From assembly GCF_029016285.1 (NCBI RefSeq), contig NZ_CP091976.1, forward strand, positions 1,364,001 to 1,428,000: DNA of 64,000 bases, written 5' to 3'. Shown piece after piece: positions 1 to 64,000 of the stretch; the stretch's first letter is position 1; each line of letters begins with the position of its first letter. Source of the DNA: Vibrio sp. DW001 (lineage in GTDB: Bacteria > Pseudomonadota > Gammaproteobacteria > Enterobacterales > Vibrionaceae). The translations under genes and the position numbers were made by a program. The notes below the pieces were generated by a model that searched no databases, was not told the DNA's origin, and was given only the letters and a program-made list of their open reading frames with translations.

Positions 1-471
1 ACTAGCGTGCCCTTTTGGCAAACTTATCCCGAACTCAAGAAGGATAGATCCTATTCGGTTCATACAAGCGGTGCGCTCTCTAATATATCCGCTGCGAATT
101 TTCCGAATGGTAGATACCACTTGAGCTGATTCGGTTTTTGCTGAAGAAAACCTCATTGTTGGCCGTGAAGCTGCCTCTGCGATAGCATCAGCATCGATGA
201 AATCATTTTTATTGGTTTTAACGTATGGCTTTACATATTGTGGAGGGATTAGCTTGGCTGTATGACCAAGTTCAGCGCACTTTCTAGCTAGCCAATGAGA
301 CCCGCCACACGACTCCATGGCTATAATTACAGGCTCATGGAAAGATAAGAACTCTAGTAATTTCTGGCGAGTAAGCTTTTTCTTAAATAATTGATGTCCA
401 GCTTGGTCATGACCAACTAAATGAAAAGAGTTCTTACCTAGGTCGATTCCGATAATGTGTGAGTTATTCAT
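1..471 (-). CDS. IS110-family transposase, N-terminal part (cut by window edge)
   Basis: DNA transposase of the IS110 family, which uses a RuvC-like DEDD nuclease domain and is guided by a bridge RNA. The visible 157 codons start at an ATG at 471. They contain the first acidic block (IIGIDLGKNSFHLVG, D10), the glutamate block (AMESCGGSHWLA, E53) and the third block (KNDFIDADAIAEAA, D90-D95), followed by the family's basic helical stretch. The reading frame is intact up to base 1, so truncation is by the window and not by decay. The C-terminal Tnp20 domain with the catalytic serine is outside. The region upstream of the start is non-coding and structured, as expected for an IS110 left end. Confidence 0.9.
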   Translation of the reverse strand, partial: MNNSHIIGIDLGKNSFHLVGHDQAGHQLFKKKLTRQKLLEFLSFHEPVIIAMESCGGSHWLARKCAELGHTAKLIPPQYVKPYVKTNKNDFIDADAIAEAASRPTMRFSSAKTESAQVVSTIRKIRSGYIRERTACMNRIGSILLEFGISLPKGHAS

Positions 472-479
472 GTGGCACT

Positions 480-660
480 TTCCTTTAAAGACTAAACCAG
501 TTCAAGTTTAGCTGAAGGGAGGGACGTACCATCTCATTAAACGTGTTTACTTTGTCATTTACCGATAAATGCTGTCCCTGATTTATCGGCATTATCTGCG
601 CAAACGGAAGCTAAGATGCGGTGCAAGGTTTCTCTCGATTACGTATAAGAATCATTGTTG
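480..660 (-). ncRNA. Candidate IS110 left end / bridge RNA region
   Basis: In the IS110 group the non-coding left end upstream of the transposase encodes a structured bridge RNA read in the same direction as the gene. Here about 200 bp precede the transposase start without a coding frame. Two clear hairpins are visible: CTAAAC(8-nt loop)GTTTAG at 492-511, and a perfect 9-bp stem CCGATAAAT/ATTTATCGG with a 10-nt loop at 562-589. Position and structure fit a bridge RNA. The exact ends, the guide loops and the element boundary cannot be fixed from this sequence alone. Confidence 0.33.
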
Positions 661-678
661 CGTGGGATGAGCACACAA

Positions 679-1233
679 TTACTCATAGACCACATCAAGC
701 TTGCAGTTGGTTCTTTCGAATCCTGATAACGTGTTCGAGTAAAAAAGACTGACCGTAACCTGCTGCTTTTTTTCAAGAATATGATTGTAATGACCTCTGC
801 ATGTAATAAGTCGGTCATTATCAGCTACTACAACAAAATCAACTCTAGATTTACCAGTACTAGTCGTCCCAGACTCAATTACAGGTAAACCAGCAATGAC
901 TTTTTCGTCATAATGAAAGTATTTGTCAGTAATTATGAGCAAATGAATGAGAGAAATCCAAGTGAAGAAAACTATTGTTTTATACGAATACTTCTTGTAC
1001 CAAGGCTTCTTTTTAGCGCTATATTGCTTAAAGGTACTTGAGACATCTTCTGTATATTTAATTGTTTTTGATGCCTTGAACTTAACGGAAAAAAGCGAAT
1101 AAACAACGGCACCAGAAACGACCATTATCAAAGCCGAATATACGAAATTATGAGTGATGTCATAGTTGAAGTCTGCGAGGAGACAGCAGAAAAAGATCTG
1201 AAAAAACAGTTCACCAATAATCCAAAACTTCAA
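679..1233 (-). CDS. Small membrane protein of unknown function
   Basis: Unrecognised 184-residue protein. Three hydrophobic segments are visible, at about residues 3-20, 30-50 and 86-102. A Lys/Tyr-rich loop lies between the second and third, and a polar C-terminal domain of about 75 residues contains two cysteines. This fits an inner-membrane protein with a soluble tail. It lies alone beside the IS110 element and reads away from no obvious partner. A GTTGGGT heptamer just upstream of the start resembles the 3' core of an integron attC site, but no full attC could be drawn. Function not inferred. Confidence 0.6.
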   Translation of the reverse strand: MKFWIIGELFFQIFFCCLLADFNYDITHNFVYSALIMVVSGAVVYSLFSVKFKASKTIKYTEDVSSTFKQYSAKKKPWYKKYSYKTIVFFTWISLIHLLIITDKYFHYDEKVIAGLPVIESGTTSTGKSRVDFVVVADNDRLITCRGHYNHILEKKQQVTVSLFYSNTLSGFERTNCKLDVVYE

Positions 1234-1343
1234 GAAATTCCACCCAACGTTTAAGTATCTCAGCTAAAGATTAACAAACTAAACTTAGGTTGTCTTTATA
1301 TGCATCAGCTGATCCACTTAAGATGTATAGCCATTCACTTTTT

Positions 1344-1547
1344 TCATCTTACGTACACGCCTTTGAGTGAACGATATTGTCCATTTGCTATCACCGACGG
1401 CATCACCTGAAGTGGTGCCGTTCGGCTATTTGGGATACGAAAAGTGATTTGATGGGCAGAAATTAGCCGTCGCTGTAAATCGGAAATGTCCAATTGCGAG
1501 TTACAGGTTAGAACGGATATGAGTTGGATGCTCAGATGTATGTCCAC
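1344..1547 (-). CDS. Short hypothetical ORF (67 residues)
   Basis: A 67-codon frame with a GTG start and no clear Shine-Dalgarno sequence. The product is basic and rich in Ser/Ile/Arg, with no signal peptide, membrane segment or known motif. It lies in a gene-poor stretch beside an insertion sequence, so it may be a fragment or a chance frame. No function is proposed. Confidence 0.22.
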   Translation of the reverse strand: MDIHLSIQLISVLTCNSQLDISDLQRRLISAHQITFRIPNSRTAPLQVMPSVIANGQYRSLKGVYVR

Positions 1548-1567
1548 ATTGACGGATCGATAAAATA

Positions 1568-1774
1568 TTCATATCCATCTCACTTATTTCTATCTTGCAC
1601 GCCGCTTTTGGCGTTTGGGCAGAGATAAATCAAGTTCCTGAATATATTATGTTTGGGCTGTTTTTGTTGTCATTTATGCTTTATTTAATCCTTGTCAGTC
1701 ATATCTGGAAAGTAGTTGTTTTTTTTAGGATAAAGAAGGTGACTCTGACCAACGAAGCCTCTGAGCAAGGGTGA
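1568..1774 (+). pseudogene. Hydrophobic ORF remnant without upstream start
   Basis: An open frame from an upstream stop to TGA at 1772-1774 encodes a strongly hydrophobic stretch (LLSFMLYLILVSHIWKVVVFF) followed by a polar tail ending NEASEQG. The only ATG is internal, at 1649, giving 41 residues, and it lacks a ribosome binding site. It looks like the 3' end of a membrane-protein gene whose front was lost. A genuine 41-residue membrane peptide cannot be excluded. Confidence 0.25.
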
Positions 1775-1809
1775 TTTTTTGTTCTTGGCGCAGCGAAAAC
1801 ATAACGCTG

Positions 1810-3000
1810 CTACAGCCCAGTCCCGACTTGAAAATAGATAGCGGTGTCTTCTTCACTAAAAGCGATATCTATCCCGGAGCGTAAGCCATAGCGACGTGCA
1901 ATGGTATACCTTATCCCAGTACCGTATGAGTAATAGTTCTCTGTATCGAACAGTTGTCCGGCCGATTGTGTTGCAGAACCAAGCCCACCGAATACTGAGG
2001 TAGCCCAACGAGAGGTTATCTGCCACATGACTTGTGACTCAATGCTTGCTGTGTAGTTGCCTTGGTAGCGGTTTCTCGCGATACCGCGCATCTCTATGTC
2101 TGGGTAGGCTGGAGGAGGGAGATAGGAATCATCATTAGAAAGTGATTTGTATTGTGCTTTTAAAGCGAAGGTCCAGTCTTGTACGATTGGCCAATAGTTT
2201 AGGCCTTTGATATTGAACGTATCATAATCGTAATCGCTGCCAATAGATTTTCTAAATAAGGTATATTCTGCTTTGTAGTTGTAACCATCAGTGGGGTATA
2301 AGAAACTGTTTTTGCTATCGTATTCGGCAATCAAGCCAAACCCTGATACTTCTGGTGTTGTATTTGCCCACTGGCTAACAAGCTCATTGACCTTACTGTT
2401 TCCTTCTAAACTAAACTCCGGGCTCACATATAATTGGCTTACACCCAAAAACAGAGGTGTGTCGTTTACCCTAAATTGTAACTGTTGAGTAATCATCGCC
2501 CCTTCCATACCCAATGTGACACCGTTCTTATTCCTATCTAGTTCAAGGTTTCTAGATCCATTTGGGTTGTAGAAAGTCATCTTTATATCTCCGTAACCAG
2601 CACCAACCTGATATCGGATTTGGTCTTGATTCCACGACCGTCTATGCCCTGCAAATGCTATCCATGTGCCGTTATCTGTTTTAAATCCGCCAACCGCGGA
2701 GATGGCAGGTGTCAATAACTGTGCTCCGCCATCCACGGACTCTGCGGCCAGTTCTTTTCGTTTTTCTTTTTGGTCATCTGATTCATGAAGAAAAACACCG
2801 ATAAAACCTGCACCATATCCAATAGCAGGTTCGGTAATGATGATAGGGACGGGCAGGAAACCATAGGCATTTTCAGCAAGGTATTCCCCCATATCGAGAT
2901 AGCCGTCCAGTGAATCCGTAAAACTAGTCGCATGGGCAAAATAAGGATTAAGACTAGCTAAAATCGAGCCAATAGACAGAGATAAAACGGATGTTTTCAT
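1810..3000 (-). CDS. Outer-membrane BamA/TamA-like surface-antigen beta-barrel protein
   Basis: A 396-residue exported protein with a Sec signal peptide ending near AHA-TS (residue 25). Its glycine- and aromatic-rich alternating strands resemble the C-terminal barrel of the bacterial surface antigen (Omp85) superfamily. Features include GYGAGF near residue 62, FLYPTDGYNYKAEY near 234, RGIARNRYQGNY near 305 and the terminal strand YFQVGTGL. POTRA domains are absent, so it is probably not a BAM or TAM subunit but one of the short, POTRA-less barrel proteins of unknown cargo. The next gene upstream on this strand also encodes a barrel, and both may be envelope proteins of one unit. Confidence 0.72.
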   Translation of the reverse strand: MKTSVLSLSIGSILASLNPYFAHATSFTDSLDGYLDMGEYLAENAYGFLPVPIIITEPAIGYGAGFIGVFLHESDDQKEKRKELAAESVDGGAQLLTPAISAVGGFKTDNGTWIAFAGHRRSWNQDQIRYQVGAGYGDIKMTFYNPNGSRNLELDRNKNGVTLGMEGAMITQQLQFRVNDTPLFLGVSQLYVSPEFSLEGNSKVNELVSQWANTTPEVSGFGLIAEYDSKNSFLYPTDGYNYKAEYTLFRKSIGSDYDYDTFNIKGLNYWPIVQDWTFALKAQYKSLSNDDSYLPPPAYPDIEMRGIARNRYQGNYTASIESQVMWQITSRWATSVFGGLGSATQSAGQLFDTENYYSYGTGIRYTIARRYGLRSGIDIAFSEEDTAIYFQVGTGL

Positions 3001-3082
3001 GTGAAAACCTTCAACAAAGTTAACCGTGCGTAGTAATCAAGCGTATCTATCATTTAATGCCTAAGATTCTAAGATTCCAAGA

Positions 3083-3856
3083 TTAAAAATGCGCCGCCCA
3101 ACCAACTAAGAACCCTTGGGTCGCGGTGTCATAAGCAAAATCATCGCCGTTATCATAATCAACCCAAGTGGATTTATAGGCGATATTTAAATCTGACCAG
3201 CTATTAATCTTATAACGTGCCCCGGTAAGAATAGCGCTGGTAAAATCCGTATCGCTACCGAAACCAGCATCAAGACCAAAATGAAACTTCCAATGGTCTG
3301 ATAGGTCTGTTATCCAGCGAGCCCCAATTAAGTAATCTACCCAGTCTGCATCTAGGTTTTTATTTGCATTAAGCTGTCCGCCACTGGTATATATTTTTGT
3401 ATTGATATCATTATCCCACCAGCGAAGACCAACCATGTAATCTACGGTGCCAAAGTTGTACTGGTAACGTTTAAAGCCTTTTACTTCTAATACTCCTTGC
3501 CGAATCTCAAGGTCTCCTTTTAGTAGGCTCAGGTCATTCCCTAGGATTGCATCTGATTTACCACTGAGCTTCATAAAGCTATAATCTACGTAATAGCCCC
3601 ATCGATTATCATATATTCCCTCTAAGCGAAGCATTGCACCGATGTCCAAATGGTCAACGATAAAAGCAGGGTCAACGTCGACATCGGTAGACACGTTCCC
3701 AATGGTGCTATCTCCTCGGATATTAAGTGCTTGGGCATAGATTTCTATACTGTGCTCCCAACCAGAACTGTCGACATCCATTTCATCAGCAAGAGCCGAA
3801 TGACTAAGAGAAAAAAGAACGAACATACTCGCGGTAAGTTTAGATATTGATGCCAT
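3083..3856 (-). CDS. Outer-membrane beta-barrel (porin-like) protein
   Basis: A 257-residue protein from the ATG at 3856, chosen because AAGGA lies about 9 bases upstream. A second ATG nine bases earlier overlaps that site. The signal peptide ends SALA-DE. The rest alternates amphipathic strands with aromatic girdles (WGYYVDYSFMKL, YNFGTVDYMVGLRWW, YLIGARWITDL, FHFGLDAGFG) and ends in WAAHF, a typical C-terminal Phe signature for BAM-dependent insertion. An 8-10 stranded barrel is likely. It lies 82 bp upstream of the Omp85-like barrel gene on the same strand. The substrate or adhesive role is unknown. Confidence 0.7.
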   Translation of the reverse strand: MASISKLTASMFVLFSLSHSALADEMDVDSSGWEHSIEIYAQALNIRGDSTIGNVSTDVDVDPAFIVDHLDIGAMLRLEGIYDNRWGYYVDYSFMKLSGKSDAILGNDLSLLKGDLEIRQGVLEVKGFKRYQYNFGTVDYMVGLRWWDNDINTKIYTSGGQLNANKNLDADWVDYLIGARWITDLSDHWKFHFGLDAGFGSDTDFTSAILTGARYKINSWSDLNIAYKSTWVDYDNGDDFAYDTATQGFLVGWAAHF

Positions 3857-4056
3857 TAGGTACATCCTTGTTAAATATTGAGTTATTCAGATTGTTACTT
3901 AAACAAGCGTAGTATATGAATCAGTAAAATAAAAAATTTAGCAGAGAAAAGAATCATTTAGGTCGATATTATTTGTATTTATCTTGAGTTTTTCATATTC
4001 CGATATATGTTTAAGGTATTCATTTTATTAACGTTGAAGATAGACAAGGGAGTGGT

Positions 4057-5166
4057 ATGTCTGAGGTCAAGGAAGAGACACATGAGTCACAAAATGCGAA
4101 CAACAAGAAGGATAGGGTAAGAACGACAACAAATTATCTACTCACGATTGTTGCTGTGATGCTTTTTTTTAGCATAGTCACCGATCGCATTATTCCGATT
4201 ACCGACAATGCTCGTGTTAAAGGCTATATTGTTCCAATAAAACCTGAAGTCTCCGGCAAGGTTTTGGATATAAAAGTTCAGCCTAATCAGCTGGTAGAAG
4301 AAGGGGACGTTCTCGCTATTCTGGATGCTTCTGACTACAAGATTGCAGTACAACTCGCTGAGCAGAATCTAGAGATAGCAGGGCAGAATGTTGGGGCTCA
4401 AACGGCAGACATTGCGGCAGCTCAAGCGCGTCTTACGTCAACAATTGTCGAAAGACAAAATACAGAGTTGCAGGCAAAACGTGTATTGGCAATGGCAGAA
4501 AAGGGCGTCGTGTCGAAGTCGGACGCAGACAAAGCAAGAGCCGCTTTAGCGACATCAAGAGCTTCGGTTAAGAATGCAGAGGCCGATCTGGAAAAGGCAA
4601 AGCAACAGCTCGGTAAAAATGGTGAAGACAATAGCCAAATTAAAGCCGCGCTCTTGTCTCTTGAACAAGCGCAACTAAATCTGGAGCGAACGGTAATAAA
4701 AGCGCCAACGCAAGGAGGGGTCTCAAACTTCAGTCTATCTGAAGGTTTTTTTGCCTCGGTAGGCCAACCTATCATGACGTTTGTATCGACTGAAGATATT
4801 TGGATAGAGGCGTATTTTCGAGAAAACAGTTTAGGAAATATAACCGTTGGTGATAACGTTGAAGTCACCTTAGATATTGTGCCCGGAAAAATCATTAAAG
4901 GCAAAGTGACGAGTGTTGATTGGGGTATTGATTGGGGGCAGAATGACCAAGCAGGCAAGCTTGCGCAAGCGAATCAACAGACGGGTTGGTTGCGCCAGAC
5001 ACAGATGTTGCCTATTTCGATTGAATTTGACCGCGCAGATGTAAAAGGATTGCTTCGAGTTGGTGGCCAAGCCGACGTGATTGTTTATAGTGGTGATAAT
5101 GTTTTCTTTAATTCGATCGGTAAACTCTGGATTCGATTTATTAGCGTACTGTCTTATGTCCGATGA
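4057..5166 (+). CDS. HlyD/EmrA-type membrane fusion protein
   Basis: Periplasmic adaptor of an efflux system, anchored by one N-terminal helix (about residues 28-45). The barrel-sandwich half (NARVKGYIVPIKPEVSGKVLDIKV, near 50-75) is followed by a long Ala/Glu/Gln-rich coiled-coil hairpin (about 100-205), the second lipoyl half (VIKAPTQGGVSN) and a beta-barrel domain. AAGGGAG lies before the ATG. The 3' end overlaps the next permease gene by 11 bp, showing translational coupling. This pairing of adaptor and FUSC-like permease is the AaeA/AaeB-like arrangement used for aromatic acids or related compounds. The substrate here is unknown. Confidence 0.88.
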   Translation: MSEVKEETHESQNANNKKDRVRTTTNYLLTIVAVMLFFSIVTDRIIPITDNARVKGYIVPIKPEVSGKVLDIKVQPNQLVEEGDVLAILDASDYKIAVQLAEQNLEIAGQNVGAQTADIAAAQARLTSTIVERQNTELQAKRVLAMAEKGVVSKSDADKARAALATSRASVKNAEADLEKAKQQLGKNGEDNSQIKAALLSLEQAQLNLERTVIKAPTQGGVSNFSLSEGFFASVGQPIMTFVSTEDIWIEAYFRENSLGNITVGDNVEVTLDIVPGKIIKGKVTSVDWGIDWGQNDQAGKLAQANQQTGWLRQTQMLPISIEFDRADVKGLLRVGGQADVIVYSGDNVFFNSIGKLWIRFISVLSYVR

Positions 5167-6169
5167 TTTCGCGGTTGATTCACAAATTCAGACGCGCATT
5201 ATTCGATTTACGATTGGGGTGACCGTTGTGGTCTTTCTAGCCGCATGGATCAACTGGCCGTTGGCCTTTGTCGCCCCTGTTTTTACCGCCAAATTTTTAA
5301 TTGATAAACCGACGTTTCATAAAGAAACGGTCTATGAATTGTTATTGGCATTGGTGGTTACCATGGGCTTGGGATTATTACTCGCGCGCGGGATAACTCA
5401 ATATCCTGTACCGCTATTAATACTTGTTGGATTGATGATGCTGTGGGGATACTTTTTATTTACTGACCCTAAGTGGAATCTATTTGGGACCATATTGCTG
5501 ATTTCAGTATTGGTGTTGCCATTTATGGCCATATCTAATCCTGGTATTTCAGTATTGCTCGCAACTGGATTAGCAACATCTGGTGTTGTTGCGGTTGCTG
5601 TTTTTGCTGTTGCTCATATCTATTTTCCCGAACCTAAAACCGAATTTAGCGGCTTTGCAGCTACGCCAATAACCAGACAACAACGTTGGTATGCTGCGTT
5701 TAGGGCGATGATTATCTCTTTCCCTGTCGTTTGCTTTTTCTTTATTTTCCAAATATCGGAAGCACTATTAACCATGATGTTTATCGCGCTGCTCTCATTG
5801 ATGATCACGTCTGAGAAGTCGATAAAACTGAGTGCATTCTTGGTCATTAGTAATGGGCTTGGTGGGTTACTTGCTATTGCGGCATTTTCAATATTGGCTA
5901 TTGTACCTAACATTATTTTCTATTCATTGTTCATCGGTTTGATAGCCATTTATGTCGGGAAAAAAATCTATATTGTGCCTGAAAAAGCGCCCATATATGC
6001 AACCGCTTTTAGTACATTATTGGTATTAATTGGCAGCACGTTAATGAGTTCAGGCGATATAGAGAGTAATACATGGGTTCGGATATTTCAGCTAATGCTT
6101 ATTGGGCTTTACATGATTGTTGCCTCTTTGTTTTTAGAAACAAGGAACTGGAAATTTTTGCAAAATTAA
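5156..6169 (+). CDS. DUF2955/FUSC-like inner-membrane permease
   Basis: A 337-residue polytopic membrane protein. I chose the ATG at 5156 (MSDDFAVDSQ) because a longer frame back to 5081 lies inside the HlyD gene. About ten hydrophobic segments are arranged as two similar halves, each with the FUSC-like pattern (INWPLAFVAPVFTAKFL; FALLSLMITSEKS-like), separated by a cytoplasmic loop near residues 165-185. Such proteins work with HlyD-type adaptors as proton-driven exporters. The 11-bp overlap with the adaptor gene supports a complex. Compound class not determinable. Confidence 0.78.
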   Translation: MSDDFAVDSQIQTRIIRFTIGVTVVVFLAAWINWPLAFVAPVFTAKFLIDKPTFHKETVYELLLALVVTMGLGLLLARGITQYPVPLLILVGLMMLWGYFLFTDPKWNLFGTILLISVLVLPFMAISNPGISVLLATGLATSGVVAVAVFAVAHIYFPEPKTEFSGFAATPITRQQRWYAAFRAMIISFPVVCFFFIFQISEALLTMMFIALLSLMITSEKSIKLSAFLVISNGLGGLLAIAAFSILAIVPNIIFYSLFIGLIAIYVGKKIYIVPEKAPIYATAFSTLLVLIGSTLMSSGDIESNTWVRIFQLMLIGLYMIVASLFLETRNWKFLQN

Positions 6170-6219
6170 CAAAACTCGATTTATAAACTTTACGTGCGAT
6201 TTATACACAAGGATGTTAC

Positions 6220-7284
6220 ATGAAGCTCAAAACGGATTTCTCCCACCAAGCTATTGATGCCGCAATTAAGATTGCGGCCGTAGCTTTACTTATCTATTGG
6301 TGTTTTTCGATACTACGGCCCTTTATCATGTTATTGGTTTGGGGAGGAATTATTGCGACGGCGTTGTATCCAGTTGCAGTAACCATCCATAACAAAACGG
6401 GGTTGTCGAAAGGAAAGGCAAGTGCGTTATTAAGCCTTATTGGTGTTGTATTGCTTTTGATACCGCTTGTTGCTCTTTCCTCAGGGTTATACACGAGTGC
6501 GTCGGAGCTCTTCTCTGGAATACAAGACGGGTCGTTAGTCTTACCGAAACCTAAAACCTCTATTCAGGATATTCCTTTAGTGGGGGAAAAATTATACGCG
6601 GCAATGTCGTACACATCGTCGAATATCGAGGGTGTGTTTACCAAGTATGCCGAAGAGATCAAAGATTTTGCCAGTCAAGCGGCCTCCATAGTTGGTTCTC
6701 TTGGTGGAGGATTCGTACAGTTTATTATCTCGACTATGATTGCAGGTGCGTTTATGTCAAATGCTGATAAATGTTTGATTGGAATCACTAAACTTGCCGA
6801 ACGTTTAACTGGTGACAAAGGAGAGGCATTAGTACAACTTTCAAAGTCGACGGTACGCAGTGTGGTACAGGGTGTTATCGGTGTTGCGATCATACAGTCA
6901 GTATTTGCTGGCATTGGTCTGGTGGTTGCTGGCGTGCCTGCTGCTGCTTTTTGGGCACTGGCAGTATTGCTGGTCGCCATTATTCAATTGCCGCCAATTT
7001 TGGCGTTGCTTCCTGCCATCATCTATATGTTTAGCGGCGATTCTACATTAGCAGCAAGTCTGTTTCTCATCTGGTGTATTTTAATTAGTGGTAGCGATGC
7101 TATTTTAAAGCCTATGTTATTGAGCCGTGGTTCCGATATCCCTATGTTGGTTATTCTACTCGGCGCATTAGGTGGTATGGCAATGTCCGGTATTGTTGGG
7201 TTGTTCGTAGGGGCTGTCGTATTGAGCCTTACGTACCAACTGTTTGTTGCATGGTTATCTACAGAGTCGGAAGAGGTAAAATAG
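6220..7284 (+). CDS. AI-2E family (PerM/UPF0118) transporter
   Basis: A 354-residue inner-membrane protein of the AI-2E exporter superfamily. Paired helices are visible at about residues 14-60, with a soluble segment at about 90-150. A long hydrophobic C-terminal block carries the family's FWALAVLLVAIIQLPPI and LGALGGMAMSGIVGLFVGAVVLSL motifs. AAGGATG precedes the ATG. It sits 50 bp behind the permease and directly abuts the next gene, so it belongs to the same transcript. Members export autoinducer-2 or act as Na+/H+ antiporters; the role here is unknown. Confidence 0.85.
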   Translation: MKLKTDFSHQAIDAAIKIAAVALLIYWCFSILRPFIMLLVWGGIIATALYPVAVTIHNKTGLSKGKASALLSLIGVVLLLIPLVALSSGLYTSASELFSGIQDGSLVLPKPKTSIQDIPLVGEKLYAAMSYTSSNIEGVFTKYAEEIKDFASQAASIVGSLGGGFVQFIISTMIAGAFMSNADKCLIGITKLAERLTGDKGEALVQLSKSTVRSVVQGVIGVAIIQSVFAGIGLVVAGVPAAAFWALAVLLVAIIQLPPILALLPAIIYMFSGDSTLAASLFLIWCILISGSDAILKPMLLSRGSDIPMLVILLGALGGMAMSGIVGLFVGAVVLSLTYQLFVAWLSTESEEVK

Positions 7285-7947
7285 ATGAAAGGAGTCTCAA
7301 AAGACGACAATTTTTATTTCCTTTTTTTTGCGTTGTTGGTGCTATTTTTTGGTTGTGCGGTAATGCAGCAGTTTCATCCTGAAGGACAAAAAACCGTGTT
7401 GGGACTGATAATTGTCACATTGGCGGTGTCGATTGCTGGTATCGATCGTAGGAAAACAATATATCGAATTTGGTATGGATTTTTATTAGTCACGGCGACA
7501 ATATCAGGTATGTTCTCTTTCTTTGATGACTACGACATGTCTTATGTTACGTTGGCGGCGGTTTTGGTCTTTTTATGTTCGCATATCCATTCGGCATTAA
7601 AACAAGTGATGTTGGCAAAGGTAGTGACAAAGAACCATATTGTTGGCTCAATCTGCATTTATTTTTTGATAGGGCTGGCTTGGGCGACGTTATACCTGCT
7701 GGTTATTGAAATGTTTCCCATGGCATTTAATGGCATAGAGGTAAAACCTTGGCTAAATAACCTGTTTAACGCTCTGTATTTCAGTTTTATTACCTTAACG
7801 ACCGTCGGGTATGGTGACATTTCACCAGGCTTACCCATTGCTCAGTTCTTTGTGTTTTTAGAATCGATCGTTGGCAGCTTCTATTTGGCTATTATGGTTG
7901 CGAGCTTGGTTAGTATCCGTTTAACGCAGTCAAAATTCTCTGAATAA
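7285..7947 (+). CDS. Two-pore-helix ion channel family protein (K+ channel-like)
   Basis: A 220-residue membrane protein. About four N-terminal hydrophobic segments are followed by a pore module: an outer helix (SICIYFLIGLAWATLYLLVI), a pore helix with the canonical selectivity filter TTVGYGDISPG near residue 170, and an inner helix (FVFLESIVGSFYLAIMVASLV). The start codon directly follows the stop of the AI-2E gene, and GAGG for initiation lies inside that gene's end. There is no RCK/TrkA-N domain, so any gating is by other means. It is the last gene before a strong terminator. Confidence 0.85.
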   Translation: MKGVSKDDNFYFLFFALLVLFFGCAVMQQFHPEGQKTVLGLIIVTLAVSIAGIDRRKTIYRIWYGFLLVTATISGMFSFFDDYDMSYVTLAAVLVFLCSHIHSALKQVMLAKVVTKNHIVGSICIYFLIGLAWATLYLLVIEMFPMAFNGIEVKPWLNNLFNALYFSFITLTTVGYGDISPGLPIAQFFVFLESIVGSFYLAIMVASLVSIRLTQSKFSE

Positions 7948-7971
7948 CGGTGATGTCTTCGATCTAAAAAA

Positions 7972-8008
7972 TGGCTCAACTTACTAATTATAAGTCGGGC
8001 TATTTTTT
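7972..8008 (+). terminator. Rho-independent terminator of the 4.0-7.9 kb operon
   Basis: A 12-bp stem (TGGCTCAACTTA at 7972-7983 with TAAGTCGGGCTA at 7991-8002, one mismatch and two G-U pairs) has a 7-nt loop and is followed by six T residues. It lies 25 bp after the channel gene stop and marks the end of the efflux/channel operon. Confidence 0.8.
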
Positions 8009-8174
8009 AAGCGTTACTCATGCTCTCTAGTTCTGAGATCGTAGTTTGTGAAACCAATTCGCCGTCTATATAGTAGCTAACATTGTCCCCATCTTTGATG
8101 CCGGTCAGCATCGCTTTATCGCCATTGGTATAAACAATGTCCATCTGTACGGTATTGTTGTCGATCTTAATCAT
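8007..8174 (-). CDS. Small hypothetical protein (55 residues)
   Basis: A complete 55-codon frame from ATG at 8174 to TAA at 8007. The predicted product begins MIKIDNNTVQMDIVYTNGDK and looks like a small beta-rich domain with alternating polar and hydrophobic residues. It has no membrane segment or signal peptide. Codon use and amino-acid composition look like a real protein, although the ribosome binding site is weak. It lies between two terminators pointing toward each other, so it is probably a separate unit. Not recognised; no function proposed. Confidence 0.55.
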   Translation of the reverse strand: MIKIDNNTVQMDIVYTNGDKAMLTGIKDGDNVSYYIDGELVSQTTISELESMSNA

Positions 8175-8207
8175 TTTGCGCCACGTCGTATAAAAGCTTT
8201 TTAAAGC

Positions 8208-8234
8208 AAAAAACGCCTGTGATCACACAGACGC
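8208..8234 (-). terminator. Terminator downstream of the TetR gene
   Basis: On the minus strand a 9-bp stem (8226-8234 with 8213-8221, two G-U pairs) with a 4-nt loop is followed by six T residues (A run at 8208-8213 on the plus strand). It lies about 90 bp past the TetR stop and before the 55-residue gene. Confidence 0.75.
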
Positions 8235-8322
8235 TTTATTATTAATATGTCTCTTTGGAGATCTGAGCACCAAATAACATCGTATTCTTCTTTGTTAATG
8301 TCTCAGTTATTAACAATGGTGT

Positions 8323-8922
8323 TTACAAGCAAGATTGACTAAATGGCCCGTTGTTAAACAGGTCATCTATCATTTCATCGCCGGCTGCTACGTTGTTACT
8401 GGCACGAACATAGGTTCTTAGTCCTATGATCTGTACTTGTACATAACGAGCGAGTTTCGCAGGATCATTTGATCTATCAAGCTCACCTTTGTCTATTGCG
8501 CTTTGGATGATGTCAGTGAATTTAGATTCAACGGCGGCCATTTTCTCTTTGGCTTGGTTTAATAAATCTTCGTGTTCGTCGGTGAGCTCTGCAATTGTTT
8601 TTACGAGCATACACATGCCGCTTGGCGCGGTGTTTTGACATCCGATAACGATACTTCTAACAAAATGCTTAAGTGCTTCAAGTGGTGAGTCGGATTCTTC
8701 TAAGCATTGCTGCAGTTGAGTACCACTAACATCGGCATAGTGTTGAATAGCCTCTTTAAATAAGTTCTCTTTGCTTCCAAAGCTTGCGTAGATACTGCCG
8801 GGACGGAGGTCGACAACCTCCTGGAGGTTTCGCATTGAGGTACCGTGAAAGCCTTTTTCCCAATACAGGTTGGTTGCTTTATCTATAACATCTTCTCTAT
8901 TGAACTTAGCGTACTTACTCAT
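8323..8922 (-). CDS. TetR/AcrR-family regulator
   Basis: A 199-residue repressor. I set the start at 8922 (MSKYAKFNRE) because GGAGAGAGG lies just upstream; a longer frame would run through the operator. The HTH is at residues 10-55 (SMRNLQEVVDLRPGSIYASFGSKENLFKEAI). The C-terminal ligand domain contains a pair of cysteines around residue 95 (GCQNTAPSGMCM), which could be redox- or electrophile-sensitive. A perfect palindrome lies between 8945 and 8960, so autoregulation is likely. Similar palindromes precede yghU and a FrnE-like gene elsewhere in the window, pointing to a thiol-stress regulon. The identity of the ligand is unknown. Confidence 0.88.
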   Translation of the reverse strand: MSKYAKFNREDVIDKATNLYWEKGFHGTSMRNLQEVVDLRPGSIYASFGSKENLFKEAIQHYADVSGTQLQQCLEESDSPLEALKHFVRSIVIGCQNTAPSGMCMLVKTIAELTDEHEDLLNQAKEKMAAVESKFTDIIQSAIDKGELDRSNDPAKLARYVQVQIIGLRTYVRASNNVAAGDEMIDDLFNNGPFSQSCL

Positions 8923-8944
8923 AATATAAACCTCTCTCCAAAGG

Positions 8945-8960
8945 TATGAACGACCGTTCA
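8945..8960. promoter_or_regulatory. Palindromic TetR operator, site 1
   Basis: ATGAACG-AC-CGTTCAT is a perfect 7+2+7 palindrome, 23 bp upstream of the TetR start. It matches two other sites in the window (17661-17674 and 29890-29903) in 13 and 12 or more of the 14 core positions, and is the probable autoregulatory operator. Confidence 0.75.
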
Positions 8961-9242
8961 TGATACCGTGGACAGTCGATGAAATCTATATTAAAACTAA
9001 GGTTATTAATAAGTATATAGGTGAATTCTACGCCCGACACCTTGCAACCTTGTGTCAATAACACATTCGAGCTCTTTTTGGTTCTCGCAAATACTCGACA
9101 TATAAAAATATGTTTACTTAATGTCTTTGGATTTGTTGCCGTCAATAGCGATTTTTCTGTATTAATAATATTTGATTCAAGTGAGCTTAACTTCTTTTGT
9201 GTTACTATATGATGTAATTGAAATTTGAGTAAGCAAGCCTTA
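8961..9242. other. Intergenic region between TetR and the MATE gene
   Basis: About 280 bp of AT-rich sequence between two divergent genes. Apart from the TetR palindrome at its left edge I see no gene, terminator or clear repeat. It must hold the two opposing promoters. Confidence 0.5.
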
Positions 9243-10592
9243 ATGACGTTATCAAAAAAGTATATTAAAAATAATTTTTCATTAGCTTGGCCATTGGCGC
9301 TAAACGCACTACTAATGCAGTCGATGTTACTGATCGATACATTTTTGGTCTCTCCATTGGGAGAGGAATCAGTGGCTGCTATGGGGGTGGCAACAACAAT
9401 TGTTGCATTTGTGCTTGGTATTCAAATGGCATTGGCAAATGGTACACAGATGATTTTAAGTCGTGCTTTTGGTAGTGGGCGACCTAAAAGTTTGAGTAAT
9501 GCTTATTTTGGTGGCTTGGTTATTGCGATTAGCTTTGCGGCTGTATTTATGTCAATGATTCTTATCTTTGGTAGTGAATTGATCGCAATGATAGTTGATT
9601 CTGAGTCATTGATATCACAAGCGAAAAGTTACCTAAATTTCTCTGTTTACATCATTCTTTTTACGGCGGTAACTCAAACAATCATAACGCTTTTTAACAG
9701 TACTGGAAAAACCTCTGTCCCATTCAAAGGTTATTTGATAGAACTGCCTATTAATTGCGCATTATCTTATATGTTTATCTATCAGTTTGATATGGGGGTT
9801 TCGGGAGCGGCGCTTGGAAGTTTATCTGCGATCATGCTGAGAACGAGCTACCTTATTTACTCAGTCGTTTCGGATGACCACATAAGTTTAATGATACCTG
9901 ATGATCTTCGCGTTTTTGTTAATACTACTCGGCATCATTTACATGAAATTCTCCCATTTGCAGCGAATATCACCATTCTTGCTATTGGTGTTACTGTCTA
10001 TCAGTTGATGTTCTCTCAGTTGAATATTAACGAGTATGTTGCGATTACACTTCTGTATCCATGGATTCGAACTGGGAGTCAGTTCATTACTTCTTGGTCC
10101 CATGCTTCAGCTATTATAATTAGCCAGAAGATAGGGGCCGGTAAACTTGACGATCTTAAAGAGTCGGTAGACACAAGCATTGATGTTGCGGTCGGTATAT
10201 CGAGCGTTAGCTGTTTGTTCTTTCTATGTCTTCATTATGCATTCAGCTACATCTATCCTGATCTTACTACAGAGACCTACTTGGCAATGTCGTTGATAGC
10301 ACCTCTGTATATTCTCCTTCCTCTTATACGTGGTTACAATACTGTCCATGGCAATATTCTTCGAGCGGTAGGGAAAACTAAGTCCGTCTTCAAAATAAAC
10401 TTCATTGGTCAGTGGGTTGTTTCACTGCCATTGCTTGCCACTATTATCTTCCTTTTTGATGGTTCCATTTTCTGGGCGTTTGCTATCCAACCTTTTGAAG
10501 AGCTTATTAAAGCTCTACCATTTAGAATATTGGCTAGAAAGACAGTGCTTGAATTCGATATGGAAATGGCTAAAAAAATGGATTACGACTAG
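9243..10592 (+). CDS. MATE-family multidrug efflux transporter
   Basis: A 449-residue polytopic protein of the MATE family, about twelve helices in two homologous halves. N-half motifs (SLAWPLALNALLMQSMLLIDTFLVSPLGEESVAA) and the basic loop after helix 3 (GTQMILSRAFGSGRPKSLSNA) are typical of Na+- or H+-driven drug/metabolite exporters. The C half carries GSQFITSWSHASAIIISQKIGAG. The ATG at 9243 has a weak GAGTAAG site; a TTG at 9225 in frame would add six residues. It is divergent from the TetR gene 300 bp away and may be under its control, but no second palindrome adjoins it. Confidence 0.88.
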   Translation: MTLSKKYIKNNFSLAWPLALNALLMQSMLLIDTFLVSPLGEESVAAMGVATTIVAFVLGIQMALANGTQMILSRAFGSGRPKSLSNAYFGGLVIAISFAAVFMSMILIFGSELIAMIVDSESLISQAKSYLNFSVYIILFTAVTQTIITLFNSTGKTSVPFKGYLIELPINCALSYMFIYQFDMGVSGAALGSLSAIMLRTSYLIYSVVSDDHISLMIPDDLRVFVNTTRHHLHEILPFAANITILAIGVTVYQLMFSQLNINEYVAITLLYPWIRTGSQFITSWSHASAIIISQKIGAGKLDDLKESVDTSIDVAVGISSVSCLFFLCLHYAFSYIYPDLTTETYLAMSLIAPLYILLPLIRGYNTVHGNILRAVGKTKSVFKINFIGQWVVSLPLLATIIFLFDGSIFWAFAIQPFEELIKALPFRILARKTVLEFDMEMAKKMDYD

Positions 10593-10763
10593 TTTTCTGA
10601 ACGCAAATATTAAGAAATTGATAAAATACATCACACATTCTATGACTATAATGTCATTGTTTTCATATTTATCGATGATATTCCTGCTGCTCTCTGTGGC
10701 AAATTTCAAGCTTTTAAAAAAAGCTCATTTCTGTTTTGTTGCTCTGCAGGTTTGAAAACTGTC

Positions 10764-10777
10764 TGTAGTTGACTACA
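10764..10777. promoter_or_regulatory. Short palindrome upstream of the diguanylate cyclase
   Basis: TGTAGT-TG-ACTACA, a perfect 6+2+6 palindrome 76 bp before the diguanylate cyclase start. It overlaps a TTGACT that could serve as a -35 box. A regulator site is possible, but the element is short and may be chance. Confidence 0.25.
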
Positions 10778-10852
10778 CTCTTAAAAATTAGAATAAATGA
10801 ATATGACTATACTGCTGCACTTTATTATTTATAGGGCTCAGATTTAATAAAA

Positions 10853-12538
10853 ATGGATAATTTCACATTACTCGTAACACTGTTTATTGTTGCTGGTGTT
10901 AATACTTTGTTTACTTTCGGCAATTCAAAAAATGCAGGTAGTGCTGTATCAAAGGAATGGCGACGCTCTGCGGTTCTACTACTAATCGGATTCAGCTTTA
11001 TGCTGACTCAGTCTAGCTGGCCTAAGTTGATCTCGATTGTTATTGCGAATTATCTGCTCATTCTTGGGTTCTATTTTCAAATATACGCTGCCTTTTGCTT
11101 TGAATTTAGAAAGAGCGCGGTGTCCAAGCATTTTCTCTTTTCTATTACAGTTGTCTATGCGATATATTTTATCTATTTCACTTACATAGATTTCAATACT
11201 ACGTATAGAATCATCTTTTTTTCCAGTTTATTAGCGTTATTTTATGGCTATGCCATCGTCAAAATGCGACGTTTTTGGAAGGATAAAAATAACATTCCTA
11301 GGACTCAAGAGGTTTATTATCTGTTTTGTGTAGGGCTTTTATTCTATGTCGCACGAACGGTTGTTACGATTATTGAGTTTGGCGATGTAAATTCTTTGTT
11401 TGATAAAAACACCATGACGACTATCTCATTTCTTTTTCTTATAATGTTTAACTTGGTTTTTTTAGTTGGTATGTTTATAGCAACGATCAGAGAGAAGAAT
11501 TTTCATATCAATAGAGAGAAAGAGAAGCTCAACCATTTATTCGACTTTCTCAGCGATACCGCTAAAAATCTCAAATTGGAAGATCTATACCCTGCGATAG
11601 AAGATGTGTTGAGAAAATCATTTAAGGTGAGTACTGCCGCAATATTTTTGAAGGATGAAGGGAAAGATAGCCACTCGATGAGTTACGTATTTAATGACCT
11701 AAACTTGTCACTTGATGAGGTGACCAGTTTTAATAAAGGAGAAGGGCTGTCAGGTAAAGCGATGGAAGAAGATAGGGTTCTCATCATTGATATTGAGACC
11801 TATCCGAATCGTCGTCTCGCGGACATTTATAAGGCGCATGATGTCACTAATATGGTAAGCATCCCATTAAAAACGGCTGAGGGAATCATTGGGGCAATAA
11901 CCGTTGTCTATACCAATAGCCTAAAAAATCAGGACGTTCTTGATAGTGAGTTTTTCTATTATTTGGGTGAACAGATTGGTTTAGTGGTGCAAAACGCACT
12001 GTTATATAAGAAGTTAACGGAACTTGCCGACACGGACTCTATGACAGGCTTATTGAATCGTCGCAAGATGCAAGAGATGTTCACTCTCGAGCTTAAAAAG
12101 ATTAAGCGAAACAAAGAGAGGTTAACGGTTGCTATCTTTGATCTCGATAATTTTAAAAGTGTTAATGACAGCTACGGGCACGAATGTGGTGATAAAGTAC
12201 TTAAAAATGCATCAGATATTTTTATTAGTGAGTGCCGAGAAACCGATTATGTCTGTCGCTGGGGAGGAGAGGAGTTTCTGTGTCTTTTCGTTGCAAGCGA
12301 TATGGCATCGGGATTATTGGTGACAGAGCGAATAAGAAAAGTGTTTGAAAAGCAGGACTACCCTTGTCTTGACAGAGCGAACGTCACTATTAGTGCTGGG
12401 ATTGCGGAGTATCAAGAAGGGATGACAATGGACCATCTAATTGCAGACGCGGACAAAGCACTTTATGAGGCGAAGAGAAAAGGTCGAAATAGGGTAGAGG
12501 CACATACCATAGATAATATGGTCAATAGAAATATCTAA
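10853..12538 (+). CDS. Membrane diguanylate cyclase with GAF and GGDEF domains
   Basis: A 561-residue c-di-GMP synthase. Residues 1-215 form about seven transmembrane helices, a linker helix follows, a GAF-like domain spans about 235-385, and a GGDEF domain about 395-555. The active loop reads RWGGEEFLCLF, the nucleotide site FDLDNFKSVND is intact, and the inhibitory I-site RETD lies five residues before GGEEF. Activity and product inhibition are therefore expected. The membrane part probably senses an envelope or redox signal. The gene stands alone and its end overlaps the convergent DUF202 gene by 17 bp. Such proteins promote biofilm over motility. Confidence 0.92.
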   Translation: MDNFTLLVTLFIVAGVNTLFTFGNSKNAGSAVSKEWRRSAVLLLIGFSFMLTQSSWPKLISIVIANYLLILGFYFQIYAAFCFEFRKSAVSKHFLFSITVVYAIYFIYFTYIDFNTTYRIIFFSSLLALFYGYAIVKMRRFWKDKNNIPRTQEVYYLFCVGLLFYVARTVVTIIEFGDVNSLFDKNTMTTISFLFLIMFNLVFLVGMFIATIREKNFHINREKEKLNHLFDFLSDTAKNLKLEDLYPAIEDVLRKSFKVSTAAIFLKDEGKDSHSMSYVFNDLNLSLDEVTSFNKGEGLSGKAMEEDRVLIIDIETYPNRRLADIYKAHDVTNMVSIPLKTAEGIIGAITVVYTNSLKNQDVLDSEFFYYLGEQIGLVVQNALLYKKLTELADTDSMTGLLNRRKMQEMFTLELKKIKRNKERLTVAIFDLDNFKSVNDSYGHECGDKVLKNASDIFISECRETDYVCRWGGEEFLCLFVASDMASGLLVTERIRKVFEKQDYPCLDRANVTISAGIAEYQEGMTMDHLIADADKALYEAKRKGRNRVEAHTIDNMVNRNI

Positions 12539-12851
12539 GCAGGATAGAGGTTGCATAAATTAATGCAGACACGGCAATCACAGCACTCAATATCTTCTTC
12601 GCTCTAATCTCTCTATCTTCAACGGCTTCATCATATCGGAGTAATTGGGTAAATCGTTTACGGCTATAATAGAGACCGATAAAAGCAAACGTGAGAAGTA
12701 TAAAACCGTTCACCATTAACAGTAAGTTATCGCCATGTTTACCCACTCGGGTCAATAATGCCCCGAGACCAAACATCAACATATGAGTACGCAACCATGA
12801 CATCGATGTCCGTTCAGGTTGCAAGCCGGGATCTCTCTCGTTGTTTTTCAT
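12522..12851 (-). CDS. DUF202 membrane protein (YidG/YidH-like), second of pair
   Basis: A 109-residue inner-membrane protein with three helices and the DUF202 signature near its N-terminus (LQPERTSMSWLRTHMLMFGLGALLTRVG). It overlaps the preceding DUF202 gene by 4 bp (ATGA) and so is co-translated with it, like E. coli yidG-yidH. Its 3' end overlaps the convergent diguanylate cyclase gene by 17 bp. The biochemical role of this family is not established. Confidence 0.82.
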   Translation of the reverse strand: MKNNERDPGLQPERTSMSWLRTHMLMFGLGALLTRVGKHGDNLLLMVNGFILLTFAFIGLYYSRKRFTQLLRYDEAVEDREIRAKKILSAVIAVSALIYATSILLRYFY

Positions 12852-13216
12852 ATTGCGATTGTTAACACAATAGTAATCGTGAGAAATAGCATTACTGCGC
12901 TAATAAGCTTTAAAAAGCCAGTGTAGGGCAATGCACTTTTATTGCGCATGGCTTTCTCATTTGAAGACCACCTTTTGTAAGCAAATACCGCAAGTAAACC
13001 GGAACATAGGCACAGAAATATCGACAGTAAAATACGTACGGAAGGGTTTGCCAGTTCAGGTGTGAGTTGATCTATCGCTATCGCACCAGCTAAAAGCGCG
13101 AGTGCGGTTCTTATCCAAGCTAAGTAGGTGCGTTCATTTGCCAAAGAAAATCGATAGTCTGGCGCTTCGCCTAAGCGTCGCCAGTTTGTCTTTGATGCTT
13201 TACGTTTACTATTCAT
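12848..13216 (-). CDS. DUF202 membrane protein (YidH-like), first of pair
   Basis: A 122-residue protein with the DUF202 signature (LANERTYLAWIRTALALLAGAIAID) at residues 27-50 and three hydrophobic helices. It is the promoter-proximal member of a two-gene unit. Both copies keep the ER-T-x-x-x-W-x-R-T motif, so they probably form a hetero-oligomer in the inner membrane. Function is unknown in the family. Confidence 0.85.
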   Translation of the reverse strand: MNSKRKASKTNWRRLGEAPDYRFSLANERTYLAWIRTALALLAGAIAIDQLTPELANPSVRILLSIFLCLCSGLLAVFAYKRWSSNEKAMRNKSALPYTGFLKLISAVMLFLTITIVLTIAI

Positions 13217-13570
13217 AATGTTTGAACATAGGTCAATGTTGTTGGAGTTGAAAATGGGCGTTCAGTGATAATATCCCGCATATAGTAGCACCTACAAAGG
13301 GTGTTGTATTAATACATTGTAATATATAGATAAAAATCATCGACGCTTTGATTCTTTAATCAACATATCATAATGAACAAAATCAGAGAGCTCATCGCCC
13401 AAGATAAAAATTTAAATTGAACAATTGAAGAGTTTGTCTTAGCTTTAAATAGGTAGAGAGTAGAACTGCAGATAATGTGCAATAGAATAATATGTCAAAT
13501 ACTTCCAAACGAAACGATTCTATGGTGGTAGACAAATAAGATCTCTCCATATAAAACTCAGAAGGCGTGA
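13217..13570. other. Intergenic region between DUF202 pair and split EAL gene
   Basis: About 350 bp between divergent genes. It is AT-rich and contains a small inverted repeat (TTGATT CTTT AATCAA near 13350) and a 15-codon ATG frame around 13373 that I regard as chance. No gene, RNA or mobile element recognised. Confidence 0.5.
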
Positions 13571-14032
13571 ATGAACGATATAGAACACATGCTGCTGCCT
13601 ATTATGGTGGTAAAGCAAGGTTTGGTTGCTTCGTGCAATGATGTATTCACAGAACAAGTTGGCCATAGCGAGTTAGATATCGCTGGAACTGAACTTCAAG
13701 ATATCATCACATTAACCGATCAAAGTGCCCTACAATATAGCTCTATAGGCCAACTTTTAGCCAGTGCAAGCCTAAAAGAAAACGGCTTACTTGTGTCCGC
13801 TACGGTAAAAAATACCTATTGTTATCCTTTACCTGTCCAATTACATTGCAAAGTTTGTGAAGGCGTGAGTGATTCATATAGAGTCTCTTTTCGTATACTT
13901 CAAAACCGATCTGTCGACCCTGTTACTGGTCTATCAAATGGCTGGGCAATCGCTTCTCGATCAGAGCATTTACTGATCAGTCAAGATTTCAAAAAAAAAC
14001 AACTTCGCGCTCATATTCTTAAATGTGGATAA
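13571..14032 (+). pseudogene. 5' part of a frameshifted PAS-GGDEF-EAL gene
   Basis: A 153-codon frame with GAAGG before its ATG. The product starts with a PAS-like sensor domain (residues 1-110) and enters the GGDEF domain at VDPVTGLSNGWAI, then stops. The final 20 or so residues after a run of nine A bases (13991-13999) do not fit the family. Removing one A puts the sequence into the frame of the downstream piece, giving NNFALIFLNVDNFSTINFRYG, a normal GGDEF continuation. So this and the next entry are one gene split by a homopolymer frameshift: a mutation, phase-variable tract, slippage site or sequencing error. Confidence 0.8.
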
Positions 14033-15221
14033 CTTCTCCACCATTAACTTTCGCTATGGTTTTGACATCGGTGACGACTATCTATTGGTGCTTGCCAAGA
14101 GAATCCAAGAGGTTGTTGAAAGCGACAATCTCGTCGCCCGCTTTAATAATGCAAAGTTTGGAATATTAGTAGAAAATCGAGATGAGCTGTCTAATGATGT
14201 GTTTAATGCTCACCTTACCTCCATTTGTGAGAGGCTTTGTCGGTTGGCTGATAAACCACTGACGCTGCTAAGAGGCATCGAGGTTAGTAAGTCATTCAGT
14301 ATCGGTGTGAGTGAGCATAGTGTTCGTTATAATAGCTTTCACGCCGTAGAGATTGCCGCCGAAACCGCGATGCTAGAAGCCAAAAAATATAGCGAATCAA
14401 AAATTCAGTTTTCCACGTCTCAAACCTTGAGCGATATACTTTCTCATAAGCTCATTATTGATGCTCTGCCAAGTGCAATTGAAAACGACAAAATAAAGAT
14501 ACATTATCAACCACAATATGAGATCGCGTCAGAGAAGCTTGTCGGTTTCGAAGCGCTATCGCGTTGGCAGCATGATGTACTTGGAAATATTGCACCAGAT
14601 GTTTTTGTCACAATTGCTGAAGAGATAGGATTGCACTTTGATTTTGACCTGTGGGTTTTCAAAAAGGTTTGTTCTCAGATAATTTCTTGGAGAGAGCAAG
14701 GATTACAGCCTCCTAAAATAGCTATCAATATCTCGTTTAAAACACTCGAAATGACAACATTCGCAGACCGATTGAAAATGATTATAGATCAGACTCAATG
14801 TCCCACCGAGTTGGTAGAAATTGAAATCACGGAAACGGCTTCTGCTAAAAATTTGGTGTCCTTAAATGACAATATTGTTCGTGTTAAAGCGTTAGGAATC
14901 AGTATCGCTATTGATGATTTTGGTGCCGGGTATTCGTCTCTAAGTATGATACGAGAGTTTCATCAGTCATTAGACAAACTCAAATTGGACCGTTCATTAA
15001 TTCAGAATGTCTGTAATACAGAAGTTGATAGAGAGTTTGTCAAACAAATCATCAAGATGAGTCAGGTACTTGATGTGGAAATTTTGGCCGAAGGTGTGGA
15101 AGAAAAGGCGCAAAATGACCTTTTGAAAAAACTCGATTGTGGTTATGCTCAAGGCTATTACTATGCTAAGCCGCTTTCAAAACTAGACGCAGAGCAGTTG
15201 ATGTATAAACTAACCAATTAA
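14025..15221 (+). CDS. GGDEF(degenerate)-EAL part of the split c-di-GMP phosphodiesterase
   Basis: 398 codons from a GTG that is probably not a true start. Residues 1-135 are the rest of a GGDEF domain whose active loop is degenerate (ARFNNAKFGILV instead of GGDEF), so no cyclase activity is expected. Residues 150-395 are an EAL domain with the catalytic signature intact: FEALSRW, AINIS, EITETA, IDDFGAGYSSLS, LKLDRSL and EGVEE. If expressed, the protein would hydrolyse c-di-GMP. The cognate N-terminal sensor is in the preceding frame. A 10-bp stem (15212-15221 with 15251-15260) overlaps the stop codon. Confidence 0.8.
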   Translation: MDNFSTINFRYGFDIGDDYLLVLAKRIQEVVESDNLVARFNNAKFGILVENRDELSNDVFNAHLTSICERLCRLADKPLTLLRGIEVSKSFSIGVSEHSVRYNSFHAVEIAAETAMLEAKKYSESKIQFSTSQTLSDILSHKLIIDALPSAIENDKIKIHYQPQYEIASEKLVGFEALSRWQHDVLGNIAPDVFVTIAEEIGLHFDFDLWVFKKVCSQIISWREQGLQPPKIAINISFKTLEMTTFADRLKMIIDQTQCPTELVEIEITETASAKNLVSLNDNIVRVKALGISIAIDDFGAGYSSLSMIREFHQSLDKLKLDRSLIQNVCNTEVDREFVKQIIKMSQVLDVEILAEGVEEKAQNDLLKKLDCGYAQGYYYAKPLSKLDAEQLMYKLTN

Positions 15222-15275
15222 ACCAGCCTTTAAGATCAATAGATATTGGCTTAATTGGTTACGCTTAGGCCTGTG

Positions 15276-16082
15276 TTATTTACACCCTTGTAGGTATTTG
15301 TTAATCACGGTTAAAACCCCAGACTCTTGGTTGCTTGGTGCACGGTAGCGAGCATACTGCTTTACTTTCTCATGCGCATTTTCCATCGCGTAAGAGTGGT
15401 AACTTGCTTGAAGCATCTCAACGTCGTTAAAGTAATCGCCGAAACTCATCGTTTCTTCAAAGCTAAAACCAAGCGTATTTTGGAGATGTTCAATTGCGGC
15501 TCCTTTCGAAGCAACGGCATTCATGACATCAAGCCAGATTTTTGCGCTGACAACCACTTTATGGTTATGGCCGAATTTGCTGTTAATTATCGGGTAGATG
15601 TACTCTTCCGACCCGCCGAAGTGGCAGATAGCGACTTTAATGAATTCGTCTTCAACAGAGAGTAAATCGTCAACAAATTCACAGCGATGATAGTATTTCT
15701 GTATTTCTTTGATGGCTTGTGGCGATGTGGTCTCTACGTAAGCGGACTTCTTACCACACAATACGATATGCGTGTCTTCAATAGAGCGTGCTTGATTGAT
15801 AATCTCTTCAACCGAGGGCTTGCCGATGGTGCAGCTATAAAGTTCTTCGCCGCGATGCATCACTAAGGTTCCATTCTCTGCAATAAACATCATGTCATGA
15901 TTGGCAGGGGAGAATGTCTCTATCAAACTGTAGTATTGGCGTCCTGACGCGGCTGCGAAAATAATGCCTTTGTCCGTTAGTTGTTGATAAATTTCGAAAA
16001 ATTTTGGATCTAGTTTACCCATTTCGTTGAGTAAAGTACCGTCCATATCGGCGGCAATAAATTTGATACTGTGTTGTGACAT
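15276..16082 (-). CDS. Cof-type HAD-superfamily phosphatase
   Basis: A 268-residue cytoplasmic phosphatase of the HAD IIB (Cof) type, as in E. coli YidA or YbiV, that dephosphorylates sugar phosphates or cofactor intermediates. Motif I is ADMDGTLLNE at residues 11-20. Motif II is AASGRQ near 44. Motif IV is SFGDYFNDVEML near 211. The cap domain lies between. ATG at 16082 is preferred over an in-frame TTG one codon earlier. The gene converges with the EAL gene and has no operon partner. Substrate not predictable. Confidence 0.88.
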   Translation of the reverse strand: MSQHSIKFIAADMDGTLLNEMGKLDPKFFEIYQQLTDKGIIFAAASGRQYYSLIETFSPANHDMMFIAENGTLVMHRGEELYSCTIGKPSVEEIINQARSIEDTHIVLCGKKSAYVETTSPQAIKEIQKYYHRCEFVDDLLSVEDEFIKVAICHFGGSEEYIYPIINSKFGHNHKVVVSAKIWLDVMNAVASKGAAIEHLQNTLGFSFEETMSFGDYFNDVEMLQASYHSYAMENAHEKVKQYARYRAPSNQESGVLTVINKYLQGCK

Positions 16083-16277
16083 CAATGAATATCCACGTTA
16101 AGGTAAAAGTAGTGAAGGTCGGAGTTGAATGAAGGTATTGAAACAAGAACTTGAAAAAAATACTACTCTTTCTTGTTGTCTCAAAGTTCTTGGCAATTTT
16201 CAATCGCTGTCAAATGAAGAATAAACTAATAACGAAGGTGCTCACGGAATTGACTTCAGCGAGCATTCCTTTCTGTT

Positions 16278-16304
16278 CTAGACGATACTTTATAAGTATC
16301 CTAG
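16278..16304. promoter_or_regulatory. Palindrome upstream of the polyferredoxin gene
   Basis: GATACTT-TAT-AAGTATC (16284-16300) is a perfect 7+3+7 palindrome. It is flanked by CTAG on both sides, with a two-base bulge on the left. It lies 54 bp before the polyferredoxin start in a non-coding region and could be a regulator site. Confidence 0.35.
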
Positions 16305-16357
16305 CCGTAATTATCGAAATATCTATATACGATGTTGTATCTCGTACGAGTTGAATT

Positions 16358-17575
16358 ATGTCTATTTTAGAATCCGTAATCTTAATGAGCGGTTTGATTT
16401 TTTGTCTAAATTTACTGTACTGGAGTAAACAGACGTGGGGCATCATCCTTACTATTCTCATGCTACTCGGTGCTCTGGCCGCGACGCTTTATTGGCCATT
16501 AATGTTGGGTGCGGCTATTGGGCTTGTTTCAGTGATAGCATTGAATCGATTTCAACCAGAATTAGCACGTGGCGAGACCCGTGAAAACACCTTAAGAGAT
16601 TGGATACAATTTCTTATGTCTCTGTCTATGTTATTAGTCGGAATTCAATATGTGGTTTATTACGCGCTGTTAGGTAATGGTGTCATAGTCGGTTTGACTC
16701 GCCCTGATGTAGTGGATGCGTTTTTACCTATTGCAGGTGGCCTTGAATTAAAAGCCATAATCATGCTAGGTCTGTGGGACCAAAGCCACCCAGCAGCCGC
16801 AGTTATGTTATTTACCGTATTGCTTAGTGGCGTGTTATGTAAACGTGCCTTTTGCGGGTGGATCTGTCCACTTGGTCATGCAGGCACCTATCTATATCAA
16901 TTGCGTATTCGCTTTTTTAAGGGTAAGTTTTTGCCACCAAGTTGGGTCGACTGGCCACTACGAATGGTGAAATACTTGCTGCTCATGGGGTTGCTTTATA
17001 TTGTCGTTCTCGCGATGCCAAGCAATGCTCTACCTCATTATCTCAATGGCTACTATCAAAAAATGGCCGACCTCAAAATGGCTATGTTTTTCATCACCCC
17101 TAGCTTGATTGAAGGGGTATTGATTGGTTTGGTTTTGGCTTTAGTTGTGTGGCAAGACAGAGCCTTTTGTCGATATTTATGCCCGTATGGAGCCGTGTTA
17201 GGTTTATTGAGTTTCTTTAGTCCGCTCAAAGTAAGAAGAGATACAACGCATTGTTTAAACAATACCAAGGGGATGGACTGTGATAAGTGTACACGAGCCT
17301 GTCCGGCGAGAATTAAGGTCCATACTGTAGTAACCGTTCGTACGGATGAGTGTCAGGCCTGCATGCGTTGTGTCAGCGCTTGTCCTCAGAAAAAGGCGTT
17401 GGGAGTGAGACTACCAACAGGTAAGAATATTACCTCACGCGGCGTTTTGATTCTTCTTTTACTCTTGATGTTTGGTATTCCGTTACTTGCCTATCTTGGT
17501 GGTTTTTGGCATAGCCACGTGAGCGACGAAACCCGAATGGAGTTGATGAAATACATTCATCAGATCAACCATTGA
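16358..17575 (+). CDS. NapH/CcoG-like membrane polyferredoxin
   Basis: A 405-residue inner-membrane electron carrier. About six helices are interleaved with two CxxxCP motifs on cytoplasmic loops (CGWICPLGHAG near residue 166 and CRYLCPYGAVLG near 270). Two [4Fe-4S] ferredoxin clusters follow, at about residues 305-345 (CDKCTRACPARIK and CQACMRCVSACPQK). A final helix lies near 370. The family (NapH, NosR C-terminus, RdxB-like) passes quinol electrons to periplasmic reductases or helps copper/haem maturation. No reductase gene adjoins it here, so the partner is unknown. It reads alone. Confidence 0.83.
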   Translation: MSILESVILMSGLIFCLNLLYWSKQTWGIILTILMLLGALAATLYWPLMLGAAIGLVSVIALNRFQPELARGETRENTLRDWIQFLMSLSMLLVGIQYVVYYALLGNGVIVGLTRPDVVDAFLPIAGGLELKAIIMLGLWDQSHPAAAVMLFTVLLSGVLCKRAFCGWICPLGHAGTYLYQLRIRFFKGKFLPPSWVDWPLRMVKYLLLMGLLYIVVLAMPSNALPHYLNGYYQKMADLKMAMFFITPSLIEGVLIGLVLALVVWQDRAFCRYLCPYGAVLGLLSFFSPLKVRRDTTHCLNNTKGMDCDKCTRACPARIKVHTVVTVRTDECQACMRCVSACPQKKALGVRLPTGKNITSRGVLILLLLLMFGIPLLAYLGGFWHSHVSDETRMELMKYIHQINH

Positions 17576-17660
17576 TATTATAAATTCTTCTTCCTTCTCT
17601 ATGATTTTAATCGCTTATCTTCTTGTAGGAATAAATAAGAGACGCTAATTTGAGTGAAAA

Positions 17661-17674
17661 TGAACAATCGTTCA
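17661..17674. promoter_or_regulatory. Palindromic TetR operator, site 2 (upstream of yghU)
   Basis: TGAACAATCGTTCA, differing from the perfect TetR operator core TGAACGACCGTTCA (8946-8959) at two positions, lies 100 bp upstream of yghU. Left and right halves pair at 6 of 7 positions. Confidence 0.6.
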
Positions 17675-17773
17675 AATAAGTCTTGAATAATGGTCGCTAA
17701 CAAGCTACATTTTTATCACTCATTGGCGATTCATTCGTCAACAATAAATTCAATGATACGATAGGGGCACATT

Positions 17774-18631
17774 ATGGGAAATGAATATACACCGCCAAAA
17801 GTCTGGTCTGACGAAACGGAAAGTGGTGGAACATGGGCCAGTATCAATCGACCTGTATCAGGGGCTACGCATGAAAAGCCTCTTCCTATCGGTGAACATC
17901 CAATACAGCTGTATTCTATGGGGACTCCAAATGGTCAGAAAGTGACGATCATGCTCGAGGAGTTACTTGCGATAGGTAAAACCGAGGCGGAATATGATGC
18001 ACATCTAATTAACATAATGGAAGGGGACCAGTTCTCCTCTGGTTTTGTCGAGGTTAACCCTAACTCCAAAATCCCTGCATTAGTTGATCGTTCTGTTGAT
18101 GCATCCACGATGCTGTTTGAATCTGGTTCTATACTTTTGTACCTAGCAGAAAAGTTTGATAGCTTTTTACCCGCCAACGGTGCGCAGCGAGCGTCTGTGA
18201 TGAACTGGTTATTCTGGTTACACGGGAGTGCGCCATATTTAGGTGGCGGGTTTGGTCATTTTTACGCCTACGCACCGGAGAAATTCGAATACCCAATTAA
18301 TCGTTTCTCAATGGAAATCAAACGACATCTTGATTTACTGGATAAGCAACTAGCACGAAATACCTATATAGCGGGTGACGAATATAGCATCGCAGACATT
18401 GCAATTTGGCCATGGTACGGCAATCTGGTACTTGGCAATGTTTATGATGCCGCCGAATTCCTAGACGTGAAAAGTTATACCAATCTGGTCCGTTGGACCC
18501 ACCAAATCGCCGATCGACCTGCTGTTCAAAGAGGCCGAATTGTAAACCGTTCTTGGGGTGAAGATTGGGAAGCCGTCGCGGAACGTCATAGTGCCGATGA
18601 CATTACCAATGCCATGAAACTTAAGCCTTAG
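17774..18631 (+). CDS. yghU: YghU-type glutathione transferase / disulfide-bond oxidoreductase
   Basis: A 285-residue cytoplasmic glutathione S-transferase of the Nu class, which binds two glutathiones and reduces disulfides and organic hydroperoxides. The YghU-specific N-terminal extension (EYTPPKVWSDETESGGTWASINRPVSGATHEKPLP) is present. The thioredoxin-like fold (IQLYSMGTPNGQKVTIMLEEL, near 45-65; NPNSKIPAL near 97; FESGSILLYLAEKF near 115) and the helical domain follow. GGGG precedes the ATG. The operator-like palindrome 100 bp upstream links it to the TetR gene at 8.3 kb and to a FrnE-like oxidoreductase, consistent with thiol-stress defence. Confidence 0.92.
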   Translation: MGNEYTPPKVWSDETESGGTWASINRPVSGATHEKPLPIGEHPIQLYSMGTPNGQKVTIMLEELLAIGKTEAEYDAHLINIMEGDQFSSGFVEVNPNSKIPALVDRSVDASTMLFESGSILLYLAEKFDSFLPANGAQRASVMNWLFWLHGSAPYLGGGFGHFYAYAPEKFEYPINRFSMEIKRHLDLLDKQLARNTYIAGDEYSIADIAIWPWYGNLVLGNVYDAAEFLDVKSYTNLVRWTHQIADRPAVQRGRIVNRSWGEDWEAVAERHSADDITNAMKLKP

Positions 18632-18943
18632 TATTCTCATTGCGGGTTTTTCCTGACTCGGCTTTAATTACTCCTAAACCTGATGGAATAGCTGCTTTTG
18701 GTGGTCTACGAAGTCAGGTTTTTTGATCTGAACGGTTTCTAATAAGGTTACATACCAACCTGTAAAATTGTTTGATCAGCAATATTGTTATTAAAGCACC
18801 TTATGAATAAATTTTCGTTTTAATGAAATTATTTATCCGTCGAACCTTTCTATTTAAAAGCCAGAGCAAGACATTAATGAGTCGCTTGTTTACTTTGAAC
18901 TGAAAAAAGTAGATAACATTAGTATCTCTGCAATGAAGGTAAA
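18632..18943. other. Intergenic region after yghU
   Basis: About 310 bp. A possible terminator for yghU is AACCTGA (18677) pairing with TCAGGTT (18714-18720) followed by four more T residues, but the 30-nt loop makes it weak. The rest is AT-rich and should hold the promoter of the next gene. No gene seen. Confidence 0.4.
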
Positions 18944-21103
18944 ATGTTGATGCCCAGAAAAAACCAGATGCTATTGGCATTAGCAATATTGCTCTGTTTA
19001 GCGATTTATTTTGACATGCAATCTTTAGTGACGCTCGATGAACTAAAAAGGTCGATTACTAAATTTAGACAGTGGAGAACAGAGTCACCGGTTTTGGTTA
19101 TAGGTGGGTTTATACTGCTGTATGTTTCGGTTGCTACACTCTCCTTACCTGGTTCCGCGCTGTTGACTCTGACATCAGGTGCATTGTTTGGATTAGTTGA
19201 AGGAGTCGGTATAGCCGTAATATCGTCAAGTATTGGAGCGCTTTTTGCTTTCTTGATTTCTCGATATTTACTTCGAGAATTTATCAAAAACCGTTTTCCA
19301 GAACAGTTGGCCACGATAAACCAAGGGGTAAGAAAAGAGGGAGCCGTTTATTTATTTTCGTTACGGTTAATCCCTATATTTCCTTACTTTATTGTAAATA
19401 TATTGATGAGTGTGACAGCGCTGAGGGCGTGGACGTTTTATTGGGTAAGCGCGTTAGGGATGATTCCTGTGACCGCCGCTTATGTAAATGCAGGAACACA
19501 ACTCGCTCAGATAGATAGTGTCTCTAGCGTCCTTTCCTTGAAGCTGATGCTGTCATTTTCATTGTTGGGCCTCATTCCATTCATTGCAAAAATGGTAGTT
19601 AATAAAATGAAAAAAGATGCAGTAAGCAAAAATTGGACAAAACCAAAGAAATTTGACCGCAACTTAATTGTTATTGGTGCTGGTGCTGGTGGGCTGGTGA
19701 CCAGCTATATTGCCGCGGCAGTAAAGGCTAAAGTGACCTTGATAGAAGCCGGAGAAATGGGTGGGGATTGCTTGAATTACGGTTGTGTACCGAGCAAGGC
19801 TATTATTAAAAGTGCCAAAATGGCGAATAATATCAAAAACGCCCATCATTACGGTTTAGAAGATTCGGTTCCTCAATTTTCCTTCAAAAAGGTGATGCAA
19901 CGTGTTCATGACGTTATCGCAGAGGTTGCGCCTCATGACAGTGTGGAACGCTATACCAGTCTTGGTGTTGATGTTGTAAAAGGTTACGGAAAGATATTAG
20001 ACCCATGGACTGTAGAGATCGCCTATGAAGATGGGACATCGACTAAGCTGACCGCTCGTAGCATTGTTATAGCAACAGGTGCGCGTCCATTTGTTCCACC
20101 GCTACCAGGTATTGAAGATACCGGTTATGTAACCAGCGATACGCTATGGACTGAGTTTGCGAAACTCGACACCGCACCAGAAAAACTGGTCGTGTTGGGT
20201 GGTGGTCCAATTGGGTCTGAATTGGCGCAGTCTTTTTCAAGATTAGGATCAAACGTGACTCAGATTGAGATGGCCGACCGAATCATGATTCGAGAAGATC
20301 TCGAGGTTTCAGAGTTCGCGACCAAAGCACTGCAAAAAAGTGGTGTGAATATACTTACTTCTCATCAGGCACTTCGGTGTGAATTGAAAGATGGTAAGAA
20401 ATTCATTGTGGTTAAGCACCAAGAACAAGAGATTGAGATTGAATATGATCAACTTCTTTGTGCCGTAGGGCGTAGTGCTCGTCTTGATGGTTATGGGCTT
20501 GAAGAACTGGGTATCGAAACCAACCGTACGATCGTAACGAATGAATACTTGGAAACACTTCATCCAAACATCTTCGCCGCAGGCGATATCGTTGGTCCAT
20601 ATCAATTTACACACGTCGCTGCTCACCAAGGTTGGTATGCCGCTGTTAATGCGTTGTTTGGGCAGTTTAAGAAATTTAAAGTAGATTATCGAGTGATTCC
20701 TTGGACAACCTTCATCGATCCAGAAGTCGCAAGAGTGGGTATCAATGAGTACGAAGCACAAGAAAAAGGAATCGACTACGAGGTAACTCGATTCGAGTTT
20801 AAAGAGCTTGATAGGGCCATTACAGAGAGCGCAACCGACGGCTTCATTAAAGTGATTACACCAAAAGGCAAAGACAAAATACTAGGTGTGACCATTGTAT
20901 CTGAGCACGCTGGTGATTTGATTGCAGAGTTTGTTTTGGCCATGAAACATGGCCTTGGTTTGAATAAGATACTGGGTACAATTCATAGTTATCCAACCTG
21001 GGCAGAAGCGAACAAATATACGGCAGGTGAGTGGAAGCGCGATCACGCACCGCAAACTATTCTTCGTTTATTAGAGAAATATCATACATGGCGACGTGGT
21101 TAA
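18944..21103 (+). CDS. VTT/DedA-like membrane domain fused to mercuric-reductase-like flavoprotein
   Basis: A 719-residue fusion. Residues 1-225 form a TVP38/TMEM64 (VTT) membrane domain (LSLPGSALLTLTSGALFGLVEGVG; LRLIPIFPYFIVNILMS). Residues 240-715 are a class-I pyridine-nucleotide disulfide oxidoreductase, with an FAD site (VIGAGAGGLVTS), redox pair GGDCLNYGCVPSKA, NAD site (VVLGGGPIGSELAQSF), FAD site 2 (NIFAAGDIVG) and C-terminal HSYPTWAE, equivalent to the catalytic His-Glu of the family. There is no HMA domain or C-terminal Cys pair, so mercury reduction is unlikely. It is probably an NADH-linked quinone or disulfide reductase held at the membrane. Confidence 0.9.
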   Translation: MLMPRKNQMLLALAILLCLAIYFDMQSLVTLDELKRSITKFRQWRTESPVLVIGGFILLYVSVATLSLPGSALLTLTSGALFGLVEGVGIAVISSSIGALFAFLISRYLLREFIKNRFPEQLATINQGVRKEGAVYLFSLRLIPIFPYFIVNILMSVTALRAWTFYWVSALGMIPVTAAYVNAGTQLAQIDSVSSVLSLKLMLSFSLLGLIPFIAKMVVNKMKKDAVSKNWTKPKKFDRNLIVIGAGAGGLVTSYIAAAVKAKVTLIEAGEMGGDCLNYGCVPSKAIIKSAKMANNIKNAHHYGLEDSVPQFSFKKVMQRVHDVIAEVAPHDSVERYTSLGVDVVKGYGKILDPWTVEIAYEDGTSTKLTARSIVIATGARPFVPPLPGIEDTGYVTSDTLWTEFAKLDTAPEKLVVLGGGPIGSELAQSFSRLGSNVTQIEMADRIMIREDLEVSEFATKALQKSGVNILTSHQALRCELKDGKKFIVVKHQEQEIEIEYDQLLCAVGRSARLDGYGLEELGIETNRTIVTNEYLETLHPNIFAAGDIVGPYQFTHVAAHQGWYAAVNALFGQFKKFKVDYRVIPWTTFIDPEVARVGINEYEAQEKGIDYEVTRFEFKELDRAITESATDGFIKVITPKGKDKILGVTIVSEHAGDLIAEFVLAMKHGLGLNKILGTIHSYPTWAEANKYTAGEWKRDHAPQTILRLLEKYHTWRRG

Positions 21104-21151
21104 CGACACGAAGGTACTGAAATTGATATAATCTGTACGTTAATCGTATTT

Positions 21152-21238
21152 ATGTCAAAAGGCCGCACTGTTCCGAGTGAAATTATGCTCAATGTGAATA
21201 GTCGCGGCCAAGTTATCTTTGAAGGACTGGGAAATTGA
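21152..21238 (+). CDS. Possible 28-residue leader ORF
   Basis: An ATG frame of 28 codons ends at TGA 21236-21238, which overlaps the TTG start (21235) of the next gene, the geometry of translational coupling. The frame coincides with a large hairpin (21161-21173 pairing with 21196-21209, one bulge), so it could be a translated leader whose reading opens the downstream start. The predicted peptide is polar with no motif, and its own ribosome binding site is poor. Confidence 0.3.
   Translation: MSKGRTVPSEIMLNVNSRGQVIFEGLGN
21161..21209 (+). promoter_or_regulatory. Long stem-loop in the leader of the OB-fold gene
   Basis: GGCCGC plus ACTGTTC pairs with GAATAGT, one bulged C, and GCGGCC: thirteen pairs closing a 22-nt loop. 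It ends 26 bp before the TTG start and has no T run, so it is not an ordinary terminator. It may be an RNA leader element or a protein-binding site. Confidence 0.4.
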
Positions 21239-21909
21239 AAAATTTTGTTAATCTTGTTGTTATTATGTTCATCACACTCTTACCTAGAGCATTCGCCTCT
21301 GAGAACGTGAATTTATCAGGAAAAGTGTTAGAAGCTTTGAATTCAGGTGGCTATGCCTATGTGTTAGTGGAACTGGAATCAGAGCAGAGATGGTTTGCAG
21401 GCCCTAGCGCCCAGATAAATGTGGGTGATGTTGTGTCGTTTGACGAAGAAGGCATTGGCATGACTCAGTTTCACAGCAAAAGCCTCAATCGTGATTTCGA
21501 CATTATCTACTTTGTTAATGCCATTCACAATGGTAATAGCGTCTCGGTTGTTGCATCGGGTCAGGCAGCGCAGTCTAGCGTCGTTATAGACGAAATAACG
21601 CCAGCAGAGGGTGGTAATACCGTGGCAGACATCGTGGCTCAGAAAGATGCCCTGTCCGGAAAAACCGTTGTGTTACGAGGTAAAGTGGTTAAGTTTAGCC
21701 CTCAGATAATGAAAAAAAACTGGTTACATATTCAAGATGGGACTAGCGATTCAGCAACGGGCCTGAATGACCTCACCATCACGACGGCAGATTCTGCCCG
21801 TGTCGGTGATATCGTGACGATTACAGGCACACTTACACTGAATAAAGACTTTGGTTACGGTTATAAATATGACCTGATTATTGAAGAAGCTACCGTCGTT
21901 ACTGAGTAG
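21235..21909 (+). CDS. Exported OB-fold (NrfJ-like) protein
   Basis: A 224-residue periplasmic protein from a TTG start, the only one giving an intact signal peptide (cleavage near AFA-SE). The C-terminal half (SGKTVVLRGKVVKFSPQIMKKNWLHIQDGTSDSATGLNDLTITT, about 145-190) is an OB-fold like those in NrfJ-type and other small exported DNA-binding-like domains. The N-terminal half appears to be a second beta domain. A lipoprotein gene follows 44 bp downstream. The ligand is unknown; haem-lyase or redox accessory roles are possible but not shown by this sequence. Confidence 0.68.
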   Translation: MKNFVNLVVIMFITLLPRAFASENVNLSGKVLEALNSGGYAYVLVELESEQRWFAGPSAQINVGDVVSFDEEGIGMTQFHSKSLNRDFDIIYFVNAIHNGNSVSVVASGQAAQSSVVIDEITPAEGGNTVADIVAQKDALSGKTVVLRGKVVKFSPQIMKKNWLHIQDGTSDSATGLNDLTITTADSARVGDIVTITGTLTLNKDFGYGYKYDLIIEEATVVTE

Positions 21910-21953
21910 TGAGCATATTGAATTACCGCCTGATTTTGTACAAAGGACAACCC

Positions 21954-22415
21954 ATGAATAATTGCTTGAAGCTCATTTTGACAGTGGCCTCTCCGCTGGT
22001 GCTAACCGGTTGTTTCAGTGAGACGAATAACCTGCCTGATCAGAGGCCAGATTATGCCTATGAGTTGGATACGTGGCAGGAAAACTCTGAGGTATATGAA
22101 TTCACTATGAAAGCGAATCCAGAGCAAGCTTGCATTATGCTTATGCTCGACTCAGGAAAAGATATGGGGCTTTCGTGTATTCCTAAAGGGCCGCAAGGAA
22201 AATTAGACAAATTACTACCTGCGGATTTTGCTTACGAACTAGATACTTGGGCTGCGAACTCAGAGATCTATGAGTTTACACCGCGTTCAAATACAAACTA
22301 CTCGTGCCTTATGTATATGCTAGATTCCGGTAATGCTATGGGATTACGCTGTGCTCCCAAGGCAAGCAAAGCTATAGAAACGCCATCTCAAAGTGAACAA
22401 CCTTTAAGTAAATAG
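21954..22415 (+). CDS. Lipoprotein with internal tandem duplication
   Basis: A 153-residue lipoprotein, start at 21954 (MNNCLKLILT), chosen because the signal peptide ends directly in lipobox LTGC (C20). The mature part contains two copies of an approximately 46-residue unit: YAYELDTWQENSEVYEF...LMLDSGKDMGLSCIPK and FAYELDTWAANSEIYEF...YMLDSGNAMGLRCAPK. About 60% of positions match, with one conserved cysteine pair each. It follows the OB-fold gene and is probably co-transcribed. An outer- or inner-membrane anchored binding protein is plausible. Family not recognised. Confidence 0.7.
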   Translation: MNNCLKLILTVASPLVLTGCFSETNNLPDQRPDYAYELDTWQENSEVYEFTMKANPEQACIMLMLDSGKDMGLSCIPKGPQGKLDKLLPADFAYELDTWAANSEIYEFTPRSNTNYSCLMYMLDSGNAMGLRCAPKASKAIETPSQSEQPLSK

Positions 22416-22416
22416 A

Positions 22417-22444
22417 CACGAGTGACTAAGAATCACGAGTGATT
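22417..22444. repeat. CACGAGTGA direct repeat with small palindrome
   Basis: CACGAGTGA occurs at 22417-22425 and 22434-22442. The second copy lies in a palindrome AATCAC-GA-GTGATT (22431-22444). It lies just after the lipoprotein stop. Role unknown. Confidence 0.3.
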
Positions 22445-22550
22445 GAAAATTAGTAGTCTGCGAACAGAATTCCGCCGTCGACGTAGTTGTCGTCAGCGGG
22501 AATCTATTGCAGACAGCGATAAGGCTCATGACGGTTATTCATCGAGTCGG

Positions 22551-22766
22551 TCACGTCACAGACATCAAATCACTTGCCGTGTCACCAGAATTATTATTGT
22601 TCAGATTCGACGCATCCTTTTTGGCACGAAGATTCCACACGTAAATCGGAGCGGATGACGCGCAGTCATTGCATACGATGTGAAATTCTTTCAATCTACT
22701 CCCCCATACCGGTATTCGGCTCTCAGAAGTTAAATTGTTTCCACCACAAAATGGGCATGATTTCAT
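22551..22766 (-). CDS. Small zinc-ribbon (Lar-like) protein
   Basis: A 71-residue protein with two zinc-binding CxxC pairs: CPFCGG at residues 4-9 and CNDC near 33. The tail is Asn/Asp-rich and polar. The ATG at 22766 follows GGAGGT at ideal spacing. The pattern CPFCGG...WxxRxxxFxIxCxxC resembles Lar-type restriction-alleviation proteins and related zinc ribbons, often phage-derived, but no restriction or phage gene adjoins it. It is convergent with the lipoprotein gene and 29 bp from the end of the RND gene. Role uncertain. Confidence 0.6.
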   Translation of the reverse strand: MKSCPFCGGNNLTSESRIPVWGSRLKEFHIVCNDCASSAPIYVWNLRAKKDASNLNNNNSGDTASDLMSVT

Positions 22767-22795
22767 AATTACCTCCATTCACAGGTTATGTAGGG

Positions 22796-25700
22796 CTACG
22801 ATTGCGCGACCTCGACTGGGTGAGCCGCAATACTGGCGGACATTTTTGTTAGCAACTTGAACACGGACGGAACAAAATAGAACGAAAGCAATGTCGTCAG
22901 TGCGGTACCACCAGCAATGGCAACCGCAAATGGAGGCCAGAACCCACCACCAGCCAAAATCAGTGGTAAAAAACCACCTATTGTCGTTATGGTGGTTGAC
23001 GTGATATGTCGGGTACAACTCATCACGGCAGTCAATATCGCGTCTGAATTACCTTGGCTGGCATCAGGACAAGATCTTAGCTCGGCAATAATGACAATTG
23101 CCGCATTAATGGCCAAACCAACCACGCCAAGTAAGGCGATTATTGCTGTAAAACCAAACGGATAACTGAACAGCCAAATGGAAAATATACCAAGACCTGC
23201 CGCTAGGCCAGCCACGACAAAAATGACGGCGCTTAACCGAAAAGAGTTAAAAGACAGTACGACCACAAGCACCATCAAAACGGCGACAACAGAGACGTTT
23301 CCAACCAGTTGATTGACGGACTCATCTCGTTCGGCGGCCTCGCCACCGAATTCGATTGCATAGCCAGTTGGAAATGGGTAGTTTTCTAACTCCTTCTTGA
23401 AATCGTCTAGAACCGTTTGCGGCAGTACACTTGATTCTATATAGCCTTCGATGGTGTTGACTCTACGACCATTTCTTCTGGTGACACCGCCAATACTTGG
23501 TATTAATTCCAACTCAGATAGGCTGAGTACAGATACACCAGTGTTTTTGCCGTTAGAAGAGACAGGGAATCGTAAATTGTTCAAGTCATCGTAGTTTTCT
23601 CGTTCTTTATCTTTAATACTGACTCTAAGGGGAATCGACTCTGTCCCTTCGATGATACTTCCACTCTCATTACCTACTAATGTGGATTGTAATAGTCCGG
23701 CGAATTGGTTGAGGTTAAGACCGTTGAGTTGGATAGCCTCTTCGTCTACATTCAATTCAAACTGCGGAATACCCGCGGGTAAGCTTTCTCGTGTGTGCGT
23801 AACGTGGTCAATATTTGACAAAATCAAGCGAATGTCTTCACCAATACTCTTTAATTTAGTTAAGTCATTGCCGTAAACTCTTAACTCTATTGGTGCAGTA
23901 AAGGGGGGACCTTGTTCCAATTTTCGAACCAATATCTGTGCCTGCGGAAAGTTATTATCCAACTCTGATTGGAGCTTTGGAATGAGTCGGTTTGCGGCTT
24001 CGAAATTCGTCGTTTTAACCATAGCATGAGAAAAAAACGGCGCGTTGTGTTCTGGTGGCACCATGTTGTAATAGAAAGAAGGAAATGCAGATCCTATCAA
24101 CCAGTTAACTTGTTCTACATCTTCATTGTCAGCGATAAATGCATGGATCTGTTCTGTCGCGGACTTTGTGGCATAAATACTGGCTTGAGTGGGTAAATAA
24201 ACCTGAACCTCGAACATATCTCTGTCGGAGGCAGGGAAAAACTGTTCTGTTAACTGGGAAGTGCTCCAATAACCAAAAATAGGTAACATCATCGTTAACG
24301 CTATTGTTATCAAAGGATGACGTATGGCGATCGCCACTGAACGCCCAAACCATTTACTTAAAATAGGAATGCTTATTCCTGTCTGATACCAATTTGACGA
24401 CGTTGTTTTGCTTGGAAGAAAAATACTCGATATTGAAGCAATAACGGTGTGCGAAATAACATACGAACCAACTAGTGAAAAAGAGACGGTTAACGCGATA
24501 GAACCGACAAATTCACCGGTGGCCCCAGGCATAAGAAAGATAGGAGCAAAGGCAAGTACGGTAGTCAGTGTAGAACCAAGCAATGGTGTCCAGAGGTGCT
24601 GAATCGCTAACATAGCGGATTCAAGTTTAGCTTTGCCTTTAAGGCGATAACTTTGGATAGTATCCACCATAACAACGGCGTTATCGACCATTATGCCCAG
24701 CGCAACGATAAAACCAGTTACGGACATCTGGTCTATAGGAACCCCTAAGTATTTCATCAGAGATAGCGTTGTTAACATGGTCAAAGGGAGTGACAAGGCG
24801 ATAATCAGTGCAGCGCGAAACCCGAGAGTAAATAGCAGCACAATCAGCACAAGACTAAAACCAATAATTAGGCTTTCAGTCAACTCGAGTAGTCTAACCT
24901 CTGTATAAGGTTGCTGGCTAAATATTACGTCGGCTTTGATATTACTGGGTAATGCGTCGCGAAACTCATCTAATAGATTAATCGCCGACGGTGTCCATTT
25001 ATCAACGCGAAGATTTGATTGCATTCGTATCGCGACAATGACTCCAGGTTTACCGTCGATGAGCGCAAGTTCGTCATAAGGTGTTTTATAAGAACGCTGT
25101 ACGTCAGCAACATCTCCGATGCGAATGGTGTGACCAACATTATTAATGGAGATTGGAACCTGCCTAACCCGTTCTATAGAATCAAGATTAGACGATATTT
25201 CCAAACCAAATCTTGTTGAATCATTGACGAGTTCTCCTGCCGAGTTTTTAACATCTGCCCCGTCTAAAGCGCTTGCTAATTGTTGGCTAGAGTAGCCTAA
25301 CGCTGCCGCTTTATTCACGTCAATATTGACGGAAATTTCCTCATCAAGTAAGCCGTAGTCCTCTACGAAGGCGGTGCCGGATAGTATTCGAAACCGTGTT
25401 GCTAACTCTTTAGCATATCGACCTAAAATCAATAGGTCTTCTTCGCCAGAACCTTGCCAATTTAGCGAGATCATAAGGGTAAATGCTTGACCGCTGTCCG
25501 TATCGAGATCAGGAGTGTGTGCGCTTTGTGGCAACTCCGGTTCTACGTCTGATAACTTATCTCGAACCTTTGACCAAATGGGTTCGATATCCACTATTGT
25601 ATCGTCCAGTTCAAGACTAATTATTGAAACACCGAGGCGGGAAGTCGACGTGATTTTGATAATCTCGCTGAGTTGACGAAGTTCATTTTCAATCACTTCG

Positions 25701-25888
25701 GTAACAAGGGATTCCACTCGTGTTGCGTTGGCACCGGGGTAGATAGTTGAAATCGTTGCATTGCGACTGACGATGGCAGGGTCTTCTGCTCTTGGTAACG
25801 TATTTAATGCCGAAAAGCCACCAACGACTAAAAAGGCGACGATTAAGACCATTAGACGAGAGTTGGAGATAATGTTTGCGTATTTCAT
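22796..25888 (-). CDS. RND efflux transporter permease subunit
   Basis: A 1030-residue inner-membrane proton/drug antiporter with the RND duplication: TM1, a large periplasmic loop (about 35-330), TM2-6 (about 335-545), a second loop (about 560-850) and TM7-12. The TM4 relay residues are present (GIMVDNAVVMVDTI). The helix-6 and helix-12 basic and Gly-rich motifs (GSTLTTVLAFAPIFLMPG; SCTRHITSTTITTIGGFLPLIL) fit the VexF/MexF-like or CzcA-related clades. It is 10 bp behind the adaptor gene. No outer-membrane factor is encoded here, so TolC or another channel must be shared. Confidence 0.93.
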   Translation of the reverse strand: MKYANIISNSRLMVLIVAFLVVGGFSALNTLPRAEDPAIVSRNATISTIYPGANATRVESLVTEVIENELRQLSEIIKITSTSRLGVSIISLELDDTIVDIEPIWSKVRDKLSDVEPELPQSAHTPDLDTDSGQAFTLMISLNWQGSGEEDLLILGRYAKELATRFRILSGTAFVEDYGLLDEEISVNIDVNKAAALGYSSQQLASALDGADVKNSAGELVNDSTRFGLEISSNLDSIERVRQVPISINNVGHTIRIGDVADVQRSYKTPYDELALIDGKPGVIVAIRMQSNLRVDKWTPSAINLLDEFRDALPSNIKADVIFSQQPYTEVRLLELTESLIIGFSLVLIVLLFTLGFRAALIIALSLPLTMLTTLSLMKYLGVPIDQMSVTGFIVALGIMVDNAVVMVDTIQSYRLKGKAKLESAMLAIQHLWTPLLGSTLTTVLAFAPIFLMPGATGEFVGSIALTVSFSLVGSYVISHTVIASISSIFLPSKTTSSNWYQTGISIPILSKWFGRSVAIAIRHPLITIALTMMLPIFGYWSTSQLTEQFFPASDRDMFEVQVYLPTQASIYATKSATEQIHAFIADNEDVEQVNWLIGSAFPSFYYNMVPPEHNAPFFSHAMVKTTNFEAANRLIPKLQSELDNNFPQAQILVRKLEQGPPFTAPIELRVYGNDLTKLKSIGEDIRLILSNIDHVTHTRESLPAGIPQFELNVDEEAIQLNGLNLNQFAGLLQSTLVGNESGSIIEGTESIPLRVSIKDKERENYDDLNNLRFPVSSNGKNTGVSVLSLSELELIPSIGGVTRRNGRRVNTIEGYIESSVLPQTVLDDFKKELENYPFPTGYAIEFGGEAAERDESVNQLVGNVSVVAVLMVLVVVLSFNSFRLSAVIFVVAGLAAGLGIFSIWLFSYPFGFTAIIALLGVVGLAINAAIVIIAELRSCPDASQGNSDAILTAVMSCTRHITSTTITTIGGFLPLILAGGGFWPPFAVAIAGGTALTTLLSFYFVPSVFKLLTKMSASIAAHPVEVAQS

Positions 25889-25898
25889 GATGGTCTCT

Positions 25899-26972
25899 CT
25901 ATTTTGCTACTTGTACACGTTGGCCAGGCACCACTTTATGAAGTCCAGTAGTGATGACTTCGTCTCCGTCAGATATGGGGCCTTGCACATAAACAGACTG
26001 GTTGTTAGCAAAGAGTACTTGAACGCTTTTTCGGCCAACGATATTCTGTTCATCAAGAGTGAAGATATTCCATGTGCCTCTAATACCGTCAATCAAGGCG
26101 GTATTAGGTAACCAATACCCGCTCTTGACGTATTCCTTTTTATAAGACAGGTAGGCAAGCTCACCATCTAGAATTTCGGAGTCCGTTTGGTCCAATAAAA
26201 ATCGTAGGCTTACATTTCTTGAATTGGAGTCGATGTTAGAACCTTGAGAAATTAGTGTTGCCTCGTGCTCTATATCCCCAACTCGAATGACATAATGATC
26301 TTGGGCTTCAATTTTTCTTATGTCGCTTACGTGAATACCAATAAGCGCTTCTTTGTTTGAGTCAGATAACAGTTCAAACGTTGCGTCACCTACAGACACA
26401 ACATCGCCTAATGAAACAAAACGCTTACTCACTATTCCTGAATAAGGGGCATTTATTGTGGATTTTTGATGTTTTAGTTTATTTGTACTGATAGTGGCAT
26501 TTATTCTTAATGCATTTGCTTCTAGAGCTTCTTTTTGGCTGATAAGTAAGTCGATTTCAGACTCAGAACTGAATCCCTTCTTTTTTAATGAGTATTGTCT
26601 TTTAAGATTTGCATTGGTTAGTTTTTGTTGTGCTTTGATTTCCTTCATTTGAGCGTCAAGTTGCTTAAGTTCTGTCAGTAACAGCTTAATGTCTAACCTA
26701 ACTAAAGGTTGTCCTTTCTCCACAACCTCGCCCACATCAACATGTATTTCTGATATTTTTCCAGAAAGTTCAAATCCCAGATTTGATTTCTGACCGGCTT
26801 GTATAGAACCGACATATTCCCGTGTCACGGTGTAGCTTTGGCTCTCCGAGATAAGCTGAGATTCAACGGTAAGGCGTTGTTTGGGCTTTTGTACTGCCAC
26901 AGTAGGATCAGAGCATGCAGATAAAAAAAATACGGCGGAGACAATCGCGGTATTCAGAATGGGGAAAGACAT
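25899..26972 (-). CDS. RND efflux periplasmic adaptor (lipoprotein)
   Basis: A 357-residue membrane fusion protein. Start set at 26972 (MSFPILNTAI), because the signal peptide then runs directly to lipobox LSAC (C20) and AGG lies upstream. The longer frame would enter the operator. Domains: barrel-sandwich halves (GFELSGKISEIHVDVGEVVEKGQPLVRLD, about 60-90; INAPYSGIVSKRFVSLGDVV, about 180), a coiled-coil hairpin between, then beta-barrel and membrane-proximal domains. First gene of the unit with the RND permease. Two palindromes (27011-27033; 27052-27074) and a divergent TetR gene indicate repression. Confidence 0.9.
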   Translation of the reverse strand: MSFPILNTAIVSAVFFLSACSDPTVAVQKPKQRLTVESQLISESQSYTVTREYVGSIQAGQKSNLGFELSGKISEIHVDVGEVVEKGQPLVRLDIKLLLTELKQLDAQMKEIKAQQKLTNANLKRQYSLKKKGFSSESEIDLLISQKEALEANALRINATISTNKLKHQKSTINAPYSGIVSKRFVSLGDVVSVGDATFELLSDSNKEALIGIHVSDIRKIEAQDHYVIRVGDIEHEATLISQGSNIDSNSRNVSLRFLLDQTDSEILDGELAYLSYKKEYVKSGYWLPNTALIDGIRGTWNIFTLDEQNIVGRKSVQVLFANNQSVYVQGPISDGDEVITTGLHKVVPGQRVQVAK

Positions 26973-27010
26973 AAAAGAGACCTTTAATGTAGTGAACGCA
27001 TTTAGAGTTA

Positions 27011-27033
27011 ATGGACTAGACCGTCTAGTCCAT
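27011..27033. promoter_or_regulatory. Perfect TetR operator of the RND locus
   Basis: Half-site ATGGACTAGAC is repeated as an exact inverted copy around one central base (11+1+11). It lies 39 bp before the RND adaptor start. Together with the second site 41 bp away it sits between the divergent TetR and efflux genes. Confidence 0.85.
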
Positions 27034-27051
27034 TTTTTCATTAAACACGAT

Positions 27052-27074
27052 ATGGACTAGACTGTCCAGTTTGA
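27052..27074. promoter_or_regulatory. Second, weaker TetR operator of the RND locus
   Basis: The left half ATGGACTAGAC is identical to the first operator. The right half (GTCCAGTTTGA) matches its partner at about six positions. Start-to-start spacing from the first site is 41 bp, about four helical turns, so both can be bound on one face. It lies 46 bp before the TetR start. Confidence 0.7.
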
Positions 27075-27119
27075 TTTCGGTATTATTTGATCATTCGACG
27101 ATTCAACCTCTCGGTATTT

Positions 27120-27722
27120 ATGTCCAGCTCTAGTGAAACGAAAAGAGAAAAAATCTTAAAAGCGGCAATCCAACTATTTGGTCAACAAGGGTATAGCGCA
27201 AGCATGGAGAGCGTAGCTAAGCTTGCTGATGTATCTAAACAGACGGTTTATTCTCATTTTAAAAATAAAGACGTACTGTTTGAAACCTGTATGAGAGATA
27301 AATGTCAGGAGTATCAAATCAATAAGGTAGTTTTTGACAATAAAGCGCCAATTGATGAGGTGTTGCTTCGATTTGCTCAAGGTTTTCAAGAAACATTGCT
27401 CAACCCGGGTGCGCTTTACACCTACCGAAACGCTGTTAGCCAAATAGATACTCATCCTGAGTTTGCAGCGACGTATTTGAGCTTCGGTCCAGAAAAAACC
27501 AACGAATGCCTACAAGATTATCTTCTAGAGAAAGAAAAAGAGGGGATCATCAAGCTCCATGGTTCATGTGAGGATGCAGCAATACAACTCCTTTTAATGC
27601 TGCATGGTAAAGTGGTTTATTGGCGTTATCTAGGCGCTGATACAGGTGAGACAGAAGCGCAACGTGTTACGTATTTGAAAAGCTGTATTGATATGTTTTT
27701 GAGCTATGTCCGAATTAAATAG
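27120..27722 (+). CDS. TetR-family repressor of the RND efflux genes
   Basis: A 200-residue regulator. ATG at 27120 (MSSSSETKRE) is used because it places the HTH at residues 8-52 (KILKAAIQLFGQQGYSASMESVAKLADVSKQTVYSHFKNK), as is usual for the family. The C-terminal helical domain is of the TetR_C_14/AefR-like type (GALYTYRNAVSQIDTHPEFAATY). It is divergent from the adaptor-permease unit across 147 bp that carry two operators sharing one half-site, so it probably represses both directions and is released by an efflux substrate. Confidence 0.9.
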   Translation: MSSSSETKREKILKAAIQLFGQQGYSASMESVAKLADVSKQTVYSHFKNKDVLFETCMRDKCQEYQINKVVFDNKAPIDEVLLRFAQGFQETLLNPGALYTYRNAVSQIDTHPEFAATYLSFGPEKTNECLQDYLLEKEKEGIIKLHGSCEDAAIQLLLMLHGKVVYWRYLGADTGETEAQRVTYLKSCIDMFLSYVRIK

Positions 27723-27748
27723 CAAGGCAGGTTTCCCCGCATTGTTAT

Positions 27749-28981
27749 TTAAGCCGATGGTATATCCTCCATCGCTATATCTTTATCTGTATCTATCCAC
27801 CAAGTAAGGATCAATGTACTTAGCCCCGCTAAACCAAAACTGATCACGAGTGGAAATACTGAACCATCAAAAAAGGCGCCAATTGCAAATGCGAGCAAAG
27901 CGGAAATTATGGTGGAGACCGAACCAACAATTGCCGAGCCTAATCCCGCTGACTCACCCAAAGGCTCCATGGCGAGGGCGTTGATATTACCAAATATCAT
28001 CGCGAGGCTGAAGAAAGTAGCCAGCATGTAAAGGGTGGTTAAGGCTAACGGTGGGTATCCGCCAAAGTTGATGGTAACAACAACGAACAGAGCAGCAATC
28101 ATGCTGATAGCAATAAGTGCAATGCGGACAATGTAACGCATTCCATACTTCATGACATTCTTGCCATTGACGTAAGATGAGACTCCAAAGGCAAGCGTTA
28201 GCCCAGCAAAATAGAGTGGGAACCATTGGCCTAGTTGGTATGTTTCGGTAAATAGTTGGGAAGCCGAACTCAAATAGAACACAAATGGACCCGAAATGAT
28301 GCCTGCCGAAATTGTATAGCCAATAGATCGACGATTTTTAAAAATAGAACCGATAGCGGTCAACATTGCGGATGCGGAGAACTTAGCTCTATTTTCTGCT
28401 TTTAGCGTTTCCTCCTGTCGAATCAGATACCAACTGAGCGAAATCAATCCCACGAGAAGAATAGCGAAGAAGATACTTTGCCAATTAGCCAACGTTAAAA
28501 TTAACTGACCAAACAGGGGGGCAAGCATAGGGACAAGAACAAAAATCATCATAATAAATGACATAACTCTGGCCATTGCACGCCCTTGATATAGATCTCG
28601 AATAATGGCAACAGAGATAACCCTTGGGGCTGCAATACCGAATCCTTGTAAGAAACGGCTAAAAACCATCGTGTCATGATCCGTCGCGGTCATTGCCATG
28701 ATACTTCCGACAATGAATACGCTATACCCAGCAACAATAGAAAGGCGCCTACCTATTGAATCTGAAAGTGGCCCAAACAAGAGTTGGCCTAAGGCTAAAC
28801 CGACGAAAACGGCGACGATAAAATGTTGAGCGTCTTTTGGGCTAGGTGAATGTAATTCAACCGCGATAACTTGTAGTGCGGGTAATATCGCGTCGATAGA
28901 TAAGGCAACAATGGACATCATTAATGCCATCATTATGATGAATTCATTGAAAGGTAGTTCTTTTCTTTGGTACTGCTTCAT
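27749..28981 (-). CDS. Bcr/CflA-type MFS drug exporter
   Basis: A 410-residue 12-helix major-facilitator protein. Motif A lies between helices 2 and 3 (GQLLFGPLSDSIGRRLSIVAGY). The helix-1 pattern SIDAILPALQVIAVEL and the Arg after helix 4 (GIAAPRVISVAIIRDLYQGRAMARVMS) are typical of the DHA1 Bcr/CflA subfamily that exports bicyclomycin, sulphonamides or cysteine-like compounds. It converges with the TetR gene and has its own upstream region. There is no adjacent regulator. Confidence 0.9.
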   Translation of the reverse strand: MKQYQRKELPFNEFIIMMALMMSIVALSIDAILPALQVIAVELHSPSPKDAQHFIVAVFVGLALGQLLFGPLSDSIGRRLSIVAGYSVFIVGSIMAMTATDHDTMVFSRFLQGFGIAAPRVISVAIIRDLYQGRAMARVMSFIMMIFVLVPMLAPLFGQLILTLANWQSIFFAILLVGLISLSWYLIRQEETLKAENRAKFSASAMLTAIGSIFKNRRSIGYTISAGIISGPFVFYLSSASQLFTETYQLGQWFPLYFAGLTLAFGVSSYVNGKNVMKYGMRYIVRIALIAISMIAALFVVVTINFGGYPPLALTTLYMLATFFSLAMIFGNINALAMEPLGESAGLGSAIVGSVSTIISALLAFAIGAFFDGSVFPLVISFGLAGLSTLILTWWIDTDKDIAMEDIPSA

Positions 28982-29177
28982 GTGAAGACTCTCGTAATTA
29001 TTTGAAATTTTAATTTTTATCTTTAGTGAAGATGGATTGACTGTAATCTAACCGCTATTTCGTTTGTCAAAGCCACCGTTCACTTTATGCTGAGAGTCTA
29101 GTAGTTAAAGCTAACTTTAAGTCAAGATTTTCCTTTTATGAATATCACCATTTTAAATTACAGGAAACAGGTTTCCC

Positions 29178-29822
29178 TTATTCTTGAGCAAGTTCCGTTA
29201 ATACCTGTTTAAAAGTGTCTACTGGGTGGGCACCACTGAGGGCGCTGGTTCGATTGAATACAACCGTTGGTACGCTAGTAACACCAAGTTGAGTCCAGTA
29301 ATTTTCGGCTATCCGAACTTCATCACGATGTTCCTTATCATCCAAACGACGGATGGCTTCAGTCCCATTAAGCCCAATACTGTTAAGTTCTTCCACTAGG
29401 ATGCTTCTATTTGATACGTCTTTCTGCTCGGTAAAAAAAGCGCTGAAAAGGCGTAATTTGAGTTCTGTTTGCTTGCCCATTTCTTTAGCGTACTCAAGCA
29501 AGATATGTGCTTCAAAAGTATTAACCATCTTCATGTCATCAAAATACTTGAACTCAAAGCCGTGTGCGGCACCTTGCATAGTGATGTTTTCGCGTGCGCG
29601 TGCACTATCTTCTGCTGACGAGCCGTATTTTCTTGCGATATGTTCTTTCAGACCTTCGCCTTCTGCCGGCATATCTGGATTGAGTTCGAAAGGTTGCCAC
29701 TCTATCTCTACTTGATCTTGCATACCTAATTCATCAATCGCGGCCTTTAGGTGTTGATAGCCTACGATGCACCAAGGACATACTACATCTGAGACAATAT
29801 CTAGCTTTATTTTCTTTTTCAT
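29178..29822 (-). CDS. FrnE-like DsbA-family oxidoreductase
   Basis: A 214-residue cytoplasmic thiol-disulfide oxidoreductase of the FrnE/DsbA-like family, with no signal peptide. Start at 29822, with AAGGTAAGAAG upstream. The active site CPWC is at residues 15-18 (DIVSDVVCPWCIVGYQ). The cis-Pro loop is GVTSVPTVVFN near 178, with the helical insertion between. Relatives protect against oxidative and electrophile stress. A palindrome at 29890-29903 matches the TetR operator at 8.9 kb and the one before yghU, so the three genes probably form one regulon. Confidence 0.88.
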   Translation of the reverse strand: MKKKIKLDIVSDVVCPWCIVGYQHLKAAIDELGMQDQVEIEWQPFELNPDMPAEGEGLKEHIARKYGSSAEDSARARENITMQGAAHGFEFKYFDDMKMVNTFEAHILLEYAKEMGKQTELKLRLFSAFFTEQKDVSNRSILVEELNSIGLNGTEAIRRLDDKEHRDEVRIAENYWTQLGVTSVPTVVFNRTSALSGAHPVDTFKQVLTELAQE

Positions 29823-29889
29823 CTTCTTACCTTTATCCCGTTTCAGGATGGGTGACTTGAGTGAGTCGACCACCACGCGCTCATTTGAT

Positions 29890-29903
29890 TGAACGACTGT
29901 TCA
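29890..29903. promoter_or_regulatory. Palindromic TetR operator, site 3 (upstream of FrnE-like gene)
   Basis: TGAACGACTGTTCA differs by one base from the perfect operator core at 8946-8959 and lies 68 bp upstream of the oxidoreductase start. Confidence 0.65.
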
Positions 29904-29967
29904 TTAAGGATAATACACCTAAAATGAAGGTGTGAGAAGTCGATTGAAGAATTAGTTTTTGCGGCTT

Positions 29968-31023
29968 TTATTCATCCGAGATAGTAAGCACTATTTTACC
30001 AACGTGTTGCTTTTTCAAAAACTCTACTTGAGCGATATTTATATCGGTAAGCGGGAATGTTTTTGCAACAAGAGGAACAATTTTCCCGCGCTCAATCTGA
30101 TTAATCAAATTTTTGAACACATGAGGGGCCAAAACGGTACAACCAAAGAAACTCAAATCCTTTAAATATAAGGTTCTCACGTCAAGGTTGACATGTGCTC
30201 CCGCAATAGCGCCTGAAACAGCGTAACGTCCACATGGGCGCAATACCTCTAAGTATTGCGGCCACTGTTTACCCGCGACTAAATCGATAATGACATCGAC
30301 ACTGTTTTCACCGAGGATCGCGATTAAATCGGCATTACGTGCAATCACTTTATCGGCTCCAATATCGAGCAATTGCTGATTTTTACTCGGGCTTGTCATG
30401 GCAATAACGTAAGCACCTCGAGCTTTAGCTAATTGAATCGCTGCGGAACCAACGCCTCCGGAAGCACCTGAAATTAGAACAGTATCAGCCTGATTGACGT
30501 TAGCGCGCGTAAGCATGTTTTCCGCGGTGGAGTAGGAGCAAGGGAATGAAGCAAGCTCGTTGTCTGTTAAAGAAGTCTCTATGCGGTAAGCGTGCTTTGC
30601 GGAGACAGCAATATATTCAGCGAAACCACCATCACATTCAGAGCCCAAATACCAGGGTGGGGTGCGCGTCTGTCCCTTTACTTCACTAAGACATGGCTCT
30701 ATAAGAACCCGTTCACCGATTCGTTTCGTATCGACTTTCTCACCAACGGCGACTATTTTACCGCAGACATCAGCGCCTTGTATTCGAGGGAAGGACAACG
30801 CGTTACCAGACCAACTGGCTTTATTGTCTAGTGCTTCATTTTTTGCGTACCAACCAATTCGAGTATTGATGTCGGTATTATTCACGCCCGCGGCAGAAAC
30901 ACGGATAAGAACCTCATTATCAGATGGAGTCGGAACAACAATGTCGTTACGACATTGAAGCATTTCAGACTCTCCGTAAGCAATAAGTTGAATACCTTTC
31001 ATTTGTTTTGGAATCGTTGTCAT
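29968..31023 (-). CDS. Zinc-independent MDR alcohol dehydrogenase / quinone oxidoreductase
   Basis: A 351-residue NAD(P)H-dependent medium-chain reductase. The N-terminal GroES-like fold (NEVLIRVSAAGVNNTDINTRIGWY, about 37-60) and nucleotide-binding Rossmann motif (SGASGGVGSAAIQLAKARGA, about 190) are clear. The structural-zinc Cys cluster is missing, which points to the quinone oxidoreductase/enone reductase side of the family. It lies 51 bp behind a TetR gene on the same strand and shares its promoter, so it probably removes a reactive carbonyl or quinone that the regulator senses. Confidence 0.85.
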   Translation of the reverse strand: MTTIPKQMKGIQLIAYGESEMLQCRNDIVVPTPSDNEVLIRVSAAGVNNTDINTRIGWYAKNEALDNKASWSGNALSFPRIQGADVCGKIVAVGEKVDTKRIGERVLIEPCLSEVKGQTRTPPWYLGSECDGGFAEYIAVSAKHAYRIETSLTDNELASFPCSYSTAENMLTRANVNQADTVLISGASGGVGSAAIQLAKARGAYVIAMTSPSKNQQLLDIGADKVIARNADLIAILGENSVDVIIDLVAGKQWPQYLEVLRPCGRYAVSGAIAGAHVNLDVRTLYLKDLSFFGCTVLAPHVFKNLINQIERGKIVPLVAKTFPLTDINIAQVEFLKKQHVGKIVLTISDE

Positions 31024-31074
31024 TAATGGTTACCTCTATCTACATTTACGTCGGTTTTATTCAATTTCTATCGG

Positions 31075-31584
31075 CTATTTAAGCATATGGGCGGCGGCCT
31101 TTTTTGCCGCAGTAATAGCGTCATGTCCTATTACTGGCCATGCGCTTGAAACTCCTTCATGGAGTAAATATAGGATAGTGGCTAGCTCTGCATTTTCACT
31201 CTGGTGAGCAAAAATATGTTGAACATCGAGCTTGTATTTTTTCACTGCTTGATTGATTAGTGAGTTATTCGGGAAAGCGGCGATGGCATTCATCGATAGG
31301 CAACCATTTGGGGCGCTTTTTGTCATCCATTGTTCAAGCTTATCGAAGATACAAAGGATAGACTCGGTGCTATCTGTGGGTAAGTTGTTCGCTAAGATCG
31401 TTAGATACCGCTGGTGGCGATATTCGAGTGCGCCCACAATCATGGCTTCTTTTGATGGGTAATATCGGTAAAGAGTACGTAAGCTTACGTTACACGCTGT
31501 TTTTAACTGTGCGACACTTGGCTCGGCGAAACCATGTCGACTGAAAGCCTCTTCTAGGCTGGCGGCTATTTGATCTTTAGTCAT
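31075..31584 (-). CDS. TetR/AcrR-family regulator of the MDR gene
   Basis: A 169-residue regulator, start at 31584 (MTKDQIAASLEEAF). HTH at about residues 8-52 (FAEPSVAQLKTACNVSLRTLYRYYPSKEAMIVGAL) and a short helical ligand domain with a single-cysteine LSMNAIAAFPN segment. A 27-bp perfect inverted repeat begins 20 bp upstream, and each arm is itself a near-palindrome, so it almost certainly autoregulates together with the dehydrogenase gene downstream. Its ligand is unknown, probably a reactive aldehyde or quinone. Confidence 0.87.
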   Translation of the reverse strand: MTKDQIAASLEEAFSRHGFAEPSVAQLKTACNVSLRTLYRYYPSKEAMIVGALEYRHQRYLTILANNLPTDSTESILCIFDKLEQWMTKSAPNGCLSMNAIAAFPNNSLINQAVKKYKLDVQHIFAHQSENAELATILYLLHEGVSSAWPVIGHDAITAAKKAAAHMLK

Positions 31585-31603
31585 TGGGTTCTCTGAGTAT
31601 AAT

Positions 31604-31666
31604 ATTGACAAGGTAGAACATTCATTCTACTCAGGCAGGGTAGAATGAATGTTCTACCTTGTCAAT
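31604..31666. promoter_or_regulatory. 27-bp perfect inverted repeat: double TetR operator
   Basis: Two exact 27-bp inverted arms (31604-31630 and 31640-31666) flank a 9-bp spacer. Each arm contains GTAGAACATTCATTCTAC, whose outer six bases are themselves inverted copies. The outer ends carry TTGACA, a -35-like box. It therefore looks like two operator copies in mirror image in front of the TetR-dehydrogenase unit, and may also act as a terminator for the DMT gene read into it. Confidence 0.85.
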
Positions 31667-31690
31667 TAAGATTGAGAACCTGAAAAGGGT

Positions 31691-32563
31691 TTAAGGCATT
31701 ATTAATCTTTTAGCTCGATGGCTCTGAATTAAGGTGTAACCACCAGAACTGACGATAAGTAGGCTACCTAATAGCGTTGTTGTATCAGGCGTTTCAGCGA
31801 ATACAAATACACCAAGGACTAATGCAAACAATAAACGACTATATCGGAAAGGCGCGACGACTGAGACGTCACCAGTGCGCATCGCGATAGTTAATGCATT
31901 ATAAGCGGCAACACCAAACAAGATTGCTCCGACTATTTTGAGCCCAGTAATGAGGTCTATTCGCAGTGGCTCGCCACTATAAACAAACATGGCTAACCCT
32001 GTTGGAATCATGACAAAAAAACCGTAGATGCCTAACTGCGTATTGGACAAAGTGGCGGGTGCAGCACGAGTAGCGAGGTCCCGTCCGGCAAATCCTATCG
32101 TTGCTACAACAGCAAAAATAGAGGCAGTTTCGAACCCTTCGAGGCCAGGTCTAATAATCATTAACACGCCAACCAAACCAACTAAAACAGCCAGCCATCG
32201 TTTCTGTCCAATTTTTTCGCCAAAGAAAAATGCGGCACCTAACATGGCGATTAAAGGTGTCGCTTGTAATATAGCGGAAGCGCTAGAGAGTGTGGTTAAT
32301 GTAATCGCTAATGCGAAAGAGAGCCGGCCAGAAACTTCACAAAAGGCACGGATAATAATGGGGCGGGAAAGAATGGCAGGGTGAAAAATGATTTCTCCCT
32401 TCTTTTTGGTTAACAACGCGAAAATTACTGTTCCGCCTAATCCAAATAGCGCCAATATTAATCCAACGTTAGTGGTACTTGCGGCAGATTTTATCAGCAT
32501 GTCCTCAATGGAAAACGCTGCCATGGCCAGTACCATAAAGATACTGCCTCGAGTATTGTTCAA
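31691..32563 (-). CDS. DMT-superfamily (EamA) permease
   Basis: A 290-residue inner-membrane protein with ten helices as two EamA repeats (about 5-140 and 150-285). The conserved end of the first repeat is LQATPLIAMLGAAFFFGEKIGQKRWLAVLVGLVGVLMI, and that of the second is FRYSRLLFALVLGVFVFAETPDTTTLLGSLLIVSSG. Such proteins export amino acids or small metabolites or import S-adenosylmethionine; nothing here fixes the substrate. It lies upstream of the large inverted repeat and has a separate promoter region of about 280 bp before it. Confidence 0.87.
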   Translation of the reverse strand: MNNTRGSIFMVLAMAAFSIEDMLIKSAASTTNVGLILALFGLGGTVIFALLTKKKGEIIFHPAILSRPIIIRAFCEVSGRLSFALAITLTTLSSASAILQATPLIAMLGAAFFFGEKIGQKRWLAVLVGLVGVLMIIRPGLEGFETASIFAVVATIGFAGRDLATRAAPATLSNTQLGIYGFFVMIPTGLAMFVYSGEPLRIDLITGLKIVGAILFGVAAYNALTIAMRTGDVSVVAPFRYSRLLFALVLGVFVFAETPDTTTLLGSLLIVSSGGYTLIQSHRAKRLIMP

Positions 32564-32780
32564 ATACGTGCTCCTATTCCTCCTTGAATTCTCGCACTAG
32601 CATAACCTAAGCGATAAGGATCAATAACCCCGCGTTGTCTTTTTTCTTAAATACTGATGCAAATTTAACGGACACCATGGCTACCGAATGGCCTAAGTCG
32701 TGCTTTATTGCGCTTACTCGATAAAAATTATCAAGGACACATTGCTTAATGTATACACTATTAAATGCAAGAAAGTTAGC

Positions 32781-32810
32781 AGTGGACAACCCTGTATCGG
32801 CCTGTCCACT
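32781..32810 (-). terminator. Hairpin after the chemoreceptor gene
   Basis: AGTGGACA pairs perfectly with TGTCCACT around a 14-nt loop, 40 bp past the chemoreceptor stop. No T run follows, so termination is possible rather than certain. An A/T tract (32834-32854) overlaps the stop codon. Confidence 0.4.
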
Positions 32811-32850
32811 GAGAGAGTAGAGTCTTTAAGTGGCTAATTTTTTTAAAAAA

Positions 32851-34806
32851 TTAGGTTTTGAACTTTGAGACCAAAGAGGTAAGTTGTGTGGCCACTTCGC
32901 CAAGTCGCACTGAATTTAGTCTCGCGTTGTTGGATATCTCATGCACGACAGAAGCATCGGTATGTATTTGGTGGATGTGGCTATTAATATCTTCAACCAC
33001 CTGATGCTGCTCTTCTGTCGCGGTGGCGATTTGAATGTTCATATCTCTGATTACTTCGACTGCGGTGGAGATTCCCTCGAAATTACCATGGACAGATGCG
33101 GTAATATCCACCGTCTCTTGTGAGGCGGCAAGGCTATGCTTAATCTGAGTTGATGCTCCCTGTGTGCGCATTTGTAATCGCTGAACTAAATCGTTGATCT
33201 CTCCCGTCGAATCAGAAGTGCGTTTTGCGAGAACTCTGACTTCATCAGCAACGACGGCAAATCCTCTTCCTTGATCTCCGGCGCGCGCGGCTTCAATTGC
33301 CGCATTGAGGGCAAGTAAGTTTGTTTGTTCGGCAATCGCCTTGATGGTATCCAAGATAGCGGTAATATCCTGACTATCTTGTTCCAGTTCATCTATTGCG
33401 TTTGATGATTGTGTTAATAAGGTCGCTAATTGATTGACACTTGCAACTGCTTTATCGATATGGTCTTGCCCTTCGTTAACGAGCTGTTGTCCTTCTTCCG
33501 CAGCCCCAGCGGCTGCATTACAAGAGTTAGCAACTTCGTGCGTCGTCGCTACCATTTCGTTGAAAGCGGTCGACACCATCTCAACGGCTTGGTTTTGGCT
33601 TTCGGCCGTGTCCGCCATATTTTGTGATATTGAGATAGCTCGTTGAGAAGACTGTTCCATCTCTTGACCTGCACTACTTATTTGACCAACAAGGTTTCGA
33701 ATGGCTTCAAGGAATTGGTTAAAATATATTGCGAGCTTGCCAGTCTCATCATTTGAGCGGACTTGAAGCGTATTGGTTAAGTCACCCTCACCTGACGCTA
33801 TGTCGCGCAGACCATTTGAAACGGCAAGCATTGGCTTAGCGATCTGGTTGGCTAATAGTGTGGCACCGGTAATGAGAAGGACGGTTAACAATAAAACGAT
33901 AATGGCAATGACTTGAGTAATACTATTACTGGAATTCATTACTTCGTCTTGGCTGATAAGGCCGACAAATTTCCAACCCAATTTATCGGATGGAAATATA
34001 TTTGCCATGTAGGTTTGACCATTGAGGTCGACTTCCACAAGTCCCGAGTTGGTTTTTTCTAAAAGTTGATAAGCGTCGCCGAGGTCAGAGAGCTGTTTAA
34101 AGTTATTATCTGAATGTCCAGCATCAACCAATATATTGCCAGTCTCTTCAACCAGCATTAGATAGCCTTCTTCACCAAGTTTTATCCGTTTAATCATGTC
34201 GGTTAGCGTCTTCAATGAGACGTCAATTGCGATAACTCCGCCATTTTGGCTATTTTTTGTCGCGTAGCTCAGCGCTGTGCTGAGAATGACAGCATCATCG
34301 GGCTCCCAATAATAAGCTTCACCTCGAACCGTATTTTTTGGGTCGTCCAATGCCGTTTTGTAGAAAGGACGAGAACGTGGATCGTAATTTGCCGGGTTTG
34401 CCCCCATAGGCCACTGAATGAATCCGCCATATTGGGTGCCCATGTAAATATAAGAATAGTCGGGATGAGCACGACCTACATCATTGAACAATGAAAAAAT
34501 TTCGCTCTCAATACCGTCGTTTTTATCCGGCGTCATTGTGGCACTGCTCTGATCGACATAACTGGTAATACTATTATCATCTTGATATAGATTGGCGTGC
34601 TTTGCGAGGTAAGCGATGTTTTCTTCTATGCCTTTAAAATAGACAGAGATGGTGTTATCAACCTGACGCATTTCATTACTGCTGTTATCAATAAAGCTAT
34701 CGATAGCTTGCGTTCTTAAAAGGTTAACAACAAATACGGAAACAATTAATACAGGTAGTATGCTGGCAATAATCAATGCCAATAGTAGTTTCTTTTTTAT
34801 ATTCAT
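32851..34806 (-). CDS. Methyl-accepting chemotaxis protein with dCACHE sensor
   Basis: A 651-residue chemoreceptor. TM1 is at about 7-29, and a periplasmic double-CACHE domain spans about 30-285. It carries YDPRSRPFY and YYWEPDD, close to the amino-acid-binding dCACHE signature (RxRPWY...YxD). TM2 is at about 290-315, HAMP at about 318-370, and the cytoplasmic signalling hairpin has the kinase-contact tip [32 protein letters not shown]. It would steer flagellar rotation through CheA/CheW in response to an amino-acid-like ligand. It reads alone and ends in ...VSKFKT without a CheR/CheB pentapeptide. Confidence 0.93.
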
Positions 34807-34983
34807 TTGGTTGCTCTTTGATCCTATGACTCGATAGTGTCAGCCGCCGCGAATAAAAATAGTCTGTATAAATGTGTATTGTCAGGTTGAGTGGAATTTC
34901 ATCCGTGAGTTTTCTAACTAGGTTAGAGGGTAACTAGTCTTTTATTCGTTTCAATGACTGCGGAAAGTCAATTTCAATAAGAC

Positions 34984-35015
34984 ATCCCCTCTCAAACGTA
35001 TCGTTGAGAGGGGAT
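34984..35015. terminator. Strong 12-bp hairpin after the diaminopropionate lyase operon
   Basis: ATCCCCTCTCAA at 34984-34995 pairs perfectly with TTGAGAGGGGAT at 35004-35015 around an 8-nt loop. It lies 85 bp after the stop of the ammonia-lyase gene (minus strand) and upstream of the chemoreceptor. T runs are short on both sides, so it may end transcription or protect the 3' end. Confidence 0.55.
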
Positions 35016-35099
35016 AGTGATTTTGTCGATTTAACTTAGCGATGCAATCGAGTATTAAGCTTGATAGTCAGCTTAAAATGCTCAACGATGCTTTTTTAG

Positions 35100-36287
35100 T
35101 TAACGACTTAGCGGTAGCGCTCCTTCCCACGTAACTTGACGGTATCGGTCAGCGTTTGTATCACCTTCTGTGCTAAAAATCATTACGACGGCGTCTTTAT
35201 CCAAGCCAATCTCTTCAGCAATACTTTTCCCTTCTTCGTGACTCGCGAGTAAATACAATAGACCTGTAGTGATAGCACCTGACTCACCACTGGTGATCGC
35301 TTGGTCGCCATTCAATGGGTTGCCTAAAATACGCATGCCAGTTGCAGCAACACTATCGTCAACAGAAACAAACAGATCGCTTGAATCACGAAGGATTGGC
35401 CATGTAATTGGATTTGGTTCACCGCAGGCCAGCCCGGCCATAATTGAATTCAAATCACCTGAAACATTGACGATGCTACCATCACTACTTGAACCGGAGC
35501 GTAAGATGCAATCCGCCGCACTAGGTTCTGCAATAATGGTTGTAACGTTTTCTGAGCCTAATTTGTCAACCAAATAACCGAGAATGCCACCGGCCATTGC
35601 GCCGACGCCAGCTTGAAGGAAGACGTGAGTTGGCAACCCGTCAGGCATCTCGGCTGCTTGTTCAATGGCTTCATCTGCCATGGTCATATAGCCTTGGGAG
35701 ATCCAAGTCGGAATTTTTTCGTAACCTTCCCACGCCGTGTCTTGTACCAACATCCAATCATTCTCTTGAGCAGTTTGATTGGCTAATCGAACCGTGTCGT
35801 CATAGTTAACGTCAGTAACAATACATTCAGCACCTAAGCCTTTGATGCGAGTCACGCTGGCTAGAGATGAACCTTTAGGCATGTAAACAACGGCTTTTTG
35901 GCCCATTTCTCTTGCTGCCCAAGCGACGCCCGTACCGTGATTACCGGCTGTTGCGGTGGTAAACACTAATGGTTTGTCTAGCTTAGAAGCAACCGTTTTC
36001 AGGTTAATATCAGAGATATCTTCACCAAGGTGTTCGGCCAACAGTTTACCAAGAGCATACGATCCACCCAATACTTTAAAAGCGTTCAAACCAAAACGTT
36101 TCGACTCGTCTTTTATCAGTATAGATTTAACACCCAGTTTCTCAGCTAGGTTAGGAAGTGATACCAATGGTGTCGCTTGATAACCTTCAATTTGCTTATG
36201 AAAATCACGTGCATCTCGAGCGGCAGATTGATTAAAAATAGGAGAAGCTTTACCCGTATAGAATTTGTTTTTAGATATATTCAACAT
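35100..36287 (-). CDS. dpaL: Diaminopropionate ammonia-lyase
   Basis: A 395-residue PLP enzyme that converts 2,3-diaminopropionate to pyruvate and two ammonia. Start at 36287 (MLNISKNKFY). The PLP lysine lies in GLNAFKVLGGSYALG (about residue 62), the phosphate loop is TATAGNHGTG (about 107), and the C-terminal motif is MIFSTEGDTNADRY. Length and sequence fit the YgeX/DpaL family. It is the last gene of a three-gene unit with RidA and a YheO-like regulator. RidA would remove the 2-aminoacrylate intermediate that such enzymes release, which makes functional sense. Confidence 0.93.
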   Translation of the reverse strand: MLNISKNKFYTGKASPIFNQSAARDARDFHKQIEGYQATPLVSLPNLAEKLGVKSILIKDESKRFGLNAFKVLGGSYALGKLLAEHLGEDISDINLKTVASKLDKPLVFTTATAGNHGTGVAWAAREMGQKAVVYMPKGSSLASVTRIKGLGAECIVTDVNYDDTVRLANQTAQENDWMLVQDTAWEGYEKIPTWISQGYMTMADEAIEQAAEMPDGLPTHVFLQAGVGAMAGGILGYLVDKLGSENVTTIIAEPSAADCILRSGSSSDGSIVNVSGDLNSIMAGLACGEPNPITWPILRDSSDLFVSVDDSVAATGMRILGNPLNGDQAITSGESGAITTGLLYLLASHEEGKSIAEEIGLDKDAVVMIFSTEGDTNADRYRQVTWEGALPLSR

Positions 36288-36359
36288 AATGGTTTCTTTT
36301 AAATGAATAAGGTGGACTGAAGAGGAGAGAGTCATCTTATTTATGACTCTCTCTGGTCG

Positions 36360-36746
36360 TTACTTTTTGATGTAGGCAACCGCTTCAACTTCAACCAACG
36401 CATCTTTAGGTAGACGTGCAGCTTGAATGCATGAACGTGCTGGTGCGTTTTCTGTACCGAATACTTCAGTGTATATCTCGTTGAAGGCAACAAAATCTTC
36501 CATATCTGCCAAGAAACAGGTTGTCTTAATCACCGTATCTATTGATGCTCCACCGGCTTCAAGCACTGATTTTAAGTTATTTAGAGACTGAAGGGCTTGT
36601 TCCTTAATGCCACCATCAGGAAAGGCCATTGTTTCTGGGTTTAACGGAAGCTGACCAGATGTAAAAACGAGCTCTTGAAATGCAAGAGCCTGAGAATATG
36701 GGCCAATTGCTGCTGGAGCTGCGTCAGTGTGAATTTTTGTTTTCAT
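36360..36746 (-). CDS. ridA: RidA-family enamine/imine deaminase
   Basis: A 128-residue YjgF/YER057c/UK114 protein that hydrolyses reactive 2-aminoacrylate and related imines to 2-oxoacids. Start at 36746 (MKTKIHTDAAPAAIGPYSQA); the longer frame runs into the upstream regulator gene. The catalytic arginine is in APARSCIQAARLP (about residue 104) and the acidic VEVEAVAYI follows. It lies between the regulator (22 bp) and the ammonia-lyase (72 bp), matching the need to quench 2-aminoacrylate made by that lyase. Confidence 0.92.
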   Translation of the reverse strand: MKTKIHTDAAPAAIGPYSQALAFQELVFTSGQLPLNPETMAFPDGGIKEQALQSLNNLKSVLEAGGASIDTVIKTTCFLADMEDFVAFNEIYTEVFGTENAPARSCIQAARLPKDALVEVEAVAYIKK

Positions 36747-36768
36747 TGCGTTTCTCTCTTGTTTAATA

Positions 36769-37446
36769 CTACGATCTAAACTCGCGGTTATACTTGTATA
36801 TAGCATGACGAGTTATGCCAAGGCGTTCAGACACTAATGCTGTAGCCTCTTTAAGTTCAAAAATACCGTTTTCAAACAATTGCTTGGTAATGGCTTTGTT
36901 TTTTCCCTTCAAGTTGATCGCCACATCGTTTTCGATTTCGAGAATTGCATTTTCTAAAGCGTTTTCAATTACCTCACTAGGAGATGAACTGAAATTTTCA
37001 TGAACACCGACATGAGTGCTAGCCATATCTGGCATCAACGTTTTGATGATTTCCGGAAATGGGTGAGACAAATTCATGTTGATACAGAACAAACCAATTG
37101 GTTTACCTTCTTCGCCCGCTAACACACATGTAGTTGATTTTAACAAAGCTCCTTCCTTCGCATTGGTGAAATAACTCTTTGGAGTTACATTTCCCGTCTT
37201 TTCGAAGGCGTTAAGCATCTTTAATCCCATGTCCGTTATCGGTGAACCTAATTTACGGCCCGTGTGGTGGCCGTTCACTATCTTCACCACAGAATTCTCA
37301 AAGCTTTCGAATGAATGGATCACCACTTCACAGTGGGGACCGATAAATTCGGCAATGGTCTCTGCTAAACGAAAATTGGACTCTAAATACTCTCTGTCTT
37401 TATTGGTAAAAACTATATTGAATGATTTGTAAGCTTTAGCGTTCAT
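36769..37446 (-). CDS. YheO/DauR-like PAS-HTH transcription regulator
   Basis: A 225-residue regulator with an N-terminal YheO-type PAS domain (IAEFIGPHCEVVIHSFESFENSVVKIVNGHHTGRKLGSPIT, about 30-75, and KPIGLFCINMNLSHPF, about 115) and a C-terminal HTH (FELKEATALVSERLGITRHAIYKYNREFR). DauR, the D-arginine catabolism repressor, is in this family. It is the first gene of the regulator-ridA-dpaL unit, divergent from the M24-BCCT-M20 genes. A 10-bp direct repeat in the shared promoter region is a candidate site. It probably senses the amino acid used. Confidence 0.86.
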   Translation of the reverse strand: MNAKAYKSFNIVFTNKDREYLESNFRLAETIAEFIGPHCEVVIHSFESFENSVVKIVNGHHTGRKLGSPITDMGLKMLNAFEKTGNVTPKSYFTNAKEGALLKSTTCVLAGEEGKPIGLFCINMNLSHPFPEIIKTLMPDMASTHVGVHENFSSSPSEVIENALENAILEIENDVAINLKGKNKAITKQLFENGIFELKEATALVSERLGITRHAIYKYNREFRS

Positions 37447-37773
37447 TTTAGGTCACTAATGTTAACTATATCTGCTGTCCATTCTCTTTATTTTGCACTC
37501 AAAATGCAACTGTTCGATCAACTATCTGTATTTATAAGACTATATTTTAGAACTTCGATCAACCCTAAAGTTACATAAAAGGAACTGAATGTGACAAAAG
37601 TCATCATTTAGGTCATCTAATTGGCATTTCAGTTAACTTCTGGTAACTTTAAGCGGTTCGTCACATTAATTGGGTGAATTATCATTAAGATGTGACCCCG
37701 TACCGTAAACAAAATTTAACTGAAAGATATCTTGCTAAACAGCACGAATCATACAAATAGATAAGAGGTTCCA
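37447..37773. promoter_or_regulatory. Divergent control region of the diaminopropionate/BCCT locus
   Basis: The 327 bp between two opposed units hold no gene. TTCGATCAAC occurs at 37513-37522 and again at 37554-37563 (41 bp, about four turns apart), and could bind the YheO-like regulator. A CRP-like site TGTGA-CAAAAG-TCATC lies at 37590-37605, matching the half-sites at 8 of 10 positions, as expected for a carbon/nitrogen catabolic locus. Confidence 0.5.
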
Positions 37774-38937
37774 ATGAATTTTTTAAACAGAGGCTTTGAA
37801 CAAGCCGAATTTGAAAATAGAACAGAAAGAGCTCAGAAAATCATGCATGACCAGAAACTGGATGCGATGATTTTTACAACAGAACCAAATGTTCGTTACT
37901 TTACCGGTTTTCATACACAGTTTTGGCAAAGCCCAACTCGCCCATGGTTTGTTGTTGTTCCTGCACAAGGTAAGCCTACGGCAATCGTCCCTGAAATTGG
38001 TGCGAGTGGTATGGCTGGAACGTGGATAGACAACATTATTACTTGGCCGTCGCCACGCCCAGAAGATGACGGTATTAGTTTGGTTGCCAGCGTTCTGAAT
38101 TCATTGTCTTGTAAACATGGTCGAGTCGGAGCAACGTTAGGAATCGAATCACATTTACGTATGCCTGTTAACAATTATCTTCAACTTACTACGATGGTAA
38201 AAAAAGAGTTTGTTGATGTTTCTTTAGCGGTCCATGAACTTCGCCAAATTAAATCTCAAGCCGAAATTGAAAAAACCAGAGAGATTTGTCGCATTACAAA
38301 TGTCGGTTTTGCTAAGATCCCTGAATACGCAAAAGCAGGAATGACAGAGCGAGAAATTTGTAAGCAATTCCGTATTGATATGCTTTTAGAAGGGGCAGAT
38401 GAATGTCCTTATATCATTGCAGGTTCTGGTCCGGACGGGTATGACAGCATCATTATGGGTCCGACTGATCGTGTTATTGAATACGGCGATGTTTTGATCA
38501 TCGATACCGGTGCAGTACGCGATGGTTATTTCTCTGATTTTGACCGTAACTGGGCATTTGGAGAGGCAAGCGAGCAAACAAAAGCAGCCTATCGCGCCAC
38601 TTATGAAGCGACGACGAAAGGGTTTGAAGCCGCTCGCCCTGGAGCAACAACAACCGATATCTATAACGCAATGTGGGGAGTACTGGAAGCGAACGGTGCA
38701 CTAGGTAACGACGTTGGTCGTCTTGGTCATGGTTTGGGTATGGAACTCACTGAACGTCCATCAAATACAGCAACAGACAACACAATTCTCAAACCAGGAA
38801 TGGTCATGACACTAGAACCAGGAATGGTTTATGCGCCAGGTAAATCTATGGTTCATGAAGAGAATATTGTCATCACAGAAGATGGTGCGGAATGGTTAAG
38901 CGAACGCGCTGAACCTGAACTCATCGTACTCAAATAG
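37774..38937 (+). CDS. M24-family metallohydrolase (creatinase/Xaa-Pro peptidase fold)
   Basis: A 387-residue cytoplasmic pita-bread hydrolase. The N-terminal creatinase domain is at about 15-155, and the catalytic domain at about 165-385. The five metal ligands are visible: DTGAVRDGYFSDFD (two Asp, about 247 and 258), GHGLG (His, about 320), LEPGM (Glu) and HEENI (Glu). Relatives cleave Xaa-Pro peptides, creatine, ectoine (DoeA) or the sulphonium DMSP (DddP), so several substrates are possible. It is co-transcribed with a BCCT transporter and lies next to diaminopropionate lyase, suggesting release of an amino acid from an imported osmolyte-like compound. Confidence 0.85.
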   Translation: MNFLNRGFEQAEFENRTERAQKIMHDQKLDAMIFTTEPNVRYFTGFHTQFWQSPTRPWFVVVPAQGKPTAIVPEIGASGMAGTWIDNIITWPSPRPEDDGISLVASVLNSLSCKHGRVGATLGIESHLRMPVNNYLQLTTMVKKEFVDVSLAVHELRQIKSQAEIEKTREICRITNVGFAKIPEYAKAGMTEREICKQFRIDMLLEGADECPYIIAGSGPDGYDSIIMGPTDRVIEYGDVLIIDTGAVRDGYFSDFDRNWAFGEASEQTKAAYRATYEATTKGFEAARPGATTTDIYNAMWGVLEANGALGNDVGRLGHGLGMELTERPSNTATDNTILKPGMVMTLEPGMVYAPGKSMVHEENIVITEDGAEWLSERAEPELIVLK

Positions 38938-38956
38938 TTCGCAGGAGAACCTATTT

Positions 38957-40543
38957 ATGTCAGCGAATCAACCAGAACTCAAACAAGGCAAGATGCTGTT
39001 TACTAGTACGCTTTGCTTTATCTTTATTGTTGTAGCAACGGGAATTTTATTCCCTGAACAGCTGTACAACGTAGGCATCGGAACAATGACTTATCTAACC
39101 GACACATTTGGTTGGATATACATGGCAGGTTCTTTTGCTTATGTAATGGTGATGTTTTACTTTGCATTTAGTAAGTACGGTAACATCAAATTTGGTCCTG
39201 ATGATGCTAAACCTGAATTCAGCACTTTCTCCTGGATTGGTATGCTGTTCTCCGCTGGTATGGGTACAGTAATGCTTTATTGGGGTGTTGCAGAACCTGT
39301 TTACCATTATATGCACCCACTATCTACAACAGGTATCGACCCACAAACTGCGGAAGCCGCTGAGTTTGCGATGAAGCAGAGCTTCATTCACCAAGGTATT
39401 CAAGCATGGGCAGCATTCTCTGTTGTTGGTCTTGTTCTTGGTTACCTGATGTACCGTAAGAATGAAAGCGGTCTTATCAGTAATATTCTTATTCCTTGGG
39501 GCCGTGGTAAAGCAAATGGTAACTTGGGTAAACTGGTTAACTTGATTTGTGTATTTGGTGCGATTGCTGGTATCTCAACGTCTCTTGGTCAAACCGGATT
39601 ATCATTAGGTATCAGCTTTTCGTACCTATTCGGTACACCTGATGCACCTTGGGTTATTTTCTTACTGGTTGGTGTAGTAGCATTTATTACTATTATATGC
39701 ACAACAACGGGTCTCGAAAAAGGTATCAAGCTCCTATCTGACTACAATGCATATCTGCTCGTTGGTTTGATTATTCTTGTTGCGATTGTTGGTCCAACGA
39801 CCATGATGATCAACGTTTACTTTGATTCTTTAGGCAACTACATAAATGATTTCTTTAAAGATGCATTGATGTTGCCAACATTTGCGGCAGATGAAGAAGC
39901 AGGTTGGATCCGTGGTTGGCCTATCTACTACTACGCTTGGGCTATCGCATGGGCACCGTTTGTCGGTCCGTTTATTGCTCGTGTATCTAAGGGTCGTACA
40001 GTACGTGAGTTTGTCCTTGGCTCTATGCTTATCCCATGTATCGGTATCTTTATCTGGGTTGCATTCTTCGGAACCATCGGTATTCAATCATCACCTGAAG
40101 TACTAGAAGCCGCTGCAGCATCATCTAAAGCAGCAACCTTTATAGTGCTACAAGACTATCCAATGGGTACGGTTATCTCAATTGGTGTTGTCATTGCTCT
40201 ATTCACTTGTTTCATTACTTCACTAAACAGCTCGACGTTTACTTTAGCGAGTATGTGTGAAGATGGTTCTGAAAACCCAAGTAACAAGATGAAGATCATC
40301 TGGGTTATCGCACAGTGTGCAATGGCACTAACATTGATGATGGCGACGAAGACCGGTATCGATATGTTGCAAAGTATCAGCTTGATATTTGCACTTCCAT
40401 TGATGTTTGTACTCTTCCTATGTATCTGGAGTACCTTCAAGATGTTCCGTGCAGAATTCGCTGAAGATGCGGTCGTCACCACTGAGTCTGCAACAACAGA
40501 GTCTGCAAAAGTAAATCTATCAAAAGCTGAAGAAGTGAGTTAA
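38957..40543 (+). CDS. BCCT-family transporter
   Basis: A 528-residue betaine/carnitine/choline-type transporter with 12 helices. The helix-3 glycine stretch is SAGMGTVMLYWGVAEPVY (about 95). The substrate-site helix reads WPIYYYAWAIAWAPFVGPFIARVSKGRTVREF (about 320). In BetP and CaiT the aromatic box here has two adjacent Trp (AWW); this protein has AWA, losing one, so a classical betaine may not be the ligand. GGAG precedes the ATG. The C-terminal tail is short and acidic, without the long osmosensing helix of BetP. It sits 19 bp after the M24 gene. Confidence 0.9.
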   Translation: MSANQPELKQGKMLFTSTLCFIFIVVATGILFPEQLYNVGIGTMTYLTDTFGWIYMAGSFAYVMVMFYFAFSKYGNIKFGPDDAKPEFSTFSWIGMLFSAGMGTVMLYWGVAEPVYHYMHPLSTTGIDPQTAEAAEFAMKQSFIHQGIQAWAAFSVVGLVLGYLMYRKNESGLISNILIPWGRGKANGNLGKLVNLICVFGAIAGISTSLGQTGLSLGISFSYLFGTPDAPWVIFLLVGVVAFITIICTTTGLEKGIKLLSDYNAYLLVGLIILVAIVGPTTMMINVYFDSLGNYINDFFKDALMLPTFAADEEAGWIRGWPIYYYAWAIAWAPFVGPFIARVSKGRTVREFVLGSMLIPCIGIFIWVAFFGTIGIQSSPEVLEAAAASSKAATFIVLQDYPMGTVISIGVVIALFTCFITSLNSSTFTLASMCEDGSENPSNKMKIIWVIAQCAMALTLMMATKTGIDMLQSISLIFALPLMFVLFLCIWSTFKMFRAEFAEDAVVTTESATTESAKVNLSKAEEVS

Positions 40544-40564
40544 TAAACCCACAATGATACAGCA

Positions 40565-40600
40565 AGCCCCTAACTTTCAAGCAAGGTTAGGGGTTTATTA
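40565..40600 (+). terminator. Terminator after the BCCT gene
   Basis: CCCCTAAC (40568-40575) pairs with GTTAGGGG (40587-40594), extended by AAG/TTT, and is followed by TTTATTA. It separates the BCCT gene from the M20 gene, although some read-through to the latter is likely. Confidence 0.75.
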
Positions 40601-40624
40601 CTAAATAAAACATGAGAGGTTCAG

Positions 40625-41785
40625 ATGACAATTGAACAACAAGTTATCGAATGGCGTCACCATATTCATAAACACCCTGAATTTGGCTTTGAAGAAGAGC
40701 TCACATCCGCATTTGTTGCTGAAAAACTCGAAGAGTTTGGCATCGATGTTCATCGTAATATTGGTAAAACAGGTGTGTTGGGCATCTTAAAATGTGGCGA
40801 TAGTGAGCGTTCAATTGGTTTAAGAGCCGACATGGATGCGCTGCATATTATAGAGAAAAATACATTTGCTCATGCCTCAGTCCACGATGGAGTGATGCAT
40901 GCTTGCGGGCATGACGGTCATACGGCAATGTTGTTGGGTGCAGCAAAAACACTCTCTGAAACAAAAGATTTTGATGGCACCGTTTATTTTATTTTTCAAC
41001 CGGGTGAAGAACATGGCGTAGGGGCAAAAGCAATGATTGCTGATGGCCTTTTCACTAAGTGGAAGATTGATGAAATCTATGCAATGCATAACCTTCCTGG
41101 CATTCCAGAAGGAAAGTTCGTTACTCGACCTAGTTCTATAATGGCGAGTGAAAGTAGTTTTGAAATAGATGTGATAGCCACCGGTGGGCACGCTGCTTTA
41201 CCACATATGGGCACAGACCCAATCGTTGTTGGCGCTCAAATTGTTACCGCATTGCAGACGATCGTTTCTCGGAATTTAAGCTCTATCGATGAAGTCGCCG
41301 TGATTTCCGTTACTGAATTTACAACGAATGGAACGACAAACGTCATCCCTTCTCGTGTAAAAATAAAAGGTGACACTCGTAGCTTTACCGATTCTGCTTT
41401 GCATAAAATAGAGAAAGCGATTGAAAGAGTCGTCGCTGGGCAATGTATGTCCGCGGGTGTTGACTATAATTACGAGTTTATTAATACGTTTTTATCCACC
41501 ATCAATTCTCCAGAAGAAACGGCACACGCGATTAACGCTGCTACTAAGGTTGTCGGTGAGGATAATGTGGTAGGAAATTGCGAACCGTTCACCATTAGTG
41601 AAGACTTCTCTTTCATGCTTAGAGAAGTTAAAGGTTGTTACATTCTGGTAGGCAATGGACAGGGTGAGTGCGGCGGTACTGCTCTCCATAACCCACATTA
41701 TGATTTCAATGACAATATTTTAATCAAGGGTGTGAGTTATTGGAAAGCGCTTGTCGAGCAGCAGCTCGTTAAGTCGGTTCTTTAG
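40625..41785 (+). CDS. M20D amidohydrolase (N-acyl-amino-acid / hippurate hydrolase-like)
   Basis: A 386-residue zinc aminoacylase-type hydrolase. The metal-binding motifs are LRADMDALHI (Asp, about 67), HACGHDGHTAML (His and Asp, about 98), FQPGEEHGVGA (Glu, about 130) and a C-terminal His (ALHNPHYDFND). The lid/dimerisation domain lies at about 180-290. GAGG precedes the ATG. It cleaves N-acyl amino acids, and E. coli places the related ygeY next to ygeX (dpaL). It is likely to free the amino acid that the lyase degrades, although a terminator separates it from the BCCT gene. Confidence 0.88.
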   Translation: MTIEQQVIEWRHHIHKHPEFGFEEELTSAFVAEKLEEFGIDVHRNIGKTGVLGILKCGDSERSIGLRADMDALHIIEKNTFAHASVHDGVMHACGHDGHTAMLLGAAKTLSETKDFDGTVYFIFQPGEEHGVGAKAMIADGLFTKWKIDEIYAMHNLPGIPEGKFVTRPSSIMASESSFEIDVIATGGHAALPHMGTDPIVVGAQIVTALQTIVSRNLSSIDEVAVISVTEFTTNGTTNVIPSRVKIKGDTRSFTDSALHKIEKAIERVVAGQCMSAGVDYNYEFINTFLSTINSPEETAHAINAATKVVGEDNVVGNCEPFTISEDFSFMLREVKGCYILVGNGQGECGGTALHNPHYDFNDNILIKGVSYWKALVEQQLVKSVL

Positions 41786-41800
41786 CCAACAATATCGACC

Positions 41801-42688
41801 TTAATCTGTTCTAAATCGTTCAGCCATAAGGTCGATAAAACTCCTCACTTTCGACGACGAAAATCGACTTTCTCGATGAATAATGTGTATGGGTAACGGG
41901 GCCGGTTGGTATGGTTCTAATACCGTGACGAGACGATTATCTTTGTGCTCCTCGACGACTTGATAGGAAACGGCTCGGGTAATGCCAAGCCCAGCCTTCG
42001 CCGCTTCTATAGCGGACTGATTAGTCGTCACGGTAAGCCGAGGCTGAACATGAAGCTTGGTTTTTTCACCGTTATACGTAAACAACCAGTCACGAGAGAA
42101 GTTGTTTGAAGAAGAACTGATAATCGTGTGATGCTTCAAGTCTTTTGGCGTTACAGGGCGACCAGTTTTCGCTAAATAGTCGGGCGAGGCCACGAGTATC
42201 AAATCAACCTCTCCTATCTTTCGCGCCCTCATACTTGAGTCTGCTAATTCTCCAATACGAATACCCACATCGAACCCTTCTTCTAGTAGATTTACGGTCC
42301 TATCCAAAAAAGCCGCGTTAACATTGGCTTCAGGAAAACGGTTTAAATATTCCACCACCACTGGCATTACATGCTTTTGACCAAACATTACGGGTGCGGT
42401 AATACTCAAATCGCCTTTAGGTTCAGAGTTGATGCCAATCGCCGCTTCATTGGCAAGTTCAACGTCTTGCAAAATCCGACGAGCGTCCTCTAAATAACGT
42501 AGACCGACATCCGTTGCTCGTACATAGCGAGTGGTTCGGGCGAGCAGTTTTATACCCAAGTGTTCCTCCAAAGAAGAGATGGCTCTGGTTACTGCTGGTG
42601 GAGACATATTTAAAAACCGTGCTGCCGCCGCAAAACCTTCATTCTCTGCTACCGCTACATAAACTCGCATGAGGTGCAGTTGGTCCAT
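41801..42688 (-). CDS. LysR-family regulator
   Basis: A 295-residue LysR activator. HTH at residues 1-60 (MDQLHLMRVYVAVAENEGFAAAARFLNMSPPAVTRAISSLEEHLGIKLLARTTRYV) and the periplasmic-binding-like effector domain at about 90-290. It belongs to the group with DVGIRIGEL and SSSSNNFSRDWLF. A 9+5+9 palindrome 12 bp before its start suggests autoregulation. The gene is divergent from an AhpD-like protein and the flavoprotein cluster, which it probably controls. Its 3' end converges with the M20 gene. Confidence 0.88.
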   Translation of the reverse strand: MDQLHLMRVYVAVAENEGFAAAARFLNMSPPAVTRAISSLEEHLGIKLLARTTRYVRATDVGLRYLEDARRILQDVELANEAAIGINSEPKGDLSITAPVMFGQKHVMPVVVEYLNRFPEANVNAAFLDRTVNLLEEGFDVGIRIGELADSSMRARKIGEVDLILVASPDYLAKTGRPVTPKDLKHHTIISSSSNNFSRDWLFTYNGEKTKLHVQPRLTVTTNQSAIEAAKAGLGITRAVSYQVVEEHKDNRLVTVLEPYQPAPLPIHIIHRESRFSSSKVRSFIDLMAERFRTD

Positions 42689-42699
42689 ATTGCCATCCT

Positions 42700-42722
42700 A
42701 TTATTCCATTTAGTGGAATAAT
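42700..42722. promoter_or_regulatory. LysR operator palindrome
   Basis: ATTATTCCA-TTTAG-TGGAATAAT, a perfect 9+5+9 palindrome of the T-N11-A class bound by LysR proteins, lies between the LysR start and the divergent AhpD-like gene. Confidence 0.75.
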
Positions 42723-42860
42723 CAATTGTGCATTATAGATATTCTTTACTCAAACGATTTTTGGCAAACTGTTTACGTCGAGTGAAGGAGGCCTCACTAA
42801 TTAACACTCACACATAAAAATGTTGGTTGAGTGTCACTATTCAAATTAAAAGGAAATCAC

Positions 42861-43403
42861 ATGAGCCGCATCAATCTAGTGTCAGAAAATCAAGCAAATA
42901 TCGAACAAAAAGAACTTTACTCCGCTATCCAAGAACAACTGGGTGCCATCCCTAATTTTCTAAAAGTATTTGCCAATTCGCCTGCAGCATTAAAGGCGTT
43001 TCTCGGATTACATACTATTGCAGGCGATGGCAGCTTAGATGCGCAAACGCGTGAAAGAATAGCGCTTGGGTTGGCGGAACAAAATGCCTGTCAATATTGC
43101 ATATCTGCACATACTGCTATCGGTCGAAAAGTGGGTCTATCCAATAGCGAGATGCTTGAAAACCGAAAAGGGAGCAGTGAAGACAGTAAAGCGGCAATAG
43201 CGGTAAAATTTGCTCGCTCATTAGCCGATAAAAATGGCGAAGTATCGACAGCGGAGTTATTGCAGGTCAGAAATGCAGGGTATAGCGATGCGGAAATCGT
43301 AGAAATTATTACCCACGTAGGTATGAATGTATTGACCACTATTTTAGGTAAGGCGAGCCGAGTAGAAATCGATTTTCCAAAGATTGATTTATATAACGCG
43401 TAA
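42861..43403 (+). CDS. AhpD-like (carboxymuconolactone decarboxylase fold) peroxidase-type protein
   Basis: A 180-residue protein of the CMD/AhpD family. Start at 42861 (MSRINLVSEN) with AAAGGAAA upstream. The active motif is EQNACQYCISAH near residue 75, the E-x3-C-x2-C-x3-H signature of AhpD alkylhydroperoxidases. The helical bundle follows and ends in ...KIDLYNA. Such proteins form trimers and reduce peroxides through the CxxC pair. It is the first gene divergent from LysR and precedes a ferredoxin-reductase fusion, which could recycle electrons. Confidence 0.85.
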   Translation: MSRINLVSENQANIEQKELYSAIQEQLGAIPNFLKVFANSPAALKAFLGLHTIAGDGSLDAQTRERIALGLAEQNACQYCISAHTAIGRKVGLSNSEMLENRKGSSEDSKAAIAVKFARSLADKNGEVSTAELLQVRNAGYSDAEIVEIITHVGMNVLTTILGKASRVEIDFPKIDLYNA

Positions 43404-43430
43404 TACGGTAGTGAGTATTCGAAATAGATT

Positions 43431-43463
43431 CGAGCTTTTTTAATTAGGTTTCATGAAAGCTCG
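43431..43463 (+). terminator. Hairpin between the AhpD-like and flavoprotein genes
   Basis: CGAGCTTT (43431-43438) pairs with AAAGCTCG (43456-43463) around a 17-nt loop that begins with a T run. It may attenuate transcription into the PNPOx-ferredoxin reductase gene. Confidence 0.4.
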
Positions 43464-43492
43464 GGTGTAATAAAATTAATGAGGGGCAGAAC

Positions 43493-45061
43493 ATGCCACA
43501 TAAATACGCAGAGTTGATGTTTACCAGTGATGTTAAGCAGGTACAACGTGAAATGGGCAGTCGCAGTGGCTACGAGTCAATGGAACATGGCGAGGACTAT
43601 AACTTTCTGTTCTCCGATGTCGAAGCGTCATTTATTGAAGGACGAGATAGTTTCTATATGGCGAGTGTTAACAATGCGGGTTGGCCTTATGTTCAGCATC
43701 GCGGTGGGCCCCAAGGGTTTATGCGCGTACTCGACAGTAACAAGCTTGGCTTTGCTGATTTTAGTGGTAACCGACAATATGTGAGCGCGGGTAACTTTCG
43801 TGGAAATAATCGAGTGTCGTTATTTTTCATGGATTATCCCAATCAACGTAGACTCAAACTGAGCGGCAGGATTGAACAGGTCGCCGATGATGACTGGGAT
43901 ACTTTAGTCCGTCTGGAAGTTGAAGGGTACCCGGCTGCGGTAGAACGTGGTTTTGTTATTCATGTGGAAGCATTTGATTGGAACTGCCCTAAATACATCA
44001 CGCCTCGATTTACAGAATTGGAAATGTCGGATGTGATCACGCCGCTTTTGGCAGAGAACAAACGGTTAAAGTCGATGGCGATTAACAAAGATAAGCCAGA
44101 TAGTGTTGGAGCGGGTGAACTGCCTTTGGTTGTTACTGGCATTCGACAATTGACTCCACATATACGAGCATTCGAATTGCGTCATAGAGACGATATTCCA
44201 CTGCCTGTTGTGTCGGCTGGCGCACATCTGTCTATCCCCGTCGTCCTTGAAAACGGTGAGCGAATAACACGTCGTTACTCTGTCTGTTCTAACCCCAGTC
44301 GCAGAGATATCTATGAGATCGCGGTAAGACAAGATCTTGAGGGAACAGGTGGTTCTAAGGCGATTCACGAACAGTTTACTCTAGGTTTGAATCTTAACTG
44401 TGGTTTGCCGGAAAACTTTTTTGAGCTTCATACGGATAACAGACCAGCGGTATTGGTCGCAGCAGGTATTGGTATTACTCCAATCAAATCGATGGCTCAG
44501 CAGCTAACAAAGCAAGGAAGTGAATTTTCGCTTCATTACGCTGGAAAGCAACGAAGTGAGATGGCCTTTCAGGATCGATTATCAAGGGAGTTTGGCAGTC
44601 AAATTCATTTCTATTACTCGAAGGCTAAACAGCGTCTTAGTTGTGAAAAGGTTCTTACTCAAGCACCTGAAAATAGTGTGTTCTATGTTTGCGGTCCACA
44701 GGGATTGGTCGATGAAATGCTCGCGGTGGCGACAAAGCTAGGCGTAGATATAGGGCGTATTCATTATGAACGCTTTTCGGCGCAGTCTACCACGAATACG
44801 CACGCATTTATGGCGGAGCTTGTTAAGTCAAACGTTACTGTAGAGGTGTCGGATAACCAGAGTTTGTTAGAGGCAATTCTAGAAGAGGGCATTGCTATCC
44901 CTAGTAGCTGCAATGCGGGAGAATGTCGAAGCTGTGTCGTCAAAATAGAGCAGGGTGAGGTCGAACATAGAGACAACTGTTTAACGGTGTTGGAACGAGA
45001 GAGCTTGATGTGCCCGTGTGTATCGCGAGCAAAAAATGGCTCTATAGCGATCAATATCTAG
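43493..45061 (+). CDS. PNPOx-like / ferredoxin-NAD reductase / [2Fe-2S] fusion flavoprotein
   Basis: A 522-residue three-part redox protein. The N-terminal split-barrel pyridoxamine-phosphate-oxidase-like FMN domain spans about 30-185. A ferredoxin reductase follows, with an FAD site (RYSVCSNPS, about 260) and NAD site (VLVAAGIGITPIKSMA, about 320). A C-terminal plant-type [2Fe-2S] domain carries CNAGECRSCVVKIEQGEVEHRDNCL and a fourth Cys (about 470-505). The layout resembles enzymes that reduce NO or organic substrates at FMN with NAD(P)H. GAGGGG precedes the ATG. The HPP gene starts 30 bp later. Confidence 0.9.
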   Translation: MPHKYAELMFTSDVKQVQREMGSRSGYESMEHGEDYNFLFSDVEASFIEGRDSFYMASVNNAGWPYVQHRGGPQGFMRVLDSNKLGFADFSGNRQYVSAGNFRGNNRVSLFFMDYPNQRRLKLSGRIEQVADDDWDTLVRLEVEGYPAAVERGFVIHVEAFDWNCPKYITPRFTELEMSDVITPLLAENKRLKSMAINKDKPDSVGAGELPLVVTGIRQLTPHIRAFELRHRDDIPLPVVSAGAHLSIPVVLENGERITRRYSVCSNPSRRDIYEIAVRQDLEGTGGSKAIHEQFTLGLNLNCGLPENFFELHTDNRPAVLVAAGIGITPIKSMAQQLTKQGSEFSLHYAGKQRSEMAFQDRLSREFGSQIHFYYSKAKQRLSCEKVLTQAPENSVFYVCGPQGLVDEMLAVATKLGVDIGRIHYERFSAQSTTNTHAFMAELVKSNVTVEVSDNQSLLEAILEEGIAIPSSCNAGECRSCVVKIEQGEVEHRDNCLTVLERESLMCPCVSRAKNGSIAINI

Positions 45062-45091
45062 ATGATCAATCATTCCAAAAAAGAGACGAAC

Positions 45092-45550
45092 ATGAAAAAC
45101 TTGATACAAGCGTTAACCGCTGGATTTGGCGCTACGTTAACTATTCTTATATTAGCTTATTTGCGAGAATACTACGGGCTGGACCTATGGTTAATGGCCC
45201 CCTTCGGTGCGACGACTGTGTTGGTGTTTGGTCTGCCAGCTAGTCCTTTAGCACAACCTAAAAATGTGATTTTTGGTCACCTGATTACGGGTGTGATTGG
45301 CTTGGTGTTTGTCCGGTATGTTGGCGCCGAATATTGGGCACTAGCGCTAGCGACAGGAATGGGTGTATTTGCCATGTTAGCCACAAAAACGACTCACCCA
45401 CCCGCTGGTGCTAATCCTATTCTGATTATGCTAATACACCCGAGCTGGACTTTTTTAATCAACCCGGTCTTGCTCGGGGCTGTGGTGATTGTCTTTGTTG
45501 GCCTTGTATATCAAAAATTCATTCAAGGTCTTATGAAACCATCAAATTAA
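45092..45550 (+). CDS. HPP-family membrane protein
   Basis: A 152-residue inner-membrane protein with four helices and the family signature KTTHPPAGANPILIML (about residue 95). Start at 45092 (MKNLIQALTAG); an earlier in-frame ATG at 45062 adds ten polar residues. HPP proteins of cyanobacteria and plastids transport nitrite, so a NOx-related role with the upstream flavoprotein is conceivable. It is the last gene of the LysR-divergent unit, and its 3' end overlaps the convergent repair gene by 4 bp. Confidence 0.85.
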   Translation: MKNLIQALTAGFGATLTILILAYLREYYGLDLWLMAPFGATTVLVFGLPASPLAQPKNVIFGHLITGVIGLVFVRYVGAEYWALALATGMGVFAMLATKTTHPPAGANPILIMLIHPSWTFLINPVLLGAVVIVFVGLVYQKFIQGLMKPSN

Positions 45551-46410
45551 ACCTTCGCTTTTACCCTTAGTTCGAGCGCTTTCGGGTGTTCTTTCTTTGC
45601 GTAATAGCGTACAGCGTGCCTAATAACCCATTTCAATTCTTTATTGGCGGATCTCAGCCACTCATCGCACAATTCAAACACCAGATCAGGATGGTCCTTT
45701 GCAATATCGCCTAAGCTGTTAGCCACACTCCTTTGGACATAAAGGCTGGAGTCGTTTTTTAGCGATTCCAGAATGGGAATGATGGGCGACGGATCCTGAA
45801 TGAAATTCGGAATGTTTTTTCCCCATGGCAATTTAGGGCGTGAACCTTCCGAGCAGAGCCTACGTACATCTTCACTTGGGTCGTTTAACCAACTGTTAAG
45901 CACGTTTAGCGTTCTTTCTTGCTGCTCGATAAGAAAAGGACGTATCGAAAACTCAGCCGTAAAACGTTTGGTTAACTCGACCTGTGCTTGAATCGATACA
46001 TCAAACGGATCGTCTCCGTCGTTATACGTTGGGTCAAGTCCATAGTCGGCAATGTAGGTGCTAAAGGGGAGGTAGTAAAAAGCGGCGATACCTAAGGTTT
46101 CATCTGGCTTGGGAGGGGGTAACATACTGGCGACGATTATGTCCATTGCGTCGCTGTAATTGCTCGGTAAGGTGTGGCGTAAACTTATTGCAATGTGTTT
46201 AGCGCGCCCCATGATTGATAGTGCTTCCAATCCGTTAATAGCCTGTTTAGCGAACGTTTTAGCATCAAATTCAGAATGTACCAACTCAATATTTCGAGCC
46301 ATAAATCCAATTGCTTTCTCATTCAGCTGTTCTTTAAGTGGAACACCTTTAACAATACCACGTGAAGCCGTTGGAATTTGAGGGTCTAAATAGTCTGGAA
46401 TTTCAATCAT
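45547..46410 (-). CDS. AlkC/AlkD-like DNA alkylation repair protein
   Basis: A 287-residue HEAT/ARM-repeat protein of the DNA alkylation repair superfamily, which excises 3-methyl- or 7-methylpurines by holding the DNA in a concave groove. Visible motifs are RLCSEGSRPKLPWGKNI (about 190), SLKNDSSLYVQRSVANSLGDIAKDHPDLVFEL (about 225) and LKWVIRHAVRYYAKKEHPKAL (about 262). Repeats fill most of the chain and no second domain is present. It reads alone, overlapping the HPP gene end by 4 bp. Placement closer to AlkC/YhaZ than AlkD is a guess. Confidence 0.82.
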   Translation of the reverse strand: MIEIPDYLDPQIPTASRGIVKGVPLKEQLNEKAIGFMARNIELVHSEFDAKTFAKQAINGLEALSIMGRAKHIAISLRHTLPSNYSDAMDIIVASMLPPPKPDETLGIAAFYYLPFSTYIADYGLDPTYNDGDDPFDVSIQAQVELTKRFTAEFSIRPFLIEQQERTLNVLNSWLNDPSEDVRRLCSEGSRPKLPWGKNIPNFIQDPSPIIPILESLKNDSSLYVQRSVANSLGDIAKDHPDLVFELCDEWLRSANKELKWVIRHAVRYYAKKEHPKALELRVKAKV

Positions 46411-46439
46411 TGTTGTAACCTAAAGAAGAGTGGATCATG

Positions 46440-46474
46440 TTGCTCAGTCAAACGAATGTTGTCCGACTGAGCAA
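46440..46474. terminator. 10-bp hairpin between two minus-strand genes
   Basis: TTGCTCAGTC (46440-46449) pairs perfectly with GACTGAGCAA (46465-46474) around a 15-nt loop. It lies between the DABB-like gene and the alkylation repair gene. No T run follows on either strand, so it could be a terminator stem or a protein-binding palindrome. Confidence 0.4.
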
Positions 46475-46518
46475 TAAGTGGAATCTATAATACTAAACAA
46501 AAATGCGTATTGTCTGGT

Positions 46519-46845
46519 TTAATTCCAGTGGCTTAATTGCGTAAAATGCGCCACGCCACTCTCACCATTCTCATTGGCTTGCATTAAAGAGAAATACTGT
46601 CCGCAAACCTCACTCTTACTTGCTACAGAAAACGCTTGTGCTGCGGATTCTTCCGATTGCCAATGGATGAGATCAACCCAGTTATTTTCTTTCCCCTTTA
46701 GAAGCTCACGACGGATATACCCTTCTCGTTGACTGAGAAATTGGCTTTCAAATTGCTCAGCGGCTTCTAACAGTTGATTTTCTGTTACCTCAGGTGAGGT
46801 TTTGAATGGTGCCCACTCAACCGTAATATTTCCATCTGTCTTCAT
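46519..46845 (-). CDS. Small ABM/DABB-like protein, unknown role
   Basis: A 108-residue protein, start at 46845 (MKTDGNITVEWAPF) with GGAG 9 bases upstream. Alternating beta strands and helices, with a central LKGKENNWVDLIHWQSEESAAQAF, resemble dimeric alpha-beta-barrel (antibiotic biosynthesis monooxygenase-like) folds. No catalytic residue can be named. It is divergent from the WYL regulator (about 90 bp apart), which probably controls it. Confidence 0.6.
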   Translation of the reverse strand: MKTDGNITVEWAPFKTSPEVTENQLLEAAEQFESQFLSQREGYIRRELLKGKENNWVDLIHWQSEESAAQAFSVASKSEVCGQYFSLMQANENGESGVAHFTQLSHWN

Positions 46846-46910
46846 TTTATTCTCCAAGGTTGTGTCATTTGAGTTTTGACTGGTTTCTCAGTGCTGTGCT
46901 AGATTACGTT

Positions 46911-46937
46911 TTAATATGACAAAATAGGACATATTAA
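46911..46937. promoter_or_regulatory. Palindrome overlapping the WYL regulator start
   Basis: TTAATATG at 46911-46918 and its exact inverse CATATTAA at 46930-46937 enclose 11 bases, and the right arm touches the ATG. It lies between the divergent DABB-like gene and the WYL regulator. Autorepression by steric block of initiation is likely. Confidence 0.6.
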
Positions 46938-47674
46938 TGGGGCGGGGTTCAACATCAGGAAAAATGGCGCGGTTAGATCAGTTGCTAGGAAGGTTAAAAT
47001 CGGGCGATCCGTTTACGGCGACAATCTTGGCGCAGGAGCTAGGTATTAGTTTGCGGACATTGATGCGGGATCTACAGATCTTAAAAGAGCAAGGTTATCC
47101 AATAGAAACGGAACAAGGTCGAGGCGGCGGTGTGCGCTTATATCCGCGTTGGGGAATTGGTCGCTTGGCGCTTAATTATCGCGAAGTGATTGACCTATTA
47201 TTAGCACTAAGCGTGCTGGAAAAGATGGACTCTCCGTTGCTGCTCGGTCACTTAGGTTCAGTGCGAAATAAGCTATTTGCTTCATTTCCAGACGCAATGA
47301 GACCAACGATACGTCAGCTCCGTGAACGGATTTTAGTCGGAGAACAGGCATCAGCTCAGGTATTGGATGGCTATCAAAATGAATTTCAACGAGAAAGTAG
47401 CTCAGTAATACTGCAAAGTTTCTTTGAAACCAAACAGATCGAAATTGAGTACCAACGAGCCGATAGAGTGATCTCCATTCGCTCAATAGAAATTCATTAT
47501 CTTTTTCTTAACTGGCCAGTGTGGTATTTAATCTCTTGGGACCACTTTCGCGATGCACCTCGGACCTTCCGTATTGATCGGGTGCAAAAAGCGACGATTC
47601 ACCATGAGAGCTTCAAGTTACGGGCACTGACTAGTTTTTCCGATGAGTTATCACAGTTTTCTAAACCGCTATAA
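46937..47674 (+). CDS. HTH-WYL (YafY-family) transcription regulator
   Basis: A 245-residue regulator. A DeoR-like winged HTH spans about 10-70 (RLDQLLGRLKSGDPFTATILAQELGISLRTLMRDLQILKEQGYPIETEQGRGGGVRL), and a WYL-type ligand domain about 145-235 (IEIEYQRADRV, WPVWYLISWDHFRDAPRTFRIDRVQKA). The name-giving motif is present as WYL. It is divergent from a small DABB-like gene, and a palindrome covers its start. The ligand is unknown. Confidence 0.88.
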   Translation: MGRGSTSGKMARLDQLLGRLKSGDPFTATILAQELGISLRTLMRDLQILKEQGYPIETEQGRGGGVRLYPRWGIGRLALNYREVIDLLLALSVLEKMDSPLLLGHLGSVRNKLFASFPDAMRPTIRQLRERILVGEQASAQVLDGYQNEFQRESSSVILQSFFETKQIEIEYQRADRVISIRSIEIHYLFLNWPVWYLISWDHFRDAPRTFRIDRVQKATIHHESFKLRALTSFSDELSQFSKPL

Positions 47675-47851
47675 TACCAAGCTAGGTAAGTGTGAGATCA
47701 ACATGAATGTCATTCCGCTGACCACTTAAGACAGCATTGTAAACATAGCAATGGGCCTCCCTGCCCATTGATGTAGGCTCATAACGACCATGTTGCTGAC
47801 CCGTTGATTGTCCAGTTTGGTATCACGGTTACTGAGTTTTATGGTGTCCTA

Positions 47852-48445
47852 TTAGATGAGCGCATCTTTGAGAAGCTCTAATCTATCCTGTCCCCAGAAT
47901 TGCTCACCATTATAATAGTAAGCAGGGGCACCAAGTGCACCTTGTTCGATGGCCTCGGCGGTGTTGGCTTCATAGATTGCATGGACCTGCTCTGTCTTGG
48001 CTTGGGTGATGACTGCATCTGCGTTAAGTTTTAGTTCCGTCAGTATCGTGTGTAACACCGCTTCATCTGCAATATCCTGTTCCTGCGACCAGCATGCCGC
48101 TTGTGCTAGACCGGCAAACTCACCGGCATTAATGTCCATTTCTTGTAGAGCAATAATGCACTTGTCTGCAAGGCTAGGGTCCGTTGGGAAGTGGGCTGGA
48201 TGTAAGTTTGCAGGTAACTGTCGTTTCGCTGCCCATCGCTTTATCTCTACCAAACGATAGGCTTGTCGACACTTAGGGCGTTCATGTATTGGTAGAGTGC
48301 CTGTTGTCGCAAAAACTTGACGAATTATAAAAGGTTTAAAATGAATACTGGCGTTGGTTTCTTCTGCTATCTGAAGCAATAGTGAATGGCCAAAATAGGT
48401 AAACGGGGAAATGCTGGTGAAGTAATAATCTATCGATTTGTTCAT
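47852..48445 (-). CDS. HCCA-isomerase-like / DsbA-family protein
   Basis: A 197-residue thioredoxin-fold protein of the 2-hydroxychromene-2-carboxylate isomerase group, start at 48445 (MNKSIDYYFTSISPF). The active site position has SISPFTYFG instead of CxxC, so it works like a glutathione-dependent isomerase rather than a disulfide enzyme. The C-terminal motif is EQGALGAPAYYYNGEQFWGQDRLELL. It is divergent from the AraC-family gene, 156 bp away, which may regulate it. The true substrate is uncertain. Confidence 0.85.
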   Translation of the reverse strand: MNKSIDYYFTSISPFTYFGHSLLLQIAEETNASIHFKPFIIRQVFATTGTLPIHERPKCRQAYRLVEIKRWAAKRQLPANLHPAHFPTDPSLADKCIIALQEMDINAGEFAGLAQAACWSQEQDIADEAVLHTILTELKLNADAVITQAKTEQVHAIYEANTAEAIEQGALGAPAYYYNGEQFWGQDRLELLKDALI

Positions 48446-48601
48446 GGTATCCATATCCTTAAAGTGTCATTTTTTGTGGTGTAAACATAATTAGTGTATC
48501 TGATTGTTAGAATGCAATAAAAATGTCATTATTATGTCCAGTTGTTATGATAATTAGTCCGATTTTGCATATTTCATTTAAATGGATTCCAGAGGTTGTT
48601 T

Positions 48602-49357
48602 ATGGCAAAACTTGATCGTCTATCTGCGCTTATCGCTCGCTTTGAACTTAAAGCAGAAGTGGCTTGCGATTTGAACTGTGCCAACTTATTTTTACTGTCT
48701 GATGCGAAAAATGGTGAATTAAATCGAATTGTGTTTTGGCCAATAGCAAGAGATGACCTCGATGATATGCCTGTGGACGGTGAATTAATGGTTGCGGCAT
48801 CGATTGATTTAGGTGGGAAATCCAACCCGCTAGCGAGGGCGTTACCAAGTAGAGTAACGCTTTCAATTGATGAAGAGAGTAATTTGAAAGACCTCGCGCA
48901 GCTCATTATTGGCGAGATCCACGAACAGCGTTGTGGTCAAGCTACGACATTGCAAAAATTATTTGAGGTTATGGTTATCATTATGCTTAGAAAGGTAATG
49001 AGGCAGCATGCTGATAATCCGGGGCTGATAGCGGGTCTCGCAGACGAGCGTCTAAGCAAAGCCTTAGTGGCGATACATGAAAAGCCAGAGTTTGACTGGA
49101 GGGTAGAAGACCTTGCTGATACTGCAGGACTATCTCGTAGTCAATTTATGCAGCGCTTTAAAGCACGAGTAGGGCACACCCCCGCTCAATACCTGCGTGA
49201 TTGGCGACTTTCACTTGCAAGGCAAGACTTAGAGAAAGGAGACCGAGTAAAAGTGGTGGCTCAACGATATTGCTACGGTAGTCAAGAAGCGTTGAGCCGA
49301 GCATTCAATCAGCGTTATCAATGCAGCCCTGCTCAGGTTAGAAAAACACAGGCATAA
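48602..49357 (+). CDS. AraC-family regulator with cupin_6 sensor
   Basis: A 251-residue activator. The N-terminal cupin_6-type domain (residues 1-130) includes EIHEQRCGQATTLQKLFEVMVIIMLRKVM. The C-terminal AraC double HTH (about 155-250) reads WRVEDLADTAGLSRSQFMQRFKARVGHTPAQYLRDWRLSLAR and VAQRYCYGSQEALSRAFNQRYQCSPAQVR. The ATG at 48602 follows GAGG; an upstream TTG adds two residues. It is divergent from the HCCA-isomerase-like gene and convergent with an MFS exporter. Confidence 0.88.
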   Translation: MAKLDRLSALIARFELKAEVACDLNCANLFLLSDAKNGELNRIVFWPIARDDLDDMPVDGELMVAASIDLGGKSNPLARALPSRVTLSIDEESNLKDLAQLIIGEIHEQRCGQATTLQKLFEVMVIIMLRKVMRQHADNPGLIAGLADERLSKALVAIHEKPEFDWRVEDLADTAGLSRSQFMQRFKARVGHTPAQYLRDWRLSLARQDLEKGDRVKVVAQRYCYGSQEALSRAFNQRYQCSPAQVRKTQA

Positions 49358-49384
49358 TATCTCTACGAAGTGCTTAAGCTGCGC

Positions 49385-50563
49385 CTATTGATTGGAACGA
49401 ATCAAAGGATTTTCATGTTTAATAGAAGGCATAATTAGGTTTGCAGCGATCGTCACAAACATCAACATACCGGCAACAGGCCAAAGGCTACCGTCATAGA
49501 AAACGGTCGTTAGCCAGCCTGTGATGGACGAAATAAAGAACTGATTTGCACCAAATAAGGCGGAAGCAGATCCGGTATGTTCTTTAAAATGGCTGATATA
49601 TATGGCATTACAGTTAGGCATCGATGCACCCAACGAGCCAATCATGCAGATAACACTGATCGCTTGAATCTCTACAGGGGCATCGAGGTAAGTCAATAAA
49701 ACAAAGAAAGCTACAAATAAGAATTGGAAGCGCAATGCCCATTTCAATAGAAAGTTGGCCATATAGGTAGAGAGTAGATAATTGTTTACTCTATTGATGA
49801 CGGCCATTGCCACAACATTGGCAGCGAATACGAGGGCAAATACCTGATCGTCAAGACCGAAATATTGCTGATAAACAAAGGATGCGTTGGTGATAAATAT
49901 CATCATTACGCTCTGTGAAAAACCTTGTACACCGATATACCGAAGAGCGGGTTTGTTGCGTAAAACAAACCGGTATCTTTCTATTACTGACAATGTCTGG
50001 TGATGTTCAATTTTGTCATTTGGAAGTTTTAATACCGTGAGCAAGATAACCAACATACCGTAACCGAACAAGACATAAAAGATAACCTGCCAATCCGCTA
50101 CCAAAAGTATCAGTGCACCAATACTCGGCGCTAATGCTGGCGCACCAACCAAAATAAGTGTAACGAGCGCAAACATTTTGGCTGCTTGATTACCTGTCGC
50201 TCTCTCACGAATGAGTGCAGGTACGCAGACGACGGAAAATCCGCCACCTATCGCCTGGACCACTCTCATAATTTGTACCGTTAATAGGCTGTCTGCTTGG
50301 GCTATAATGAGTGTGGTTACGGAGTATATGGACAGCCCTAAAATTATCATGCGCTTTTTGCCAAAGCGATCAGCGAGCGGGCCACCAATTAACTGACCGA
50401 TCGCCATGCCAAAAATGTAGAAGCTGATTGTGGTGGCAATTTCGTCGGGTCCAACATTGAAAAACTCCGCCATATAAGGCATGGCAGGAAGGTAAGTATC
50501 TACCGCAAATGGGGATACTCCGATGATCATTGCCATTAATATGACAAACGTTTTTTGAGACAT
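49385..50563 (-). CDS. Bcr/CflA-type MFS exporter
   Basis: A 392-residue major-facilitator protein with 12 helices. Motif A is GQLIGGPLADRFGKKRMIILGL (about 60-80), the DHA1 helix-1 pattern is GVSPFAVDTYLPAMPYMAEFF, and the helix-4/5 region is QAIGGGFSVVCVPALIRERATGNQAAK. It is divergent from a MarR gene, and two MarR-type palindromes lie in the 150 bp between them, so it is probably repressed by MarR. A second Bcr/CflA gene at 27.7 kb is in a different control context. Confidence 0.9.
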   Translation of the reverse strand: MSQKTFVILMAMIIGVSPFAVDTYLPAMPYMAEFFNVGPDEIATTISFYIFGMAIGQLIGGPLADRFGKKRMIILGLSIYSVTTLIIAQADSLLTVQIMRVVQAIGGGFSVVCVPALIRERATGNQAAKMFALVTLILVGAPALAPSIGALILLVADWQVIFYVLFGYGMLVILLTVLKLPNDKIEHHQTLSVIERYRFVLRNKPALRYIGVQGFSQSVMMIFITNASFVYQQYFGLDDQVFALVFAANVVAMAVINRVNNYLLSTYMANFLLKWALRFQFLFVAFFVLLTYLDAPVEIQAISVICMIGSLGASMPNCNAIYISHFKEHTGSASALFGANQFFISSITGWLTTVFYDGSLWPVAGMLMFVTIAANLIMPSIKHENPLIRSNQ

Positions 50564-50636
50564 AACGGTTACTCTTAGTTTCTAGCCGGGTTTAATTACT
50601 ATCCGAACTTGCCCTATAACGATAAAGGGGGAGGGA

Positions 50637-50660
50637 TATTATCTTTCTGGAAAGATAATA
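50637..50660. promoter_or_regulatory. MarR operator 1
   Basis: TATTATCTTTC-TG-GAAAGATAATA, a perfect 11+2+11 palindrome between the divergent MFS and MarR genes, 77 bp before the MFS start. Confidence 0.82.
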
Positions 50661-50670
50661 ACTTGAATTA

Positions 50671-50686
50671 ATCTTTCTGGAAAGAT
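50671..50686. promoter_or_regulatory. MarR operator 2
   Basis: ATCTTTC-TG-GAAAGAT, a perfect 16-bp palindrome identical to the core of operator 1 and 30 bp from it centre to centre (about three turns). It lies 28 bp before the MarR start. Confidence 0.8.
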
Positions 50687-50714
50687 ATTATTTGGAAAAT
50701 TATTGAGGTCCATT

Positions 50715-51224
50715 ATGTCGAACAAACATTTAAACGTTGATGACTTCATCAGCCTGATGAAAGAGAACTGGCCAACCGCCTTTCAATCTCTTTATCCGCT
50801 TTTCCCAAGAATTCGTCGTATTGAGGAGCATATCAACGCTGACAAAGCGTCAATAATGGCGTGTTACGGCCTTTATAGTTCAGATTTTGATCTATTAACC
50901 GCACTGCGCAGAAGCAACAAGGCTGCTCCGTACGAACTCATGCCAACCGAGATATGTGAATACATGCTTTTTAGCTCCGGTGGATTGACCAAAGTGATGA
51001 ATAGGTTAGAAAAAAAGGCCTTTATTACCCGGGTAGAAAGCAACCATGATAAGCGAATTAAAATGGTGAGGTTAACCGTCGAAGGCGAGCAACTAATAGA
51101 AGAAGTGGTCGAGCAGTTCCAAGATCTACACACCACTTATTTAGATGGGTTTAAGCAAGAAGATGTTGAGCAACTTGATTTTCTGGTACGCAAGTTACTA
51201 AACAATATAGAATTAAAAAAATAG
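50715..51224 (+). CDS. MarR-family regulator
   Basis: A 169-residue regulator. Start at 50715 (MSNKHLNVDDF), with GAGG upstream; a TTG start at 50703 is less likely. A winged HTH spans about 55-120 (LMPTEICEYMLFSSGGLTKVMNRLEKKAFITRVESNHDKRIKMVRLTVEGEQLIEE). It is followed after 24 bp by D-serine dehydratase and faces an MFS exporter, with two palindromic operators between. It probably senses a small amphipathic or amino-acid-like ligand and represses both directions. Confidence 0.9.
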   Translation: MSNKHLNVDDFISLMKENWPTAFQSLYPLFPRIRRIEEHINADKASIMACYGLYSSDFDLLTALRRSNKAAPYELMPTEICEYMLFSSGGLTKVMNRLEKKAFITRVESNHDKRIKMVRLTVEGEQLIEEVVEQFQDLHTTYLDGFKQEDVEQLDFLVRKLLNNIELKK

Positions 51225-51248
51225 CGTTGTTTATTCAAAGGACAAGAC

Positions 51249-52580
51249 ATGGTTACGTATGACAAGCATTCTCTGGAGAGTCAATTCCCACTGTTAAAGC
51301 AATTGGTTGCATTGGAAGAGATCCATTGGTTCAACCCTAACAGTACCACTCTAGAAGTTGCGTTACCTTTTGTCGGTCTTGATGAAAAAGATATACGCGA
51401 TGCGAGCCAACGACTTAAAAGATTTGCACCGTATATTGCTGATGTTTTTCCGGAAACCGCTGCTTCTAGAGGGATAATAGAGTCGGAAGTGGTGGAAATA
51501 GCGCAAATGAAAGCGGAAATGGAGCGGCTATATACGACGCCAATTCTCGGCCGGTTGATGTTAAAAAAAGATAGCCACCTTCCTATATCTGGGTCAATAA
51601 AAGCGCGTGGTGGTATCTATGAGGTGTTAACTCACGCCGAAAAACTGGCTATTAACGCCGGGGTGCTTTCTGAAGAAGAGGACTACAGGAAACTGTCGAC
51701 TGAAGCGCTGAAAACCTTCTTTGGTCAATACAGTATTGCCGTTGGTTCTACTGGTAACCTTGGGTTGTCTATTGGAATTATCAGCGCAAAAATGGGCTTT
51801 TCTGTCTCAGTTCATATGTCCGCTGAAGCACGAGAATGGAAGAAACGTAAGCTCCGCTCCCATGGTGTCAATGTTGTGGAATACGAACAAGATTATGGTG
51901 TGGCAGTTGAGCAAGGTCGTAAAGAATCCGAAAAAGATCCGAACTGTTTTTTCATCGATGACGAGAACTCGCAGACACTCTTTCTTGGCTATTCCGTCGC
52001 TGGGGAACGAATAAAGGCGCAGTTTGACCAAATGGGTATCATCGTTGACGAAGATCATCCACTGTTTGTCTATTTGCCTTGTGGGGTCGGTGGTGGTCCT
52101 GGAGGCGTTGCTTTTGGACTAAAAATGGCCTTTGGTGATCACGTGCATTGTGTTTTTGCAGAACCGACACATTCTCCCTGTATGTTGCTTGGTGTTCACA
52201 CTGGGCTTCACGATAAAATATGTGTACAAGATATTGGCATCGATAATGTAACGGCGGCAGATGGATTGGCAGTGGGAAGGGCATCTGGGTTTGTTGGTCG
52301 AGCAATGGAACGATTGCTTGATGGTTACTACACTATTTCAGACCAGAGAATGTATCGTTTTCTAGGTCAACTCGACCAATGCGAAGGGATTCAACTCGAA
52401 CCTTCCGCATTGGCCGGAATGTTGGGTCCCATTATTGTTACGAACGCGAGTGAATACCAGAAACGCTTGGGCTTAGATGATCGGTTAATGGAAAATGCCA
52501 CACATCTTGTTTGGGCCACGGGAGGAGGAATGGTGCCGGAAAAAGAGATGGCATCTTATTTGGCCAAGGCAGTTGGTTAA
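51249..52580 (+). CDS. dsdA: D-serine dehydratase (D-serine ammonia-lyase)
   Basis: A 443-residue PLP enzyme that converts D-serine to pyruvate and ammonia. The PLP lysine lies in [17 protein letters not shown] (about residue 118), the phosphate-binding loop is [12 protein letters not shown] (about 170), and the glycine loop is [20 protein letters not shown] (about 277). C-terminal STGG-type motif [10 protein letters not shown]. Length fits DsdA. In enteric bacteria it pairs with DsdC (LysR) and DsdX; here it follows a MarR regulator in one transcript, an unusual pairing that might link D-serine to exporter control. Confidence 0.95.
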
Positions 52581-52747
52581 CGTCACTTACTTCCCAGATA
52601 ATTGAATTGGTTCATAATTAAGCGTTCTTAACACCTCCCTACTACATAATTTTTCTGACCGCATACCTCCAAATGGTAATAATACTCATTTTTGTTTGAT
52701 CTAGAACAAAGAGACTATACATTTACCTCTAAAGTGGTATATTAAAT

Positions 52748-52766
52748 GCGAATCAATCTCACTATC
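52748..52766 (-). promoter_or_regulatory. Candidate Fur box upstream of the iron/redox cluster
   Basis: Read on the minus strand, GATAGTGAGATTGATTCGC matches the 19-bp Fur consensus at 13 positions. It lies 57 bp before the start of the 673-residue gene. The match is moderate, so iron control is likely but not proven. Confidence 0.45.
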
Positions 52767-52822
52767 ATTTCGATCGTCAATTTGTTAATGAATAACTTAA
52801 CCAAGAAAAATAAGGATTTCTA

Positions 52823-54844
52823 GTGAAAAAGAGCATTTTAAGTTTAGCTGTATCTGCTGCCGTAGTTACGTCAGTTTCTTCTGCAGCGCCTCAAGTCACT
52901 ATATTAGATGTCACGCATCAACCCGCAGGGAGCTTTTTGGCTTATACCGAGTTCGAATTGTCAGGAGAGCCTTTAGCCGAATCTCTTGGTTTAGATTTAG
53001 ATGTTTTAGACCCGAATATTGTTGATGACCCAACCCCTTTTGACTTCGCCGCTGGTATTGAAAGTTATGAATACTCAGAAGAAGCGATGTATGCATTAAA
53101 TTATCAATCTCAAATGGGTCCTCATATTGTTAATGGTCCTCTAAACCGCAGTCGTGGCGGAAAGATGGAGAACTTGGGTAAGCGCGTGATTGAAATGGCC
53201 AATGCAGTTGGCTTCCCAGTGAATGAAGTTCCGCAAAATATGTACCCAATTTCTATCCCTTATATTTCTGGTAGCCCAGAATTTACACAGGCTCCAGACA
53301 CAACAACCGTCAACGGTGATGAAGTCGAAATTACCACTGCAAAAGGAGCGAGCAAAAAGGTTCAGGTTGTTGTACCTGCCTATTTCCGTGACTACAAATC
53401 TTTGGCTTGGGATCCAAGTTCATTTGATAAAACATTGAACCCAGCGGCAACGGGCGGCATCTTCCTTAAAGAAGTGATGTGGTCTCAAGATTTCCTTGGT
53501 GGTATGCATGTAACTGAAACCGACGAAGAAGTAGAAGCTGATTCTGCCGTGATGGATCAAGATGGCGTTCATAGCTTGGGCGTTTCAGCGGCCGATGGCT
53601 TTAATGGCATGATGTTGACTGAAATGTCTATCGATAAACTTCAAATCATGCAAGCACAATTAGGGTTCGACGGTAAGAATTTAGGTGCTAAATTTGGTCC
53701 AGATTACGACCCTAAAAATGGCCCCGTTTGGTTTGCTAATAAGGTTGCTGTGAATGAAGGTACCGAGAATCAAGTCAAATCCATTACATCGCTTAAGGTA
53801 AGTGACGGCTCATCTCAGTTACGTGACACATGGTTAATGTTGTGGCCAACGGCGGAGTTTTTCGCTTATACGGATCAGCGCACAGCGAACACAGCACAGA
53901 ATCCAGCATTTAATGCCGTATTTGACGGTGCACCTTTCGCCGCAGCACCAAAAGAAAATACAGATACCGACACGAGTAATGATGTTGTCGGTACAGATGC
54001 ATTCTCACTTGCGAATAATATCTCGAATTTGTTGTTTAAAAACATTGCTGCGCTTCATTTTAATGAAGATAAAGGCACGTTCGTAACCGAATTCAACAAC
54101 GGTAAAATGGGCAACAAGGTTGATCTTTACGATGCGGCTTACTCAATGGTTGCACTTTCGGTTTACCAGCGTGCGAAGGATGCGTTACCTGTCGGTTATG
54201 CGACAGCAGAGTCAGGTGACCTGAACCTTAAATCTGAACAAGGTAAAAAAGCGCTAGAAATGATTCAAGCGCAAGCCGATTTCATTCTAATGAACTTGGT
54301 TGGTAAAAATGGATTGGTACACGACGGTTTAACGTTAGACAAAGAGATGAGCGTAGATAGCAAGCAATCGTTGGATTCTCAATTTGCAGCAATTCGTGGC
54401 TTAGTTGCCGCATTCCTTGCGACAGAAAATGACAAATATAAGCAAGCGGCTCGCTCAATTTATCTCGCAGTTGAAAAGAACATGTTTGATGAAAAAATCA
54501 ATACGTGGGCGACGATTCCGGGCACAGAGACTATCCATACGCCATACACTGCGGCTGCAATTTCTGCCGGTCTGCGTGAGGCGATTCTTCACCTTAAAAA
54601 TGAAGAAGGTGAATCTGAACCTGCGCTTGAGTTATCAGCATTAACCAATCGTTATGTTAGTTGGTTTAAAGGCGTCATTAATGGCGGGATGCAATTGGCC
54701 GAATGGATGGGTGATTCTGGAGAAAACCAACTTAAAGGCAATAACTCAACCGATACTGATGAAGATGGTGTTCAACAGATTATTGCTGCTGGTGGTAAAT
54801 TTGGTACGGCAATGACAATGGCAAACAAGGCCAGTGTTAAGTAA
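52823..54844 (+). CDS. Unrecognised 673-residue exported protein of the FTR1 cluster
   Basis: GTG start with AAGGA at good spacing. A Sec signal peptide ends near VSSA-AP (residue 22), so it is periplasmic or secreted. No cysteine-haem motif or known domain is obvious. The C-terminal third (about 420-640) is helical, with repeated tyrosine/alanine helices (DAAYSMVALSVYQRA, SQFAAIRGLVAAFLA, AARSIYLAVEKNMF, PYTAAAISAGLREAI), reminiscent of an alpha/alpha toroid. The N-terminal part is acidic. A hairpin follows the gene, so it may be made in excess over the downstream genes. Position at the head of an FTR1/haem cluster suggests an iron-binding or substrate-handling role. Confidence 0.75.
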   Translation: MKKSILSLAVSAAVVTSVSSAAPQVTILDVTHQPAGSFLAYTEFELSGEPLAESLGLDLDVLDPNIVDDPTPFDFAAGIESYEYSEEAMYALNYQSQMGPHIVNGPLNRSRGGKMENLGKRVIEMANAVGFPVNEVPQNMYPISIPYISGSPEFTQAPDTTTVNGDEVEITTAKGASKKVQVVVPAYFRDYKSLAWDPSSFDKTLNPAATGGIFLKEVMWSQDFLGGMHVTETDEEVEADSAVMDQDGVHSLGVSAADGFNGMMLTEMSIDKLQIMQAQLGFDGKNLGAKFGPDYDPKNGPVWFANKVAVNEGTENQVKSITSLKVSDGSSQLRDTWLMLWPTAEFFAYTDQRTANTAQNPAFNAVFDGAPFAAAPKENTDTDTSNDVVGTDAFSLANNISNLLFKNIAALHFNEDKGTFVTEFNNGKMGNKVDLYDAAYSMVALSVYQRAKDALPVGYATAESGDLNLKSEQGKKALEMIQAQADFILMNLVGKNGLVHDGLTLDKEMSVDSKQSLDSQFAAIRGLVAAFLATENDKYKQAARSIYLAVEKNMFDEKINTWATIPGTETIHTPYTAAAISAGLREAILHLKNEEGESEPALELSALTNRYVSWFKGVINGGMQLAEWMGDSGENQLKGNNSTDTDEDGVQQIIAAGGKFGTAMTMANKASVK

Positions 54845-54869
54845 AAGCTAACCTAGTTTATTCGATTTA

Positions 54870-54892
54870 AGCAGCGATATTTTGTCGCTGCT
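54870..54892 (+). terminator. Attenuator-like hairpin after the 673-residue gene
   Basis: AGCAGCGA (54870-54877) pairs perfectly with TCGCTGCT (54885-54892) around a 7-nt loop, followed by TTTTG. The T run is short, so partial read-through into the next genes is expected. Confidence 0.6.
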
Positions 54893-54986
54893 TTTGTCGT
54901 TTCAAAAATCGATTCGGTGGTATTAAATATGAGCGCATTTAATCCAAATGACTATGTAATAAAACTGACTGTATATAGGTAGAAAA

Positions 54987-55466
54987 ATGTCGAGTCATCT
55001 GATTGCAGAAAAAGGTTCAGACAAAGGGATGTTTAGCCGCTGGTGGTTCTATCTTGCGTATCATCATAAATGGGCAGAAGGGATGCTCTACCTTATGTTT
55101 ATTTCTGGCCTTTTGTTATGGGATAGATTGGATGTAGGTTGGCAAGTAGAACGCATTACATTACTTCTCCATATGTTGGTTGGGCTCACCCTTTTTGTTG
55201 TTATCATGGCGCCATTTTGGCTTGCTCACCGCAGGTTAATTAGTGGCAGTAAGAAAGCATTTCTTCGTAAAACAGGGTCGATAATTGAATGGCTCTTAGT
55301 GATCTGCACATCAACAGGATTTTATCTTTTTTTCTTCGGTATACCGGGTAACACAATTGGTAATTTAATGGCCGACGTTCACTTTTATTCGTCATGGTTA
55401 CTTGCTCCGTTGGTGTTTAGGCACGCGATGCGCTGGAGCGTATTAAAAATTATAAAAAATAAATAA
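54987..55466 (+). CDS. Four-helix b-type-cytochrome-like membrane protein
   Basis: A 159-residue inner-membrane protein with four predicted helices (about 30-48, 55-80, 93-118, 125-148). Histidines sit where a di-haem b cytochrome would need them: HHKW at 26-27 in front of helix 1, LLLHM in helix 2, and DVHFYSSW plus FRHAMRW around helix 4. This is the cytochrome b561/DUF4405-like pattern, but I see no exact family motif. It lies between the 673-residue gene and the FTR1 permease, and could link the quinone pool to periplasmic haem proteins of the cluster. Confidence 0.65.
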   Translation: MSSHLIAEKGSDKGMFSRWWFYLAYHHKWAEGMLYLMFISGLLLWDRLDVGWQVERITLLLHMLVGLTLFVVIMAPFWLAHRRLISGSKKAFLRKTGSIIEWLLVICTSTGFYLFFFGIPGNTIGNLMADVHFYSSWLLAPLVFRHAMRWSVLKIIKNK

Positions 55467-55571
55467 CACCAACGATTAAGGGCTGTGGGCGTAAATTTAT
55501 GTTGACCCACTAACCATACGATTGGGATTAGAACAGAAACAGTACGTTTCATTGAAAGACACTGAGGATTT

Positions 55572-56390
55572 ATGTTTGCAAGTTTTCTTATCACTCTAAG
55601 AGAAGGGTTAGAAGCCTTTTTATTAGTCGGTATCGCGCTTTCCTATCTAGGGAAGCTTAATGCTCGTCACTTAAATAAATATATCTATATAGGTGTGTTT
55701 GTCGGTCTCGTTATGTCCCTAGCGATTGCGTTTGTTTTTCAAGTGGTCGTGGACCAGTTTAGCAACGAACGTTACCAAAACTACCTAATGGCGGGGATAT
55801 TGCTGTTTGCCACGGTCGTACTGACTTATATGGCTATCTGGATGCAGAATCAGGCCAAAAATCAGGTGGCACAGATGCAAGAAAACATCAGCAGTATGGT
55901 GACAACAGGTAACCTGATTGGGTTGGTATCTCTGGCTATGCTTGCCATTCTTCGTGAAGGGTTTGAAACCATTCTGTTTTTCTCTGCATTGATGTATTCC
56001 AGCCTTGGAGAGCTAAGCGCAGAGGACGCGGTTTTGGGTGGCCTTTTGGGCTTATTTGTGGCGTATGGTTTGGTCTGGTTCATGATGAAAAGCACCAAGC
56101 GAGTACCATTGGCTCTTTTTTTCAAATGGACGAGTTTACTCATTATTATTATTGCGGCTGGTTTGCTTTCTTCTGCAATCAATATGTTGCAGGCGGGTCA
56201 TCTTATCCCTATATACTATCCGCAGGTTTTTGATATATCGCATATTCTGGATGACCGAGATGTGTTTGGTACCTTTTTGAGAGCGTTATTTGGTTACAAC
56301 TCTTCACCTGGTTTATTGCCGCTCACCGTATGGTCAATGTATATGTTGATTTTCGTTCGTTTTTGGCAGCAAGGATACAAAAAAGCATGA
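55572..56390 (+). CDS. FTR1-family iron permease
   Basis: A 272-residue permease with seven helices and the two iron-binding REXXE motifs that define the family: REGLE at residues 10-14 and REGFE at 128-132. Bacterial relatives (EfeU, FtrC) import iron with help of a partner that oxidises Fe(II); no copper oxidase, P19 or EfeO/B gene is here. Instead haem and flavin proteins surround it. The gene overlaps the next by 4 bp (ATGA), so the tight part of the operon begins here. Confidence 0.92.
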   Translation: MFASFLITLREGLEAFLLVGIALSYLGKLNARHLNKYIYIGVFVGLVMSLAIAFVFQVVVDQFSNERYQNYLMAGILLFATVVLTYMAIWMQNQAKNQVAQMQENISSMVTTGNLIGLVSLAMLAILREGFETILFFSALMYSSLGELSAEDAVLGGLLGLFVAYGLVWFMMKSTKRVPLALFFKWTSLLIIIIAAGLLSSAINMLQAGHLIPIYYPQVFDISHILDDRDVFGTFLRALFGYNSSPGLLPLTVWSMYMLIFVRFWQQGYKKA

Positions 56391-57808
56391 ATGACAGTAA
56401 GAAAAAATCTGCGGTAGTTTTGGGGGCTGGGCCTGCTGGTTTAATGGCGGCTTGGGAGCTCGTGGACGCGGGTTTTGATGTCACTATTATCGAAAAAGAG
56501 AATTTTGCTGGCGGTATGTGTGCCACCCAAAAATTCACCGGTAAGCATGGTGACTATCGTTTCGATTTTGGTGGTCATCGTTTTATTACTAAGAACCCTA
56601 AGTTGCTCTCATTTGTAGACCAACTTATGGGAGAAGAGTTGCTGTATGCGCAAAGAAACAGCGTTATTCGGTATCGAGGGAGAATTTATCAATACCCTCT
56701 TGTACTGAGCGACCTAATAAAAAATGCACCGTTGTCGCTATTAATCGGCGGTGGCTTTGACCTCGTGAAACAACTCTTTAAGCCCAAGCCACAAACACGG
56801 TCAAAGGTCAGTTTTGCGCAGTGGATCGAGAGCCGGTTTGGTAAAACACTCTATAAACATTTTTTTGAAGGTTATACCGCGAAACTGTGGGGAATCGATC
56901 CCAAAAATCTATCAGGAGATTGGGCCTCACAGCGCATCAGTCTTATTGATTTGAAAGATATCGCTCGTCGTATGTTACCGGGCAAGCGTTCAAATGTGCG
57001 TACTTATGCTCGTCAATATCGATACCCTAAATGGGGGTTTGGTCAGCTATATAGCCAGTTAGGAACGGAGCTAGAAAATCGTGGTGTGAAGATAATCTTT
57101 AATGCTGAAGTCACGGGCTTAGTGCTGTCTGAGAAGAATCAGATTGAAGCGGTGAAGTTTGTGACCAATGATGAAGAAGAGTCCATCGGCTCAGACAACA
57201 TCATTGCCACCTTGCCACTCCCGATAATGACAAAGCTGACAGGCTTTGATAGCGGTTTAAGTTTTCGTTCGTTGCGTTTTATGAATATGCCAATGGAGAC
57301 AGACAATATCTCCGATAATACGTGGCAATACCTTTCAGACCCGGAAATTATTGGTACTCGACTTCAGGAGCCGAAACGCCGTTCAGCGTATATGGCTCCC
57401 GAAGGAAGAACCTCGGTCATGGTTGAGATTCCATGTAATAAAGATGATGAGGTGTGGTCAATGGAAGGAGAAAAGCTTCGCGATAAGGTTTTGCATGATC
57501 TTCAAACCCTTAAGGTTGACCCTAGTTTGGCGACTGGCGAGTTCTTTACCTCATACAGCGAACACGCCTATCCGCTTATGGATATGGGGTATCAAGAGAA
57601 GCGTGAAGCCGCGATAACCCACCTTTCCCAGTTTGAAAATCTGATCATGACGGGCCGACAAGGCACGTTTAGATACATATTTACTGATACGGCGATGGAG
57701 ATGGGTCTGATGGCCGCGCAATCCATCATCGATGGTGTAGATCGTCGTCGTGAGATCTTTGATTATCGAAATGAAAATATAGTAATAGAGGTTCAGAGTG
57801 TGGCTTAA
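56387..57808 (+). CDS. FAD-dependent oxidoreductase (UGM/protoporphyrinogen-oxidase-like)
   Basis: A 473-residue flavoprotein, start at 56387 (MNDSKKKSAVVLGAGPAGLMAAWELVDAGF), coupled by an ATGA overlap to FTR1. The Rossmann GxGxxG is at residues 12-20, the FAD-linked acid in ENFAGGMC near 39, GGHRF near 65, and the C-terminal FAD motif ends in MTGRQGTFRYIFTDTAMEMGLMAAQSI. YTAKLWGIDPKNLSGDWASQRI is typical of a UDP-galactopyranose-mutase-related amine-oxidase branch. It may act on a sugar nucleotide or a cofactor. Its place between an iron permease and a glycosyltransferase gene is unusual. Confidence 0.85.
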   Translation: MNDSKKKSAVVLGAGPAGLMAAWELVDAGFDVTIIEKENFAGGMCATQKFTGKHGDYRFDFGGHRFITKNPKLLSFVDQLMGEELLYAQRNSVIRYRGRIYQYPLVLSDLIKNAPLSLLIGGGFDLVKQLFKPKPQTRSKVSFAQWIESRFGKTLYKHFFEGYTAKLWGIDPKNLSGDWASQRISLIDLKDIARRMLPGKRSNVRTYARQYRYPKWGFGQLYSQLGTELENRGVKIIFNAEVTGLVLSEKNQIEAVKFVTNDEEESIGSDNIIATLPLPIMTKLTGFDSGLSFRSLRFMNMPMETDNISDNTWQYLSDPEIIGTRLQEPKRRSAYMAPEGRTSVMVEIPCNKDDEVWSMEGEKLRDKVLHDLQTLKVDPSLATGEFFTSYSEHAYPLMDMGYQEKREAAITHLSQFENLIMTGRQGTFRYIFTDTAMEMGLMAAQSIIDGVDRRREIFDYRNENIVIEVQSVA

Positions 57809-57863
57809 CGAGTCGTTATCTCGCTTGAAACACGTTGAACCATTGGATTAAGGAAGTAGTTAG

Positions 57864-58457
57864 ATGATGTTTACCCATGGCTGTAAGGAAACTTTGTTTT
57901 CTTTTGTTTTTTTTGTCGCGATGTCCTTACCTTCGGTTTCGTTTGCGTATTCTTATGCAGCAGCAGGTAAAGAACCCCTGATAGATAGCAGAGAAGTGAT
58001 ATTGCAAGCGTTGCAAGCCAATGATTATTCAACGGTTGAAAACGCGGTTTTGGGACTAAAAGAAGAGTTTGATTATCTGTTGAGTGATCACAATGTGGAC
58101 CTTATTACACCAATAAACGCAGCAATAGAGAATGAAGATGGGGTAAAAATTGAAGCGGTAATTGATCATGCCGTCGTCGAGGAGATTGTCCGCCGTTTAG
58201 AGGGGGCACAAAACAACCTGACAGATTATCAAGTCGCCAAGGTACTCGTGGTAAAAAGTAAATTATTTCTCGATCTTATTATGCCAAAACTGACAAGCGC
58301 TCAGCGGGATCAGGCCAACCAAGCGATACAAGGGGTTTTGGAATCAATTGGTAACCCGGGCGTGTTTGGGGTGGGTCAAGCACCTGCGAATCAAGAGCAG
58401 TTTAGAGCAGAGCAGGCTAAATTACTCAGCGCGATTCAGGGAGTCAGACAACACTGA
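57864..58457 (+). CDS. Small exported helical protein of the FTR1 cluster
   Basis: A 197-residue protein with GGAAG before the ATG and a signal peptide ending SFA-YS. The mature part is mostly helical, Glu/Gln/Ala/Leu-rich, with no Cys, haem or known motif. Two helix clusters are visible (about 40-75 and 100-165), and a low-complexity tail (GNPGVFGVGQAPANQEQF) follows. Its stop overlaps the next ATG (TGATG). It may be a periplasmic partner of FTR1, taking the place of imelysin-like EfeO, but this is only inference. Confidence 0.7.
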   Translation: MMFTHGCKETLFSFVFFVAMSLPSVSFAYSYAAAGKEPLIDSREVILQALQANDYSTVENAVLGLKEEFDYLLSDHNVDLITPINAAIENEDGVKIEAVIDHAVVEEIVRRLEGAQNNLTDYQVAKVLVVKSKLFLDLIMPKLTSAQRDQANQAIQGVLESIGNPGVFGVGQAPANQEQFRAEQAKLLSAIQGVRQH

Positions 58458-59839
58458 TGCTGGAACGTCTAGGTCGTGCAATGAGCATACAGTTTATCCT
58501 CATCTATGTTGTTTGGGTGATGTGGTTGTTCGCCTACCCATTTCAATTGAATAGTGATGATGCCCTCAATTTTTATCGGGCGATTGAGCGATTTTCAGTG
58601 CTAGAGTTTCGTCCGCATTTTCCCGGGTATCCGACCTTTGTTGGTACCAGTTGGTTGGCCTCGATTCTTGGCCCAGAAGTCGTAGCGGCAAATGTAGTGG
58701 TCTCGTTTGTGTCAGTAATCTTGCTCCCTCTTCTCGTCTTTGTGCTTGTGAAGCAGCTTAGCCAATCATTTTTTTCGGCGGCTCTAGCGGGGATGTTGGT
58801 GATGACACAATCGATAATGGGGGCACTCGCACTCAATGGACTCTCGGATTCTTTAGCCTTGGTGTGCCTATTGTTCGCTCTACTGATGGCGTTTGATAAA
58901 CGTTATATTTTCACGGGTGTTTGGATAGGTTTGATGTTGTCTACGAGGCCCTCTTATTTTCCTTTGGCGTTGGTCTTTCTGATGGTTCCTATGGCAACCG
59001 AAGCAAAAGGGTTAAGAGTATCGGTATACCTAAAAGCGGGCGTTAGTGTGGCGGTGATAGGAGCATTAAGTCTGTTATTTATTTGGATCAAAGACGGTGC
59101 CGCGTACATAGAAGAAGGTATTCGTTTTACAACGGGGCATTTCACTATCTGGGGTAATACCGCTTCAACGCAAGACGCCAGCATTATTCAGTGGGTAGAT
59201 GTGCTCGTTAATGAATACTCTGCATTGAGCCTAATACTGATACTTTGTTCTCTTCTATATGGACTCTCAAGTTTTTACAGGTTCTCTGGCATGACTACGA
59301 GTGACAAACTTGATGGCAAGGACCAATGCTGGCAAGGCATTATAGCGAGCATAGGTCTGGTCTATTTGGTTTGGATGCTATTGGCCCAAAACCCAGAAAA
59401 CCTACGACATTGGGCTCCTGTCGTCCTACTTTTTTGTGTTGTGTTATCGCTTCAACTAAATGAGTTGTTGAATACAAAAAGAAATACAGCCCTAGTCGCG
59501 TCTGCATTCCTGTTATGTGGATTTGCCATCATAGGTTGGCAGAGCATCAATTTAAGACCTGACGTCGCCCCCGTACAGCAAGCTATACGGTGGATAAATA
59601 AACACCCTGATAATCAGTTTGTAGGCTCCAACTATGGCGTCAATCTGCTAAAAGATCGGCTGACAGATAGTGTGGTGTTCGACATGTATTACCCAAGCAG
59701 CGCAATAGCACTCAATAAAGAAAGCGATCGAGCATGGCGACTTTCCAATACAGAGTTAAAAGACAATGAATTAATCACGCAGTTTCCAGCAAGGTTTAGT
59801 GGCGAGCGGCGTCTATATCTATACAAAATGAGTCAGTGA
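58457..59839 (+). CDS. GT-C-type membrane glycosyltransferase (ArnT/PMT-like)
   Basis: A 460-residue polytopic protein with about ten helices. The first periplasmic loop has the acidic motif QLNSDDALNFYRAIERF (about 32-48) and HFPGYPTF, as in lipid-linked GT-C enzymes (GT39/GT83 families). The C-terminal 90 residues are periplasmic. Such enzymes transfer a sugar from polyprenyl-phosphate to protein or lipid A. Coupled to the previous gene by a TGATG overlap and followed 33 bp later by the hexaheme gene, it might glycosylate one of the exported proteins of the cluster. Confidence 0.82.
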   Translation: MLERLGRAMSIQFILIYVVWVMWLFAYPFQLNSDDALNFYRAIERFSVLEFRPHFPGYPTFVGTSWLASILGPEVVAANVVVSFVSVILLPLLVFVLVKQLSQSFFSAALAGMLVMTQSIMGALALNGLSDSLALVCLLFALLMAFDKRYIFTGVWIGLMLSTRPSYFPLALVFLMVPMATEAKGLRVSVYLKAGVSVAVIGALSLLFIWIKDGAAYIEEGIRFTTGHFTIWGNTASTQDASIIQWVDVLVNEYSALSLILILCSLLYGLSSFYRFSGMTTSDKLDGKDQCWQGIIASIGLVYLVWMLLAQNPENLRHWAPVVLLFCVVLSLQLNELLNTKRNTALVASAFLLCGFAIIGWQSINLRPDVAPVQQAIRWINKHPDNQFVGSNYGVNLLKDRLTDSVVFDMYYPSSAIALNKESDRAWRLSNTELKDNELITQFPARFSGERRLYLYKMSQ

Positions 59840-59872
59840 ATAAACTGGCCTAAACGATGAGCAAAGTAAAAA

Positions 59873-62791
59873 ATGCTAAGTAGCAAATACAAATTTTTGA
59901 AAGGGTTGGCTTTTCTGTTAATAGCCTTGGTTTCACATAACGCGATAGCAGGCGATAAGAGCCGCTCTCTGCGTTTTAGTCAAGACAAGTCACGTATCTA
60001 CAGTGCGAACTTTGACGCGGGTAGTGTCAGTATTCTTTCCCGTGAAGATGGCCTGATAGTAAAGGAGAAAACAATAGGGCGAGATATTCGTCGTATTGCC
60101 TTTAGTGATGACCAAACGTTGCTCTTGGCGACGGATTATCTACAAGACAAAGTGGTGATGTTGGACGCCAACTCGCTTGACGTCATATCGGAAACGCCCG
60201 TTCCTGCACGCCCTTTTGGCGTGGTATTCAGTCCTGAAAATCAGCTCTTTTACGTCACTAGTTTTGAGAAAGACAAATTACTACTCATCGATCGCTCTGG
60301 TGCATTGATTGAAACGGTAACGACCCAACCGTCGCCACGAGGATTGGCGTTGACTGATGATAACCGCTTATTGGTAACTCATGCCTTAACGGGACAGGTA
60401 TCGATCTATGACGTGTCTGTGAAGAAACCTGCGTTGTTGAAGGTGATTCAACTCGCCGATAGCGAAGAAAATAAAAGCAGAACCGTTTCACAGGGTAAAC
60501 CACGGAAACTAGATAATATTGTCATCTCCCCAGATGGTAGCACGGCGTGGCTTCCTCATGTGCTCTGGTCTTTTGGTCATGATTTTCAGTTTCAATCAAC
60601 GGTATTCCCTGCTATCTCTATCCTAGATCTGGAGGTTGGTAATGAACATGAGATAGAACAAGAGCGAAAGCAACTGTTTAAGCAAATCAATATCATAGAG
60701 AGTGGAAATCGTACCAGAATTGTTTCCAATCCTCACGATGGTGAGTTTAGTGAGGACGGTAAGAAGGTTATCTTTACGTTGGCAGGTTCGGAAGACCTTT
60801 TGGTTTTCGACCTATCCAGACAAGGAAAGAAAAACAAAAACCGCCACCGTCGTAAGAAATTTCAAGGCGGGGTTAAAGCCACCCAGATATATCGCGGTGT
60901 ACCGGGTGATAATCCTAAAGGATTGTTGATCAGCGGTAGAGAGCTGTATGTGCAAAATGCGATGTCATTGAATATTGCCAAATTTGATACTGGCGAATCG
61001 GGCCCTTTTGCTAAAGTAAAACTCACCGAAGGCAATTTTGCCTCTTTGGTATTATTCGATCCATTGCCAAGTCAGCTTCGTCTAGGAAAAACGTTATTCA
61101 ATAGCGCTAACACCGCGGATTATGCCGAATTTCCTATGGCGGGCGATTTTTGGATGAGCTGTAACTCTTGCCATATCGACGGATTTAATTTTACAAACCG
61201 TCAATTGATGGAAGATGGCAGAAAAAATCGATTTGAGAACGCATTGACGGGGCATGTTGATGTAAGAAAAATGATTGCAGGCGACCCTGTTGGTGCGTAT
61301 GTCGATATCATTCAAAAAACTCAGGGCGGCATGGGGGGCGATTCACGGGAAGGAGCGTCAGCATTGGTTGACGTTGAAAATCCGCCAGTAGAAGTGGCGA
61401 AAATGATGATCGCGTTGAATGAGTACGTACGTGTTCAGGAGAATCTGCCTTATCTTTCTACGTGGTTGCGATTGGATGACAAAAAACGCTATACCCATCC
61501 GGATGAATGGATCAATTCGGCTGAATGTGCGGACTGCCATACCACGATCTACGATCAATGGGCAGATTCGAATCACGGTATGAATATGGATCACCCTTAC
61601 TATCGTCAACACGAAGATCTGGCCGCAAAAGTTGAAGGCGAAGAATTTAGAGTGTTATGTCGAGGCTGTCATACGCCGCAGATGGTGATTAATGGTGACA
61701 ATAAACCGTTGAAAGAATTTGGCAATATGTACGAAAAAGGAGGCGAATCTCTGGTTGAGGCGTTTGCTCATGGTCGATCGGTGAACGAAAGAGGAACAGG
61801 GTGTGTGTTCTGTCATCGTATTTCCAAGGCCGAAAATGCCGGTGGCAATACCGACATGACAGTCAATCTTAAAGACAGAGAAGCGTATGTTTTTGAGGAT
61901 GCGAATACCAGTCTACTTAAATGGTTATCGGAAAAACAAATAAATGCCGCACCAGAAAAACACAAAGTGTCTTACTCGAACCCAGAGCTGTACCAAAGTT
62001 CACTCTATTGTGCGACATGCCATAACGAGTTCACGACCGGACAAGGGGCAATCATTAATGACAACTTTGGTGAGTGGTTAGCATCACCGTTTAATTCGCC
62101 TGAAGATCCGTCTAAACACAAAACTTGCATCGACTGTCATATGACGCAGGATGTCACGGACTTCGATAATCGCGTTGCAGGCCAATCGACAGACGACGGT
62201 CCTATTAAGCAGAACATGCGTTCCCATCATTTTGTCGGCGGTAACTACTACTTTACGGGAATGAGAAACCCAGAACATAAGAAACTGAGTATCGATATTC
62301 TTAAAACGGCACTTACGTTGCGGGTGGAAAAAACAGGCAATCAATTGGCGGCAATTATCACCAATGTTAACTCGGGACACGATATGCCTGGTGGCGCACG
62401 TAGACAGGTTTGGTTAGAAGTGATTGCGACAGACGCGAATGGAAAAAAGGTACTTGAAAGCGGAGTGATGAAGGACGGATACATTCCTAAAGATGCACGC
62501 AAATTTGTTAAGGTTGGGGTGGATAAAGAAGGTAAACCAGTAGGACAGCTTTTCTGGCGATACGTGAAGATCGGAAAAGATACCCGTATCAAATCAGGTC
62601 AAACTCGTCGCGAAGTATTTGAATTGCCGTCAGAGGTGGAATATCCCCTTACCGTGTCAACGCGTGTACTTTATCAGGTGTTTGCTAAGGCGCTAACGGA
62701 AAAAGTGAAGAAGGCGTTTCCTGAAGAGAATATCCCAGACCCTGAAGTGATTGAATTGGAAAAAACAGTGTCGGTATATGAGGCGCGATAA
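59873..62791 (+). CDS. Beta-propeller hexaheme cytochrome c
   Basis: A 972-residue exported cytochrome, signal peptide ending AIA-GD. Residues 30-400 form a YVTN-type beta-propeller (IYSANFDAGSVSILSREDG, ARPFGVVFSP, NPKGLLISGRELYV). Six CxxCH haem sites follow near residues 430 (CNSCH), 552 (CADCH), 596 (CRGCH), 644 (CVFCH), 713 (CATCH) and 752 (CIDCH). The first belongs to a cytochrome-c-peroxidase-like segment, the other five to a cytochrome c554-like module (YDQWADSNHGM). The end (790-972) is a beta domain. It is probably a periplasmic electron carrier or reductase. Confidence 0.92.
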   Translation: MLSSKYKFLKGLAFLLIALVSHNAIAGDKSRSLRFSQDKSRIYSANFDAGSVSILSREDGLIVKEKTIGRDIRRIAFSDDQTLLLATDYLQDKVVMLDANSLDVISETPVPARPFGVVFSPENQLFYVTSFEKDKLLLIDRSGALIETVTTQPSPRGLALTDDNRLLVTHALTGQVSIYDVSVKKPALLKVIQLADSEENKSRTVSQGKPRKLDNIVISPDGSTAWLPHVLWSFGHDFQFQSTVFPAISILDLEVGNEHEIEQERKQLFKQINIIESGNRTRIVSNPHDGEFSEDGKKVIFTLAGSEDLLVFDLSRQGKKNKNRHRRKKFQGGVKATQIYRGVPGDNPKGLLISGRELYVQNAMSLNIAKFDTGESGPFAKVKLTEGNFASLVLFDPLPSQLRLGKTLFNSANTADYAEFPMAGDFWMSCNSCHIDGFNFTNRQLMEDGRKNRFENALTGHVDVRKMIAGDPVGAYVDIIQKTQGGMGGDSREGASALVDVENPPVEVAKMMIALNEYVRVQENLPYLSTWLRLDDKKRYTHPDEWINSAECADCHTTIYDQWADSNHGMNMDHPYYRQHEDLAAKVEGEEFRVLCRGCHTPQMVINGDNKPLKEFGNMYEKGGESLVEAFAHGRSVNERGTGCVFCHRISKAENAGGNTDMTVNLKDREAYVFEDANTSLLKWLSEKQINAAPEKHKVSYSNPELYQSSLYCATCHNEFTTGQGAIINDNFGEWLASPFNSPEDPSKHKTCIDCHMTQDVTDFDNRVAGQSTDDGPIKQNMRSHHFVGGNYYFTGMRNPEHKKLSIDILKTALTLRVEKTGNQLAAIITNVNSGHDMPGGARRQVWLEVIATDANGKKVLESGVMKDGYIPKDARKFVKVGVDKEGKPVGQLFWRYVKIGKDTRIKSGQTRREVFELPSEVEYPLTVSTRVLYQVFAKALTEKVKKAFPEENIPDPEVIELEKTVSVYEAR

Positions 62792-62820
62792 ATGAACATT
62801 AATGCAGTCATGTCAACGGT

Positions 62821-63735
62821 ATGGGAAATTGGATTGTGAACGCGAAGATACCCTATACCAGAATAGAAAAATTGCTCGACTATATACATGACAATATTCA
62901 GGAGCCACTAAGCCTAGACGAGTTAGCCGCGAAAAGCTGCTGGTCTAGGTGGCAATTGCAGAGAGTTTTTCAAGCTTATACCGGTTTCAATGTAGCGCAA
63001 TATGTTCGGGAAATTAAGCTCAGTCAAGCGGCATTAATGGTGCTTGAAGGAAAGCACCGCATATTAGATGTGGCGTATGAATTTGGGTTTAATTCCGAAA
63101 TAGCCTTTAGCCGTGCCTTCAAGCAGTTCTTTGGTGTGTCACCTAAACGCTATCAATCGAATGGATTAAAGACGGGAATTAAAACGCCTTTGACCAAGGC
63201 GATTAAGAGTAGTGAATCTGTGTTTTATCCAGAAAATACGCTCTATCAAGTTCGCCTGGAACACAAGAATGCCTTCTCTATCAATGGTGTGCCGTCGATA
63301 ATTAGAGGGCTTCAATCGCCAGAACCTGATTTTTCTAGCACGGTTCCTTATGCGTGGGAGGCATTCTTTAAGCAAACCGATCTCAGTAACGTGGTTAACG
63401 TACCCCATATCGGCATCATTGATATGTCGCCTAGTCAGGTAGATGGAGAACTTATCTATTGGGCTGGTGTCGAGCAAACAATCGTTGGCAAGCCTTCAAA
63501 CGGTGGGTTAATTTGCAAGAAGCTAGAAATTGGAGAATGCAGCTATGCGGTATTGCCGTATAGGGGAGATGTCGACGAGTTCCATAAAGCGGTGACTTGG
63601 TTGGTCGCAATGTGGCTTCCAGAGTCAGGATATAAAACGGTAGACAACGCATTTGAAATGGAGATTTATCACCCGCCTTTCGAAAATGCTCAACGAACGA
63701 TACTCGCGGAGTATTGGTTGCCTATACATCAATAA
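62821..63735 (+). CDS. AraC-family regulator with GyrI-like domain (Rob-like)
   Basis: A 304-residue regulator with the Rob layout. The AraC double HTH is at about 10-115 (LSLDELAAKSCWSRWQLQRVFQAYTGFNVAQYVREIKLSQAA and RILDVAYEFGFNSEIAFSRAFKQFFGVSPKRYQ). A GyrI/SoxR-like effector domain spans about 150-300 (FYPENTLYQVRLEHKNAFSINGVPSIIRG, LEIGECSYAVLPYRGDVDEFHKAVTWLVAMWLPESGY). It lies 29 bp behind the hexaheme gene, so it is transcribed with the cluster and may control it in response to a small ligand. Confidence 0.88.
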   Translation: MGNWIVNAKIPYTRIEKLLDYIHDNIQEPLSLDELAAKSCWSRWQLQRVFQAYTGFNVAQYVREIKLSQAALMVLEGKHRILDVAYEFGFNSEIAFSRAFKQFFGVSPKRYQSNGLKTGIKTPLTKAIKSSESVFYPENTLYQVRLEHKNAFSINGVPSIIRGLQSPEPDFSSTVPYAWEAFFKQTDLSNVVNVPHIGIIDMSPSQVDGELIYWAGVEQTIVGKPSNGGLICKKLEIGECSYAVLPYRGDVDEFHKAVTWLVAMWLPESGYKTVDNAFEMEIYHPPFENAQRTILAEYWLPIHQ

Positions 63736-63820
63736 ACTTTGCCTACCTACATTATAAATATCGTTGCTAGTTGCACCAAATTGTTAACTTTTTTGTATCG
63801 ATTTCATCTATTATCTGCAT

Positions 63821-63839
63821 GATAATGATTCTCATTAAT
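63821..63839 (+). promoter_or_regulatory. Strong Fur box
   Basis: GATAATGATTCTCATTAAT matches the 19-bp Fur consensus at 15 positions, with the first nine unbroken. It lies 53 bp before the last gene start of the window, indicating iron repression of that gene. Confidence 0.82.
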
Positions 63840-63891
63840 GTTAAAGAGGGTCAGTATATATGTTAATACCGTTCTTATTATGCAGGTTACT

Positions 63892-64000
63892 ATGAATAAA
63901 AATCACAATAATGCTGAGTTCAAACTCAGTGCGATCACAACTGCGATAGCGCTCTCTTTTAGTTTCTCTTTCTCTGCTAGCGCATTTGCAGATTCGACAG
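63892..64000 (+). CDS. Start of an exported, Fur-controlled protein (cut by window edge)
   Basis: 36 codons from ATG at 63892 are visible. The predicted protein begins MNKNHNNAEFKLSAITTAIA and continues through a Ser/Phe-rich hydrophobic stretch to SASAFA-DS, a Sec signal peptide of the long kind often seen in TonB-dependent receptors. With a strong Fur box 53 bp upstream, a siderophore or haem receptor is the likeliest product, but no receptor domain is yet in view. Confidence 0.6.
   Translation, partial: MNKNHNNAEFKLSAITTAIALSFSFSFSASAFADST

Follow-up and report, generated by a model that had tools for sequence, protein, structure and literature searches.

We found that seven of the eight genes at 52748..63735 of a 64-kb stretch of Vibrio sp. 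DW001 (hereafter the window, meaning the whole stretch analysed) form a conserved module. Its core is g673, a four-helix b-type cytochrome and the cytochrome cyt6, and an FTR1-family iron permease is an optional part. Our preferred reading, to which we give a probability of about 0.4, is that the module is a periplasmic iron-redox and iron-uptake system for low-oxygen, low-iron conditions. As the initial annotation had described, all eight open reading frames lie on the + strand in a one-direction cluster:

52823-54844, + strand: g673, acidic exported protein of 673 aa with a predicted (alpha/alpha)6 barrel, not assigned to a named family
54869..54893, + strand: hairpin with a T-containing tail, in the gap between g673 and the b-cytochrome gene
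54987-55466, + strand: b-cytochrome, 159-aa four-helix membrane protein with four invariant His, probably b561-like and dihaem
55572-56390, + strand: FTR1-family iron permease (PF03239), both REXXE motifs
56387..57808, + strand: FAD oxidoreductase, UDP-galactopyranose-mutase-like (NF005547); the alternative start at 56330 gives the longest ORF
57864-58457, + strand: g197, exported all-helical 197-aa protein
58457-59839, + strand: possible GT-C glycosyltransferase-like protein, 460 aa, multi-pass membrane; weak evidence
59873-62791, + strand: cyt6, exported beta-propeller and six-haem c-type cytochrome
62821-63735, + strand: Rob-like AraC regulator, adjoining the module, not a member

The start of g673 is a GTG at 52823, and the earlier-reported start, 52748, sits upstream of it. 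With a start at 56387 the FAD gene overlaps the FTR1 gene by 4 bp and encodes 473 aa, as in a 92%-identical relative. Recomputed spacings from FTR1 to AraC (-4 with this start, +55, -1, +33 and +29 bp) agree with the tight packing from FTR1 onward that had been noted (overlaps of 1-4 bp, gaps of 29-55 bp); upstream, g673 and the b-cytochrome gene are 142 bp apart, and the latter and FTR1 105 bp.

Conservation was assessed in 80 kept g673 loci, 59 of them with full flanks. All seven genes were present in 28 of the 59, so their grouping is more than chance. The earlier view of all eight genes as one cluster thus holds for seven and fails for the AraC gene, since an AraC match was seen in a single full-flank locus (L055), far from the cluster; in the closest relative the AraC gene separates the cluster from a TonB-receptor gene. 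In a sample of 394 genomes from the order to which the window belongs, the 32 with full-length g673 were also the 32 with full-length cyt6, and cluster-type FTR1 and g197 shared an identical set of 31 among them. This FTR1 type scored above 433 bits (next best 185) and was confined, in this sample, to genomes holding the core. As the 32 genomes represent 5 genera in 5 families, the number of independent events is much smaller than 32. The module genes lie close together in each of three gene orders. All 12 genomes lacking cyt6 at the g673 locus had it elsewhere; in one of them (that of L027) it belongs to a second, complete cluster (L015). Neighbourhoods that split FTR1 from the cytochrome and unnamed genes had been put forward as evidence against a common system. 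Such splitting does occur in Aeromonas, where g673 and cyt6 are unlinked, but the gene set apart is g673, FTR1 remaining next to cyt6, and in Aeromonas-type genomes both separated parts are present wherever either occurs. In Anoxybacillus (Bacillota), a g673 relative stands beside a propeller/dihaem cytochrome. Mobile spread of the module was considered and rejected: relatives of g673 were on 5 and those of cyt6 on 2 of 72,556 plasmid records, one record being a 4.9 Mb A. caviae sequence filed as a plasmid.

The permease scored 133.5 bits against PF03239 (cut-off 25.3), which places it in the FTR1 family, and its two REXXE motifs, already pointed out in the initial annotation, were conserved without exception in the 22 sequences aligned (R10E11..E14 and R128E129..E132). 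Against the EfeU equivalog NF041756 it scored 197 bits, under the cut-off of 255. Co-occurrence of the other genes with FTR1 was borne out in the order sample but was incomplete among the full-flank loci, 11 of 59 having the core without FTR1. Searched genome-wide, 16 of 18 genomes, with these 11 among them, yielded no cluster-type FTR1; the core must therefore do something without FTR1. A FeoB match was present in 6 of the 11 and not found in 5 (draft genomes), so another Fe(II) importer is no general answer for the core without FTR1.

With several CxxCH motifs and an N-terminal hydrophobic segment (exported), cyt6 qualifies as a multihaem c-type cytochrome. Its six CxxCH are fully conserved across the 38 sequences aligned, and seven further His (H170, H229, H461, H568, H697, H785 and H836) are invariant too. 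By sequence profile, the C-terminal part matched 5ze8, the pentahaem cytochrome c552 of Thermochromatium tepidum, and the N-terminal part matched seven-bladed propellers (1l0q, YncE). In contrast to either, cyt6 unites both in a single chain bearing six haem-binding sites; several groups have a b-type membrane domain attached to it as well. Fusion of the b-cytochrome to cyt6 was seen in Alphaproteobacteria and Campylobacterota. The 159-aa protein itself has H62, H81, H132 and H146 invariant in 26 of 26 aligned sequences, and we infer that it is a b561-like dihaem b-cytochrome. It had no b561 Pfam match, and 3 of 26 members matched DUF4405, weakly. One script flagged two hydrophobic segments in the window protein, three in that of L069 and five in the fusion of L051.

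The claim of a 673-residue exported protein of no recognised family was upheld. Neither g673 nor g197, the b-cytochrome or the GT-C protein had a Pfam or NCBIfam match above cut-off; of 55 members of the g673 family, at most 5 matched any one Pfam family (lowest E 0.0033, for a single member), and the best PDB profile match had an E of 0.78. The family is nevertheless sizeable, with 450 matching database clusters among ~8000 scored candidates. Its predicted fold is an (alpha/alpha)6 barrel, as in the N-acylglucosamine 2-epimerase superfamily, and the folds closest to the model are sugar epimerases and glycoside hydrolases. However, that superfamily and related barrels have ~400 residues against 673, identity was 9%, and no sequence family matched above cut-off. 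Assignment to DUF4856, a label on two listed records, was also rejected: neither these records nor the window protein matched any Pfam family, and a literature search found no paper using the term. Directly 3' of g673, a hairpin of <= -8 kcal/mol was present in 62 of 74 loci, counted at g673 loci alone and with Aeromonas not collapsed.

In the preferred reading, g673, being acidic, exported and perhaps abundant, would bind iron or an iron complex and pass the iron on; cyt6 would dock on the dihaem b-type membrane cytochrome, with electrons exchanged between g673-held iron and the quinone pool; and FTR1 would carry iron across the inner membrane. The more likely direction would be oxidation of Fe(II) and import of Fe(III) by FTR1, quinone taking the place of the O2 or peroxide that known FTR1 systems use via a copper protein or haem peroxidase. 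Flow in the opposite direction, from quinol through the b-cytochrome and cyt6 to ferric iron or chelates on g673, with Fe(II) entering by FTR1 where that exists and otherwise by Feo or another importer, appears rather unlikely. The invariant haem motifs and a sufficient number of His would suit it, as in bis-His low-potential multihaem reductases (ligation and potential being presumed), and so would genomes with the core but no FTR1, six with FeoB, although FeoB was not found in the other five. A reduction step was proposed for the C. jejuni FTR1/P19 system (PMC6083913), whereas the FtrABCD partner of FTR1 was proposed to be a ferrous oxidase (PMC11966278). Reduction of Fe(III) would also be less needed under anoxia, where FNR acts.

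The FAD protein (608 bits against NF005547, cut-off 380), g197 and the GT-C protein may be an accessory block, perhaps glycosylating some exported subunit. They travel together, also where FTR1 is absent (L028, L029, L030, L031 and L070). This, together with a predicted g673 fold shared with sugar enzymes, is what would be expected of a surface-glycan or protein-glycosylation module (barrel protein, UGM-like flavoprotein and GT-C) co-regulated with iron genes by happenstance. We regard that explanation as highly improbable: g673, the b-cytochrome and cyt6 occurred without the whole block in 6 of 59 full-flank loci, and the haem proteins and FTR1 would be left unexplained. g197 has a conserved stretch, YSYAAAGKEP, after the signal and a motif PGxFGxG, and its family has 405 matching database clusters among ~8000 scored candidates. 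EfeM and EfeO were Foldseek matches no. 3 and 4 and not significant (E 0.45 and 0.57). Its derivation from a periplasmic helical domain detached from other FTR1 proteins was unsupported by hhalign, with probabilities of 3.9% against the short type (20 loci, L118-L137, 3 dropped as unusable) and 1.9% against the long type (4 aligned loci, L110, L112, L117 and L138); the positive control, short against long FTR1 sets, gave 95.5%. No defence-system family matched in the 4 proteins scanned.

Putative regulatory sites were sought upstream of g673 using general consensus patterns for Fur, FNR, CRP, NarP, ArcA, OxyR and Zur. Those in the window were:

52675..52693, + strand: weak Fur-like site GGTAATAATACTCATTTTT, 5/19 mismatches to the consensus
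52696..52709, + strand: FNR-like site TTGATCTAGAACAA, differing at 1 position from the consensus TTGATNNNNATCAA
52716..52743, + strand: promoter-like hexamers TATACA-16-TATATT, from a consensus scan only
52724..52739, + strand: NarP/NarL-like 7-2-7 site TACCTCTAAAGTGGTA, perfect match to the consensus
52744..52760, + strand: AAATGCGAATCAATCTC, a degenerate Fur-like block that aligns with those of Photobacterium and L005, weak alone

The window's own Fur-like sites are weak (5-6/19 mismatches), and promoter-like sites upstream of g673 were no commoner than in shuffles. Across relatives, 23 of 50 non-redundant regions upstream of g673 carried a Fur-like site (15-mer, <=2 mismatches); shuffles averaged 0.43, and intergenic controls gave 13/186 (without Aeromonas) and 12/132 (AT-rich). 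Perfect FNR sites were found in 7 of the 50 (shuffle mean 0.08; controls 0/186 and 0/132), and FNR-like sites with <=1 mismatch in 18 (shuffle mean 1.90; controls 18/186). The first control of 292 regions had included Aeromonas loci, of which the test set held one; the redone sets of 186 and 132 gave the same outcome with higher p. CRP sites were slightly enriched (12/50 against 6.37, at 2 mismatches), and ArcA and OxyR sites were not enriched in the 50 regions. Fur-like sites were found at 21 of 29 loci with FTR1 and 7 of 17 without (not de-duplicated). Those of Aeromonas, upstream of the b-cytochrome operon and of g673, are weak (5-7 mismatches). In a 21.5-kb stretch of Anoxybacillus, all three palindromic Fur-like places lie inside the gene run holding g673 and the cytochrome; the ZnuA and CobW genes close by have Zur sites. 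Taken across relatives, the Fur-like and FNR-like sites suggest that the module is under iron and low-oxygen control.

FNR and NarP sites also fit plain anaerobic respiration, in which the b-cytochrome and cyt6 would pass quinol electrons to some periplasmic acceptor, g673 would be an enzyme or substrate carrier, and FTR1 and the accessory block would serve supply or assembly. The NarP/NarL-like site is the sole perfect match in the 64-kb window and is perfect too in Vibrio sp. 99-8-1 (L005), the other Vibrio upstream region compared; over all loci the count was 2/50 against 1/186 controls, an enrichment that was not significant (p 0.11). The predicted barrel of g673 is common to many enzymes, and the g673/cytochrome pair does occur without FTR1. 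Set against this are the frequency of Fur-like sites, which extend to the Bacillota member, and the restriction of the FTR1 type to core-bearing genomes, and we consider such a respiratory branch unlikely.

Periplasmic iron redox and uptake is the reading to which the co-occurrence of g673, cyt6, FTR1 and g197, the gene orders and fusions, the invariant CxxCH, His and REXXE motifs and the Fur/FNR statistics, all sequence-based, seem to point. The core without FTR1, the weak Fur-like sites of the window and Aeromonas, their lower frequency at FTR1-less loci and the sugar-enzyme folds nearest to g673 argue against it. Our more specific proposal is a tentative one: that this would be the first quinone-linked, oxygen-independent iron permease, in which a propeller cytochrome with six haems, seated on a dihaem membrane cytochrome, oxidises Fe(II) bound to a new barrel-type iron carrier and thereby drives FTR1 import in anoxic, iron-poor habitats, the barrel/propeller-cytochrome pair being its oldest part, common to Pseudomonadota, Campylobacterota and at least one Bacillota plasmid. 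If true, such a variant based on cytochromes and quinone would account for how FTR1 might operate in the absence of oxygen, and two unnamed protein families (g673 and g197) would gain a function. The Aeromonas split and the fusions elsewhere offer clean genetic handles.

VSAL_I1785 and VSAL_I1786 of Aliivibrio salmonicida presumably encode a dihaem c-type protein and an imelysin. According to PMC5511505, these iron-regulated peptidase/thiol oxidoreductase genes were up 5.7x and 8.2x in a fur mutant, I1786 with a predicted Fur box. They resemble the cluster, by description alone, in joining an exported protein to a redox protein, but no FTR1 is annotated there, and these data cannot test the cluster because the species is absent from the 80 listed g673 loci. 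No publication with this gene set was found in open-licence PMC text; Ftr1 of PMC9012536 is a methanogenesis enzyme, and the cytochrome c/FTR1 permease listed in PMC9230427 belongs to another type.

The absence of known FTR1 partners, asserted in the initial annotation, was confirmed with Pfam: M75 EfeO, DyP-type EfeB, P19, cupredoxin and copper oxidase had no match in the 8 cluster proteins. FTR1/P19 of Campylobacter jejuni 1649-1656 and Yersinia FetMP, with an iron-restriction phenotype and a Fur box (PMC6083913), likewise consist of FTR1 and several partners, but these are P19, ABC-type and thioredoxin proteins, with no such match in the 8 proteins, where cytochromes are found. FtrABCD of Brucella and Bordetella also joins an FTR1 permease to a periplasmic redox protein in an operon, Fe(II) oxidation being the proposed drive for import (PMC11966278); unlike it, the 8 cluster proteins had no Pfam match to P19-like FtrA or cupredoxin FtrB at E up to 1. 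EfeUOB/EfeM is similar to the module in that its FTR1-family permease works with exported partners and a haem-based redox protein (PMC9174327), and differs in its M75 EfeO/EfeM and DyP-type EfeB, neither matched among the 8 proteins, and in its permease, the cluster FTR1 falling below the EfeU equivalog cut-off. In the FTR1 systems described in PMC9174327 and PMC11966278 the redox partner is a copper protein or haem peroxidase, whereas in the cluster it would be a multihaem c-cytochrome with a membrane b-cytochrome.

The eight genes of the initial annotation were all found at its positions on the + strand, on contig 2 of a two-contig, 5.46 Mb genome: g673 (exported 673-aa protein), a putative b-type membrane cytochrome, the iron permease FTR1, a UGM-like flavoprotein (FAD), g197 (exported 197-aa protein), the glycosyltransferase-like GT-C, cyt6 (propeller cytochrome with six haem sites) and a Rob-like AraC gene. 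Three of 61 genomes in the first sample carried g673: the window's own, G022 of the same genus (98%) and G037 of the same order (69%). G022 matched the window at 92% over 47347 to 64000 with identical gene order. For the flavoprotein, 56387 is the more probable start; the resulting 473 aa equal its length in G022.

Genomes of 84,980 species were scanned, yielding 159 g673 relatives. The best 80 were kept, and 59 of these loci had full flanks, defined as ≥7 kb ahead of the g673 match and ≥8.5 kb behind it. Among these 59 loci from the best 80 of 159, all seven genes other than AraC occurred at 28, including Vibrio, Photobacterium, Aliivibrio, Ferrimonas, Moritella and Endozoicomonas, and also Alphaproteobacteria (Pseudovibrio and others) and Campylobacterota (Arcobacter, Sulfurimonas). 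Other full-flank loci held the core of g673, b-cytochrome and cyt6 alone (6 of 59), the core with FAD, g197 and GT-C without FTR1 (4), the core with a GT-C match (1), g673 with FAD, g197 and GT-C (1), or g673 by itself (19). Three gene orders were seen: g673-b-FTR1-FAD-g197-GTC-cyt6, g673-b-cyt6-FTR1-FAD-g197-GTC and FTR1-FAD-g197-GTC-g673-b-cyt6. The Alphaproteobacteria and Campylobacterota loci encode the b-cytochrome and cyt6 as one fused protein, b-cytochrome first (1120 to 1290 aa where the ORF is complete); such a fused start was also seen in Saccharospirillum (L070). AraC, initially counted as a cluster member, was not conserved across the relatives' loci.

Except for two, all 19 g673-alone loci in this full-flank set (best 80 of 159) were from Aeromonas. 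Twelve genomes with no cyt6 near g673, namely nine from Aeromonas plus the L027, L030 and L082 genomes, were searched for it. All 12 have it at full length, two matches having one stop inside the matched frame. The Oceanospirillales bacterium XeTr1 has two g673 copies, L015 in a full seven-gene cluster and L027 alone; the cyt6 found for L027 was that of L015. In three Aeromonas-type genomes examined, the other six genes formed one run away from g673; the L082 genome was split in the same way, and in the complete genome G189 g673 lay ~111 kb from this run. On a 241-kb Aeromonas hydrophila plasmid (L142), g673 at 11935-13935 has the neighbours seen on chromosomes of the genus (glgC, EAL-domain), and its region lies between insertion sequences.

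One set of 394 genomes from the window's order was searched with profiles of g673, cyt6, FTR1 and g197. Full-length g673 (>1100 bits) and full-length cyt6 occurred in the same 32 genomes, cyt6 being in two pieces in two (G324, G431) and holding one stop codon in four. The cyt6 profile matched 87 genomes, 55 of them over the propeller or haem part only (≤206 bits). Some FTR1 match was present in 149 genomes; 31 of these 32 genomes with the core pair, and no others, had the cluster type (>433 bits; next best 185) and also g197, the sole exception being G324, which has neither. The G324 cyt6 (L106:4935-7804) is two separate ORFs in the assembly. The g673 and g197 profiles each had one further weak match (20 bits and E 9e-4, respectively), which we left uncounted. 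Fisher p for co-occurrence was 8e-48, a statistic that ignores relatedness; because the 32 genomes represent 5 genera in 5 families, independent events are few.

The core can do without FTR1. Eighteen genomes (several of them drafts) without FTR1 at the g673 locus were searched for it, among them those of all 11 full-flank loci that have the core and lack the permease. This type was found elsewhere in two, both times adjoining cyt6; three had distant matches only and 13 none. FeoB was matched in 6 of the 11. Nothing argues more strongly than these core-without-FTR1 genomes against linking the core exclusively to the permease. A respiratory branch is another candidate role of the module; we consider it improbable.

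The 280 bp upstream of g673 were scored against consensus patterns. From 74 available regions, 50 were left after the 17 from Aeromonas were reduced to one and near-identical ones removed. Controls were 186 intergenic upstream regions of other genes at the same loci, minus Aeromonas, and 132 AT-rich controls (AT 0.650 vs 0.640 in the g673 set).

Table. Regions with sites: g673 (n=50); dinucleotide-shuffle mean; intergenic controls (n=186), Fisher p; AT-rich controls (n=132), p.
Fur-like 15-mer, ≤2 mismatches: 23; 0.43; 13, 9e-10; 12, 1e-7
Fur-like 19-mer, ≤4 mismatches: 16; 0.18; 10, 2e-6; 9, 4e-5
FNR, perfect: 7; 0.08; 0, 1e-5; 0, 9e-5
FNR, ≤1 mismatch: 18; 1.90; 18, 2e-5; 17, 0.001

With close relatives kept in, a Fur-like site (19-mer ≤5 or 15-mer ≤2) preceded g673 at 21 of the 29 loci that have FTR1 and at 7 of the 17 that lack it. 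Counting against the Fur reading, the window's own best sites are weak (5 to 6 mismatches in 19), and so are all those in Aeromonas. Two other sites lie upstream of g673 in the window:

52696: FNR-like site, one mismatch to the consensus
52724-52739: NarP-like site, perfect, overlapping promoter-like sequence; also in L005, thus in both Vibrio upstream regions compared

The latter suggests nitrate control. A strong Fur-like site (63821-63839, 3 of 19 mismatches) lies just past AraC. The next gene in G022 encodes a TonB-dependent receptor, which together with AraC may constitute a separate iron unit.

A relative of g673 (6e-180, with 43% identity across 652 residues) is encoded on an Anoxybacillus plasmid. 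The gene immediately after it specifies a propeller cytochrome of 651 aa that has two CxxCH and a start that looks lipobox-like by eye, and whose end is MauG/RoxA-like where cyt6 has its hexahaem part. In this A. amylolyticus plasmid (L140:7777-11875) the pair carries Fur-like sites, with Zur-type ZnuA and CobW genes adjoining. The four-gene run containing the pair has three Fur-like palindromes, with 2, 3 and 3 mismatches at the 14 fixed positions, and there are none elsewhere in 21.5 kb, while Zur sites are found at CobW (0 mismatches) and ZnuA (1 mismatch). This contrast speaks for the method and for iron over zinc. The pair is a single Bacillota example; it raises the possibility that g673 with a propeller cytochrome was the earliest unit.

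Fur and FNR control would fit iron scavenging at low oxygen, where oxygen- or peroxide-using partners fail. Given this fit, and cyt6 and the b-cytochrome as sole candidate partners, our preferred reading (probability about 0.42) is that FTR1 import is coupled to the oxidation of Fe(II), with quinone as electron acceptor, and that g673 serves as the iron carrier. Neither the Aeromonas-free and AT-rich controls nor the FeoB count altered this preference. Electrons from Fe(II) would pass through the cyt6/b-cytochrome chain to quinone, FTR1 would import the iron in a step coupled to this oxidation, and g673 would carry it. The same chain might instead reduce ferric iron, a rather doubtful alternative, though somewhat better placed than a respiratory branch; a reduction step with thioredoxins is proposed for the C. 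jejuni FTR1 system in PMC6083913. For FtrABCD, PMC11966278 proposes the copper protein FtrB as ferrous oxidase partner of the permease. We found no matching description of the gene set in the open-licence literature, and the cluster holds two unnamed protein families. Its permease belongs to the FTR1 family; the cluster itself does not qualify as EfeUOB, FtrABCD or FTR1/P19, whose partner proteins gave no match among its eight products. Described FTR1 systems combine the permease with a redox partner; in this cluster only cyt6 and the b-cytochrome are candidates for that part.
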